NCBI GenBank assembly: GCA_022829145.1
Contig: CM040761.1
Coordinates: 19,561,245 to 19,625,244 of the forward strand
Origin: Albula goreensis
Lineage: Eukaryota; Chordata; Actinopteri; Albuliformes; Albulidae
Direction of reading: 5' to 3'
Length of the DNA stretch: 64,000 nt
The notes under the pieces are model-generated. The model was not told the DNA's origin, did not search any database, and saw only the letters and a list, made by a program, of their open reading frames with translations. The position numbers and the translations under genes were made by a program. Shown here in pieces: positions 1 to 64,000 of the stretch. The first letter of the stretch is position 1; the number at the start of each line of letters is the position of its first letter.

Positions 1-375
1 CTTTAACTACCACCAGTAACCCTATCATTTCCCTTTTACATTAACCATTCCACATCAACAATAGCCATTATGGACTCATATCACTTTACTGTTCCATGTC
101 CTGTTCCACCGGTTAAAGCTGAAATATATTTCTAAAAGTGTATTTCTTCAATATACAGGTGCACTGCTTAATTTGTTTCAAGTAATTAAACACTGCATTT
201 AAATTTAGTTTGGAAGTAATCTGTGTAACTATTATAAACAGACTAACACAAACAAATTGAATAAATACTTGTGTATGTTTAACAGCACAAAAACAAAGGA
301 AAATCTCTGGTAAATATTCATTTTGACATGGAATGAAATACAGAAATAAAGAGGCAGTAATGTTATCTGTCCTAC

Positions 376-1370
376 TGGCATCACGGGGGATGTTGAACTT
401 TTCGATGAGCTCCTCAATCGCAGGGTCTCCCTGGGTTGACGGGTCGGAGTCAGCCATGATGGGTATCTTGGAGATCCCGAACAGAGACAGCATGCCATTG
501 GTGCACATGGCCCGGGAGATGGTGGTGAAGGTGGCCTTGCTGGACATGGAGGATCGCTTGCCTGCAACCATCTGCCAGGGGAGGGAGGGGATGGCAATAG
601 AGAGAGGTAGCAATGAGGAAGGCTGACATAACATCAATGAGGGAAGATACAGAGAACAATGGTGCAGCAGTGGCCTAAAATGAGAGGCTCTCTAGAGCTA
701 AACCTTGGCTTAGTTTCAACCTTGATGAAATCAGTCTGATTTGATTGACTTTCCTCAAAGTATTAAGAACATGCCCTCATGAAAAAAACATTCATTTTGC
801 ACATGAATCAAATGTGGAAAGCCCAAAACACACATGTATGTTTGTAATAACACGTGAATGCCTGTGAGGTACAAGTCACGGCATGCAGCAGTATGTGGTA
901 TTCAAGTGGACATGTGTGGTGTAAATGTGAAACGTGAAATATACAGAAATATATATGAGTCATAGACCTAATCTGCAATCTAATTTGAAAAGAATGTTTT
1001 AATAAAATATTAGTCCGGGCACACTCACATGGCGGAACTCTGAGTTGGCGACAAGGTTGAGGTCTTTGATGGACTCCAGGTACCCCTGCAGCTGGTCGAT
1101 GGCGGGCAGCAGCTTGCCCATCATGTCCGTCAGGAATTTAAGCATCTGCAGCATGGTCCCAACCAGGCTTTGCATGTCATTGGACAGCATCAGCTATAGG
1201 GCGGGACCAAGAGGAGCGAATCAGAACAGGGTTAGAACTGTGGTGGTATGATCAGGCTGTGAAGACCAGGAAAAATTACCTGAGGTAAAGTGATGAACTG
1301 TCATATCCATGCTAGTGGTCAGATGGCTAAATCAAATCTTTGTCATCAATGTTCTTCTACATTTTATATT

Positions 1371-1406
<36 letters not shown>

Positions 1407-4400
1407 CTCACACACACATATCTGTTGTAATGATTACCAAGGCACCACTAGATAATCTATTTTTCTAGCTCTTCGACCAAAAAGTAGCAGTTATTCACAG
1501 TACCCCACTGATAATTGTGAATTTGATTAATTTGATAAGGCAATAATAAACTTGTAAAAATGGCTGTGATTTTTGCTTTGGAGACAGAGGAGGGGCAGCC
1601 TCACCCTGTAGATGATGTTCTCCACATTGATGTAGCGAGCGACCAGCACCAGGAAGTTGTACCACTCATGCGGAGGCAAGGAGCAGAACACCTTGAAGAT
1701 CAGTTCCTCTGTCTGGTTCAGTGCCAGGGTGGACGGGTCATCGCAGTGGCGCATGTCTGCCAGCCAGGCCAGGAGCTGGAGGAGAGAGGCCACAAACCTC
1801 TGAGAGAGAGGACTCAGAAGAGCAAGAGAAGCATGGCCACAGGCCACCAAAAAACAAACCCCTAGGTTTAATGGTGAGTAGAATGAAGACATACCTGAAG
1901 GTTACTGTTGGGCAGAACTATGTCCATTAGGAAGTTCAGAACATCCGCAGGAATCGAGGTCAGATACATTACATCCATCACAAAGGCTGTTTTGTTCCGC
2001 AGAAGATCAGAAACTTTCACCTCACCTAGAGGGACAACAGGAAAAAATCCAGTCACTTAAACTAAAAAGGCATAACAGGCTTGGTTTAGAGTTGTCAGTG
2101 TAGACCAGTATAGTCATGAATATGTTTGCAGATTAGTGATGAAAAAAAAAAAGTTGATAAACATACCAAGTGGTCCAGCACTGATGTTTAGAGACCTCAG
2201 ATTGCTCACGTTGAAGCCCAAATTATTTGACAGAGCAGATGTCCTAAAACACAGCGAAACAAGTCAGGATAAACTGGTGCTTTTAAGACAACCACACACA
2301 TACACACTTAATAAACCATATACTAAAACATACACCGCCTCAAGCAAAGTAAACAGGAAGATGTGGCCAAGACACTAGACACAAAAATGTTGACTGGACA
2401 TGTCTGTATAAAGAGACAGGCAGTGACAACATCCATGTGCAGAAAACAAACAGATGCATTAGCATGGTCTGAGGGGACTTACACACACTGAAACAGTGCT
2501 AAAAAACCTGTACTGTATTGTGAGATTGACACCATTCTATAGGAGGCCACCACATTTTGCACTTCAGCCATACAAAATCAATGGAGTGTTCTGTACCAGT
2601 TGGTGTTGACATTGTATTTGGTGGGATCTCCCACGAAGGTCTCGAACAGCATGTCTGAGAAAGACTGCAGGTTGTCAGCGCCGTCTTTCAGAAGACTGGA
2701 TGACAACATATGGAGGGCTTGGACAGCAGGGATCCCCATTTCACACAGGAAGCCAGGAGTGAGGGACATGGCCACGTACAGATCCTGGGCTACATCCGCG
2801 TTCTCAAGTTCGCACACCTAACACAGAGAGAGAGGATGTGGATCACCGGTAAACCAACAGGCAAGGGGTAACAAAATGGCGCCTAATCAACCCACGCCTC
2901 ACCAACTGAAGGCAGCACATTCTCAGAATAGTTGATTTTCAGGTCACAAGTGTACAGCACTTCGTACTTACTTGGTGAACTGATTTTTAAGGTGAAGGTA
3001 AATAATCTAAATGTGATTTGACTTGGTGAGGGTTGAAATTAGAAAGAACCAGCTGCAGCATCCCAGAGTTCTCCATATGTAATTTGTATGTTTGTTTTCT
3101 TTTGTTACCTGGATCAACAGACGGTCAACAAGCGCGGGGAAGTCGGGGGCCAGCCAGTCAGTTGCAAGGATGTGAGACACAGATTGTCCCATCTGGAGGA
3201 GGAGATGAAGGCCTTCTGCAGAGAGAAGGGAGGGGCCGAATCAAACCTAGTTCACACCCCCCACTCTGCCAAATACCTCATGTTCCATGAGGTATTGTCT
3301 GCTACCTCATTTCTCTCAGTGTTGCTCTACTGTAACTAACTAACTGGCAGAAACTGCTGTAACTTACAATACTTACTTAATAAAACAACACTAAGTCTAC
3401 ACTGATAAGCCCGTCATGTTCAGCAGGACCAAAACACAGTGCAGAAATTGACAACGTATTCTGTTGTCTTTTCCGCCTCATTGAGAGCTGAGTGCCATCA
3501 AGTGAACTGAGAAGGGTCGGAGAGTAAGACAAATAACACCTTTGTACGCACTACGCAAGAAACGGGGGACAACTGTGGCAATTAGTCAGGCATCAATTGA
3601 ATCTGATTGAACAAGTACTCCAATTAAAAAATAAAAGGGTGCGCTCACACATAAAACACAACATAAGAGAAGCTACAATTAAATCATAGACTGCTTAAGT
3701 TTATTGTGCAAAGGTGCAAAAGACTTTCTTAAACAACGCCTCATTAGCAGAATGAGACAATTATGGCTTGTTAGGACAGGCTTACTGGAGGGGAGGGCTT
3801 TATTAGTAAATAGACAGGGGAAATGACACCGGGCTCAGAGCTTAATGACGAGCATTGTCATGCAAGTACAGGTTGCATATTACATTTCAGTCATTGAAGA
3901 CAGTCGAGGGGGTACATGGGAAATAACAGAAAGGGAGGAGAAGTGATTGAATTCCACTTCAGTAATGACATTTAATAAGACACTGAACACTTTTACTTGG
4001 AGACTGGCTATGTGCCTTCTGGCTCCTCATAGGATTTTCACAAAGCTGACATTAAGCCTGGCGTGCATGGTTTCAATTTGAATAATGCAGAAATTTACCC
4101 TGGAAGAAAGGGAAAATGCTTTGTTTGATCCATCAGTATCAGGAAAGGCATGAAAACCGATATTCTCTTAAAGGCAGAGTCTTCTGGGTGCTGCATTGTG
4201 CTTATTGACATGCCAGACAAATTGAAATTATACTCAGATATAGCCAATTAAAATAGATCCCCTATTGTTGAAGAGTAAACTGTAGCTTGCTGCCAAATTA
4301 GATGTAGAAGTCCTGAAGCAGAGTAAAAATGTAGGGGCAAATTGATGTAAAGAGGATGAATGAAGTCAAAAGCAATTTGCATAAGCGAAGTAGTCATCAA

Positions 4401-4597
4401 GGGGAGAAACTTACAGAGGACACTTCATTAAACAGAAAGCGCTAGCAAGGGAGTGACTGGGGAATGGCAGGAAAGATACACAGACAGATTTACCTTGCGA
4501 TCCACCAAACAGGTCTCTGATTAGGTTCTTTATTAAGGGAGCAAAGGGAAGCCCATCAGGAATTCTGTCTCCGATGTCAACCACCACATACGGGAGC
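376..4597 (-). CDS. abca12: abca12 exons 26-33: distal extracellular domain 1, window ends in the intron after exon 33
   Basis: Eight exons encode about residues 2987-3385. Exon 28 (2817-2597) has CELENADVAQ and ends GDPTKYNVNTNW, matching human ABCA12 CEESEFDLQL and GDPSKINLN. Exon 31 (1799-1605) has FCSLPPHEWYNFLVLVAR, close to ABCA13 LCSLPGSKVYSLIVLLSR and recognisable in ABCA12. Exon 33 (571-376) has ATFTTISRAMC (ABCA12 GSFSTISQALC) and EKFNIPRDA (ABCA13 EKFNIPEDSTPFC). It ends with one base of a codon at a GTAGGA donor. The next exon, expected to begin with a TPFC-like motif, is outside the window. Positions 1-375 are intron. Confidence 0.88.
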
Positions 4598-7500
4598 CTA
4601 AAAGACACATCAACAATAATGAACTCCCACCAGGCACTTTTGTGCTCTTAGCCTGTCATGTGGAAAACTGTTGTTGAACATTGTGGAAGATCTCACTGAT
4701 TCATTGTATGTGTGTGTGTATATATATTTGATTTCAACTGTAGTGAAAAACTGACGTCAACTCACTTTTCCACCCAGTTTGTTGCATTCATGCTCAGCAG
4801 GTGGTCAATGTTCATCTTGACAGCCCCCATCACTAATTGGGCCATCTGGGCCTCTGTGCTGTTGACGGCCAGGGCCAGCATACTGTGGATATTGTGCAGG
4901 ACAAGCTGGGTGACACTGGCAGCCTGGTCCAGCGGCCCAGTGTCAGAGGAGAGGATGGTCAGGACCTTCTGAAGGGTCTGCTCGAGGTCGGCAACAATGT
5001 TGCCAGTGGCGTGGAATGCTGGGAATGGTACAACAGCTATCAGGGACTGAACAGAGGCAGCGATTATGGAGCTGGCACTACCCACATCTGCACCACTGTG
5101 GTTGAGGGCAATCGCCATGGTTTCAAGGGTAAGAAGTGAGGCATTGAGGTAATGCCTGGCTTGAGGTGGTAGTGCAGGGCTCAGAAGGATGACTGCTTGG
5201 CGAAGAGGTCGGAACACGTGGGGCAGACTTATTGCAGAAGGGTCCATGGCTAAGCGTGTCCACAGGCTATCAGATACCAGATCAGAAACTGCAAACAGGA
5301 TGTGGACCGGGCCACCTTCAGAGATGCTTGCAGATTCTGCAGACCCAGTGGCATTGAGCATGGTCAGGAGAGAGACAGTGACCTGTTTGGAGACGTTGAA
5401 GAAAACGTGAGGGATTTCAGCGGTGCTGGAGACCCCAGAGAGTGCATGGAGGATGGCAGGTTGAAGATGGAGAGCATACATTTTCTGTTCCTCTGGAAGC
5501 ATGCCGACAAGGCGGTGGACCACCTGTGTCACTGCCTGCTCTCTTTCTTGCATGCTCCCAAAGGTGTGGTTGGACATGGAGAGGTTCCAAAGTGCATGGG
5601 TAGCTAGCACACTGTTGAGAATCAGGGGGTGGGAGACATCCTGAACAGACTGACCTGTTGGAAGGCTTGTCTGTCCAGCCATAGCTAGGATGTAGTTTGT
5701 TGAGTGAGAGATCATGGTAGTGGACAGCAGCAACTTCTCCATGTTAGTGGGGTAGTACAGGAGCATTGCAAAGCCTTTCATCATCTCAGCAGAGGAGTTG
5801 AAGAACATCATATCCTCTGTGGACAGGAAGGTGGAAAAGGCAGCAACAGTTTGATCCAGTGCAATCAAGTAAGGGGCCAAGCTTGACTCTGACATATATA
5901 CAGATGTTATGAGATTCTGGAAAATGGCAGAGATCTGGGAGCCTATATCTTCAGCATTCTCCAGGTTCTGAGTCAGTACACTATTGACTGCTGTAAAGAA
6001 CTGGATGGTTATGTCAGTGTGGTTACCCTGCAGGCCGCGAACTATTTGAGAGACCACGGGGCTCAGCTCCTTGACCATGTGCTCTACCTTCCGAGCTATG
6101 TCGAGGGAAGGTTCTCGGGACAGCATGACAGCGACGTCAGTAAGGCTACTCATACTCTCCACAAGTTTCTCCATCTTTTCAAGGTCACCTAGATTCCAGT
6201 CTTCCTGAGCCATCCACGTGAACAACTCAAAGTACTTCTCCCATTGTCCAGACATGGTGATGTAGGAGAGAAGATGGAGGATGGCGTCAATGGTTTCATC
6301 CTGGCTGGGGACACCAGTCATTTGCAAGGACAAACCTTTCATGACAATGGCAAGGTCTGGGTTGGCGAAAAAGACATGAATAGTTTCCATGACGTCTGCA
6401 GTTGTGGGCGGGACAGACAAGGCCTTGAATAGAGCCTGGTAGTCTATATCTAGGAGGTCCAGGAAGTCCTCAATAGGTTCTCTCTGGGCTGCACGTCGGA
6501 CCCTGGGGTGGGGCTGAGGCATGAGGTCATTAAGGGTCATCCCTCCAGCAACCTGCTCCTGAAGCTCAGCAAGGTAGGCATCAAAGGGGGCAAAGATGTC
6601 ACTTGTTCTGGTAATCTGCCTCAACATTTTAAGGATGTTTCCTGCAAGATCAACAAAGATGTCCGAGTAGGAGGGCAGGGGAATATCCAGCTGCATCAGT
6701 GTAGCCAGGGTGGCCCTGACTACGTCGTAGAGTTCAACCATAGCTTCTGAGAGAAAATCCATTCCATAGGATTCTGTGGAGCTCCACCACTCATTCAGCT
6801 CAAACACCTTCTCCAAAACCAGCCCTGTGCCTTCTGCACCCAGCACCTGCTCCATGATGTGGTAAGCCATTGGCCAGTCTCCCAGTAACTTGAGCCGGAT
6901 GACCTGCCTAATGGTGTCCTTAATGACTTTGTCGATGAAATGTCCATCGGTGCTAAAGAAGACTTCCCCACTTGTAATTTGCTGGATGGAGTCACCAGTA
7001 AAGTTCAACCCAGTCAAAAAGATCTGGAGGACCTGCCCAAGAAAGTTAGGGGTGACTGAGGAATTCTGCTGGAGGGAGTTCTCCACAGTGTAATTAAATG
7101 TCAGCAACAGTGCCTGTAGGTATGGCTGTGCCCAGGGTATGTCAGCAATGGCCTCACTGATCATGGAGGGATCCAAACCACTAGTGAGGAGGACAGAAAA
7201 CGGAACACGCTTTAGAATCTATGGGTTATATCTACGGGAGATATTGATACACTATTTAGTTGAAGTTAATCACCTATTCCATTCAAAACATGTCTTGCTA
7301 CCCTGAAATGTAAGTTTATTTTTCATTAAGCAGCTACTGTGATTGCTATTACCATACTAACTACACTTATCATAATCCCCAAGCATTAACGGAAATCAAT
7401 TTAACACGTAAGATACAGTAAATTGATCACTGGTTAACGATAACACTTTTACTAGCACAAGTCTTGAGTAAACTGAATCAACGGCATGTTAATAAAAATG

Positions 7501-10500
7501 TAATTATTCCCCTCGGGTGTCTACATTAGCATATTCCTTGAGTACAAATTCAGAACTCATAGATGCAATGGAGGATAGAGCGTAACACTGTCTTGTTCAG
7601 CACTAAGAAATCTTTATCCTCTGTTTTTGCCCCAGTTTTGGATTGTAAACCAGTGTCATTACTGCAGCGTCCTCTGTCAATTCAAGAGAGCACAGACTAG
7701 CATATACATACATATGAAACATACATGCTCTGCAGTGTAGCTTTGCTGTGCAGTCAGCCACCGTACTGAAAGACTTTAAACCATACACCGCTGCCACAGG
7801 CACTGTATCAAGAGCAAGTTACCCAGGATACTCAGTATTGAGAACTACTAGTTCTCAATCTAAGGTTGCCCATTTCCACGCTTGCCTCAATGTTTTAAAT
7901 GCTTTGGGGTCTCTGCTTAACATCGCAGTCGACGTTTAAGCGTACAATGCAATGGTATGGCATATATAATAAAAAAACACACCCGCTAAAAGCACACCCC
8001 CAACCCATTGACAAGAATCAGAGTCCAGCAACATCAAAGAATGTTGCTTCAGTCACCTCTCAAACACCGCCAGAATGATTAAATTTTCCAAGTATTCCAT
8101 TTCAGCCTCGTATCCTGGATTGAGAGCCTGGAACTGGGCAAGGTAACTGATGATGTCATTGGTCAGGGCATCATAGATTTGGGAGTGGTGCAGGATGGTG
8201 TAGTACAAGGACTGCAGCTCCACCACAATCATCTCCGCGGTGATGTTCACATGCTGCATCTCCATCCCAGCCCCCTGGACAAAACACAGTCAGAATACAT
8301 GTAATATTCACTAACAGGGAGTCACCAAAAGCAACAAGACTGGTACTGAAAGATTCTTTCTGCTGATGACACTAATATATGTATAGACTGACATCTAGTG
8401 GTAATCATATGTAAATACATATATACAATGAAAAAAATGGTAGTTATTCAATTTCATAGATACTCTTTCAATTGTGGTTACTTACTTTTGCAGTTAATGA
8501 CTGAGTACAAGTGAACCCAAGAGTAGAAAACAGATATATAACCCACATTAAATAATATCTACACATGATCATAACAGTAGTATATAGTAATAGAAATCTC
8601 TCCAGGATGGGGACTCACATTTATGTTGTGCTGTGCAAACCCTCCAATGGAGACCGTGTAATTGTTTATGGCCTGGAGCAGGCTGGCGTTGCACCACATG
8701 CCCAGGCTGGCCTCACTGATCATGTCTGCCTGTGCAACCGCTTCCCAGGCGTTCAGCACGTCTTCACACTCAAAGGCCTGACCACTCTCTGCAGCCTTCA
8801 GTCAAAGCAACAACAGAACGAAGAGAGACAGTTACTCTGTCCTGAACAACCCAGTTAAATGCTGAGGAGAAAAGAAGCTGAGTGACATCGATAGGGGTGA
8901 CAAAGACACAGGGGACCCAGAACAATTACCCTCACGCCTTTTACTGTTGTCTGACAAAGAAGGAAATGTCACACAGATATCCTTGAAGTACATTCAAATC
9001 ACACCCACTCAAGAGTATAACATTTTATTTTTCTTTTTTAATGTATTGCTTTTTAAGAATAGGATGTACTGTATATTGCATATGTACACTTCATTCATAA
9101 CCTGAATATACACACACACATACAAAAAGTACATGTACAAGCACACACATACAGTACACACATACACACCCCTATGCATGGGTTTCAGTTTCCTTTATAC
9201 CATCAGTGATCTTGAACCTGTTTTTCGGGATAATCAAGTTAAACATCTTGAGAATGAATCCCAGTCTGCTGCGCTCTCCCTGTGATTTTCTTCTGTATTT
9301 TACAGCCTTAGCTGTGTTAACTTCACACTACATATGTTATATTTTATATATATTTATAGCACAAAAGATGTTCATTCAGGCTGCGTAGTATAATTATGAG
9401 TAAAATAAAAGGATTGGAGAGTAGTTCAGTTAGATGACATCTTATAAAACCTTTTAGTGCTAAGTGCCTAAAGGCAGAGCAACTACCCTGGACATAATTA
9501 TAATGAAATCCATCTCTGACAGGTGAGATTAATTTGAACTGAGGTGCTTGGTGTTGATAGTCATGCAAAATAATCATAAATAAGCTAAGGATAAATACCA
9601 AGGTCCATTACACAAAGGTACATACACAGCATATTTTATCAACAACAAGTGTGGTTCAGAGACAGAAAATGATAAAAGATATGAGATGGATACATTTACA
9701 AAAAATCTCTACTGTAGTCTTCTTCCAAAGCCCTTCTGAATCCCAGCCTGATAGACTACCTCATGCTGCCTAGGAAACAGCTTCATGGATGGCATTCACA
9801 GCACCAAACCACCTTAGCAACAGTTAGTATCAGTAACTACGGTACCCATAATCCTTCTGTTCCCATAAAGGCAGGTGATCTATACAGAACTGAATGGTCT
9901 TGTCATAGACATTAAGAACCACAATGGCTTTAGTGGGTGGATATAATCCTAACCTTAACAATAGGATTATGATCATTTTCATTCACATGATCCATTCAGC
10001 ATTTTCATTTCTCAGTAGAGGAAGAAAAGTATCTGTTCTCACTGTGAAAACTGCAGTGTCACTGAGAACTATTCAATAGGATTTCGCCACATACATTGTC
10101 TGCAGAAAGTATGTGTAAGTGTCATTTAGAATGTTCACTTGAGAAAAAGGTATTATTTTTCGTTGTCAGAAACAATGCTGCCTGTAGCTTTGTGGACATC
10201 GAGGAACGATGAAGAGAGAGGAATGCAAGACATACCTGTTGGATGGCATTGATGGTATGGAGCACAGCCTCGGGTACAGTGTAAAAGGCATCAGTGACGT
10301 TCACATTGCTGGTGTTTATGGCGTGGATAACATCTGACATCAAGCTAGATAATGGCTGCTTAAGGTTGTAGATTAACTCTGTGGAAAAAGCGATGCAGGG
10401 TTTCACAAAGCACATAGGCATGAGATGTCCCTGATAGCTCATGCTGGTCCCCTGGCATTAAAGGAACAATGGGGGAATGCTGTGAGTGGAAAGAGCTGCT

Positions 10501-13500
10501 ACGCTAACCTGTCTCTGCCCTTAAGTTCAGAATCAAGCTTCTGATGGCCTCCTGTATGAATGAAAAGGCAGCGGGCATGGTCTCCCAGTCTGGGGTGCCT
10601 TCCATGGCTGACAGCAGTGCTTGCAGCATCCTCTCCAGCCTGCACAGTGTCAGATACATGTCAGAAAACACAAAAAGTTGTTATATTAAAGATGTGCCCC
10701 TTGTGTTATTAACTTCTTTAACTTACATTCTCTTTCTCTTACTCTTCCCTGGAACTCATCCTTCCTCACCAGTTTACTCCATTACTTTACCTCTTCCAGG
10801 TGTCGTTGTCTGCCTGTACAGTCACGACCTGCAGCAGGACAGGGATCAAGTCTTCCAACTCCTGGCTGGACTGCAGGACTGCACCCAAATCCTGTCCCCC
10901 GGGGATGAGATGGGACAGAGACTCCAAAACTTCCTGGACCTGTCATCCCAACACAAGGGAGGAAGGGTTAAAAACAGGAATGTGGCCAGGGACATGACTC
11001 TGTCGTAGATATAGAATCTACACTCAATACAATGTTTTTCAAAAATGGTCAGCTGTCCAATGATTTAACTCCTGTGGTGAGATGACCTGTCCTACATAGA
11101 ATTGTGGTAAGTATGTATGAAAGCATGTAAATATTACTATATTACAATTTTTCTTGGTTGCTAAGACACATTTCTTGAAATTATGCTCAATTTCCCAAAA
11201 CTCTAAACGCAAATGCAAAACTGCTCACTTCTGTGTCTAATGTTGGGGAGTGTGTGTAGTGTTTTGCAAAAAGTGCGGGCCTGAGAATGTGTTTCGAGTT
11301 TTGGAGACTTTAGCTGAGGTTTTGCTCTCTGACTGTCAGTCTCAATAATTGTGCCTTGCATGTCATTTTAGTGAGGTAGCAATTGAAAACTAAGATATCA
11401 ATCTGAGGTTGAGCAGGACATAAACCTTTTTGTTTGCTCCTAACCACAACTCCTATTCATTACATTTACATTTACAAACCAGAAAAACAAGCTAGCTACA
11501 CATTTGTATTCATCTTCTTGGAATATGCAAATGAAGTATGGCAGCTGAGGACAGTAGCTTGTCTAGCTCAGGAGCCAATGGATCGCTATGAAGTTCAGTA
11601 TCATTTGTAATGCTTACTTTGTCAGTGACGTCATCAAGGTTTTCAATGTTTACGTCTTGCAAACTTTCCCATAAGGAGCTGTTCCCCTCTGTTCAAAACA
11701 TCAAAGTCAATGGATCTGTTAATTTTTGCACTTTCAAGCAAAAGAAAGAGACATAAATTTTAAAATCAAACCAGGTAATGCCTATCAAGAGATGTCTTTT
11801 CTTTCATTTAGAAAGTGCATAGTGATGCTGGCTGCAATTCACGCAGGGGGCCAGAGCAATGACTACAAATCCAGTCTCACTCCATCAAATTGCACTTATA
11901 TTTAGTGTAATCTACTGCCATAACCATATTGAAAGGTTGACTTGCCTTGGCTGGGACCCAGGAAGAATTCTGCAGCGTTCATAATCAAAGACAGATAGGC
12001 TTCAGCACTTGTGTTGGGAGGCAGGAAAAGTTGCAGTCCTTTCATGATGCTGAAACACACAAATCAACAACATCAAGGGTGCAGTTAACTTAGACAGTAT
12101 ACTTACGCAAACAGACACTGTGAAACCCTTGCATTATGTATTTCTTATGAATGCATCTCTCATAACGGGTCATGTGATCTTAAACTGGTATTAAAATCTC
12201 TCAAATCTTCAATAAAAGACCACATGCACACAAATCACACAGACCCATGGTTGGTAATCCCATTATGTACAGTTTAAGAAACAATAAAAGTTGACATAAG
12301 CAGGAGTGATCATGTATGATGGCCACAATTCTCTTAAGAACGGATGAAAATTAGTTGCCAAACATGCTAAAATTTTCATTCCGAATCAAAATGATATGTC
12401 ACTATTATCAATGTAAATGGGAATTATGTATACAATTGTTATTAAATTGCTGCTTTCTGAAATTTACTGTGAATAAAATGAAATGTGATTACTGCATTTT
12501 TATGTATTTTAGTTGGAGTTCAAATAAAAAATAGTATACATACAGGACATAATACAGCAAAAATAATGTCTAACGTGATTTATCTGAAATTCACTGTTGT
12601 GATGTAAAGCACTGTTCAGACGTGAGGGCCATGGTATTTACTTTAACATCCTGACATTTTTGACTGAAAGGTAAAAAGATTGCCTGTTATTTATCGTGTG
12701 AGTCTGCTTTAAGGAGGTAAACACTTACAGCTGGTTCCACTTATCTGGGCCACCAGGTTCTGAGATGATTTCCAGATAAGCAGTGACAGCCTGTGTCATC
12801 TGCATAAGGACAGGGGCAGCCACAGGGGGGACAATTGCCTGGATCAGGCCCTCACCATGGGAGAGGACCTCCAAAGTGAGCTCGCGGGCCTGCATGTAGC
12901 TCATCTCAGGATTCAGAATTAGCTTCAGAGACCCACGCAGAACACTCAGGGCATGTGTAAGAACTGGGTCCGGCAAAGGCACCACCCCTGTGCTATTGTT
13001 CCCCAGGATCATTCTCACTGCCTCAAAAATGGCACCCAAAAACTCATCACTCTCAACCCCGCCGTCTTGACTGGCCACAAGGAGAGCATGGTTAAGGGCC
13101 AGGGAGACGTTCTGCAAGACAGCGAGGAAGGCCTGCTGTTCCCCTGGAAGCAGAGGCGCCAAGGTGTGAAACAGCTGGCTTATGTCCAGCCCAGGGGCAG
13201 ATAAGTTCAGAGAGCCAGCATCCATCTGGAGGACACTGGTAATGGCGGAGGACAGGTTTGGGTCTTTCAACCAGTTCTGAGTGAGGTTGAGATATGTCAT
13301 CACCTGTGCTTCAATCTCATTCATGAAACTGACATCTGGAGCCATGTGTGACTGGTTCATAGCTTCATGGTAGTCTACCTGTAGCTCAATGTTTTCCTTT
13401 ACCAGCTGTATCTGAGCCTGAATGACAGAGACAACATAGTGACCGATTTTACTCAAATCAGTGCCATTCAAGGGGAGCTGTACTGACTGCATCAGCTCTT

Positions 13501-16500
13501 CGATCTCCTTCTGCACAAAAATTTGGAACTGAGATTGAGCAAACTGGTATGCCAGCTGCACTTCGGCCATCCTGATTATGGGGTTGAGGATCACAGAGAC
13601 ATTGTTGCCGTGGGACACTTCCTGCAGCCTCTTCAGATACCAATCTGTCAGCTCAGAGTATACTCTCTGGAAATGCAAAGGGTCGCTCAGATCAGTGGAG
13701 TTGAGGGTATCCATTGGGAACGTCTCGTTGGCAAGATGAAGCAGGCCCTCCAGCACCTGGATTTCATTTTTGATCTGCTGCCAGGATTCAGGGACAAGGC
13801 TATGTATGTTCTCTTGTATTTTTCCAAGCAGGATAGTCAATGAATTCACAGAGGTGGCTAGCTGGTCTTCTCCAGGATTGAGGTTTGAGGATCCTGTACC
13901 CAGTTGGAGCATATTGGCAATGGCAGAGGTCAAGCGTGTGTCCCTAAGCCAGGTCTGAATGAGGTTAAGATACTTCACCACCTGTGCTTCAATCCCGTTC
14001 ATGAAACTGACATCTGGAGCCATGTGTGACTGGTTCATAGCTTCATAGTAGCCCATCTGCAGCTCAATGTTCTCCTTCAACAGCTGTAGCTCAGCTTGAA
14101 TGATACCGATGGCATAGTGACCAATTTTACTAAGGTCAGTCCCATTCAAGGGGAGCTGTACTGACTGGATCAGCTCTTCTGTTTCCTGCTGCACAAAAAC
14201 TTGGAACTGTGTCTGAGCTATCTGGTATGCCAGCTGCATTTCAGCCATCCTTACCATGGGGTAGAGGAGCAGAGAGACACTGTTGCCATGGGAGACATTC
14301 TGTAGTCTCCTCAGGAGCCACTCCATCACCTCCATCTGTAGGTGGAAAGAGTCATTCATGTTGGTGGAATTGTGGTCATTAAAAGGGAAGGTCTCATTAG
14401 CGAGATAAAGTAGGCCCTCCAACATTTGGACTTCATTTTTGATCTGTGGCCAGGATCCGGGGAGAAGGTCACGCAGATTCACTTGGATGTTTTCAAGAAG
14501 GATGGTTAATGCCTTAATAGAGGTGGCCAACTGGTCCTCTCCAGGACTGGATATCAGAGCTCCCAGCTGCCCTTTCCCTACTGCCTCTGAAGCCCAGAAC
14601 TGGATCAAGTAATGCAGGGCCATGTACACATTTTTGGTTTCCTGGGGCATACTCAGTCCTTGAAGAAATCCTGTTGTCCTCATTATGAGCTCCAATGCAC
14701 AGTTGGCCTCGGTTGGGTTTGGGAGCTGTGCATGTAATGACACATTCTTTGGCTGGATTTGGAAGCACTGCTGGACATCCACAATGCCCATGAGGTCTGC
14801 CAGCAGTGCAGATGCATTAGTGGACCCAACTACCCTGGCAATCATGTCCAGCTCACCAAGAGTGAGGTTGGAGGCCCGCAGGGACCTCTGCAGGGAGTCC
14901 AGGCTGATGTCAGGGGTGGAGAAAATTTGCTGGAGGAAGTGGAGGGTTTTGGTGGCAGTCTTTTGTGTGGACTCTAGTGGGAGAGATTCATTGGCTTGGT
15001 TTGTCCACAGCAGCATCAAGGACAAAAGATCCACTGTAACAGAGAGGGGTAAATCTCCCTGACCCGAGAGCTGGGGGTTATAGCCTGGGATCAGTTCTAT
15101 GGAGACAGTTCCATTGACTGTCTGCAGCAGAGCTTGTGAGGCCTGGGTCAGGATCTGGAAGGCGTGTGAGACTTCAGCTTGGCAGGCAAGCCCAGCTTCA
15201 ACACAACTGGAGAGTCGTCCAATCAGGATATGGGTCTGGTTGATCAGTTCCTCGTAGCGGGGGTGTAGCTCTGGAGGGAGGAAGCCACCTAGGTGCCTCA
15301 GGATGGTTTCCAAAACTGCAGGATCACCTGTTGCACTCAGCTTTTGGAGGAGCTGGATGATGTCCATCGCAACTGGACGAAGGTTAATCATCTGTGCCTG
15401 GGAGACTCCGTTGGGCCCAAGGATCTGTGTGTAGCTTTCCAACTGCAGAGCTGAGATCAGGAAGTCCTGAAGCTGGTGCAGGTAGCCCAAGATCACTACT
15501 GTTGGGTCACCTTGTGCCTCGATCACCTGTTTTAACACCTGCATGGCCTGCAGGACCACCTCAGACACACCCCTTGCACTCTGGTTAGTCAGTGGATGAA
15601 GAACCTCCCGCAGGTATTCCAGGTCAGCAGAATTCAGGGAAGCAGTATAGGTGAGCAAGAGGTCGGCCATACCGAGGGACAGGGGGAGGGACAGTCGACC
15701 TTCCCCAGACAGCCACCTGAAGACAAGGGCTTCAAGTTCTGACAAAGATGGATCCGTCTGGTTCTCAGGCAAGCCTAAGCTGGTCAGAAGGTGCTGGTTG
15801 TTCTGGGCAGCCTGAATTATGGCAGTAATTATGTCAGAGTCATTCAGGCTACCCGTCCACAAGGCCTCCAGGGGCCCCAGGCCCAAGACCTGAAGTGACT
15901 CACTAAGGATGGACAACGAGAGCTTGCTGTCAAAGTGATCCAGGGGTAAGATATTATTGAATACTTGAATATCTTTATTCAGGAGCTGGATGAGATTCTT
16001 CAAGAGATTCTGGATGGATCCATCTCCAGGTAGCAGCTCAGGATCGCTGAGGAGGTTCAGTGCCGTGGACATGGAAAGCTGTCCATATACACCTTGAAGA
16101 AAAGCCAGTGAGCCCTGGACAAACCTGAGGAATAGAAAATAACTTATAACAGCACTGTCCACACAGCAGTAAAAATCTGTTCCAAGCAAAAATTATTTTA
16201 AAATATTTCAAATGAGTATTTAAGTAGAACTTCTTGTGTTAAAAATGCAACTGTGGTTTGACATACCAGTATGTTCCACACAAATCCATGAGAAGTATTT
16301 CAAAGTCTTTAATCTGTCATTTACCTCACCAGTCCAGTTGGCTTAACTGAGAGCTCCTCCATCAGAGATACGGCCAGTGGGACGAATTTCTCCCATGTGA
16401 AACCAGTGTGGCAGAGGGGGACCATGGTTTTTGGGTCAACAGCACCTACAAAAAACACAGGGCCATAGCATAGTATTATCAAAGAGGAAAGAGCATGGAA

Positions 16501-19500
16501 ACAAATTTTGTATATTATAATAATATATAATAACAGTACATTATTATTATTATTATTATTAGTAGTAGTAGTAGTAGTAGAAATAGTATTAGTATTTAAG
16601 TTCTCTGTACAACTATTCCACTCAACATTCAGTTGATCTCATACAGTACTTGCTCCTGAAGGCACACATTTATTCTAGTTCTGATTTCTTGAACAAGTAC
16701 TTCTGTGTTTGGACATGAGAATATGTATGCATGTGTTAGTATTTGCAAATGTATGGACCATTTGTGGGTGTGTGTGCATGTTTGTGTGTGCCCGCATTTC
16801 TGTGAGTGTATGTGCACGTTTGGGCGAGACTCACAGTTTGGAGGTGCTGTGACATTCGGCTGGAAAGTCATTATCCAGTAAGCAATGTGAAAGTATGTCT
16901 CCATGCCAAGCCAAGAGGAATCCTTCTCCTGCTTCAATCCCTCAGTCACTAAAGCCTCCACGCCCCTGAGAAGACAACACAATGAATAAATTCCTCATTC
17001 AAGGATACCTAAACTTGAGTAATTTTTTATGATTCTTTATCAGGTGCCTTAAATATAAAAATGCTGATAATTACCATTTTTACCCTGCAAAGAGTAGCCA
17101 TAAATATTATTTCTGTGCAACACCCCCTTATTCCATATTTATTCAATATGTATTCAGTAAAATCACAGTAATAATATATTGACAATTGAAAAATTAAATC
17201 ACAAACTGAACATTTGTTACTTCTACCAGCATTCTTGCCCAATTTGTCTCAGAAGTAATATATGCCCATTTTTTCAGAGCAGTTTTACTCAGTGTTTTAG
17301 CTTTTGTTTTGAGGGAGGGAGACTTACTGATAAACACCCGAACCATGACATGTAAAAACTGGGTGTGTATTCAAAGCATACACCACAAGCTAAAAATGGT
17401 GCAAGAACAAAATAGTTCCAGCTTCTTAGCTGAAATTCCCACTGCCTTATGTGTGCAGTCACCTATGTGAAGGATTCAGTAATTATATATGAGGTAAGTA
17501 CTCAGTAATATGTTTATACACCTGAAGTTATACTTACCTTTATCCTATCTGCTGAGTTATCACTATTAGTGTCAGTATAATCCTAGCCACCTTATTATTA
17601 AAAATAGCTAAAAAAAAACTATTTAAACATTATTAAAACCAGGCTTGAATCATGTGACACTTTCAACAGTCAAACACTTTAAGTGGTAAAGGCAAAATCA
17701 TTTGCCATGTTAACAAGAAAGAATTCTCACAAGACAGATGCAATTTATTTTCAAAAAAATGCCCCACTGGCTACACTGACCTTTCTATGAGAATTTTCAA
17801 CAAGTCCACTGTGTTGTTGTCAGGGTGGGGCATCCAGGCTGCCCAGTAGTCCTCATCCAATTCATCAAAGAACACTTCAAAGAAGTTGCCGAATTGCATG
17901 AGGGCTTCTACCAGTTTGTACCAATTAGAAAGGAGCATGGGAGCAGTGACGCTGAAAATCTCAGTGCCCTCGACTATGCCCACAAGTTCTGCACCCTGTA
18001 AAACAGTGGACAGAAAAAACAATGAGTTGGCATTCAAGCAAACAATACCACACCTAAATATTTCAGAATCTGTCATGATCTATGGATTTCCACCTGATCT
18101 TTAAAACAGTAACAATTCGTCTATTCAGTCCAACCTCATGTTTTCATCTATATATTTATGAAGCCATCAACAGCTCCAAAGGTGTTGAGAGATCTTGAAT
18201 CATGAATTTAGAAGCAGGTGCAATATCAACTAGAAGTAAAAGTGTATTGTGTAGGGGATGAGATGGTGAATGTCAGACCCATGCAGTACAGAATACATAA
18301 ATGCTTGTGTTTGCTATAAAAGTGCGAAAAAAATCCCCGACAAGACGCCGTGTTTGAAAACATTCTTGAGATAAACCCCGATCAGGGCAAAAGGTATCAC
18401 AATGCCTGTGTCACAGATCAACAGTGAAACCAATGTTTACCCAAAACACATGTGCCAACCTTCATGTGCTGGCCCTTGTCCTGTGACGGCCAAAGACAAT
18501 GATAGTGTGCCTACGCAAATGACTCAGGGCTGCTTTGAGCTGATCCCATCACAAGGCTCGGATTGCAGGAATGCTGTTGGGCCAGCTCTTCCGGAATGAA
18601 CAATGCAGCGTGTCGCACTTACCTTGGAGACCACGGGTGCCCACTGGGCCAACACCACGCTATCTAAGAGGGACATGTTCGAGCAGAGGACTGCCTCCAG
18701 AAGCTGAGGGGGGACAGAGGTCAGGTCGGAGAGCCAGGCCCAGGTGCTGAGCAGGTCTTTGCACTCCATTGAATGAGAGAACAGCATCTTTGGGAAGAGA
18801 GATAATACAAACATATACCCTTGGTTTGAACATGTGTGGCAGGGTGGTAAAGTCTTCACTGAACTTATCTGTGAACCAGATTGGTATCTAATGAGGAGTG
18901 CCATTCAAACAGTTCATTGTTTTTTTTTTTTTTTTGTGGTTTGAATTTTCGTTGTTATATAGTTGTCACATCAATGCAGGCACAATCTTCGAGCCACATT
19001 TGTCATTTTTTATTCCATCAGTTTTCATCCACTCATAACATGCCATGTTATCACACTACTGCCACAACTTTATAGCAGCTAACGCAGTGTAACATTCAGT
19101 GAAAGGTATACTTGTTATTTGTGTGTCAATAAACAGCAAGAATGGAGTTCTCCTTCATTTCATTTCATTCTCCTACAAGTCGCACTTCAGCAATAGATTA
19201 TCCATCAGGATGCATGAAGACGTCATGCATTTCCCTAGGGTCCACAGATATGAGACCAGAATAACACTTACCTCCAGGGTGCTCTCCATGGCTCTGCCGA
19301 CCCAAACGTTGGCCACAGTCTCGTTACGCATCAGAGACATGAAGAGCTTCTGGATGCGATGCGCCTGAGTCAGAACCTCTTCCATTTGCCCTGGATGTGA
19401 AGGATGAACACAGGGAGACAGGGAGACGCGATCAGACAGGTGTAAGGGACACATTCCTACTCCCTTTTCAGTGCCATACTTAAATCTCTGCTGGGGTGAA

Positions 19501-21133
19501 TGAGAGAAGGGATGTTTAGCTCCAGAGTCTTAATCTTTAGTCTGAATAGGGAGTATTACTCTGGGCATTGAGTCCAACTTCCATTGACATGGGATATAAC
19601 CATGTATAATATCCAGGCAAATTAATGGGTAAGATGTCTGAAAGTTGAACCTTAATTTAATATTATTCATGAATTAACATTTTTTTGCTAATCTGCTAAC
19701 CCACAAACTTCAGAAGCTTCATGAATTGTCTATATTTTTAACACATCAAGACAACTGTGGACAGGGATGTTGATGGTTTTCACCCAGTGGAAATGGTATG
19801 ATGTTGTTAGCCAGCGCTGTACTGCAGCCCCCAGGAGATGCAGGAGCCTCTTGTGACCACATTACTCAGACATACCCTGCTGTGTTTCCAGGGCTTTTGT
19901 GACCAGCTCCATGGAGGTGTAGCCAACCATAAGGCCACGCATGACATAGTCCCCACCAGGAAGTCCCCGAAGCAGATCCAGTGCCACTGTGCCCAAGTCC
20001 AGGAACCTGTGGACACAAGCCCAGTACCATTAGGGTGACAGCCTGCATCCTAGCAATGATTCTAATTAGCGCAACTCTTCAGCCAGGCAGTTGAGCTAAT
20101 GAGTGAGCCTGATTAGTGAAATCACCTGTTTAATGCACATGTAAAACTAATACAAGGTAGGATTTTTACTTCCTGAAGCCAGAGGTTTTCACCTTTGCAT
20201 GTGAAATCTAGCACTTGTTTACAAGATGTAATAACTTGTTTAGAAAATGGAATACCCCAATTTTGAGATGCCAGTGTTTGTGTAACAGGGAAGACACTCA
20301 AGTGCATGTAGTCCCAGAAGCAGCATATATTTACAAGCCCATTGCGCTTACAGAGGATGTCAGTGAGATCGGTGGAAGCTTACAGTTGATCCTGCGGGCT
20401 CAGGGGCTGCGCGCCGCTGTTGCGCAGGGAGGCAGGAGGTCTACCAAAAAGGCCCTGGTTCTCAGGGCTGTAGGTCCTCAGAAGGTTCTCCACTGTTCGA
20501 GTGAGGATGGCCACATCAGAAGAGGCCACATGCTGGCTCCAGAGCTGAACCATCTGCGGAGGTGTTTTAACAGGGTAGAGTGAATCAGTTCACAAGCAGT
20601 GAGCGGGAACTTCATACACAACATGTCAATAAAGTCATGTGGTTTGTCATCTAAAATGTTTGCTGCCCATTAAAGTTATCTTCTTTGGATGCAAGTTTCG
20701 ACAGTGCCAATCCAACCATGATGGAAACGTGCAGTTTGATAATAACTGTAAATAAGAATCGCAGCATAGTTCAATTATGCGCTTTTTGCTAGGTCTGTTG
20801 CTGATACACAGAGTGCTATCATAGGAAACTTTTTACATGGAGCAAAAAGAAACAAAGGGGTGTTGGACTGATCTGTAATTGGTGCTGGTATTTTCTCATC
20901 GTTAACAGTGGAGCTAATTACACTTGAGGTCTTATGACTGTCCCCATGGCAGGAAAAAAGGTAAGCACACATAGAGCTGCTGTTTTACCAGAACTACAGG
21001 TGCATTGTCCTATGGTTGCTTATCAACTGTTTCTATGGCAACGATCCCAAGGCGACCATACTGACAGAGAGGGAAGGGACTGAGAGAGAGGCCTTGGACC
21101 ACAACAAGAGGAGAGAGAACAGGGGTAAGAAAG

Positions 21134-21164
<31 letters not shown>

Positions 21165-24100
21165 AAGAAAGACATTTAACCTGATAATGTATAAAAATGT
21201 AAATGGTTGGATAAACACCTAAAACACCTAAAAAACCACTGTGGGACAAACACAGGACCCACTGGTTGCCTGGTGTGTGGCAATGAGCCTCGGCATGAGG
21301 GACACTATGTGTCCAGATCATGCCCAGGAAAGCATTCCAGGAAGCAGGTTATCTCCTGCCTCATCACACATTATCAGGCATGGAAAACCACAGCCTCAGC
21401 AGCGCTCCAATGTGATCTGACTGATTAGCCCTGGTGCAGCGCAGGGATAGAGAGCTGTCAAATTGCTCTCAAAATCTCTGAGCTCTCCCAAACTGTGGAG
21501 GAGGTAACAATGAATGAGGCTTGTAAATACAACTGGGCATATGGGAGACAAAAGGGGAAGAGTGAGTTTAAAAAAAAAAGCCAAGCAAACACACAAAGTT
21601 CATCTGAATTGGAAATTGGATTTTAGAGGTGAGGAATGAGACATCACAGTAAATGAGAAAGTGTAGAAAGGAGAAAAAAGATTGAATTGATTGAAGTCCA
21701 GTTTCAGACCTCCTTTGGAACAGAACTCATCTGTGCTACTTCCTTCCCGTATTGGATTTGTTCCCCACTGATGTTAAATTAATTGTCTGCTCTTGGCCTG
21801 CTGTCTGCTGGCCCGCTGATACCGACCCACTCTATCTTGGGATCAATACCTGCAGCATCACTCGGTCTTGCCTGATCAATCCGAACACCCTGTGCAGTCT
21901 CTCCCCACCACAGGAGTGGGCAACATCACACACATAGTAGTGGAAAGAAGGGTAGTCCATCAGAACTGTGGCCTGCAGGGAGATGTAGTCATATTAGAAT
22001 TAACAATGCTGTCCTGAAGTGATACCAAGTATAAGGGGGGTGGGCAAAAATGAATGGGGAAAGATACACTGCAATCAAGAGCATGATTAGGTGTAAACAA
22101 AAACAGAGAAAAAAGAGAGTATATTGTTTTGTTACGGAGTTGCAGTGATACATTTCTAGTGTAGTTCACAGTATTCAGAGAGGGCATTTATTGAAGGTTT
22201 CAATAAAATACTTTTAATTAACATGGCAATGATCCCCAAAGATTTCATTTGAGCTCTGAACTCAAAACTTATCAGAATCAGAATTAACAGAGGTTTTCCA
22301 TTGTAAGATAACCCTTGTGTGCTTTGCAATGCTTTTGAGACCAGCAAATGTTAGTATTACCTAGGATTATCTAGTATTTTGTTGATATCTTCCTTATTTC
22401 AAACCATGTGTGAATGGATAAAATGAAATGGCATACCTTGTGCAATGGAACCTTGACCCTGCTGATGACATCAGTCTCAGTGGCAGATAAGTTAAAATGC
22501 GCTGGCATCATGGTGACATCACTTAGCCGAATGTAGACATCTGTGAAAGGTCACATAACGGGGCAGATTCCATATTACACTTCCAACCACATCTTTGGGC
22601 TCAGACAGCTCACAATGAATTTCCGTGCAATGACTAAATTGTCTGAAGGGAGATACAGAACCTCTCCACTTCACTGCACTGCACTTCTCTATCTACCACC
22701 TCATCTTCTCCCTCTTTATGGCTCTTCTCATCAAATTTTCTAAATATCTCTTTCTATCAGAAACAATGTCCTTCTCTCTTGACCATTCTGCATCCCCCCT
22801 CTACAGCTGAAATGATCAGAGAGGTACTACAAACGACAAGCAACACAGAGAGGTAGGAAATAGACAGGAATTGTTAACGGTTATAAACAGAGTCATAAAT
22901 TACCCAAAGTGTTACAATTCCAAAAGAATTTCAGTCACCAGGAAAGCATAGCATATCATATTTTACTGCTTCCAACATCATAAGCAATATGTTATTGGTT
23001 TCACAACACATTGTCTCAAGAAGTAAGGGCTAATCACCACACGAATCAAAGGAGTCCCATGTACAGCTAGTGCTTCACGTCTCACGTATATTTTAATATT
23101 AGGCAATATATGTGATCCTTTTGTGTTTTCAAATGCTTTTGTGGAGCAATCCTGAATATATTTCTTGTATAGGTAAATGAAGGTTGTTTCCTTGGTAACA
23201 GTTGCTGGGGGTGACTGGAGACAGGTGTGTCAGTCATACCTCTGCCTGGCCATTTGCTCATGTAGTTCAGGAAGGTGATGGCTTCATCCAGGGCGGGGTT
23301 CATGATGGTGAGGGGAACATGTGGGAAACTGCTCTGGATGGAGCTCAGAGTCCTACACCCCAAGCAAGAGACAAATAAGCACCTCTACAGTTTCATACAC
23401 GGGGGACACAATGGATTTTAGGTCAGGACCAAAAGACTATTAAAAGCTCATGAATATAGGGTCAGATTACATGTACAGATAAGCTCACACATACTCACAC
23501 AGATAAAGACCAGCACATATAAACACTATCAAATGCATACAGACTTACATAGGGAAAAATAATAATAATAATAGATAAAACAAAAGGCTAACCTTTTAAT
23601 AAATATTAACAAATATATCTTTAAACACACATGCGCATGTACACAAATACACAGACTTTATTTCCCTCTCATGGGTCTCTCAGACAAACCCACCCTGGCC
23701 CCCGCCACTATTTCGCACCTTTTGATGTTGTGCAGTAGAGAGGCTGAATGCTCCAGCACCTCCTCCACACTGGAGGGGAGGAAGAGACGAGGCAGCCCCA
23801 GAACCGCCTCCCACAGCGGGTTCTGTAGCTGCAGCTGATCGTACAGCAGCAGCGTCTCTCCCACACTGTCTAACAGCTCCACTGGGTTGTTCAGCAATAG
23901 CTCGGTCATGACCTGGAAACCAGAGAAACATTTCCACCGCACTCAACATTTTGCAAGTTCAAATTCCAAGATACTGATCTAGTCCAATAAAACGCAAGTC
24001 CTCACTACAAGAAATCTTCTGCATTTCCAAAAGCAGCAATGGTTAAGGACTGAAATCGATATGTTGCATTGCCATCAATTTTCTCAAAAATCAATCCAGG

Positions 24101-27100
24101 ATGTTTGACATTTTAAGGATTAGGAAAATCAGCCACAGGAAAACAGGCATTTGAGAAGTCAAGAGACTTCCAGGGTAAGAAGGCATGTCCATAAATGCAT
24201 CATCAAAGTGGATGTGTCACAACATGTGGACATGGAACAGTGGGGGTGACAGGGAATGTGGTGTAGGCATGGAACTATAGGCTTGTCACAGAGAGTGGGA
24301 AATGACTTGGGGCATGACAGGTAATGAGGACATGTAGTCATGGGCATGATAGGAGGTGTGGGCATGAAACTATGGGACCACAATACTGTACAAGGTCATG
24401 CATTCCTCACCTGGTTAAGAGTTAGGAGGAAGACCTCCAACAGTGTGTCATTAGTTCTGCAGAAGGTGACCAGGCCGTAGGAGAAGGGGTCTATGGGAGA
24501 TTCTACCGTGACATCCAATATGGACAAGGAGACGTTGCACAAAGACCTTTTCAACATGTTCACAGACTCCAGCATGGCATCCAGCACCTCCTATAAGTGA
24601 GAACAGTGTATAACACAAAGCCGTAAGATGAGACAGCAGCCTCACTTGAACAAAATTAGTTAATAAATCTCTACAATTGCTGGGAGGGCATAATTCCAAA
24701 TCCATATTATTGGCACATTGCTGAGGTGTACTGAGACATCTTATCCATCAACTCTGCTCCTTGCTTACATTTCCATTATAAACCATTGGTCCAGATTTGA
24801 CCCTGATAAGACCTTTGCACCAACATCTTTGAGATTACCCAAATTCATCAAAGGGGTCAATTTATGTGAAGAAGGTCAAGGGACATGCTCATTTTCCCAT
24901 GAGGATATCACGAACCGTATCATTAACTAAGGAAGGTTATATGATATTTCAGTGATGATAAAAAAAATGAACTGCTACATGTTGACCCAAATATAAGATA
25001 AGGCTTACAGGAAGAAACGGGAATGAAATCCTTGAACAGATACACCCCTCTATGAATTGGGTTCCCAACTTTGTGTTCAACAATATCCTATGATCTCATC
25101 TCTTCAAAATGTTACTCAACAATAATTTGATGATAATTTAGCTATGCAGATGCAAAGGGGTGAAATAAATATGTAGTAACAGATACATTACATAAAAGTA
25201 AGCAAGGGCATGTGAGCATCGGAAGACAATGAACAATACCCTGCTTAGGAATTCTACCAAGATTAAATGTCCCACAAAGGTGGGACACTGGTTAAAACAA
25301 ACATCTAAAACAAGCGATATTTTCCTCCTATCCTTCATACCAGAACCGTCATTCCACTCTGTTGTTATCTAGTGTTGAACAAAGAAGGCAACTGTTTGAT
25401 CTGTTTTGGCACAGAACAACAATGCATGTCAACGTCAATGGCTCTGTTCATGTGAACTCTTGCACAGTAAAAACCACTTTAATGAGCAAACATGTGCATG
25501 ATATTACCTTCATACATAACAAAAAAGGGGTACATTACCAGAGTTAATATGTCTACACTCAAATTTATTGCTCAGCATCTGTTTAATCCTGTGCATTACC
25601 ATATTCAAGTTTTGTTTGTATTTTAACTATTGTAACTATTTTAACTCATTCCCTGTTATTTGCCAGGTTGCAACCATAAATGAGAACTCCTTTAGTGAGT
25701 TTAGTGAGATGGACTGGGCTGTGCAGTTACTCTGGGGGGCTGAGGGAGTTCCCTCGTTAATGATATTTTCCTGGCTTGCCCACCTGGTTTTCTAGAAAGG
25801 TGGTGTTCAGGGACTCTATGATGACAGTCTTGTTAGGTATTCCTTCATGGCTGGAATCTTAAGAGAAACAAACAGAGCACATTTTAATCTACATTATGCG
25901 TAATAAAGTAATAATCTGTCATATCTGTAATAAATGTTAACATGAATATTATAACTTAATGTCAAGTTAAATTAGCCTTTTATAAAATGTGTCAATGTAT
26001 AATAACAGCAGTTGTAACAAACACCAAAGTCCAAATTTGTTGTTTGTTACAACTGCTGTTCCTATACATTTCTGTATATTATACATTTTGTTTTCCAAAG
26101 AGCCATACTTAGCATTCTATGCCAAATGTAAACCATGTCGGACTGGTCAGGGTTTTCCGCCAGCAGGGCAGCGTGGACTGTACTGGCCTTCTGGATGTCC
26201 GCAAAAGTGTGTTCAGAGAATGGCAGCAGGGACAGTCTGCGGTGAAGAGCGAAATGAATGGCAGGTGACACAGAAGCCAGAACACCATTGCTGCTGGGCC
26301 CCTGAGCCTATTCAACTGTTAGTCACCTTGGATAAAAGCATCTGACTGCATTGAATGACTGCAATGAAACAGTTCATTGTACAGCACTTACCTGCTTCAG
26401 TTTCCATATGTATCGGGCTAGAACAACCATTATATATTCCTGAGACTTTTCAGTCATAGTGCAAGGCTATATGAAATGCATTCAGAAAAACACATGACAA
26501 AAGCTTGTTCTAGTTTGATGTAATACAATAATGGTACATTTTCCTCTTTCATTTACTGAAATGATGTCAGACATTGCACTACAAGATTTGTCACTACTGG
26601 ATATAGTAATCTGGACACAGGGAATCTGGAAATCTGAATTGGGCATAAACCCTTAAACACCATTCTAACTATGCCTTACTAATTTAAACACTTATGTAAA
26701 ACTGTAAGCATTTAAATAAGGCAATATGACACACTTAACAAAAAAGTAAACAAATTATAATCATAAATGACAAAAGAAGTATGTCTTGGCACAACTGCTA
26801 AATGCTTTTGCTATTACTAAGAAGGAAAATAAACAAATTGGATATTGAAAGTTTTGGTGTACAAACCAATTTTATGAGGCCAACAACTGGCTATCCAGCA
26901 ATGGTAGAGGACACAATTAAAAAGACAGGTCAAATGAATGAATGATATCAAACCACCGCTTTGGTCAAGTGTACCACCCAAACATGTGACCTTTAAACTA
27001 ATGTTGATAAAGTGTGACACATCCTCCTGTTTGACTCTAAAGTATGTAACTAAAATAAGCATGAGCCAGTTAAGTCACATAACCAACATTTTTTACAATA

Positions 27101-30100
27101 GCTGAGCTGACAGCGAGACGAAAACATGAAGAGAAAAGGTAATAATGCCTAACAGATGCATTCCACTGTCCAACGCAAAGCGCATTACAACAGATTCTCC
27201 TCATCTAAGCAGTTCCATATTGGCAGGCCTGTTTGCGATCTGCTTGTTTTTACTCTGGGCCAAGAACGAATGTTTACCTGAAACAGTGACATTGGAGTTA
27301 ATGAGGGGAAAAAGTCACAGTTGCATATTCCTGTACACACCTATACGTGTGGGTGTGTGTATGTGTGTGTGTGTCAGATTCTTTCCTCACATGAACAAAC
27401 AAAACGGACAAAGGATTCACAAACAGCTTCCCAGTGAGTGAAACCAATTCCAGAATCCCTTGCCACTTCTCTGAGTGGTAATTTTCCATGCAGCCGCTTT
27501 CAGCCCATATACAACAACCAAGCGCTGCCTACTGCTGTGCGAGGACCTCAAATTCCCATGACCCATGTATTCTTGCAACAAAGCAAAAAATAAGTCAAAA
27601 TACCTCCATACCATCAAAATCTTTCACCAAAATTAAATTAATAATAAAAATTAAGTAATAAAAAGTGTCTCTATCGCAAAGATAATAAACTCAGAGGCAA
27701 TTCCAGTTGGAGGAGTGGTATTCTGGGTCAGTTTGCAGTCTTGCAGCTTATACCTATCTCAGAAATGCAAAAGCAGCTTATTCCCAGCTGTCATTTTCAC
27801 AGTGTAAAACCCAATGAGTTATATTGATGCAAAATCAATTCAGAAGTATTTTGAAGAAACCCATTGCCTTAAAACATTTGACTCAACAACTCCATCAGTT
27901 GAAGTTACCCGTGTTAAAGGCAGTTACGATCTTAATATGATTAGGTTGCCCTCCTCAATTGGTTCAAAGAAATACCTTCCCTAAGGCTGTTTGAGTATGT
28001 TGAACTTTGGGAACTCGTGGGTTCGACAGTGTATGGTTGGATTTTATGGTAAGGAGAGAGGACTGTCTGAAACAGTGCAGACAGGGTCAGGGCAGGTGAG
28101 AGAGGTGCAGGTGAGAGAGGACACAAGGCGACATGCGGCAAGTACCTCTGAGCATCCTCGGCCTTCCAGGAGGAGCGCAGGGAGGCACCAGAGCGGGATC
28201 CCACCAGGTGGGACTTGTTGGAGCAGGTGCTGTCTGTGTTGCACATGAGGGTCTGCAGGAAGGGGAAGAACCCTGCACTTGGCAGATTCCTTGGAGCCAC
28301 ATAGCCTAGAGAGAAAGGAGAAGTCTGTCAAAACCTGGCTAGCTTTAAGTCACAATATCACAGTGCATCAGACAGGTCTATCAGTAAAAATTAACAATCA
28401 CCTCTATTGATAAGGAGGATTAAGTCCCTTTCTTCTGGAGAGGATATTGTGAAATGGGGCCTTTTTTACTTTTAAATAGCTGATCTAAGTGGATTTATTA
28501 CCTAAAAGAAAAGGAAAGTTGCCCTGGAGTGTCTTGTGTACATATATAAACAGTGGGCACTGTCTGCTCAGTGCACAAGTTGTGCAATATTTGGATAAGT
28601 CCACTTCAACAATAAGATATCATTGGCTCCCACAGATCACTGGCCAAAGGATATGAAATGAAACATAAAATTACAAATCTACCTGGCAGAGAATAAAAAC
28701 AGTCACTGGCAGAAAGTATTGTTAAGATCACAGGTGCAAGACAAAGACACATAATAACAATGGGCACACTGAGTGACTGCAGCCAGTCAAACAAGCCCTC
28801 ACAAAAAGACCTGGGAAGTCACACAAAATAGGCTCTGCCATCAATGACACCTGAAAGCAACTAAAGAAGCTTCCACTTCTCCTTTCTTGCCCAAACTTCC
28901 ATTCCTGCACTTTCCACAACACCTTTCTACATTCTCTACAAAGATTAATACATTTTTATACTAAAACAAAACGGTGAAGTAAGGTGAGTTAAACCAATTG
29001 AGAAATGAAGAACACAGCTAGCTAGCTAAATTAGCTAGCTAGCTACAGATTAACTTTTTAGTTTTGTCCTTTTCCTGTCAGGTAGTGCGCCCAGACCCGT
29101 CATTTCTGTGCAATGAACTCTGTTTAGTGGATTAATGTGGTCTGACACGATCAAAGTGCATTCATTGTCTTTGGAACCGGATCTCCTATCATCCACATGC
29201 CTTCGGAGGAATCTGCCTTTGAATGATGCAGGCAGCCAGCAAACAGTAGCTGCTTTGCAGATGAGACAAAGCCACTCTCCCACTGAAGAATTAGTGACCC
29301 CCTCTGAAGAATCAATGAAAACAAATTGCATCTACCATTTACAGCGGCTAATTGGAACAAAAAGGTGTGAGTAACTTGGTGAGAAACTGAGGAAGCTTGA
29401 AGACATAAGAAACCAACACAATACTGATGCAATGAGAGGAAGAGTCTTCAAAAATGGTTTAATATCGGTTCTAATTGGTCAATCTTATGTGTTTTATGTT
29501 CCTCTGTGCATGCATAACACTGTGTACACAAACCACAATTATTCATCTCACTTTCAATAACAGAAGTGTGTTTTTTTTTCAACTGGTATGATGTGTAACC
29601 AGTACACATAGTTTCCACAGAGCATGAAGGGCAGTTTCTAAACCACGCCTGTTTTTCTCTCTAGCACAGAGTTAATCTGCCAATAGTGAAAGAAAAGGCA
29701 TCTCTCAAGGAGTCAATGAACTATTGTGGGCCAATGAACAACCCTACACTCCTCCAACACCACGGCTACCAGAGGAAATGGAAATTCAAGTTAAAATTAA
29801 ATTCAGACACCATGGGTATATCTATGCCTGTTTTGGAAGATGTTTACAAAATACAGATTTTGTACATTGCCATCTACTTGGTCTTTATAACCTCACAATC
29901 TTCATAATCTCACGCGTTTTTGGTTTCAATGACCAGGTGACTCTGCTTATCCTCCACTCAATCAATAATTTAATTGATCAAAAATGTAACCTCTTTATAA
30001 ATGACTCCTCACCCATAAAGCACAATAATAAAATAAAAGTGTCAGTTGACATGAGTCATTCAAAGTCTCTCGGTGTGTTTATGTGTGTTCAATATCTGGG

Positions 30101-32395
30101 TAGCATGAATACCAGCATACATGAACCAAGTTGGGGAACAGTCATCCATTGTATTCCCTAACCCCGCTGATTCCCCATGTTGTCAATGAAATGAATTTTT
30201 CTATTTCACTGACAAAAAAAGACTAACAGATAAAGTAAATTAGTACTCCAAAACAGTTATCCAACAGTCTACATCTGTCCCATTTGCCACATGTGCTTTC
30301 CTGAAGGGCCAATACATATGTATGCTAATGTCTGGGTCAATACATGTTTGTAAAGCATTTGTGAAACATCCCGATACATTGCATTATGTCACTATTAGAG
30401 TTTTACTGAAAATTGACATTGCACAATATCAGATTTTTTCCATTCCCTATACTCACAAGTTACAGTAATCCAATCCGATGTACAGGTAAGAGACACACCT
30501 TGTTCAGAGCACAATGTTATTCCAACAAAAATATTTTCATCAGTTTAGATTAAAGGATCTTTACAGGTCGTTTGCTTAAGGCCGTGGTATCATTAATCTT
30601 AATGTTATCAATCAAGCCAGACCAGAGATGCAAGTTCATTACAATCACATGACAAACTGCATCTATTGCAAACTTGCACTGTCATAAGTTCCTCTCCAGG
30701 GCTGATGCTGTGACGGTGTTCCATGTGATTCTAAGAAGCATATATTTAATGACATATGTACCTCATACTTCATATTGTATTTTCTAGAGTATTTTACTAA
30801 AATGAACAGTGAACATGGTCATTCCAAACTATGTTCCCAGCTTGTTATCAATTTTGGAAAAAATACATAATATATTTAACAATACACATTATAAACATTT
30901 ACAAGTTAGACCTGAACATTATACCAATGTTCCCATTGCACTATACAATAGATTGTCTTTGGAATTACATTTGCATTGAATACCTACTGCAGTGCTCATT
31001 CTCTTTAGCATCTGAACCTAGCACCAGGGGATGTTATTCATTATTATGAACCCTTTGTTTCTGTTGCCGTTTCTGTTGCCTCTTCAGAAAGGCCATGTTG
31101 CCAAACACTTCCTTTCCTCATTTACTATACAGTCCACTGTGTTTACTGGATATTTATTACTAATGGATTTGTAATCATTTGTAATGAATTTTTATCCATT
31201 TGTATTCTTGCACTCTCATTCATAGTGATACAGCCATCACTGAGACATCGTTCCCTGTCACTGAATTATGCAATGCCGATGTTTCATGTGAAACAATAAT
31301 TCATCACATGACGTTCACAAGGACTTTCCTTCCACAAACATGGTTTCTCTGGGATTTGAGCTTCTTTGTGTGTCCCTGACTGACTAATCCATTCCTCTCT
31401 CTCGACAAAGACAATGTCTTGCATAATGGCTTTTCAGTGAAAACTTATGGCCATTTGCCTGGCTCCACAGAGTATGGTAGGGTTTGTATTTGGGGTAGAG
31501 GGACTGTTTTCAGACTATATACAGAAGATGTGTCCCAGTGATGAAGTGCTTGAAACACAATGCAAAAATTCTTCCTCTTCTGAGGCCAAAGTGCCTATAT
31601 GTAGAATGTGGAACCTAAAGGTTTTTGCTACATTTCGTACCCCCACAGCTGTTACTTGTAGCACAATTACAGAAAAAGCTTTCAGTCCATTTCCTTTTTC
31701 TAGATACCATCCTTTTCATGTTGGTTCACCTGTCCACCATTTGGTTAAACCGTGACATTTCAGTGGAGAGGCAGATTTTTTGCACTTTAGTAACCCTTAG
31801 CAGTCCTACCTGTTAGGATAGGTAGAATAAGGTGTGGCTCAAAACCATCTTACATCACATAACCCAGAAGTTGGTTCATTAGAATTTAATCCTCACTTAT
31901 AATGTGTAAAGAAAGCAAACCTTGAGAGGTGGCATTCCATATAAACACCAAAAAATGAACTTCTTTAAAATCAAAATAGTCAGGGAGGAAGGCTTGCTCA
32001 CTTCCCCACACCTTTGAGTTGTGGTCCAAACTAAATTACACAAGATCTGTACACACTACAGAAGCAGGAGGATGGCGAAGTCAGCATATACTTGGGTAGT
32101 ACGTCCACAAGTGCCTAGCCTACCAGGAGACGCTGCTGAGTGTGATAAGACTAACAAACTTACACAACTTAGGACCTATCTTTTCCTCAGTGTGGACAAC
32201 ATGAGAAGTGTCCGTCTGCAGCCACTTTAGACCTCAACGCACAGGCTGCTGTGACTCCACAGAGACGTCCAATATTTCACTTACAGGACTCCCTTCTGAG
32301 GTGTAAATGAAGTGTTTGTAGTTGCTTGTTTAATTAATTTGTGTGGCACTTGGAGGAGTTCAATTATTATTATTATTATTATTATTACTATTATT

Positions 32396-32426
<31 letters not shown>

Positions 32427-35137
32427 CTGTTCACTCACCTGTTTATCAAAACATCATTAACTAGCTAGCTGATTATCTAAAATAGCAAATTTTTGGGGGT
32501 GGAATCTTGCAATTACCTTTATTAAGCTGAGCATGAACTATTTGTCACCTGGGGTGCAAGAGGAGAGGGGGAACTACTAGACAGGTTTTACCTGCTTATA
32601 GAGCAGGTTAATGGCAAGGGTGTGCCACTTCTTACAAAATGTGTTCTAATTGCCATCCACTACAGAATTATATCCAATGTAATGGAAAGTATGTCTTTTG
32701 TTAAATTCCTTTCCTGAGAACTTGTGTGAAGTCATCCTCAGCAATGCAACTGCAATCCAAAGAAATCCACGGAAATAGTTGCGTTGCTGGCGGAAAAAAG
32801 ATCTTGCCACGCTGAGCAAGAGGTCAAAAACACAAGCTACAGTCATGCCGCATGGAATCTCAGGGACGTGTTAACCTAAGGTAGCTATCTACCAAACGAA
32901 AAAGCTGGCAACAAAGAAATGAGGTTACTGAGAAACCAATCATGGGTTACAGCCTAGTTGAAACTATTTACAGAGTTCTGTGTGTTGTGCCACCCACAGG
33001 CCCAAGATCTGTATTTCTATTATATAAATTATATAAATACAGTATAAATTCATAGGGCGACTTCTAGGCCCATTTAACAAATATAACAAGACAATGACTA
33101 GGCAGAATCGGCTAATTTAATCTGAAAGGTGAAGGAGCTCAATGGTTATATCAATATATTTCCCACTCACTATTCTCAATCTTGTATTTGATTTAGTTTT
33201 GACTTCTTCAAATGACAAATGACAAAAAAAAAAGATTACATAAAAGATAGTTGGTTAGGTTTCCCTTGTGCAGTAGTACTCTGGTAACCTGGGGAATTCC
33301 CTCATAGCAAGGGAGTTGAATACCACAGCCCTTCATACTCACATGTATATTTTAGCTTCGGAGGGAACTGTGAACGGGTGATGGCGAGGATGATGAAGAT
33401 CACCAGAGGCCAGACGAGCAGAGCCACAGACCAGCCCTGAGTATGATGAGAACAGCAGCGGCATTGGAGCAGGTTCAAGCACCATCATTTTACTTTACAC
33501 TTCACTAAAACGATTTTTCACATTAGTCTCCATCCACTCCATTTGAGCTGCTGAACTAATCAGTTTCACGGATTAAGAATTATTATTTGTTGAATTATTA
33601 AGTCTTACAGGGCTAATAATGTTCTCAGATTTTATTAAGCAAAAGATGATCCTTAATTCCTTAAATTGTGTAAGATTCAACATGTATGTTTTAAGAGTTA
33701 CATAGCCCTCAACGTATCAAAATTGATTCAATAAATATTCAATGTACCTTATTTGGTTGATCATATCTATTGTAACAGACATTTTGGAGTCAGCTTCTTC
33801 ACTATAATTTTCACTACTACATACATTTACCCAGACAGAGTATATGCTCTCCCTTCTGGGCTCATTCAAAGCACAGAACAACATACTGATCCCAGTTTAC
33901 AAATTTTTTTTTCGTTGTACCACACTAATGATGAACCTACAAACACCCATGCAATGTCTCATAGGGATCAACATTATCTATACAGTGTACTGTAAAAAGA
34001 AATGTTTCATTTTTCACTAGTGAATTATTTATCAGGTGCTCAAACAGAAATATACAGTCTCTTTTTCTAAAGAGACTTGATACAATAAGCATACAGCATA
34101 CAGCATACAGCGGTTTCAATGCAACAGCAGAAAGCAGCTGAGGAAAATGAGTCCCAGCAAAAACTGGAGCCCATCTTGTGTGTTGGGGAGGTATTGCTCT
34201 GTCTAAAGTATCCCCTGGAGAGGATATATTTACCTAGGCCTTAGAACACCAAAACAGTTTCGTACCACAGCATCACTAAAGTTGTAGTATTTAAAACAAA
34301 TACAAAAGAACTACACCTACAATATAAAATATTGATTCTATAATTTTATAATTAACCCTCTATGGTTACATTAGTCTTTTTACATAAAACATACATATTC
34401 TGTATTTTGTTTCTTACATGTATATTTTTTTAAAAATAAGGACCTCAAAACATTTGAACTGCAATGTGGTAAGGTTTTATTCTAGTATAAATAGTTAAAC
34501 AGTCCAAATTATCACTACAAATTATGAACTGTTTGTGATATTCAATAATGCTACTTTTCATCTAGGGTGGCATGACAATGATCGACATCTCATTCTGCTT
34601 GTGACAGATTTGCTATGCGACACCTAGCTGCCAAAACCATGTCAGTTTAACATGTGTAAGTGTATAACTAATAACGAATACTATGGACCCCCTCCAGATG
34701 AATCATTAGCACAAGTCATCACAATGTTATTCACTGTAAACCCATCAGGTATTGGGTATTCCACAACCCAATTAAAGACTAAGGCCAGGATTCGCTCAAC
34801 ATTTGCCCTTAATTTTGGCTCACAATTAAATCCAAGTTCTCATTTTTATTTTCACCAAGACTGTCAACTTCGGAAGTCATGAAAACAAACTCACCTAAAT
34901 GTTATGTGGGGAAAAAGTGTTACACTCATTCATTGTTAAGTGAAAGATATGGACAGATGTTAAGAACCACGGCTACATTATAGCTATACAGGTGACATAA
35001 TAATATGATTTTGTAAACCTAAAAACGAGTCGGATTCCTGAATCCTGTCTGTCAGGGACATTACTTACTGGTTGTCTAATAACGCCCAGGAAATTTTTCC
35101 ACAACAGTAGACGTAACTGCTTGAAGAACGAGGCCAT
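376..35137 (-). CDS. abca12: ABCA12-type ATP-binding cassette lipid transporter, 5' part (33 coding exons, partial)
   Basis: ABCA12 moves glucosylceramide and other lipids into lamellar granules of epithelia (family knowledge). Coding exons in transcript order: 35137-35069, 33436-33343, 28305-28146, 25850-25784, 24590-24411, 23912-23719, 23352-23240, 22540-22437, 21972-21850, 20553-20384, 20006-19876, 19390-19272, 18787-18623, 17995-17781, 16965-16835, 16445-16325, 16124-12729, 12049-11946, 11688-11618, 10939-10791, 10639-10509, 10378-10236, 8795-8619, 8274-8057, 7180-4766, 4597-4494, 3215-3109, 2817-2597, 2243-2167, 2025-1895, 1799-1605, 1193-1029, 571-376. All phases join without a stop, giving 10156 nt, about 3385 residues. 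All introns are GT-AG except one GC-AG. The N-terminus resembles human ABCA12 more than ABCA13. The window's last exon aligns to a point only about a third of the way along human ABCA12 (2595 aa), so the extracellular domain is greatly expanded. Transmembrane and nucleotide-binding domains lie off the left edge. ABCA13 is the main alternative name. Confidence 0.92.
1374..1419. repeat. (CT)n-(CA)n microsatellite
   Basis: A CT run at 1374-1402 is followed by a CA run, in abca12 intron 31 between exons 31 and 32. Confidence 0.95.
3216..4493. other. abca12 intron 26, longest intron of the distal block, no exon seen
   Basis: This stretch of 1278 bp lies between exon 26 (4597-4494) and exon 27 (3215-3109). 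No extra exon is needed because the phases join. Around 3760-4400 the sequence is complex, low in simple repeats and carries several TAAT/ATTA cores, so a regulatory element is possible but unproven. Confidence 0.7.
4766..7180 (-). CDS. abca12: abca12 exon 25: second giant exon (2415 bp, 805 codons)
   Basis: An uninterrupted exon covers about residues 2182-2987. The acceptor is cactag at 7181-7182 and the donor AA|GTGAGT at 4766. Like exon 17 it begins one base and ends two bases into codons. It is rich in Leu, Met, Val and sequons (FNYTVE, QQNSSVT, LNFTGD, GNHTD, FNSSAE, NATNW), as expected for a glycosylated ectodomain. Its last 115 residues, from ALNH to NWVEK, recall the last 124 of exon 17, from ALNH to KWNQL. 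That suggests the two giant exons are distant copies. An RVRR tract followed by AAQREP lies near the middle and could be a furin-like site, which is speculative. Confidence 0.95.
7181..8056. other. abca12 intron 24, no gene seen
   Basis: An AT-rich intron. It holds a near-perfect 23-bp palindrome at 7837-7859 (attgagaact, 3-nt spacer, and its complement). Nothing else was recognised. Confidence 0.8.
8057..12049 (-). CDS. abca12: abca12 exons 18-24: small-exon block between the giant exons
   Basis: Seven exons of 71-218 bp encode about residues 1851-2182. Exon 18 (12049-11946) ends in a GC donor. Exon 21 (10639-10509) encodes ERMLQALLSAMEGTPDW. Exon 22 was set at 10378-10236 from the acceptor tttttccacag, because only that site joins exon 21 in phase, although an open frame continues further upstream. 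Exon 23 (8795-8619) carries the C-x24-C-NASLL module. Exon 24 (8274-8057) begins GAGMEMQHVNITAEMIVVEL. Sequence similarity to named domains is weak, so placement rests on splice sites, phase and the repeated module. Confidence 0.85.
8796..10235. other. abca12 intron 22, no gene seen
   Basis: About 1.4 kb that is AT-rich, with an AC-rich patch near 9110-9170 and no exon. Exons 22 and 23 join in phase across it. Confidence 0.8.
10940..12728. other. abca12 introns 17-19
   Basis: Introns 12050-12728 and 10940-11617 hold no recognised element. The short intron 11689-11945 between exons 18 and 19 is the GC-AG intron. Confidence 0.8.
12729..16124 (-). CDS. abca12: abca12 exon 17: first giant exon (3396 bp, about 1132 codons)
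   Basis: A single uninterrupted coding exon covers about residues 719-1851 of the extracellular domain. The acceptor is cctcag before a codon-completing G (position 16124). The donor is CT|GTAAGT at 12729. It starts one base and ends two bases into codons, and its length is a multiple of three. The protein is Leu/Gln-rich and helix-like with many N-x-S/T sequons (for example NETF, NVSHG, NGTD, NQSH), fitting a long glycosylated ectodomain. It contains a 223-residue tandem repeat. Human ABCA13 is known to carry giant exons in this part of the gene. Human ABCA12 has a much shorter domain. Confidence 0.95.
13196..14542 (-). repeat. Tandem in-frame duplication of about 223 codons within abca12 exon 17
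   Basis: Copy 1 spans 14542-13874 (about residues 1247-1469). Copy 2 spans 13873 to about 13196 (about residues 1470-1695). Both begin GEDQLATS and share, in order, the blocks LEGLL-LANETFP, VSHGN-VS, RMAE-QLAYQ-AQ, QSVQLPLNGTDLSKIGHY, KENIELQ and EAMNQSHMAPDVSFMN. The offset is 669 bp, with one three-codon length difference after about 70 residues. Some DNA stretches are nearly identical (13319-13366 against 13988-14035), so the duplication is younger than the gene. Repeat ends are approximate. Confidence 0.95.
16325..24590 (-). CDS. abca12: abca12 exons 5-16: repeated small-exon part of the extracellular domain
   Basis: Twelve exons of 104-215 bp encode about residues 131-719. This part is extracellular or luminal, mostly helical by composition, with scattered N-glycosylation sequons. 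Exon 6 (23912-23719, NPLWEAVLGLPRLFLPSSVE) recalls human ABCA12 KAVWQLLSSFPNVF. Exons 5 and 13 share a C-x25-C module followed by a TLL/SLL stretch. Intron phases after exons 5-8, 9-12 and 13-15 run 0,2,1,0 / 0,2,1,0 / 0,2,1, a repeating pattern. Exon 16 (16445-16325) breaks it with phase 2, just before the first giant exon. Several of these exons are too short to be found as open frames and were placed by splice sites and phase. Confidence 0.85.
16540..16580. repeat. (ATT)n-(AGT)n trinucleotide microsatellite
   Basis: Seven ATT-type units change into seven AGT-type units, in abca12 intron 15. Confidence 0.95.
16966..17780. other. abca12 intron 14, no gene seen
   Basis: AT-rich unique sequence with no exon or repeat that I recognise. 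Confidence 0.8.
20554..21849. other. abca12 intron 9, no gene seen
   Basis: Apart from the GA run at 21138-21165, nothing was recognised. Exons 9 and 10 join in phase 0. Confidence 0.8.
21138..21165. repeat. (GA)n microsatellite
   Basis: A simple GA run in abca12 intron 9. Open frames across it are repeat artefacts. Confidence 0.95.
26004..26060. repeat. Perfect 20-bp inverted repeat with 17-nt loop
   Basis: The arm 26004-26023 (aacagcagttgtaacaaaca) is the exact reverse complement of 26041-26060. The loop is AT-rich. It lies in abca12 intron 4, just left of the SINE fragment. It could be a MITE end, a palindromic remnant or a replication slip product. Confidence 0.9.
26125..26350 (+). mobile_element. 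Degenerate tRNA-type SINE with fish SINE tail
   Basis: The right end, TTAGTCACCTTGGATAAAAG then CATCTGACT, matches the very common fish SINE tail (cgctttggataaaagcgtctgct). About 200 bp upstream is GC-richer than the intron around it. No clear A/B boxes were recognised. It lies in abca12 intron 4 in antisense to the gene. Confidence 0.6.
27346..27374. repeat. (GT)n microsatellite
   Basis: An interrupted GT run in abca12 intron 3. Confidence 0.9.
28146..28305 (-). CDS. abca12: abca12 exon 3: conserved start of extracellular domain 1
   Basis: The exon encodes YVAPRNLPSAGFFPF then LQTLMCNTDSTC. Human ABCA12 has YLAPRNLPSTGFFPF and LQTLLCDTDSKC at the same place, and ABCA13 is less close (YLQPRDLPSCGVIPF). 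This is the strongest single anchor for the ABCA12 assignment. The exon starts with the last two bases of a Cys codon supplied by exon 2. It ends with two bases of a Ser codon completed by exon 4 (25850-25784), which encodes HEGIPNKTVIIESLNTTFLE. Confidence 0.95.
32362..32430. repeat. (ATT)n-(TTG)n compound microsatellite
   Basis: About ten ATT units are followed by about ten TTG units, in abca12 intron 2. Confidence 0.95.
33343..35137 (-). CDS. abca12: abca12 exons 1-2: N-terminus and first transmembrane helix
   Basis: Exon 1 (35137-35069) starts with ATG and encodes MASFFKQLRLLLWKNFLGV plus IRQP. The human ABCA12 start is MASLFHQLQILVWKNWLGVKRQP, whereas ABCA13 begins quite differently. 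Exon 2 (33436-33343) encodes a hydrophobic helix at about residues 25-43 (core WSVALLVWPLVIFIILAIT) followed by RSQFPPKLKYTC. This aligns with human ILWPVIIFIILAITRTKFPP. It is the first membrane helix of an ABCA transporter, with the N-terminus in the cytoplasm and the following chain outside. Both introns have clean donors (GTAAGT and GTGAGT). The intervening intron 33437-35068 shows no coding. Confidence 0.95.
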
Positions 35138-36088
35138 CTGTTGATAAAATTTTAGACAGAGAAAAAAAAATGTTTTTTGTGACTTATTTATAATTTATAT
35201 TTATTGGTCATTCATTGAAAAAATAGGAATGCGATTTAAATGTCATATTAAAATGAATGGGAAAAAACTCCATGATCGATGTGCTTAAATCTTTGCCCGA
35301 AGGACAATGTGAAGTATAGGAAACTGTCGTACAGTAAACAGTGAAACTGAACTATTGAGAGAAACAGCACACCTCACACCCCCTCGTGCAAATATATTCA
35401 CGAGGACAACGTTAAGTTCACCAAAGGCTGAATTCTTAAGTCACTTTGTGTTTATAATAATGTAATGCGAGACTGGCAGATCTCTTTAGGGAAATTATAA
35501 TTAATTATAATTATATAGTAAGAAAATACATTTACCCACACGTGTGTTGAAATCATTAAGGACACTTGAGAAGACAGCAACCCATGGTAAACAGTCTAGC
35601 CAGATTTATATTAAGTAATTATTTGACCACAAATGTGTGTGACGTTATTTTCCACATTAATCAAGCATTATCATCCGAACACAGTCAGCTCAAATAAACG
35701 ACTATAACAACAATAATATTAAATACACTGTACCAAGTATTTCGTTAAAATCTATCTTAAAATAAACTTCAGGAATTTTCGTCATTTGCAAATAGGTTTT
35801 ATACTAAAACATCTGTTCCAGTCACATTTTCCGGGCGGTGTGTACAAACGTAAAGTCCAAATTTCTCTAATACTAAACGCCTGGCATACAATCTTCCTAC
35901 AAAGGCTCAGTCTGTGCCGGTATGGCTCGTGTTGAGAAAATCGCGCCTCCGTCCACAGCCTTAATCAAAATATTGTTCCTCATAAACTTATTTTCTATCT
36001 CGAAAGTAGAGTAAAGTGCGTATAAACTATGAGAGAGAAGATATCTGATAAAAGTTCATCCTTATATAACCTGAAAATAGCACATTAC

Positions 36089-36330
36089 CTTGTCTTTATT
36101 CTTCCGTAAAGGGTGTCGTTATCGATATCCTATGAAATATATCAATTTTGGCGAAAACATCGTGCTAGGTACATCCTAGCAGACAATTCTCTCCATCAGG
36201 TTCAAGCCGTTAACAAGACTGAAATATGTATGTATATGTCTCTCAGTTTAAGAATGAATAATGACTTTGAGCCTCAGCGATTCACCTAGCAATTGACAAG
36301 CATAAAGTACTGGCATCTGTTCGCACAGCT
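36089..36330 (-). promoter_or_regulatory. Candidate abca12 promoter and 5' non-coding exon
   Basis: The sequence directly before the start codon reads as a splice acceptor (tttatcaacag then ATG), so the 5' UTR probably begins in an upstream exon. A good donor (AAG|GTAATG) lies at 36088/36089, and a CTTATAG-like TATA element (minus strand) near 36338-36344 would put a start site near 36.3 kb. This is inference from signals only. The exon limits and start site are guesses, and the intervening 35138-36088 would be a 5' UTR intron with no coding. Confidence 0.35.
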
Positions 36331-39300
36331 CAGCTCTATAAGTGTTCAGTAGGCTGTCGCTGTGGGCGTGTAATGGTCTGTGTGTTTGTGGGCATGTTTG
36401 CGTCCCTGCGTGTGTTTGTTAGCTGTTTTGTGTTTGTTCTCCTGTTTTCAACAACGACTTGTAATCGCGTTTAATTTAAAATGCTAACGGCCATTGCATA
36501 TTTTAGCACAATAATGTATTATAACTTTTTGCAACGTTTCAGGGATACGGTGATACAACAAGTGCGGTGAGCAACGGGGATATTTTCATGGGTTTATTTT
36601 TTAAACACTCCCGACGCAGATTAGATTTATTTTTTGCAGTCCTAGAGAATAAGAACAAACGTGCAGAACGTTTTCACATCTGTCAAAACGTTACAAAGTC
36701 CATATATAAACAAGACAATGTATCAATTAGCTCTTGTTAAATGTCTGTATAGTTCTGTACGATCATTGACGTGTTCGAGCAACAGAGGGAGATGCACCTG
36801 AAAATACAGGTGTTTACTCGCGCGCTACACCGGATCCCCTGTTGTCTTTTCACCGCTGAGAGTATGAGCACGAGAGAAGCGCGTGATGCTGAGAATACCA
36901 AGACAAGGGGACATGAAAATTTCTATTATGTTGAATCTCTAATGTGTTGTATTGAATTGGGAATTCAAAACAACATCCAGGTAAATTGGCACTTTTGTCC
37001 TAAAGTATATCACTTATAATAAGGTTGAAGGGTGGACATGTAAGACATGCATTTGTGATTGTCCCTTCATTAAAACTGTGAGTACAATTATTGGGCCTCA
37101 TTCATCAAGCATTTCCCATGTGTAAATTTACAGCCATTTTTTTACTAGCTGTACAAAACATGAAATGTACCTTTAAAGCAAAGAATCAAGATTACAGTGG
37201 AGCTATATTTATTGCATCATATCAAATGCAAAGGAAATCAAAATGTATATTTTTCAATATACCTCTCTGACAATCAGACCTGGGGAAAATGAAACAACTA
37301 GCAACCCCTAAGAAAATTAGACTACATGTTCCTAACACATATAAAGAGTTTAAAGTGGTAATTTAACTCAGGTCCATTCACATTACATTTTCAAAAGGGC
37401 CCGCTTGAGTAGATGAAGGAAGGGGGTGGGGGGGTAGCTTCAAAATTGGACTGACCACCTTAAGGTTTGAGGGTTTCATGGCTTCCCTCTGGTAGTTTCA
37501 AGGTGCCCCATTTACATATGTGGACTGACATTCACTGATCTGCTTTCTGATTTTCACTGAGCTAAGCTATGCTATCTTTAAGGCTCAGATTTAGGCACAG
37601 GCTTATGTTCTACCCCTTGGCCAGCTTCCTTGATGCACTGGAAAAGAGAGGTTGCATGAATTTTGCTTACCACCTGTCTTTTGTGGCAGAATCAAACACA
37701 CACACACCCTCCACATCATGTATTACCCACCTCCACTATGTCCAGTTGTGAATGAGCAAGGACACAAACTAATACAAGGACACTCAGCTTTGATATGTTG
37801 GTGGTGCCTTGCAGACTTAGTGATACTTGTGGTAATCAGCAACAAAGAATACCTGACCACTGAAATTCTACGAAGAGGGTAAATTCTTGGCACTATGAAC
37901 AAGTACCAAGGCCAGGACTACATCAGTGTTAATGATACTCTCCCTTCGCTACAGTATGGATGTACTACATTATACAGATTACATGGGCCAAAATGTGTTT
38001 GAGATGGCTCTTCCACTGCTCAATGAAAGTACAAGTCATTGATAACATCTGAATGACCTCATTTTTTAGTAACCAGTTTGGTAGCTTAGTGTATCCCCTG
38101 ACAGTATAAAGGCACAAGTTTTTTTACTGAGTCAGGTAAAATATTGCTTCCTTGTTTGCCGCCTATTGCAAGTAGGAGAGATTGCATTTACTGCACAGCC
38201 CTTCTGTACAGGGATGTACTTGGAGGTACACAGATTCCTCATTTTACAACACTTCCTCTGAGAAACTGTACAGTACAGGTATGTAAATAAATAAAGCAAA
38301 ACTTGGTGCTTTCAGATGAAATAGCAGAAGAAATTAACCTGCATCTGTATTGATCAACAAAAATGCTCAGTAGAAGAATACGCAGGTAAGACTGAGAGGC
38401 GAGAGCAGAGGCTCGCAATGAGCCCCTAAAGTGGAGCCGTAGCTCACTGTCCAGCAGGTACCTTCTGCTTTATTAATCATCACACACTGAAAAGGTGTAT
38501 TTATTTTAGCCTACATGAGTAGGTTCTGTTGTTTGCTGCTTTTAAGTGGACCCTTAAATGCACTAGGAAGGGTTACTTTGAAAACTTAATGCAAATGGAA
38601 AGAGTGGTTTTCTTTAGTTAGCTTTGAACTTTTTTGAAGTGATCAGATCATAGATGATGAGAATCACTGTGACTTATGGGACTATGGGAAGTAAAAGACC
38701 AAAGTGCAAGAGATCAACAACTAAATGTTCCACCTGAACACACGTTTGAAATATCTACAATTCAGTAATGCAGAAAATAAAAGACCATCACCTCTAACAT
38801 GATGCTCTCTCATTGTTTTCTCACTGCATACCCCCAACCCTCAGCTAGTTTCATGAAAGGATCTCCTTGGCTTTGATTTAGGGCTGGGCCCTCGTGATGT
38901 AACCGGACACTTAAGCATTATGAGGAAAAGAAACTCCAGCTAGTCAATCTTTGTGCCTGCAAGAAAGCCCATTCTAGAACATTCCCACGTCACTGACTCA
39001 ACTGTCAAGGGAGCAGGCAGTGGACTAAATGGGCAGGCGAGACAATCGGGGTGGGACCAGTAAACAGTTAAAGGACCCTGTGAATGCAGCCACCCAGGAG
39101 TTGGGTAACAAAAATCTTTACTGGGTACAATGACCTGTATTGCCCCCCTCCTGTCTTTAAAAATGCCATTGTTGTGATGAGAGATTTTTCCGACAGATAA
39201 GTATTGATTCTCATACAAACACGCCATGTCCTTAAGTATTAATGCTATCTGTCCTGACTATTTCAATTATTGACTTCCTCCTTGCAGAAATTATAGGTAC

Positions 39301-39399
39301 AGACAGGTGGAGAGGCCAACAATTATTATTATTATACCATCTTTCACATCAGAATATTGTGAATTTATGGTCTCACAGTAAGGATCATATCAAGTGTGT
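36331..39399. other. Intergenic region between abca12 and pofut2
   Basis: About 3 kb lies between the inferred abca12 start and the pofut2 poly(A) signal. It is AT-rich, with no exon, RNA gene or recognised transposon. Short open frames here look random. Confidence 0.7.
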
Positions 39400-40884
39400 T
39401 TTATTAAAAATAGACATGTAAAACATTTTCACATAATATTAAACAGTGGATTTATAGAATACAGATTCCTACAAGTAAACCACAGATAGCTACTGTATAT
39501 TCAATAGCACAGCTTTTCCTCTGCATGGTTTTCAATGAATACATCTTAAATTTAAAAAAAAAAAAGAATTACACATTTCCCCCAAAACATTAACATGAAA
39601 ATAGAGTTGTGGATATTTAAGGAAGCAACAATTTCCCAAAGACATCCTAACCATTGTAAGGTAATGGGATGAAAGCCAAAGGCCAAACAGAACAGTTATT
39701 CATCTTCCTCAAACATGAGTCTCACACATGTGTGGGGTGGGATGGCGTAGCACCCAAGATAAACAGCACAGGATTCTTCTGAGAGAATGCTCCAATCAAC
39801 AGTTTCTGGCAAAAACCAGTTAAACACTTGGCACAGTATGGGGGAGATCATTTTGAGGTAAAGGGTATGCTAGAACCGTATATAGATCAAACTATCCCAT
39901 AATACATGCCTATATGCTATAAAAGTAAATGGCAGCAGAACGGTATCGACTTCAAAATCAGGAGGGAAGTCGATCTCATGTTCTTCACAAAATATCACTA
40001 ATACAAAGGCATCAGTAACAATTATTTCCATGTTTGGCAACTAAGAGCAGAGAGCCCAAAACTAAATGTACTTTAAAAACCCTTATTTAAAGGCCTCTGC
40101 TTGAACAGTACTTTCTGATATGTCCAAAGCTGGGCACGATACATGAAATCATTGCCTCACCGATAAGAAGAAAGAAAATAATTGATTTCATTAGTGGAAA
40201 CAAAACAAGAAGGTCCTTTCACAGTCCCTGTATTGTTTATGGTATTTCTGTACTTTCACCATAATTTATACACTCAGGGTAAAAGAGTTTAGAAATATGC
40301 ATTAAATTTATCAGACTGAAATGACAGTCTGAAACAGAAAGAACAGGGACATTGGATTGTATTTTTTTTTTTTTCATGGATTCTTCATGTTGCTCTCATT
40401 CACTGTGGTCCTTCCCTGTCCATCCAGATACTGAAAAACCATGTTCATTTGCCCTGAATATATTTTTGTCAAATAATGTTTACCCTTTTTTCCCTTATCC
40501 TTCCTTTCTAAAATTAGTATTTTTGTATATCAAAAATAAAACATGTACATCAACTGATACCATGTCACCTGTCAAACTGTTTCAAGCAAAACAACTCTCT
40601 CTGTAAATTCTCATAGGGAACACGGGCTTTCATATTGTGATCATTAAAATAGCAACTGTAATGGTTTGCTTCAGTCATTATGTCTACCACACATACTGTT
40701 TCAGTTGCATTTAAGGTTGCACAGCCAACACAATAACTACAAAATAACTCCTTTTTTTGGCAATTTGAATATTTTTTTTCTATAAAGAAAAGTTTCTTTT
40801 GCAGACCAAAAAAGCGGCCCAGTGAACTGCATAAAAAAATCCATGTTAACACTGTTTTTGTCATTAGTCTCTGAGAACTGAAAG
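39400..40884 (-). other. pofut2 3' untranslated region with poly(A) signal
   Basis: The first AATAAA on the minus strand below the stop codon is at 39405-39400, so the 3' UTR would be about 1.5 kb. It is AT-rich with no further exon. The transcript end near 39.38 kb is inferred from the signal alone. Confidence 0.5.
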
Positions 40885-41038
40885 TCAGTAGACGATTTTC
40901 CAGTGGGTGGGCTGTTCACACTCCTTCTCGTTGTCACCGCAGAAACGGTTGTAAGTGGTCTTGGGGTCAAAACCCAGGATCTCCCTCTCCTCATGAATCC
41001 GGAAGGAGAAGGTGGACAAGGCAGTTCCAATGAAGTAT
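40885..41038 (-). CDS. pofut2: pofut2 exon 9: C-terminus and stop codon
   Basis: The acceptor ttttttag is followed by [19 protein letters not shown] and then [20 protein letters not shown], ending PTHWKIVY and TGA at 40887-40885. This matches the human C-terminus residue by residue, with few changes and the Cys pattern kept. Confidence 0.98.
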
Positions 41039-44000
41039 CTAAAAAAATACAAGTGGAGGTAGAAGAACTAAGCCACAAACATGTTGGGACAGAAAGGTTC
41101 GGCTCAGGCCAGGAGTAGTGGCCACTGCATTAGACAGCAGAAAATGATATGAACTTGAACATACTTACGCAAGATGTGACTCTACTTGATGTTCTACCAT
41201 CCTTGTAAATATAGTAGGCGGTGAGGTGCGGCCCGCCTATTGCAACATGCTTTTATTTCATTTAATTTACAGTTTAGATCTTTATCGTGTTTGTGTGTGT
41301 GTATACATATATATTTTCTGAGGATTGCATAATTTAGAGATGAATGGAAAAATACAGTCAAGATTCAATCTCAGACATTTAGTTTCTCTCCAGACATGAC
41401 ATTGCATCAAAAAAGACATCAATTTAATCTTTAACGTATAAGGATCTACCTAATGGTCACAAGGTTTGAAAATCCTGGAAATCCTGTTATACTCATTAAC
41501 TACAGTTTAAAAAGTTTAAACAAAAAAGTTTAAAAAAAAAATCTTCTTAATTAAACAGAATATACCATAATTCCTATCAGAATACGGCTAGGTCAAAAAT
41601 GAACCCAAAAGTTACCTTCATCCTTTTCCATGTTCCTATTAATTTTCTATTCACAGCTTAGGCTCTCATTCCCTGAGTAGACCCCAGTTTGGGCAGAGAT
41701 GAAGGGGTGTATTGGGGTTATGGTTATGTAGGAAAGGATTCTCATCACTGAATGATTTAAATGCTTCAGTGACATTTTGATGTCGCTTTCAAAGTTACAA
41801 ACTTTTTAAAGTTTCAAAAACTCCGTTCCTCCATCTCAGAGGTTTTGCATATATTAATTTTTCATATAAATGAGTCGGCAACTAAAAATACAATTTTCAC
41901 TATCACAGACAAATGGGATAGTGGGACTGCTAATGCCAAAGCCTTATGCCATGTGATCGCTGAGATGAGAGCACAGTTATTGTGAAGGAATGCCTCTTCC
42001 CTAAGGTGTTAACATGGTCAGTTTACTAGTTAGTTTGTTAACAGGTATCCATTAATAAAAAGGTCAGCACATGGAACTAATTTATTAGAACCAGGTGTCA
42101 TTCCGACTACATAAAAGTGGCAGCTGGTAAGGAGAAGGTTTGGAAAGAGTGCCACTAATCTGTGTTTTTAAAATAGATTATTGGTTGTTTTTTTTACAAG
42201 TCTGTTTCCCCATTGTTTTTATGGCTGCTTTAGGGTATTGAAGTAAAGGGAATGGAGTGCTAGACCTGGCATGCACGCAGATCCACTGGTCAATGATGGC
42301 CACGCCCCCATCTTTGAGCAGCTCCAAGTCTTCCCACGTGGGTTCAAACCGCACCATCTCCGGGAGCCTCCTCTTCAGGTCCTCCAGCTCTGAGGAACAC
42401 AACAGGCAAAGCCTTAGGTCAGAAACCCCCCCGCCCTGGCCCTCCAGCGCTACTGCATATGCTCTTTCCACTCCAGCCAATCTCTTAGCTAAGGCTGCTG
42501 GAACATTTTAAGTCTTAAACTTTTTTCGCTTAAACACATTCTGAACTAAAGGCAGACATGCATTATCATCATCAGCATTTGCTGTATCCTTGAACTCTTT
42601 CCTTTCCATAAATGGTATTGCTTGAGTGACCAGGTATCTACAACAGAGATCTTCAATTAAAATAATTATGTCCAAAAATACACAATAACTTAAATACAAC
42701 CAATAATAAGCAAAGATAAATCTTCCTATTTGCTAAAACTACAATTACAAAAAAACATGTTCTATAAATATATGCATCTGTCAATAATTATTACATTAAT
42801 GGCTTAGCATTGTATGCACCATTACAAAGTACTTTTATACATGGCACTATAGGCCCACCCTACACATTATTGTAGGCCCGGTTTAATAAGCAACACAAGT
42901 TTATATGATATGTAACAGAAGGTCCCTCCACTGTCTCTCTGTCAGCCAAAGCCTGAACAATGTTGAAGACGTCTGATTTACACTTTTAGCATTTAGGACT
43001 TCAGCTTTAAGTCTAGCAATAAATTGATGAAAATGCAAAAATCTCTCTCAAGAGGAATCATTTACATAAGCATATTACAGACAAGGACAGCATTAGTTGT
43101 CTGGGAGAAGTTCTGGGGTTGAGTTATCCCACAGAACACATTAAAATGTTCTTACTGAAGGCAATGAACACCTTGCTATAATTCAGATATTGCACTTATG
43201 GGTGGAACCAGCACCGGCATACACAAACTGCTGCCTGTACCCACTTATGGAAATATGATAACTGTGAAGGCTTGTTTAGGTTACTTAATATCACAATTTA
43301 TACAGGATTACTTCAATTATATGGTCGCTATTGTTGTGAATTAAAAGGACTAAAATGCAATGTATATATTATGAGGGCTTATCAACTGAAGTTCATTTTA
43401 CAGGAACGTAATTATAGCTTGAAATTGGTGGCTGTTGAAGTGTTCAATGCGTTAAATGCTCTCTATGCCTATAATAATTCAAATTAGGCATAAGACTGTA
43501 CATTTAAATGGCTATGTGCCCAGAGAAAGATCCTGAGAAGCAGCAGGGTGCTGGGAGCTGAAGGACAGGTTCACATACAGCATACCATGAATGGTGTGCA
43601 TTTCTGCCTCTGCTGTTTCTCTTTGGTCGAATGAAGATTGTGTGTCATGATGGTTTTGCTCTCAGAGCAAGTATTTTCAAGACTTATCCATTTTTCATCA
43701 AGCTGTGGCATGGATGCTGTGGACCTGAAGCCCTGAAGTAACCGACGTGAAGTTGCAGTAATTATCATAAACATTTAAATTTCTTTTCACTTTTCAATTC
43801 CTATACATGTACATGTTCTATACATTGACTCATTTATCCAGAATGCTGCATGATATCTGGTTCACAACCTCCCTGGACACTCCCATTTCACCCTGTGCTC
43901 ACTGCCCCATTAACTACCTATAACTGCTGACATCGAATTTTTTGGTGCTTGCCTATCCTGTAGACTCCTCGTCCCGTCTTGTGTTGTTATTTCTGGCACT

Positions 44001-47000
44001 TGGGACTTATTCCCCTCGAGGATTTTCAGCACCACTGTCCCTGACTTATGCACTTCGAGTCACTCAGGGATGGATGAGAGCATCTGCTAAATAGCTACAA
44101 TTTAATGTAACATTAGCTAACTCAAACTGTGAAACTTTTTTTTTGTAGAGGTTTTTTTTGGGACTTAACCATTAGCCTTTCATTGGTCATTCAAATCCTC
44201 TAATCCTCTAACATGGGGAAGAAAAAAAAATGGCATATTGCATGTTTCAATTTCATGGGAAAACACTGCATTATACCATACAGGTGAGTAAATGGTATGT
44301 ACATTTGTCTCATGACTACCACTGTCCTACTGATTCTCACGTTCCCTCTTACATACCCATGTAGGTATACAACTGAATGCTAGTTATTATATGCACAAGG
44401 ATACAACAGATTCTGGGTGACAAGGTTAAACCATTATGCAATGATTCAAAACACAATTGATTCAAAAGTCACATGCCTGATATGAGGACATGAGTCACTC
44501 AGAAAACCCCCATGACTTTTATTTAAGCCAGACAAATGAAAGTATGTTTAGAGGTTACAAATATGCATCTCAAGCTTTCAAACTGCCACTCTAACCATTC
44601 CTTCCCAGGAGGCATTTGACTTGATGGAAGTAAGTAAGTAAATGGTATGTACACCTGTTCCATGACTACCGCTGTCCTACTGATTCTCAAGGTCTCTCTT
44701 ATATCACCATGTAGGTATTCATTGCTCCACCAATTCTGGGCTTGCAGTGTATAAGAATCAGGGAGCTGGCCTTGTAATTCATAGGTTGAAGTTGTGAGGG
44801 CATTTCCATCATACCCCTCACAAGGGTAGTTAACCTGAACTGTTCCACACATTATAAATCATGCGCGCAACCAGATATATGTGCTTCATTGTCAATCTTG
44901 TTGGTGCCCTACCTTCCTCATTAGCATCAGTAGCAACAAAGACTCTGTCCAGCTTGTGCTTCTTCATCAGGCTCTGGATCTTTTTGACGGCCCCTTTGAG
45001 GCTGGGCACGTCCTCCCGGTGACCCCAGATGAAGTCCTTCCGTCGAAGGTGCACTCCCAGGTACGGACCTCCCTTCGCTGTGCCCAACTTCACCTTTGGG
45101 GGTACAAAAAAAATTAGACTAGATTCATCATGGAGACTAACCAGGCCTTACCGTCATTGTAAAAGGGTAAAAAAAATTTTACTTTTACAATGTTGTCTCA
45201 TAACTATCCATTTAATCCACTGTTTCTAATGAATGGAACTATTCCGGTGGTGAACATTTTACTTAGAAGACATTGTTAGGATGAGTTACTTTTTTTGTCT
45301 GTTGGTGATTAAGAAATTCTGGACCTCCACCTTCATGCGGGTCCAGTCCTCGCTGTAGACGGTCCGGTCATTCTCATCAGTAGAGTTCAGGTATTTGGCT
45401 CGAAACTCATCTCCGATGATGCGTAGGTGTTTTGCGAAGACCATGCTGCGCCTGGCCTGTGGGGCAAGGTTTCAAAAAAGCTATTTACTACTTAAACTTC
45501 TATGACAAGTCTATTAATAATCATAACCTTACATTAATATCTACATTACTTAGTATATGTATTTATGTACCCAACTGCCAGTAAGGAGGCTACCATAGAT
45601 GTCCAAGCTACAAGTTTACTCCAAGATGGAATTTCTATCATTTTCCATCAACTTGCAATACATGATCAAAAAATATTACATCAGCTCAAAAGCCTCTTGT
45701 CACCATTAATCTTTTACACTTGTCCTGGAAATACTAAGCCAGTTATATTACAAAAACAACATCTACATTTTGTTCAGTTTTAAAGAAGACAGACAGTAAT
45801 CCATTGTACTCTTTTTTCAGACTATAAGGTGGGAGGTCACACCCTTTTATGTTGAGGGTATGAGAGAAAAATGCATTACATAAGATTCTTTTTTTTTGTT
45901 TATTTAGCATGCATAATCCATCAATGTGAAGAAAAATATGTAACATTCTAGTTGTGCTACTGTAAGGTTTAAGGGGAACATAGCAAGACTAACTGAATAA
46001 GGGTAAAATGTTCCTTTATGGACTTACATCCCAATAATCCTTTCCAGCATATTGGTCATGAAGGACAGTCTCTGCTCTGTCCAGCATCACTGACCTGCAA
46101 TGTGAACACACCCCATTTACTGACGAGGATATGACCAGTCTTAATGCAATACATGTCAGGAATAACCTCAATACAGCACATTACAGAAAAGGAGACATGT
46201 CAGAAAAAGAAAGACTAAGGGTGAAAAACGTCCACTAAAAGATGAAATTAACCATCTGCAGCGCTAACACTGACATAATTATGTTTAGTTTATGAACAAA
46301 CTTTATACATTTCAATTCAATAATAGTAAGGTATTGTATTCAAATGAATACTCTGTCATATGAAAACCAGAGAGGACTGGCTCCTGGTAGTGAGCATTAG
46401 CTACAGATGGTAACTCAAAGGAACAATCCAAACCAAAAAGAGAACAAGGACTTCTGTCTTGCACTTACGCGAAGTGAATAAAACACAAGCAAAGTCATCA
46501 GTCCGATGCAACTGAGATAAACCCCATGTAAAGCACAGCAGCAAAATGTACAAAAAATACAATGAAAGTACTGCACAAAGCAGATCATCTAATTTAGTCT
46601 ACCGGGTATGGAAGCACAGTCGACTCTGCCCCCTGGTGTAGAAACCAAGTTACAATACATATTCATGTGTAGCACCCCGAGAAATTCTTCAACTCTTTCA
46701 TAACCAAGAGTTCCCTCCACTCAGCAACAATACTTTCTCAGGGTGGAAATTCCTCTGTGCGATTCCTGAAATAGCCGAACAGGCGGTAATTTCTTTTGTA
46801 ATTGTTAGGGGAATCATGAGTGAGTTTATTCCACCACACCATGTTTTTATCAAGGACTTATTTCCTGGTAAATTTGATTTATTTTTAATCTTTCTTTATC
46901 TTGCAGTATATGAGCTGAGGAATATGTGTTGACAAAATGAAGTAAATCTGAAACTCCGTAAATATTAGTTGATTTTAGATAGGACGACCCATGTGAAGAA

Positions 47001-48120
47001 GACTCATGCTAGCAAATGTGAGGAATTAGAACACACTCCTACAGCAAAGAAAGACGAGGCGGTCTCCATGGGAACTCACGTGTCTGTGATGTTCTGCAGC
47101 AAGAGAGGTGCCAGGATGGAGGCATGGCCCTGGGCCGATATACAGGTGACATTAAGGCCTCGTGTCTCCTCATAGCCCCAGAACCAGCCCCTGTGGGAGA
47201 GAGAGGAGGCACACTGAGACTCAACACAGCACAATAACCCTGAACATGACATAGACCTCTGTGTAACCTGTGAAGTCACATGGCTTGCCGCTTGGTACCT
47301 GTAGTAGCCCTGCTTGTCTCTGGAGTACATGAGCCGCTCGATGCACGGCCGCTCCTCCACCTTCTCCTCCCATTTCCCGTCCGTCCAGCCCTCAGCGTAG
47401 TTCTGCAGCACCAGGACCATATCCACAAATGGGCCACCAGATTCTATGGAAATAGTAAACATATGCACAAACAAAAGCAATTGCATGCAATACTTATTAT
47501 ATATATACATTCTTAGTGTAAAAACCTCAGACTTGTAGTCAACATGATAGCCATGGAAACCACAATCACAGTCATGTCAGTTAGAAATACACTCAGCAGT
47601 GGGAATCTGAGCATCCCGAGGATGGTGAAGATGAAGGCATTAGCAGAGGCGGGTGCTCACCAGCGATGAAGTCCTCGTACTCGATCACGGGCACGTTGGC
47701 CTGCAGGCTGGTCACGCTGAAGAACTCGCCCCATGGGATGCGCACCTGGTGAATGTCGGGGCTCTGCCAGTGATAGAGGCGCCCCCAGGGAGGCAGCACC
47801 AGCACCCAGTCACCGTGCTTCCGCAACGTCTTCACCAGGGACGCCATGCGGATGTACACGTCCCGGCGCAAGTTAAAGCCCTCTGGTGGGTTCACATCGT
47901 ACAGCAGGTACCTGTGCAGCGTATGCAGATACACATGTATATTTGCATTTTCACTGCAGGAGTTCAGCAGACACTCTCATCCACAGAGATGTGGACGGTT
48001 TACGTGTGTACACACTATCCATTTATAAAACTGGATATTTACTAAGGCCATGCAGGTTAAATACCTTGCACAATGGCATACACAGCACAGACATGCACAT
48101 TCTTTCTCTTTCTCTCTCTT

Positions 48121-48182
<62 letters not shown>

Positions 48183-48901
48183 ATTTGTATGTGTATGCAT
48201 GTGTGAGGGAGAGTATGTCTAGGATATTCTTGGATTATAAATAGAATACCTCCCACTCCACAACAACTGTTGCTTGTCTGTATTAGCAAGGTGGAAGAGA
48301 CAGGCGCTCTGCAGCCATAATGTTTGTCCTTCAGTTGGATGAATTAAACTCAGAGATACAATCTACGCTGCATTTGTAGGACAGTCTGGACCCTTCTGAA
48401 GCCCATCAACAGAGAAAGACATTTCCTGCGTACTTCCAAACCCATTCTCGTCTCTGTGAAAATGATTTCGCTTTCTAGCCATTTGTACTACTATGTAACA
48501 CTAACACCGACTTTAATTTGTGTGTAATAAAACAATGTGAGCGAATATCGGATTTCCACCCTCTGTATGAATGCAATGTTTTGTTGGGGGAGTTTTAGTT
48601 TTAACACGTTAAACGTTCACTAATCATCTCTAAAATGTATTCAGGCAGCCAAATAATATAGTCGATGCGCTCCCAAAGAACCCCGATTCCTTTCGAGAAC
48701 CCAGTTTCGTTTGTACCTTATGTTTCGGGCAGCTGCGGCGGCTGGAGAGCTCGCTGACTGTCCAGCACTGAAGGCACCATCTTCGGACAAGACATCAGCA
48801 CTTACAGCCCTAAGTGCTAAAAGATAAATTTGTAATATTATTACTAAATGCCGTGGAAAAAGCCATAACAACGCAGGATGCAGCTTTCTCCTGTCCGCCA
48901 T
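40885..48901 (-). CDS. pofut2: GDP-fucose protein O-fucosyltransferase 2 (complete, nine exons, 447 aa)
   Basis: This ER-lumen enzyme transfers fucose from GDP-fucose to Ser/Thr in thrombospondin type 1 repeats (family knowledge). Exons in order: 48901-48717, 47911-47661, 47443-47299, 47190-47080, 46094-46028, 45456-45331, 45093-44913, 42389-42266, 41038-40885. All phases close, for 447 residues against 429 in human. A hydrophobic stretch at about residues 10-36 acts as signal peptide. NPPEGF carries the catalytic-base Glu (E72, human E54). HLRRKDF carries the key Arg (R312, human R294). The 18-residue offset is the same for both, so the extra length is all in the N-terminus. It ends THWKIVY then TGA (human THWKITY). 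The chosen Met (MADRRKL) has a strong Kozak context and precedes the signal peptide. An in-frame upstream ATG (MFHLRK) is less likely. Confidence 0.97.
43870..44110 (+). mobile_element. Degenerate SINE fragment
   Basis: The right end, GGATGAGAGCATCTGCTAAA then TAGCTACAATTTAATGTAA, is the same fish SINE tail class. The upstream 200 bp has a different composition from its surroundings. It lies in pofut2 intron 7, antisense to the gene. The left end is uncertain. Confidence 0.55.
44284..44720. repeat. Pair of about 85-bp direct repeats 350 bp apart in pofut2 intron 7
   Basis: Positions 44284-44370 and 44634-44720 share gta-gtaaatggtatgtaca, then catgactacc, ctgtcctactgattctca, and end ccatgtaggtat, with scattered differences. 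No known repeat family was recognised. Confidence 0.85.
44913..45093 (-). CDS. pofut2: pofut2 exon 7: HLRRKDF motif
   Basis: The exon encodes [20 protein letters not shown], then [11 protein letters not shown] and [10 protein letters not shown]. The double Arg is the conserved donor-phosphate contact of O-fucosyltransferases. The exon starts in phase after a rather weak GTGGAG donor on exon 6 (ending WTRMK at 45331), and the resulting MK-VKLG junction matches human. Confidence 0.97.
47661..47911 (-). CDS. pofut2: pofut2 exon 2: GDP-fucose binding and catalytic Glu
   Basis: The exon encodes [20 protein letters not shown], then [18 protein letters not shown] and IPVIEYE-type sequence (here [11 protein letters not shown]), nearly identical to human POFUT2. 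The Glu of PPEGF is the proposed general base of the inverting GT-B fold fucosyltransferase. The exon joins exon 1 at a split Arg codon and exon 3 at a split Glu codon, giving FIAESGGPF as in human. Confidence 0.98.
48101..48183. repeat. (TC)n-(AC)n compound microsatellite
   Basis: About 57 bp of pyrimidine-only TC repeat joins about 26 bp of AC repeat, in pofut2 intron 1. Alternating pyrimidine tracts like this can form non-B DNA. Confidence 0.95.
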
Positions 48902-49010
48902 TTCTCCCACAGCCACGCACTTCCGGAGATGAAACACGTGTTCTCATAGCGTCTGTAGTTGCATAGCAACTGTGCTCGAAAGCTTTGGGGAGGCGATTCA
49001 CTCTGGACCG
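48902..49010 (-). promoter_or_regulatory. pofut2 promoter and 5' UTR
   Basis: Just upstream of the start codon the minus strand carries CTCCGGAAGTGCG, a consensus ETS/GABP site typical of TATA-less housekeeping promoters. The surrounding 48.66-49.0 kb has locally raised CpG density. The start site is probably within 100 bases of the ATG, but this is not shown directly. Confidence 0.55.
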
Positions 49011-49282
49011 CCACCTTTCTGAAGTTTTCAAATTCTATATTGGTGAAATAAATAAAGAAAGAAAAAAAATGAAAAAAAAAAATTAAGGAAATGAGAGAAA
49101 AATGATTTACCATTAAACTGCAATCTGCATTTTCAGTACATGGCATTTTAACTACCTTTTGAGGCATAAAACATTGACTGCAGGCTGCAGCTTGTTTACT
49201 ATTCATGTATCAAACTAAGAAAAGGAAATCACCCATAATTTATTTTTATTTTGCTGTCTTTTCTGCATACTTGGCCCAGCTT

Positions 49283-49319
<37 letters not shown>

Positions 49320-49455
49320 TAGGGACCCTCCCAAGCTAAATGACAGCGCTGATTGCCATTCTGAGTCTGCAGGAGCTTACAGAGGTGGTTAGACATGAAG
49401 TCATGTCGGTGTGCATGTGCGTGTGTGTGCGCGCGTGCATGTGTGTGTGTTTGTG
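49283..49455. repeat. (CT)n and (GT)n microsatellites upstream of pofut2
   Basis: A CT run at 49283-49314 is followed by an interrupted GT/GC run at about 49411-49455, separated by about 100 bp of unique sequence. Confidence 0.9.
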
Positions 49456-50529
49456 TGCCAACATGAGCTTCCACAAAGCTGCCACTGAACTGAATGTGAA
49501 CTCACAGTCCTGTCCAAAATGGATCTATGACCATTTTGAAACAGGAAACTATAAAGATTACTCTGTGGATTGAAGCAATGGTGTATTTCATCAGTTTAAA
49601 GCATAAAGTTATACCCTGTTGAATGTTGGACAATTAAATAATGATAAAACATAGATAAAGATGTATTAGATCAGACATATGTATGCTGTTTACTACCTGG
49701 ACCAGGAAGATCTGAAAATAACTCATCTGGCTTATCATCTGGGAGAAACTCTCAGTTTTGGAGAATCACCACACTGGGTATGTGACTACTCTGACAGATC
49801 GGCTTCTGGGAGAATCCAGGAGAATGCACAACTAAAAGCATGGATTGGGATGGTTCCACTTGTCTGAATTCAATGTAGATTGTAATTACTTTGGATGCAT
49901 AAGTGTTGTGGCACAGTTTAGCAGTCTCCCTGATATTATTCTGAAAAGTCCCTTTTACAAAATTTGGACAACCCAAGCTCAAGACAGCTGTAATATATAC
50001 ATTGTTGGAAGAATTTAGAGGAAGCCAACATTCTGGCCATTAAGGAAGTCTATTCCTCTGTCATTAGCTTGTGGACAGTTCCACTTTTTACATGGTGAGA
50101 CAACATGTGGGACATTAATATTTCAGATTTAATTTTAGGATTTGAATAATTTGATGCCTGCCAGTTTAAGGGGCCATTTGGAAAGCATAGGCCACACAAA
50201 ATCAAAGAAAACATCGATCTGATCAAAATCACTGGACAGATTCAGAGGGCCCGGCTGTGAGGATGTGTGGCGCAAAGGAGTCTTCCGATTTTCAAGACCC
50301 CATGTTTTGGGAATGTAAAAAATGTAGATAAGATACAGTGAGTGCAAAAGTTTGGCAGCCACTCACAGTGTAGATAAGGCATGGGTGTAGCAGGGTGGAT
50401 GTTGTAATCATTTGCGAACAGTAGAGAACTTCAGCCTATATAAACTATACACTGTATAAATAGACTACTTTTTTACCCTAAAGGTCAGCAGAGTTACAGT
50501 GGCAGAACACATATAAAGCTGTATCCATA

Positions 50530-50880
50530 GAAACGCCTAACACCCGCTAACATGAACTAACCCTGGGCGAGGGCTGCCCATTCTGTAAGGAAGGGGAGAC
50601 TATGATCCATGCCCATGTAGGCATTATCATGACTGACCCTTTAATTTAACTGTACAGTGATGTGTGTGGGAAATTTTCGGGCTCCATTTGATTCAGTGCT
50701 TCTTCATCTGGAGCTCCATTTTTAAAAACAGAATGACTTATTTTGCCATTGAATCTGGTAAAAGCTGAACTGGCAATTTTGCTCCAAGAGGAGGAGTGGC
50801 CAATGAAGAGCTACATTTGGGCAAGAGTAAATGGCAGATATAATTTGATGATGATGATGATGATGATGAGGACAATGAGA
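50530..50880 (+). mobile_element. Possible LINE 3' remnant (reverse-transcriptase zinc-finger end)
   Basis: A plus-strand frame reads GEGCPFCKEGETMIHAHV, matching the C-P-x-C-x4-ET-x2-H pattern at the C-terminal end of L1/Tx1-like and RTE-like reverse transcriptases. About 140 bp on, another frame reads KAELAILLQEEEWPMKSYIW, reminiscent of the KLAI-K-R-N end of such proteins. The match is short and broken, so the assignment is tentative. Confidence 0.4.
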
Positions 50881-51379
50881 TGTTATTCAAATTTCAGCCA
50901 AAATACACAGTATGCTTGTATGGCTTCACAAACAGCTTCCAAATGTTACAAAATAGGGAAGAAACATTAGACATTTCATATGTGGATGAGAATGGAGTGT
51001 TGAAACCACTCAGATTGAAACAGATAGATGATGTCCCTTAAATGTTTAATTTAAAATTTGCAGTAGTTCTTACAGCTTGGAGAACAACACGTTGTGTGAA
51101 ACAGGCCAGTTTGTATTTAGTAGTTATGTATAAGTAAGGAATGTTTTTTTTTCCACTCATGATTCAAAATATGCCTACTCCAATTTTAGTTATACGCAGA
51201 TTCAGTCCACTTTCTCAAAAGTGACACATGGGGGCGCTGTTGCATCTTCAAGCCCTGCGTGAAACATTAGCCAGGGTTTTTTGATAAAACTGCAAAGGGA
51301 GTCGATACGAACTATGGGCGTGTTTTTTTTTTTTTTTTTTTTTTGTAGAAGGTGATTAACGTTGAGGGAAGTCTGGTAT

Positions 51380-51881
51380 TTTGAAACGCTGAGCTCTGCC
51401 ACTCCCTACGCCTGTGGACCCGTAGTCCCGATCCGCTCGCGTACTTCCATTGAAACTCCATAGAGCTGGATGAGAGACGAGTCCACGCGCATTCACCCGG
51501 ATCACAGAAACAGCGGGGAAGGGATAAAGGAGGACGCGCATTTTTATTCTGAAGTCTGTCACGGGATTGCACGTTTTCGTCCAAGGGAGTGGATTGAAAA
51601 AGGAATAAAATTCAAATCAAGAGGCAAGTGCAAACTTTGTACAAACTTTTCATGTACTCTACCCTCTTGCAGGGAGATTCACTAGACAACGGATTCAAAG
51701 CGATTCACTGGTGAACATTGATTGCAACCGCATCAGTCCTGGCTAGCCATTGCTCTCTGTTGGTTTGAGTTTTCATTTTCATTGGTAGTATACTTTGAGT
51801 AATTGCGGCAGATGCCGTCTCTGCCTTAATCCTTCTCGTGTTAGTTGGCTAAACTTGATTGGTGCAAGTGTCTCGCTACAA
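51380..51881 (+). promoter_or_regulatory. CpG-rich block: candidate promoter and first exon of a divergent plus-strand gene
   Basis: Between about 51.38 and 51.60 kb CpG is frequent (ccgatccgctcgcg, cacgcgc, gacgcgca) in a region otherwise poor in CpG. Downstream, CTACAA|GTAAGT at 51881/51882 is a good plus-strand donor. No coding start with family similarity is visible, so any exon would be 5' UTR. In human the gene head-to-head with POFUT2 is COL18A1, which is a guess for identity here, not a finding. Confidence 0.35.
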
Positions 51882-54800
51882 GTAAGTCTAAAGGATTTAG
51901 GTTCTGGGGAAAAAACATGTTTGTACTACTGAAGGTTTTGGCATTCCAAATGAAACAGAAAATGTACTTTAGGCGCATCTTGTTCAGATATTGCCTAGTA
52001 TGCATACCCATTGTGCGTGTAACTTATTTGGGATATGTGTATGAATAGCTCTGGCAGTAATTTGAGTGAGACTTCTCCACTGTACACTGCACATGGTCTC
52101 GGAATCTGAGTCCTATAATAATGTACTGAGTGTAGTTTTAAATCTTACACTTGATTCGATGTCTTGTCTTTTGATAAGACAGATCACAGCAGCAGGTTAC
52201 TGAGTCTTTTCCAAAACACGTCTTCCTTTTCTTCTCTTTCTCCCTTTCATGCCACGGGTCCTCCACACATTCATAGGGGGTTGGGACCAAAGCCCTTTTA
52301 GGGGGAGTGGTTCGAACGGGGGTCCACCTTTGTTGCTACTCCTCTCCTTGGGGAAAACTAGGGGGAAATCAGCTTTGTTCATTCTAGATTCTCAGTAGAT
52401 TGCTTATTACAAACATCTGAGTGTAGAGGGTACGAAGTTACGAACTAAAACACGCTCTACAACCAGATGTTTCTTATAAGCAATCTACCTAGGATTGATA
52501 AACCACCAACTCACCTGCTACGCTGGTTGCGCTTACAAAGATTTGAATTAAGTTGTGACTTTTAAAAACTATAATACTTTTAAAGCGTTCACGACCTAGT
52601 TTGCAGCTTCATTCTTCCATTCGTTATAGAAAACATAGCATTGGATACTTTAACGGTTGTAGAAAAAGAGGTAACGGTTGAAAGAAAGATGTAATGTATA
52701 CAACTCATTTGAAATGAAATGCGTTCGAAGTCACTTTACACGATATTCATTTTAACCCACATATAATTGTTAGTATAGAGACATCAGGGATTATCCCAAA
52801 AACTGAGGACACCCTCTATATCTGGGGAAGATGTAACTTTTGCCCAAGTTGGTTTCCATTGTACAAAGTGTTTTCTAAAACTTGCTCTGAAAATAAAATC
52901 CAACAGAAAATTTAGTATTTAGCCTTTTGCCACCTCTCAGCTGTGTAATTTCTTGCATTGACTCCGAGTTGACATCTATCGGGACATTTCTTTAAAGAAC
53001 ATGAGACCGCTATCACGGGCGACTTTGGGCTGTCAGGAATGCGTCCATTACTGGTGCTTAATTGATTCCAGAAGTATAGAGCGAAGTTAGACTAAAGTGC
53101 TTCCATAACCGTCCCTCAGCAAAGGTTCGGTGTGACAATGAATCTTTCGGGCTTTCCACGGGCGTACGAACTCACAAATACACACACGCGCAACAAAGGG
53201 GAGCTTTCAGACCAGGAATCCCCCACGCTTCCTCCGAGGTGACCATGTGGTCTGAGCTCAAGGAAAATCATTCTTGCTTGCTCACTCCTTGAGTCATACG
53301 AAGTGGAAGGATGAAAGGGGAATCGCAATATGGTTCCCATTTCCATTGTAACATTTTTTGCTTAGTGGAGCTGTTTTGGTACAAGAACTCCAGGCAGCCT
53401 ATTACATGATTAGAGTCTCTGAGCCGTAGACCGTTAATATTCAGGTACGATGTTACCAGATTTGTGACTTTAATCTTTGTCTCCTTCACTGGTTAGTTAA
53501 AACTTAAACCATAAATGAGCCCACAATGATAATTTTTAGAAATGTTTGTGTTCGATAGGTTGTTAGACAGTAATTATAACGTTGGAGTTTTGTGTCATTG
53601 TACTAGTGGCAGACGCAGGAATTGCAAGTTTTTAGTACTATCCTATTTTTATTTCTTTTTTGGAGTTGCCTCCTCTTCTCAAGATGTGGGCTTATTTGTA
53701 TTTACACTCCTTGTTTTTCAGCATTAGTTGGTACACCCTCCCACCTTTTGATGTGAAGTATCAAAAGCCTTATTCACTTCAGAAACATCCCAATGGTCCA
53801 CATGTCAAAAGGGCATCTGCTTTTCCTTCGTGTGTTTCCATAAAACACTCCCTGCGGGGCTTCTCTTGCACTCTGTTTCAACCTTGAGTTTTAAAGAACA
53901 AAAAGCCGTGCTCCACAATGGACCGAGAAGGAAAGAAGTGGGTTAGGTTTACATATTTAATCATTTGTTGCTGTAGGAGTGCAGGCTGGGTGCAAGTACA
54001 CTTTTTCTGGTGTAATCAGGAAACTTAAATCCCTCAAATGGGGTAAAGTAAAAGCCTCCCATGGCCAACAGTAGCCCTTAACATATAGTGGTGACCCATT
54101 TTTATTCCTGTTTCCTGAATGGATAATACGTGTTCAGTCCATGAGGTATGGAAGCCCCTGTCTGTGGCATCTGCACTCAGTATGGGGGTGACTAAGCAAC
54201 ATGGTTTCTTTTATCTGCTTAGTGTCTGGGAACATGTTCTCACCCCGTGTGCATGTGCGCACTAAACAGCGAGGGAAAGTCCACACGTGGAGCCAGCCAA
54301 GGTTGCTAAACACACACAGGCATGAAAGGGCTGCTTACCTTTGAAATTAAACTGCAGGCTGTTATCACATTTCTTTTCTCTGAAACTGTGCTGCTGTCAG
54401 ACTGCAATATGGAGATTGTTGGAAGGTCATTAATTGGTTCTGGCACCAATCATTGATTACCAAATTTCAGAACAAAAGTTCTAGATCATGCTTTAGTTCT
54501 GATGAAGTAGGCTCACTCCTACTTTTGTTATTAATAATTTAAAAAAATATTGTCTTCTGTATTGTCTTCTATTCCATGTTTAAATTATGACACACATATA
54601 AATGCCTGTCACACTGCAAAACATTGGGGTCTTTGTTAGTCAGAAATGGCTTGCACACATGATGCCATATCTAATGCATGGAAACACCACCCATAAAATC
54701 CTGGGGTTTAAATCCATCGGCACAAGAAATTGCCAAGGAAGTTTATTCGGTACACAAAAGGCATATTTATGTTGTTCCAATTTTTCTGTATTGCTAAGCA

Positions 54801-57800
54801 TAACTGTACAATATTATTTTCAATGCATGACTTAAAACCTCTCAGAGTCATTTTTATAGAGATCCTATCATGTAGTCTACATATCCGATGGGCTGAGATT
54901 TTTGTGGTCTGTCAAATGAGAGAAATGAATGACTTAACTTTCTGGCTTCTCTAAAGCTTCTGAGTGCACATGCTAATAAAAGCAAGATCAAAAATTTTTG
55001 AGGAAATGGAGTGGGACAGAACTGATATTTTAGGTTTTAGCACGTCAACCAACAATGGATGTTTTGTTGTGTCTTTGGGGAGAAGATCAAACCCTTTGAT
55101 GTGGCTCTAGAAGTGCCAGCTCAATAGACGCTGTACAAATGTGCAACTCTCCGTTAAAAGTTTTACACTGACTTCTGAAATATTATTGATCTTTTATCTA
55201 AAATGCAGAGAATGTATTATTTATATGTTTGATATATTGGATTTTGTTATGGTTAGCTGTATGCACAAAGTAGAGGTGACTCTTTCAAATGCAGTGTTTC
55301 CCATTCTTGAAGTACTATTGTGTGCCTTATTACATTAAGGGCACATTTTCTTTTTCAAAGAGTATTTCTGTAGGTCCTTTCCTCTGGCAAAGGGAAATGG
55401 CCATCTCCTTTGGGCAGAGCAAGTCCAATTAAATACCAATCTTTCATCTCTGTGCGGCTTCAGTGGTCTCATCAAATATGTCATGCCGCCATTGAGCCAA
55501 ATCGCAGTAGGAGAACCAGATGGGAACTTTTTGACCGGGGCCAGTCAAACAAACAGAAAAAGATATATTCAGATTGTGGAGGGTGGAGAGATGCAAGCTA
55601 GAAAAGGCAGTCAGAAACAGAGATGATCCTAATAGGGCAAAAACAACTGAATCTGGAATGCAAAGGCAGGCTTCCTCTCCAGGATAAATGCGGTCGAGTG
55701 ATTGAATGTTGTTGGGATAGCTTGAAGTGCGGGGCTTGTCTGCTTGTTTGTTTGCTGTCCAAAGAAGCTTTAGACTAGTTCAAGTGGCCAGAGGCTGAGA
55801 GACAAGATGCCCGTCTCTGCGGGTGTCTTGTTTTGATTAATGGGCCATACCCTCTCTAGATATATTTGCATGTGCCTTGTGTGTGCTTTACCTCACTGTG
55901 GTAACACTAGCTATAGCGGCTTTAAGGAGCTGTGAAGAGAATTACTTGACTCCTCACAGGAGGGTGACCAGGTTGCTGGGTGTTGGAACATCTAGGGTGT
56001 GTCACCGTAGTGCTGACACCCAGAGCCAGCGGTGAGGATCAGTAGAGGATCATGCTCACAGTCCAACACCCATCATCTCATACCATCCACTCAGATTCAG
56101 TAGTATTTGTTCGTCAGTCTTTTTATAGTAATATTTTTTGCCACAGATTTACCAGCTTGGCCGCTCCTCTTTGGCTGGTGTGAGAGATGGACTGGGTGGC
56201 ATGTGCTGATGACTTGTGGTGGTGTGGTACACTTGAACGCGTGCACTGGGCCGCCCAAAAGTGTTTTTGATTTGAGTTACAGGAGGTTTTCTAATTCTTT
56301 ATTAATAGTGGGCACAGATAAAACTTTCACTGAAATTGTTTGAGGCAGGAAAAAAAAAAAGAAATTATAGTTTTATCTCAGTGGTTTCACTTGTGTCCTG
56401 TGACCTTCCATTAAGCCAGACTGATGGCCTTTGTAGGTCTCCTGAAAATGTTCAATCCGGTTTTTTTTTTTTTTTTAAGCCCAATTTTTCTTCTGCTCAG
56501 ACAAAGTGGCGCTGCTAGGAGGGAGAGAAAAACACTTAAACTTAAATTTTGCAGCTTGGTAATAAACCGGCTGAAGATTTTTCTGAAGAGCTGTTTATGA
56601 AGCACTGTTCTCTGCATCACTCATTTCAGAGTGCACCTGCAGTGGGATTTGACTATACACGTGTTTCCAACAGTCTTCCAGCTCACCCACTCAGTCTTTG
56701 CACGACAGCCTGCCCACCTGACGCCCACTCTGCACAGCTCAACAACATTATGCTCCACGGCCACTCGCAAGAGGACTCACTCTGCAGTGAAAAACCATTA
56801 ATGAAGGCAGCAAACAACTGATTGATAACACACTTAACAAAATTAAGAGCGTACTTAAGTGGGTCACTTCTCATCATTATGTGTTAGAATGTGCATGTAT
56901 CAAGAAGTAGAGAAATATATACTTTTTTGTAATGCAGCCTTATTTTAAGATGGGTTTTTATTTACTGAGTGCAGCTGGGCAGAGTAGTTAAATTCTGAGC
57001 TGAGTATTTTTCCTTTGGGTGTGTTCTGACTTCTGAGGGACTTCTAGCAGAAATGTACCTTCATCTGGCGTGTGGCATTGGAAAGATTTACTCAAAACCC
57101 ATGTCTGAGCCACTGCTCCTCAAACTTCAGCGTTGGCGCTTTGGTGTAGGTTTTGGCTGCTGTTCAGTACCATCCCCAGAATGCTCAGCTGCCCTGGGAA
57201 ATGAAACCGGCACTCCACCGCTTTGCTGTTCTGCGTTCTGCTTTAGTGTGGAATATGAGCTAATTTAAAGAAAAAAAAAAAAACTTGAATTGGAGTGTCT
57301 CAAACTAGCTACCTTGATATGCTACAAGACTTGCTACAATGTAACCAAGAAGTTAAATGAGTGATCTCCTCTGGCATTGCACAGCATGTCTAGTGACTCC
57401 TGTACAGAACATTGGAGGCATTTTTTTTTAACTCTGTGAGAGACCTTATGCAGGGGTTTACTTTTCTGCTGTGTGCATTATTTAAGTTATTTTATAAAAG
57501 TTGAAACTTTGACTGACACACGCAGAAATGACTGACCGTCTGCGTGCACCCCCACCTTCTCCAGGACGTCAGGGTATTGCTGAGTAATTTGATTCAGTCC
57601 GTAATGGTGCAGTAAAACCACTGCAGCTGGTTTCCCCATTCAAGCCCTGAAATTACGGGCCTGATCTGTCATAGCTCTGCCATGACGCTATTCTGCCCAG
57701 GGACCGTACAGAACCTGGAAATGTACAGTACGCCTCAGAGGCCAAAGGGAACATTTCAGTATGCTTCTGCTTTTATGTTACAGGCAACTGTTCCTGTAGA

Positions 57801-60274
57801 CTAAAATCATGACCCTAGATGTACAGAATATGGCCTATACTTGTCATCAAACTTGCTTGTGTTATGTTCTAAATACTTTCATGAATTTCTGTATACATCC
57901 CTTCCACACCCAGCACCATTTCCATGGTCCCCTCTCTGCCCACATTCTTAGGTTTTAAATGTAATCGTTACACTTTGTAGCAAAACCTCATAATTCTCCT
58001 TAACTGTCATTAAAGTATTACTTTACCAGCCCTGTCTCTCTGCAGTTATTGGCAGAGCCAGTTTCAGCCATACAAAAAAGTCCCTTCAAATGCAGACTGT
58101 GACTGGCTGCGCTAAGCTCTGCTCCCAGAGCCACCATGTGCTGGTCGGACTGGAGATGTCGGGGGAGTGGAGGCGAGGAAAGGAGGGGCTGGTCGAGGAG
58201 GGGGGAGTTTTGTGAAAGCCAGGCAGCCCACTTCAGTATTGGGGGGGGGGGAGGGGCTTTGGGCATCATGTTGAAGTGATGTGTATGCGTGCACTGGATT
58301 ATTCCAGCAGCACTCTAGAGACTGGTGGGATATGTGTGGGGGTGGGCAAGGGTATTAACTCTGCGGGGGGCAGGACGCCGGGCAATCAACATGAAAACAC
58401 ATGGCAAGAGCACGCACTGTAAACACAGGCAGAGAGCCAGCGTCGGGATGGGGGGGGGGGGTTGTACGAGACAAGAACTGGGGCGGATGAGAGAGTCCAG
58501 TGCTCTCTGAACTCTGCTGCACTCAAATTAGCAATGTTTAGGGGAACAGGGTTCAGTTTGGACGGCTGGATGGAGGAATGGCAGTGAGAGAGGCAAAGAC
58601 ATACAAGCCAGTTGATGGTTTAGCATCCATCGCTTCAGGATCTACCATATTTAATACAAAACCTATACTTTGTTGGTGCTTTGCTGATTCATCCAGTAAT
58701 TATATAGCATTTCCCTTTAAAGCAAGACTATGATTTGTGTTTTTTTTTTTTTTTTTGGTGTGGTTCATTAACTGTACTTGAGTGTCTGAAATAGCACTGT
58801 TTTGTATAAGTCTATTATGAATTGTAAGACTACTTGGCAGTTGATGTTGAGCACTGGTCAGAAATTTAAGGTCACAAAAAGGGAGTTGACCCTCTCTGAA
58901 GAAAGTTGTTTAAATCTCTTATTACAATGTTATCTTGTGACTTGACAGACCAGTTATTGTATGTGGGTGGAGGCTTTAAGTCCATATCTTTAGTGATGGA
59001 GTATCCCTTCAGATCAGCCTATAGCAAATTCAGTCAGTCTTCATATCTCCAGTACCCTGATAAGATTGATAGAGCATGTAATGGATAGGATAGTGTGATA
59101 ACTTGGGAATCCATAAACAAACACAAAGGGCCTGCTTGTAAACGGTGGGTTTGGCCCCTGCCTGGGAATGCGGTTGGGAATCGTCTGTCATTCAGGTGTT
59201 TGAAACCCAGCTCCTCTCAGTGTAAACGCACTTAGCAGATTCATCATTATCTGTGTCAGTTCTGACCCACCAGACTCCCTCTCACTGCTCAGAGGAGTGA
59301 AAGAGTACCTTTGATTCCTTCAGTCTACTTCAGTGAGGCCTCAATCTTTCAAGGTAGAAGGGTCATTTTTGTAGTATTATTAAGAATGTGGTAGGCCAAA
59401 AATATTTTTACTCCTCATTTGTAAGCCATGCAAGCTGATGTTTGATTAATAATACAAGGGCTAGATAAAGCAGATTGTTTAAATGGTTGAGTTGAGTGAC
59501 AAAAAATGTCAAAAAAGTGCTACCTACAAGGATGTGGGGCCACATATTTTGACTGCACTCACAGTACTGGAGTCACACGTTGGGTGAATGTGCCATTTAA
59601 TGATTTTGTTTAAAAGCCTCTGAGGTTCGTTAGTTCTCTTTCCTCTTGAGTATTGGGCATTGTGTTATTCCATGGCTTTAATTAGCGCAGTCAGTGCATA
59701 ATTAAATCACTGTCATTAAGAGTCATTTAGCCGTATAATATGTAATGGCTCCTACATCAGGTTTGAATGTTGTGTAGCACCCTCACTTTCAGTGTTGTAT
59801 GTGGGCAGAAATTGGTATTGAGTCACTGCACTTTTAATGTCCTCAAGTCTCCCACAGTAAAATGCAAAACATCATTCAGGACAGGTTCTGCTTTTGGTAA
59901 ATTATGGTAAGTTCTAAAAGGTTTATTTGTTGGCAGTTAGAAATGAGATGGTCATTTCCATCCTATTTAGACAGAAGCCAGACACTTTATTACAGATGCT
60001 GTAAGGAGTCCAGCTGTTATCATGTGTTTGCAGATGCAATGGAAAAACCGTCATTGTAGGATTATAGTTATTCTCTTTCATGGGATAGCTAATTGAGCAG
60101 GGATGGTCAGATTATATCCGTATTTTAGTGGCACTAGGTTATGGTTTTCTGGGCACACATTTGGAGCTGCCGCTGAATCACACAGCAAGAGCCAGTCTCA
60201 GTGAAGGTTGGGGACTGGAGAACTAACACAGAGCGAGCGGAGGAGAGCGTTTGTATCAGTCAATCTGAATGCGC
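51882..60274. other. Non-coding region, possible long first intron of a plus-strand gene
   Basis: No exon with recognisable similarity was found on either strand. It contains the 52.4-kb hairpin, poly-T and poly-G tracts (58239-58252, 58449-58460) and several complex blocks (for example 55.38-55.55, 57.52-57.72 and 59.66-59.76 kb) that look constrained by composition only. Confidence 0.5.
52396..52487. repeat. 92-nt imperfect hairpin (35-bp arms, 22-nt loop)
   Basis: The arm 52396-52430 pairs with 52453-52487 at 30 of 35 positions by hand alignment. The first 12 bases (tagattgcttat) are fully paired. The size is that of a miRNA precursor or a short palindromic MITE. Transcription is unknown. 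Confidence 0.85.
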
Positions 60275-60745
60275 TGTCGCAGCCACACCGCCATAGCCCT
60301 GCCAAATGGCTGAAGCTGTGCGTGGGCCTGGTTTGTGTCTGGATGGGAGACCTTCTGGGGATTACTGAGCTAGTGCAGGAAGAGCTGCCAGTGGGGCAGC
60401 AGTGGGTAGTCTGGTGCAGTGATGGTGATACTGTGCGGTAGGATGTGCCAGCCTGACTCACTTGGGTCATTAAATCCCTTAGCATGCATTGCAATGAGAG
60501 ACAGGGCTCTGTCGTGTTCTGGCAAAGTTCCCAGCCTGCCGCCTAATCATCCCCCAGTTTAATTGGCTCAGTAATCCCCCTTCTCTTCATCTCAGCTGAT
60601 GTGTCAGAGGGATTCTGGTGTAAAAGTGTCCAGATTCTTGTGCATCTCCCAGGTGAGAGCTGCTACATCAGTGAAGTGAGTTCTCATTCTTTCACAGTAA
60701 AGTACTTTGGGATGATCCGCTGAAAAGTGGTATATAAATACATTC
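60275..60745 (+). mobile_element. 5S rRNA-derived SINE (SINE3-like)
   Basis: The head (60278-60370) resembles 5S rRNA, including a CCACACC-type start and the internal promoter part GGGCCTGGTT-GT-TGGATGGGAGACC. A body of about 300 bp follows. The end, AAGTACTTTGGGATGA then GTATATAAATACATTCCATT, is the LINE-shared tail seen in fish SINEs. It is diverged and lacks intact 5S termination, so it is not a 5S gene. The left end is approximate. Confidence 0.7.
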
Positions 60746-61795
60746 CATTACATTTGCATACAATCCATCTCTGATTATGTTGAATTCCTTTGTGCGTGCG
60801 TGTGTGCGTGTGTGTGTTTGTGAGTGATTTAGAGAGAGATTGAACAGTGCCCCGCCTTTGCTTAGGCCAACTAAAACCCATCAGACTACAATCCTCTCAT
60901 CATTGTTTTCAGAATTAAGTTTGCATGTTTCCAAACTGCAGTCCAAGTGCAGCGCCATGCCTCCCGCTAGAAAAGAAACAGTAGCTGTTTCCACAACCAG
61001 AATGTGAACCTGTGATCCCCGAGTGCCAAAACCACAGGCTTCCCTGCAACAACTGTAACGAGGAAGACAGAATCCTGTCTCCTTGCGAAACAGTCTGCCA
61101 GCTGAGTTACTCTCGACAGCTCCACTGCACACAGCGAACCCTTCCCTCTTCCACACTCTGCCATGGTATTAGCTTATGCAGTGGTTCTCAGCACTTTAAA
61201 ATACTGATAAAGGATAGAGTGGTGTTCAGCAGTCATGAACATGATGCAGTATTTGGTCCCTACATGCCCCGGGGGAATGGAAACTCAGATGAGCATACTT
61301 TGGCAAACCTCACAGACCTCAGGATGCAGTGTATGTAGCTAAACTCTAATGCATACAAAATATGCATTTTCAAAGCCGGTTCTGATCGAACCCAAGGTCT
61401 GCTGTTCCGTTTGTGTGGGTAAATTGTGCAGTTATTGCCAACTAATGGTGAGATTGGGGTTAGCCCCTAGAGTCATTGGCTGGGTCGTTGCCTCTTCTAT
61501 GGATTTTCTGTAGTGTAGGCATTCTGTTAGACTTAATGTGTTATTTGTGTACTTAACTAAGGTCCTTTTGGTGAGGCCGTGTGTTGGTAGCATCTTGAAC
61601 ACACAGTAATCCAGGCTTTTCTATTAGTATTTCCATGTTGAACCCCAGGTTAAGTACAAGGTTGCACTGTCAGCATTTTGTGTGGAATTCAATCCCACAA
61701 CACCCTTATAGGGACTATAATCGTATGACCTCCATGTTCCAGCATACTCTTCCAGAATGTTATGCATCGTCTTTTTGTAGAGTGTGATCTATGTA

Positions 61796-61826
<31 letters not shown>

Positions 61827-64000
61827 AGTTTGCCAGTGTCTCCTTCTGATCCTTTGAGATCAGACTCTGGTGTGTGAGAGACAGCCTTGCCCCAGGCTTT
61901 TACCAGGGAACTTCTTTCATACAGCTGTATTTCATACATTTTCAGATTGGAAACTCAGTAATGGCCCATATCCAGGAAGCCTAAATTATACATTATTTTG
62001 TATTAAATATAATACACCCAAGCCACTCTCAGGAAATATGGGACACTGTCAGATTCTGGAGGTGAGCAGTTTGTACATGATAGGTGACATGTGCTCTGTA
62101 ACCTGTGGACCTGGCTCCTGGATTACTGATTAATATTGAATTTTCATACGCTGTGATGCTCCAGTTTTGTACTGTGATCGAGTTTTCTATTTATATATCC
62201 ACTAATCTGGTGGATTATAAATAAGATGCTTATTTTGTCAGAAACTCAATGAAATGCATTTGTTTCATAATTTTGCAAGTGCATTAAATTGCACCACTGA
62301 AGCTGTGTTTGACCTAGACTGTGTTCAGTGTATGGAAACACTGAATATACAGTGTTACAACTCTTTTGTGATCTGGGATTTTTTTTTACTAAAGATGGGC
62401 GGTAGTTATACAATTTATATAGTTGGCTATCTTAAATTTATATATTTTTTTTTGTCTAGCTATAATTGCAAGCTATGTTTACTTCAGTTCGCAATCTAGA
62501 TTATGTTAGAGGAACAACCAAGTATTTTACACCCTAATCCTGCAGTAGTTTACTTTCTTGTAAATTGAGGATATGGCATGACATAAGCCTAATTGAATGA
62601 GGGGGATTGTGGTGGGGAGCAATTAATCATGTCTGTAGCCAATTATGACAAAATTGTACAATTTTAGCTTCACTATGCTGAGTCATAATTTTGAATGATC
62701 GATGCAGTAATTCCTCGGGTATGAGTATGCTAAGATTGACTTTAAAGTTGAATGACAATCAAGTAGTTAATTGTATGTTTAATGATATATATTTTTTTTA
62801 CTTGCATGCATAATTGAACATGGTTCTTCAATGTACCTCAATTATAGTTTCTGTACAGTGTATCCAAATTCAGCAAAGCAGGGGTGGAAATACACTTTAT
62901 ACTCTGAAAGGGACCTTTTTTGCTATTATACTGAAATAAAGGGCTCCTCAGTAGAATTCTTAGATTCATATTTGTGAATAATAATAATAATAATAATGAT
63001 AATAATTAAAAAATCTCCTAGACTTGAGTCCTTGCTGCCGGTTTGCCTTGAGTCCACATTCCTTTAGCTTCCCAGCCGTGCGGGGTAATCCCGCTCGTCT
63101 TTATCAGTGGATGATAACTCATCTCTCTCTAATGGACATGCCGAGCCAGGCCAGCCACTGTGTCACTCTTCCTAATGTGATTACATCACCAGTGGCCTAT
63201 GGGCAGTGGCAGAATCTGGGGAACTAGGCTACCGACCCAGGTACTCAGACACCATTGTGTTGCTGTTGTGCAGCCCTGTCTTTGAAACATCCAGGTCGAT
63301 GAGGTGCCTGTGTGATCTGTGGCTAAGATCATCGCAGAAAGGCGCCAGAAAGGAGAGATTGATATCTGTGTCATGCTTTAAATAAGGACATGTTTCAGCG
63401 TGACGTGTCCCTCTCACATTGTCCCTGAAAAAGTCCTCTGTGTGATGTCATTGCTCAAATTTGCAGGAAGCAAAACTTTCTATTCAAAATGGCCAGTATT
63501 GCAGTCATCTCAGTCACTTACTTTGCTATATGAGTTTATTTCATGGTTTCCCTGTTTTTAGTCATACTTCCATATTTTTGTAAGAAACAGAAAAGTACCT
63601 GTCATGTTTGACCATTTATATCTCTGCAGTGCTAGTTTGTACTTGGCATCGTTCAGGCTGTTGGTTTTCTGTATTAAATCACATTATGTAGGATGCCCAA
63701 CATCACAATGACCTCTAGATGTTCCAGCATCTTGTTTTATGTGGAGAAAATGCTGCAGGGAAATTGTATGTTTCATTTGTTACTGGTTTAAACAGCTGTG
63801 GGATGCTGTTTTTAAGCTGTGGCCAGGTGCCTGAATTTTCCTGTTTTACCTGCTTTAAAATACATTTACGGATTATTCTCTCAATTAGTCTGAGAGCCTC
63901 CATCTGGTTTAACCCCCAACATGGCACACTGCAGTTCACTGTCCTCTTTCCATTCCTGTAAGCAGGTGACAGTTTTATTTAGGATTTTCTGCAAATCTCT
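60746..64000. other. Non-coding region to the right edge
   Basis: The GT run at 61.8 kb and an ATA repeat at 62.98-63.0 kb are present. Blocks at 62.58-62.76 and 63.02-63.48 kb are complex and repeat-free. No gene was recognised. Confidence 0.6.
61797..61823. repeat. (GT)n microsatellite
   Basis: A clean GT run of about 13 units in the right-hand non-coding region. Confidence 0.95.

What the first reader, a model, noticed from the sequence alone, without database searches (positions are those of the whole stretch)
16325..24590. Periodic intron phases 0-2-1-0 reveal an exon-set duplication series
Counting bases by hand, intron phases after exons 5 to 15 run 0,2,1,0,0,2,1,0,0,2,1. The triplet 2-1-0 recurs after exons 20-22 and 28-30. 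Random phases would rarely do this. It suggests the ectodomain grew by tandem duplication of a four-exon unit of about 180-200 residues, with the repeat now visible mainly in gene structure rather than sequence.
Basis: seen in the sequence. Interest (0 to 1): 0.75.

Follow-up and report, generated by a model that had tools for sequence, protein, structure and literature searches.

The report
Exon-set duplication in fish ABCA12
The huge outer part of a fish lipid-transport protein carries a repeating pattern in how its gene is cut into exons, and part of that pattern is the footprint of an old tandem duplication of a whole block of exons, which shows how one of the largest membrane transporters grew.

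Summary
The phase pattern is real. The gene (minus strand, Albula, annotated abca12) has 34 exons in the window; the model equals public Albula proteins over E1-E18 and E25-E34. 2-1-0 occurs seven times (1 of 200000 shuffles reaches that).

One ancient duplication is shown by sequence: E12-E18 matches E22-E26 exon for exon over 343 columns (score 54.3; 60 column shuffles reach at most 26.9), and the giant exons share their 3' parts. Its natural frame is phase 2 to phase 2.

Support for the rest is indirect: a conserved cysteine pair in 5 of 6 0-0 exons against 2 of 24 others, and Albula ABCA1 genes with one such cycle. Some predicted proteins of other fishes hold further copies.

Best reading: growth by repeated duplication of phase-2-bounded exon sets from an ABCA1-type cassette. 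Five searches of an open-licence library listed no paper saying so.

The parts
35069..35137 (-). E1, ends phase 0; start of protein
   Evidence: equals P0003
33343..33436 (-). E2, 0->1; 94 nt as in Albula ABCA1 e2
   Evidence: P0003; ABCA1 exon map
28146..28305 (-). E3, 1->2, two conserved Cys
   Evidence: P0003
26109..26236 (-). E4, 2->1
   Evidence: P0003
25784..25857 (-). E5, 1->0
   Evidence: P0003
24411..24590 (-). E6 (reader exon 5), 0->0, Cys pair spaced 26
   Evidence: P0003; Cys
23719..23912 (-). E7, 0->2
   Evidence: P0003
23240..23352 (-). E8, 2->1
   Evidence: P0003
22437..22540 (-). E9, 1->0
   Evidence: P0003
21850..21972 (-). E10, 0->0, Cys pair spaced 6
   Evidence: P0003
20384..20553 (-). 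E11, 0->2
   Evidence: P0003
19876..20006 (-). E12, 2->1, 131 nt; start of block A; copy of E22
19272..19390 (-). E13, 1->0; copy of E23
18623..18787 (-). E14, 0->0, Cys pair spaced 26; copy of E24
17781..17995 (-). E15, 0->2; copy of E25
16835..16965 (-). E16, 2->1, 131 nt; matches start of E26
16325..16445 (-). E17, 1->2; breaks the cycle
   Evidence: orthologues and P0003
12729..16124 (-). E18, giant exon, 2->2, 3396 nt
   Evidence: P0003
13212..14189 (-). tandem repeat in E18: 13212-13511 and 13890-14189, 82% identical, spacing 678 nt
11946..12049 (-). E19, 2->1, 104 nt, GC donor
   Evidence: orthologues
11618..11688 (-). E20, 1->0
   Evidence: orthologues
10791..10939 (-). E21, 0->2; supposed end of block A
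   Evidence: orthologues
10509..10639 (-). E22, 2->1, 131 nt; start of block B
10236..10378 (-). E23, 1->0
8619..8795 (-). E24, 0->0, Cys pair spaced 25
8057..8274 (-). E25, 0->2
   Evidence: P0055
4766..7180 (-). E26, giant exon, 2->2; start matches E16, E17 and E18 start, 3' part matches E18 3' part
   Evidence: P0055
4494..4597 (-). E27, 2->1, 104 nt
   Evidence: P0055
3109..3215 (-). E28, 1->0
   Evidence: P0055
2597..2817 (-). E29, 0->2, Cys pair spaced 23; supposed end of block B
   Evidence: P0055
2167..2243 (-). E30, 2->1; proposed counterpart of ABCA1 e4
   Evidence: P0055; junction register
1895..2025 (-). E31, 1->0; proposed counterpart of ABCA1 e5
   Evidence: P0055; junction register
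1605..1775 (-). E32, 0->0, Cys pair spaced 20; proposed counterpart of ABCA1 e6
   Evidence: P0055
1029..1193 (-). E33, 0->0; proposed counterpart of ABCA1 e7
   Evidence: P0055; its far junction is off by 16 residues
376..571 (-). E34, 0->1; proposed counterpart of ABCA1 e8
   Evidence: P0055; low-scoring path

Best explanation
The window holds the 5' part of a fish abca12 gene, coding for an ABCA-type lipid transporter of about 5000 residues. SHOWN: its ectodomain contains two paralogous blocks. Block A runs from E12 into its giant exon E18, and block B from E22 into its giant exon E26. Exons correspond one to one (E12~E22, E13~E23, E14~E24, E15~E25, E16+E17+E18~E26), with equal phases. The blocks probably extend to E21 and E29 (E19 and E27 are both 104 nt and 2->1), but that part is not significant. 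INFERRED: the copy arose by unequal exchange between phase-2 introns, which keeps the frame. The whole phase cycle 2->1, 1->0, 0->0 with a cysteine pair, 0->2 descends from one ABCA1-type exon cassette (ABCA1 e4-e7) that was multiplied. The gene ends keep the ancestral exons (E1-E6 at one end, E30-E34 at the other), and E7-E29, about 2940 residues, is inserted copies. The giant exons are intron-poor runs that duplicate internally (226-residue repeat in E18). The process has continued in other fishes. Function inferred only: a longer extracellular lipid-handling region on an ABCA1-like core.
For: Phase pattern beyond chance. E12-E18 vs E22-E26: 343 columns, exon register, probability 85.3, E 5.9e-6, score 54.3 against 17.1 reversed and 17.1 +/- 2.8 (maximum 26.9) in 60 column shuffles, with rows that could cross-contaminate removed. 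hmmsearch: the E3-E17 profile has a second, weaker hit on the other copy in Albula (iE 0.002), gar (6e-7), Synaphobranchus (2e-5), Megalops (0.002) and Aldrovandia (0.005), 5 of 11 proteins printed. Giant 3' parts alike and in register to the exon end: probability 90 in window comparison, 63 whole against whole. Cys pair in 5 of 6 0->0 exons vs 2 of 24 others (giants, E1, E2 and split codons not counted), Fisher p 0.0008; one of the two others is E29, which begins at phase 0 after a 1->0 exon. Albula ABCA1: phases 0,1,2,1,0,0,0,1,0 for the C17 gene, the same from e3 on for the C18 gene; 0->0 exon with a Cys pair spaced 25 in both, counted by eye. E30-E34 vs ABCA1 e4-e8: the best path runs exon for exon, junction offsets -2, +1, +1, 16 residues. 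E1 to the first 15 residues of E6 match ABCA7 residues 2-192, E 3.9e-16. Other fishes: E19-E25 twice or more in 4 of 121 proteins holding it (three species), E16-E17 in 3 of 109, E18 tail in 45 of 124.
Against: No significant sequence similarity links E4-E7, E8-E11, E30-E34 or ABCA1 e4-e8 to each other or to the A/B blocks (probabilities at most 3.5 per cent; up to 9 against windows of the giants). E30-E34 against ABCA1 itself has a probability of only 0.3 to 0.5. E17 breaks the cycle; two cycles lack a 0->0 exon (before E21 and E29). Exons of equal phase are not more alike than others without the known pairs. The Cys pair of E10 is spaced 6, not 20-26; E21 and E33 lack one; E17 would be a third exception if the split codon at its start were counted (Cys seen). 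In 6 of 11 proteins printed the second copy was not found. The copies in other fishes are in predicted proteins, many of them isoforms of one species; the Centroberyx copy is 99% identical and its congener P0020 shows none in the survey, so assembly error is possible. No other species' genomic DNA was seen.
Confidence: 0.68

Rival explanations
1. Only one duplication happened (block A to block B). It doubled part of the phase pattern; the remaining 2-1-0 runs (E3-E5 inherited from ABCA1, E7-E9, E11-E13, E18-E20, E29-E31) are coincidence or independent intron gain.
For: Only A/B similarity passes controls. With block B and the ABCA1-shared start removed, a triplet this frequent of any kind still arises in 5916 of 200000 shuffles.
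Against: The 2-1-0 triplet itself reaches four in only 178 of 200000 such shuffles; the Cys pair sits in the 0->0 exon of most cycles; junctions coincide in place and phase in 9 against 3.3 expected even without the known pair and the ABCA1 pair (1 of 1000; 23 of 1000 at tolerance 2, 12 of 1000 at tolerance 5; pairs not independent).
Confidence: 0.22
2. One reading: a four-exon unit in frame 0->0 (E6-E9, E10-E13, E14-E17) was duplicated in tandem, side by side.
For: Perfect period 4 over 11 phases.
Against: No significant similarity among these blocks, at most 0.9 per cent probability; two of three pairs score below the reversed control. The shown copies begin next to phase-2 introns, and the sets copied in some other fishes, E19-E25 and E16-E17, are phase 2 to phase 2 in Albula.
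Confidence: 0.07
3. The exon model is wrong and the pattern an artefact of counting.
For: The scan found some exons only with orthologue help; E19 uses a GC donor.
Against: Exact agreement with two public Albula proteins and a median of no extra residues at junctions in 25 orthologues.
Confidence: 0.03

Closest known systems
ABCA12/ABCA13 (Prades et al. 2002, title only seen in reference lists: 5058-residue protein with a 4.8-kb conserved exon)
   Same: ABCA transporter with a very large ectodomain coded partly by a giant exon; fish relatives are mostly named abca12
   Different: The title names no exon-set duplication; the paper was not read. Surveys report ABCA13 absent from the fishes examined and ABCA12 present (passages). 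Whether the fish gene is ABCA12, ABCA13 or the forerunner of both was not tested.
ABCA1 (Albula P0149, P0154)
   Same: Phases 0,1,2,1,0,0 at the start and 2,1,0,0,0,1 before the conserved part; Cys pair in the 0->0 exon
   Different: One cycle only; ectodomain of ordinary size; sequence similarity beyond the first exons not significant
Tandem duplication of symmetric exons and domain-repeat expansion (PMC1553488, seen as a listing and start of abstract; symmetric-module rule recalled)
   Same: Units flanked by introns of equal phase, copied in tandem without frameshift
   Different: Class 2-2 sets of several exons plus a giant exon, strongly diverged (15% identity in the alignment)

Membership tests
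ABCA12/ABCA13-type ABCA transporter | Close relatives annotated as such | tested here: met
   53 relatives, mostly named abca12 or ABCA12 where named; more
ABCA12/ABCA13-type ABCA transporter | Two membrane and two ATP-binding halves downstream | tested here: inconclusive
   Collinear matches of Anguilla abca12 residues 3191-4497 left of the window on the same contig; the stretch with a second ATP-binding part was not fetched
ABCA12/ABCA13-type ABCA transporter | ABCA12 versus ABCA13 orthology | not tested
   No tetrapod ABCA12 or ABCA13 was used, no tree built
Exon-set tandem duplication (block A / block B) | Sequence similarity between copies above controls | tested here: met
   searches support
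Exon-set tandem duplication (block A / block B) | Same exon order and phases, equal phase at both ends | tested here: met
   E12-E15 = E22-E25 = 2->1,1->0,0->0,0->2; E16-E18 = E26 = 2->2 overall
   probabilities 0.2 to 0.9
   Model of E3-E17, pLDDT 65, pTM 0.39, no coordinates for overlay; fold searches gave nothing usable
ABCA1-type ectodomain-1 exon cassette | Intron phases and Cys pair | tested here: met
ABCA1-type ectodomain-1 exon cassette | Significant sequence similarity of inner units | tested here: not met
   only junction register supports E30-E34

The most novel reading that the evidence does not exclude
The entire giant ectodomain of ABCA12/ABCA13-type transporters, giant exons included, is a degenerate tandem array of one ABCA1 ectodomain cassette (ABCA1 exons 4-7), copied repeatedly between phase-2 introns, so that these proteins are ABCA1-like pumps with a many-fold extended lipid-handling stalk, still growing in living fishes.
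Probability: 0.35. Interest if true: 0.8.

Novelty: new member of a known kind. Interest (0 to 1): 0.55.

Why it matters
[quoted passage not shown] Showing that the corresponding region in fish is built in part of duplicated exon blocks, and perhaps of an ABCA1 cassette, gives natural domain borders for expression and structure work. It also offers a testable origin for one of the largest membrane transporters.

Tried and rejected
First automatic exon model gave E17 as 1->0 and E18 as 0->2, which would have made the cycle more regular; orthologues and P0003 show 1->2 and 2->2, so I dropped the prettier version.

HHalign of exon units and sliding windows of the giants with 26 sequences, deeper profiles, exon-by-exon scores, ABCA1 as a bridge and a merged A+B profile (built on the profiles later found contaminated) did not link E4-E11, E30-E34 or ABCA1 to the A/B blocks.

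A score of 110.6 and probability 98 for A against B was inflated: the search had drawn rows of one block into the other's alignment (15 overlapping pairs). The clean figures are and are the ones I use. The same check was made for the E3-E17 and E19-E25 profiles (probability 58.5, score 44.5, reversed 17.5, in place of 90.5 and 49.7 for the nearest comparison). The E27-E34 profile was not checked in this way. The junction tests used the unchecked sets; without the pair concerned still gives 12 against 3.6. A first version with uniform junctions gave 11 against 3.1, 2 of 1000; one junction lies at the tolerance limit, hence 11 or 12.

Paper searches for a prior description: (listings), on symmetric exons (listing). 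None of the listed titles or abstract starts describes exon-set duplication in ABCA12 or ABCA13; most subscription papers are not in that library.
Full report
WHAT IS THERE. The gene lies on the minus strand. A protein spliced from predicted exons finds 53 relatives, fish abca12 proteins where named, the longer ones of 4.4 to 5.4 thousand residues, with Albula goreensis P0003 (1896 residues) 100% identical where aligned. The window is G000:C21:19561245-19625244, and C21 has the same length, 26920537 bases, as the contig of P0003. The final model has 34 exons in the window. It equals P0003 over all its 1896 residues (E1-E18). P0055, a second public Albula protein, contains E25-E34 exactly and starts inside E24. 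So the public annotation splits one gene in two, and E19-E23 are in neither half; they are carried by orthologues. In an alignment with 25 orthologues every exon but E26 is covered in 23 to 25 of 25 (E26 in 17), with a median of no extra residues at the junctions (after E19: -1).

THE OBSERVATION. Phases after E1-E34 are 0,1,2,1,0,0,2,1,0,0,2,1,0,0,2,1,2,2,1,0,2,1,0,0,2,2,1,0,2,1,0,0,0,1. Seven 2-1-0 triplets occur; 1 of 200000 shuffles of the 33 phases (E34 left out) reaches that, but 740 of 200000 reach seven of some triplet. Of eight 2->1 exons seven are followed by a 1->0 exon; the exception is E17, which ends in phase 2. 26 of 35 other proteins aligned at that junction carry the extra residues that this needs.

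REFRAMING. Cut at phase-2 introns, E4-E29 falls into nine sets: E4-E7, E8-E11, E12-E15, E16-E17, E18, E19-E21, E22-E25, E26, E27-E29, of 192, 170, 210, 84, 1132, 108, 223, 805 and 144 residues. Four of the nine are complete 2->1, 1->0, 0->0, 0->2 cycles, and both giant exons are 2->2. Any such set can be copied without a frameshift.

SEQUENCE TEST. Profiles of E12 to 250 residues into E18 and of E22 to 250 residues into E26, each from 64 non-redundant rows taken from 95 proteins that hold both, align over 343 columns, from E12+8 to E18+79 against E22+8 to E26+185, score 54.3, E 5.9e-6, probability 85.3. The reversed target gives 17.1; 60 column shuffles give 17.1 +/- 2.8, maximum 26.9. An earlier figure of 98% came from contaminated profiles and is withdrawn. 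Without any such search step, 26 aligned sequences (Albula and 25 orthologues) already gave 81% for E14-E15 against E24-E25 and 90% for the giant 3' parts, whose alignments end 35 and 34 residues before the respective exon ends. A plain hmmsearch with E3-E17 finds the second copy in 5 of 11 proteins printed, best in gar with iE 6e-7. So a block A to block B duplication is shown. E16 and E17 have no separate counterparts: their similarity runs into the start of E26, so E26 corresponds to E16+E17+E18 without two introns.

WHERE THE TEST FAILS. No other pair of units passes. Exons of equal phase type are more alike than others only because of the known pairs (159 of 5000 with them, 890 of 5000 without).

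INDIRECT EVIDENCE FOR A SINGLE CASSETTE. (i) Conserved cysteines (70% or more of the rows): two in E6, E10, E14, E24 and E32, that is 5 of 6 0->0 exons; among 24 other exons only E3 and E29 have two; Fisher p 0.0008. E1, E2, the giants and split codons were not counted; with the split codon before E17 that exon would be a third exception. E29 begins at phase 0 after a 1->0 exon, like a fused 0->0 plus 0->2. (ii) The Albula ABCA1 gene on C17 has exons e1-e9 with phases 0,1,2,1,0,0,0,1,0; the C18 gene agrees from e3 on, its first exons lying outside the stretch fetched. Both have a Cys pair spaced 25 in the 0->0 exon e6 (spacing counted by eye). These are the phases of the start (E1-E6) and the end (E30-E34) of the abca12 series with nothing between. 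E1 to the start of E6 matches ABCA7. E30-E34 against ABCA1 e4-e8 scores low (probability 0.3 to 0.5), but its best path crosses three junctions within two residues; the fourth is off by 16. (iii) Over 36 block pairs, junctions coincide in place and phase 12 times against 4.0 expected (0 of 1000); without the A/B pair and the E30-E34/ABCA1 pair 9 against 3.3 (1 of 1000), weaker at other tolerances (23 and 12 of 1000). The pairs share blocks, so these are not independent.

OTHER FISHES. Among 148 abca12-type proteins (this model and P0001-P0148 without P0003, isoforms and partial models included), two or more copies were found of E19-E25 in 4 of 121 holding it (two of the four are Alosa isoforms), of E16-E17 in 3 of 109, and of the last 170 residues of E18 in 45 of 124, in carps at about 225-residue spacing and up to eight copies. 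In Carassius gibelio each copy joins an E18-tail-like stretch to an E19-like stretch at the place of the E18|E19 junction (by eye), and its annotated isoforms differ in steps of 225 residues. In Albula itself E18 holds a 678-nt tandem repeat, 82% identical. E19-E25 and E16-E17 are phase 2 to phase 2 in Albula. These are predicted proteins, and the exon borders of the other species were not seen.

CONCLUSION. The pattern is real and part of it is the footprint of a duplicated exon block. That the rest comes from the same process acting on an ABCA1-type cassette is the best single account, at 0.68; it rests on phases, cysteines and exon register, not on sequence similarity. Function (a longer lipid-handling ectodomain) is inference from the family: in mammals ABCA12 moves glucosylceramides (passage, PMC13161189), and cholesterol internalisation by mouse ABCA13 needs the long N-terminal region (passage, PMC7948424).

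Noticed in passing
window 12729-8795; Albula P0003 and P0055: The public Albula annotation splits this gene into two (P0003 ends with E18, P0055 starts inside E24), so E19-E23 are missing from both.
   Followed up: yes
window 11946-12049: E19 ends at a GC donor (CAAG|GCAAGT), the only non-GT donor in the model.
   Followed up: partly
window 12729-16124: Tandem repeat inside the giant exon, 678-nt spacing, 82% identical over 300 nt; similar unit length (about 225 residues) to the carp repeats.
   Followed up: partly
P0060, P0018, P0139, P0001, P0114, P0115 and carp proteins: Tandem copies of exon sets in single lineages; lengths of the 120 abca12 proteins listed run from about 2800 to 6175 residues, partial models included.
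   Followed up: partly
window 47661-47911, minus strand: An exon of a GDP-fucose protein O-fucosyltransferase gene (PF10250, E 1.5e-19), probably POFUT2 (name recalled), upstream of abca12.
   Followed up: no
window 16320-16330: E17 has a second GT five bases upstream of its donor that would give the phase-0 end the cycle predicts; perhaps a trace of a shifted donor.
   Followed up: no
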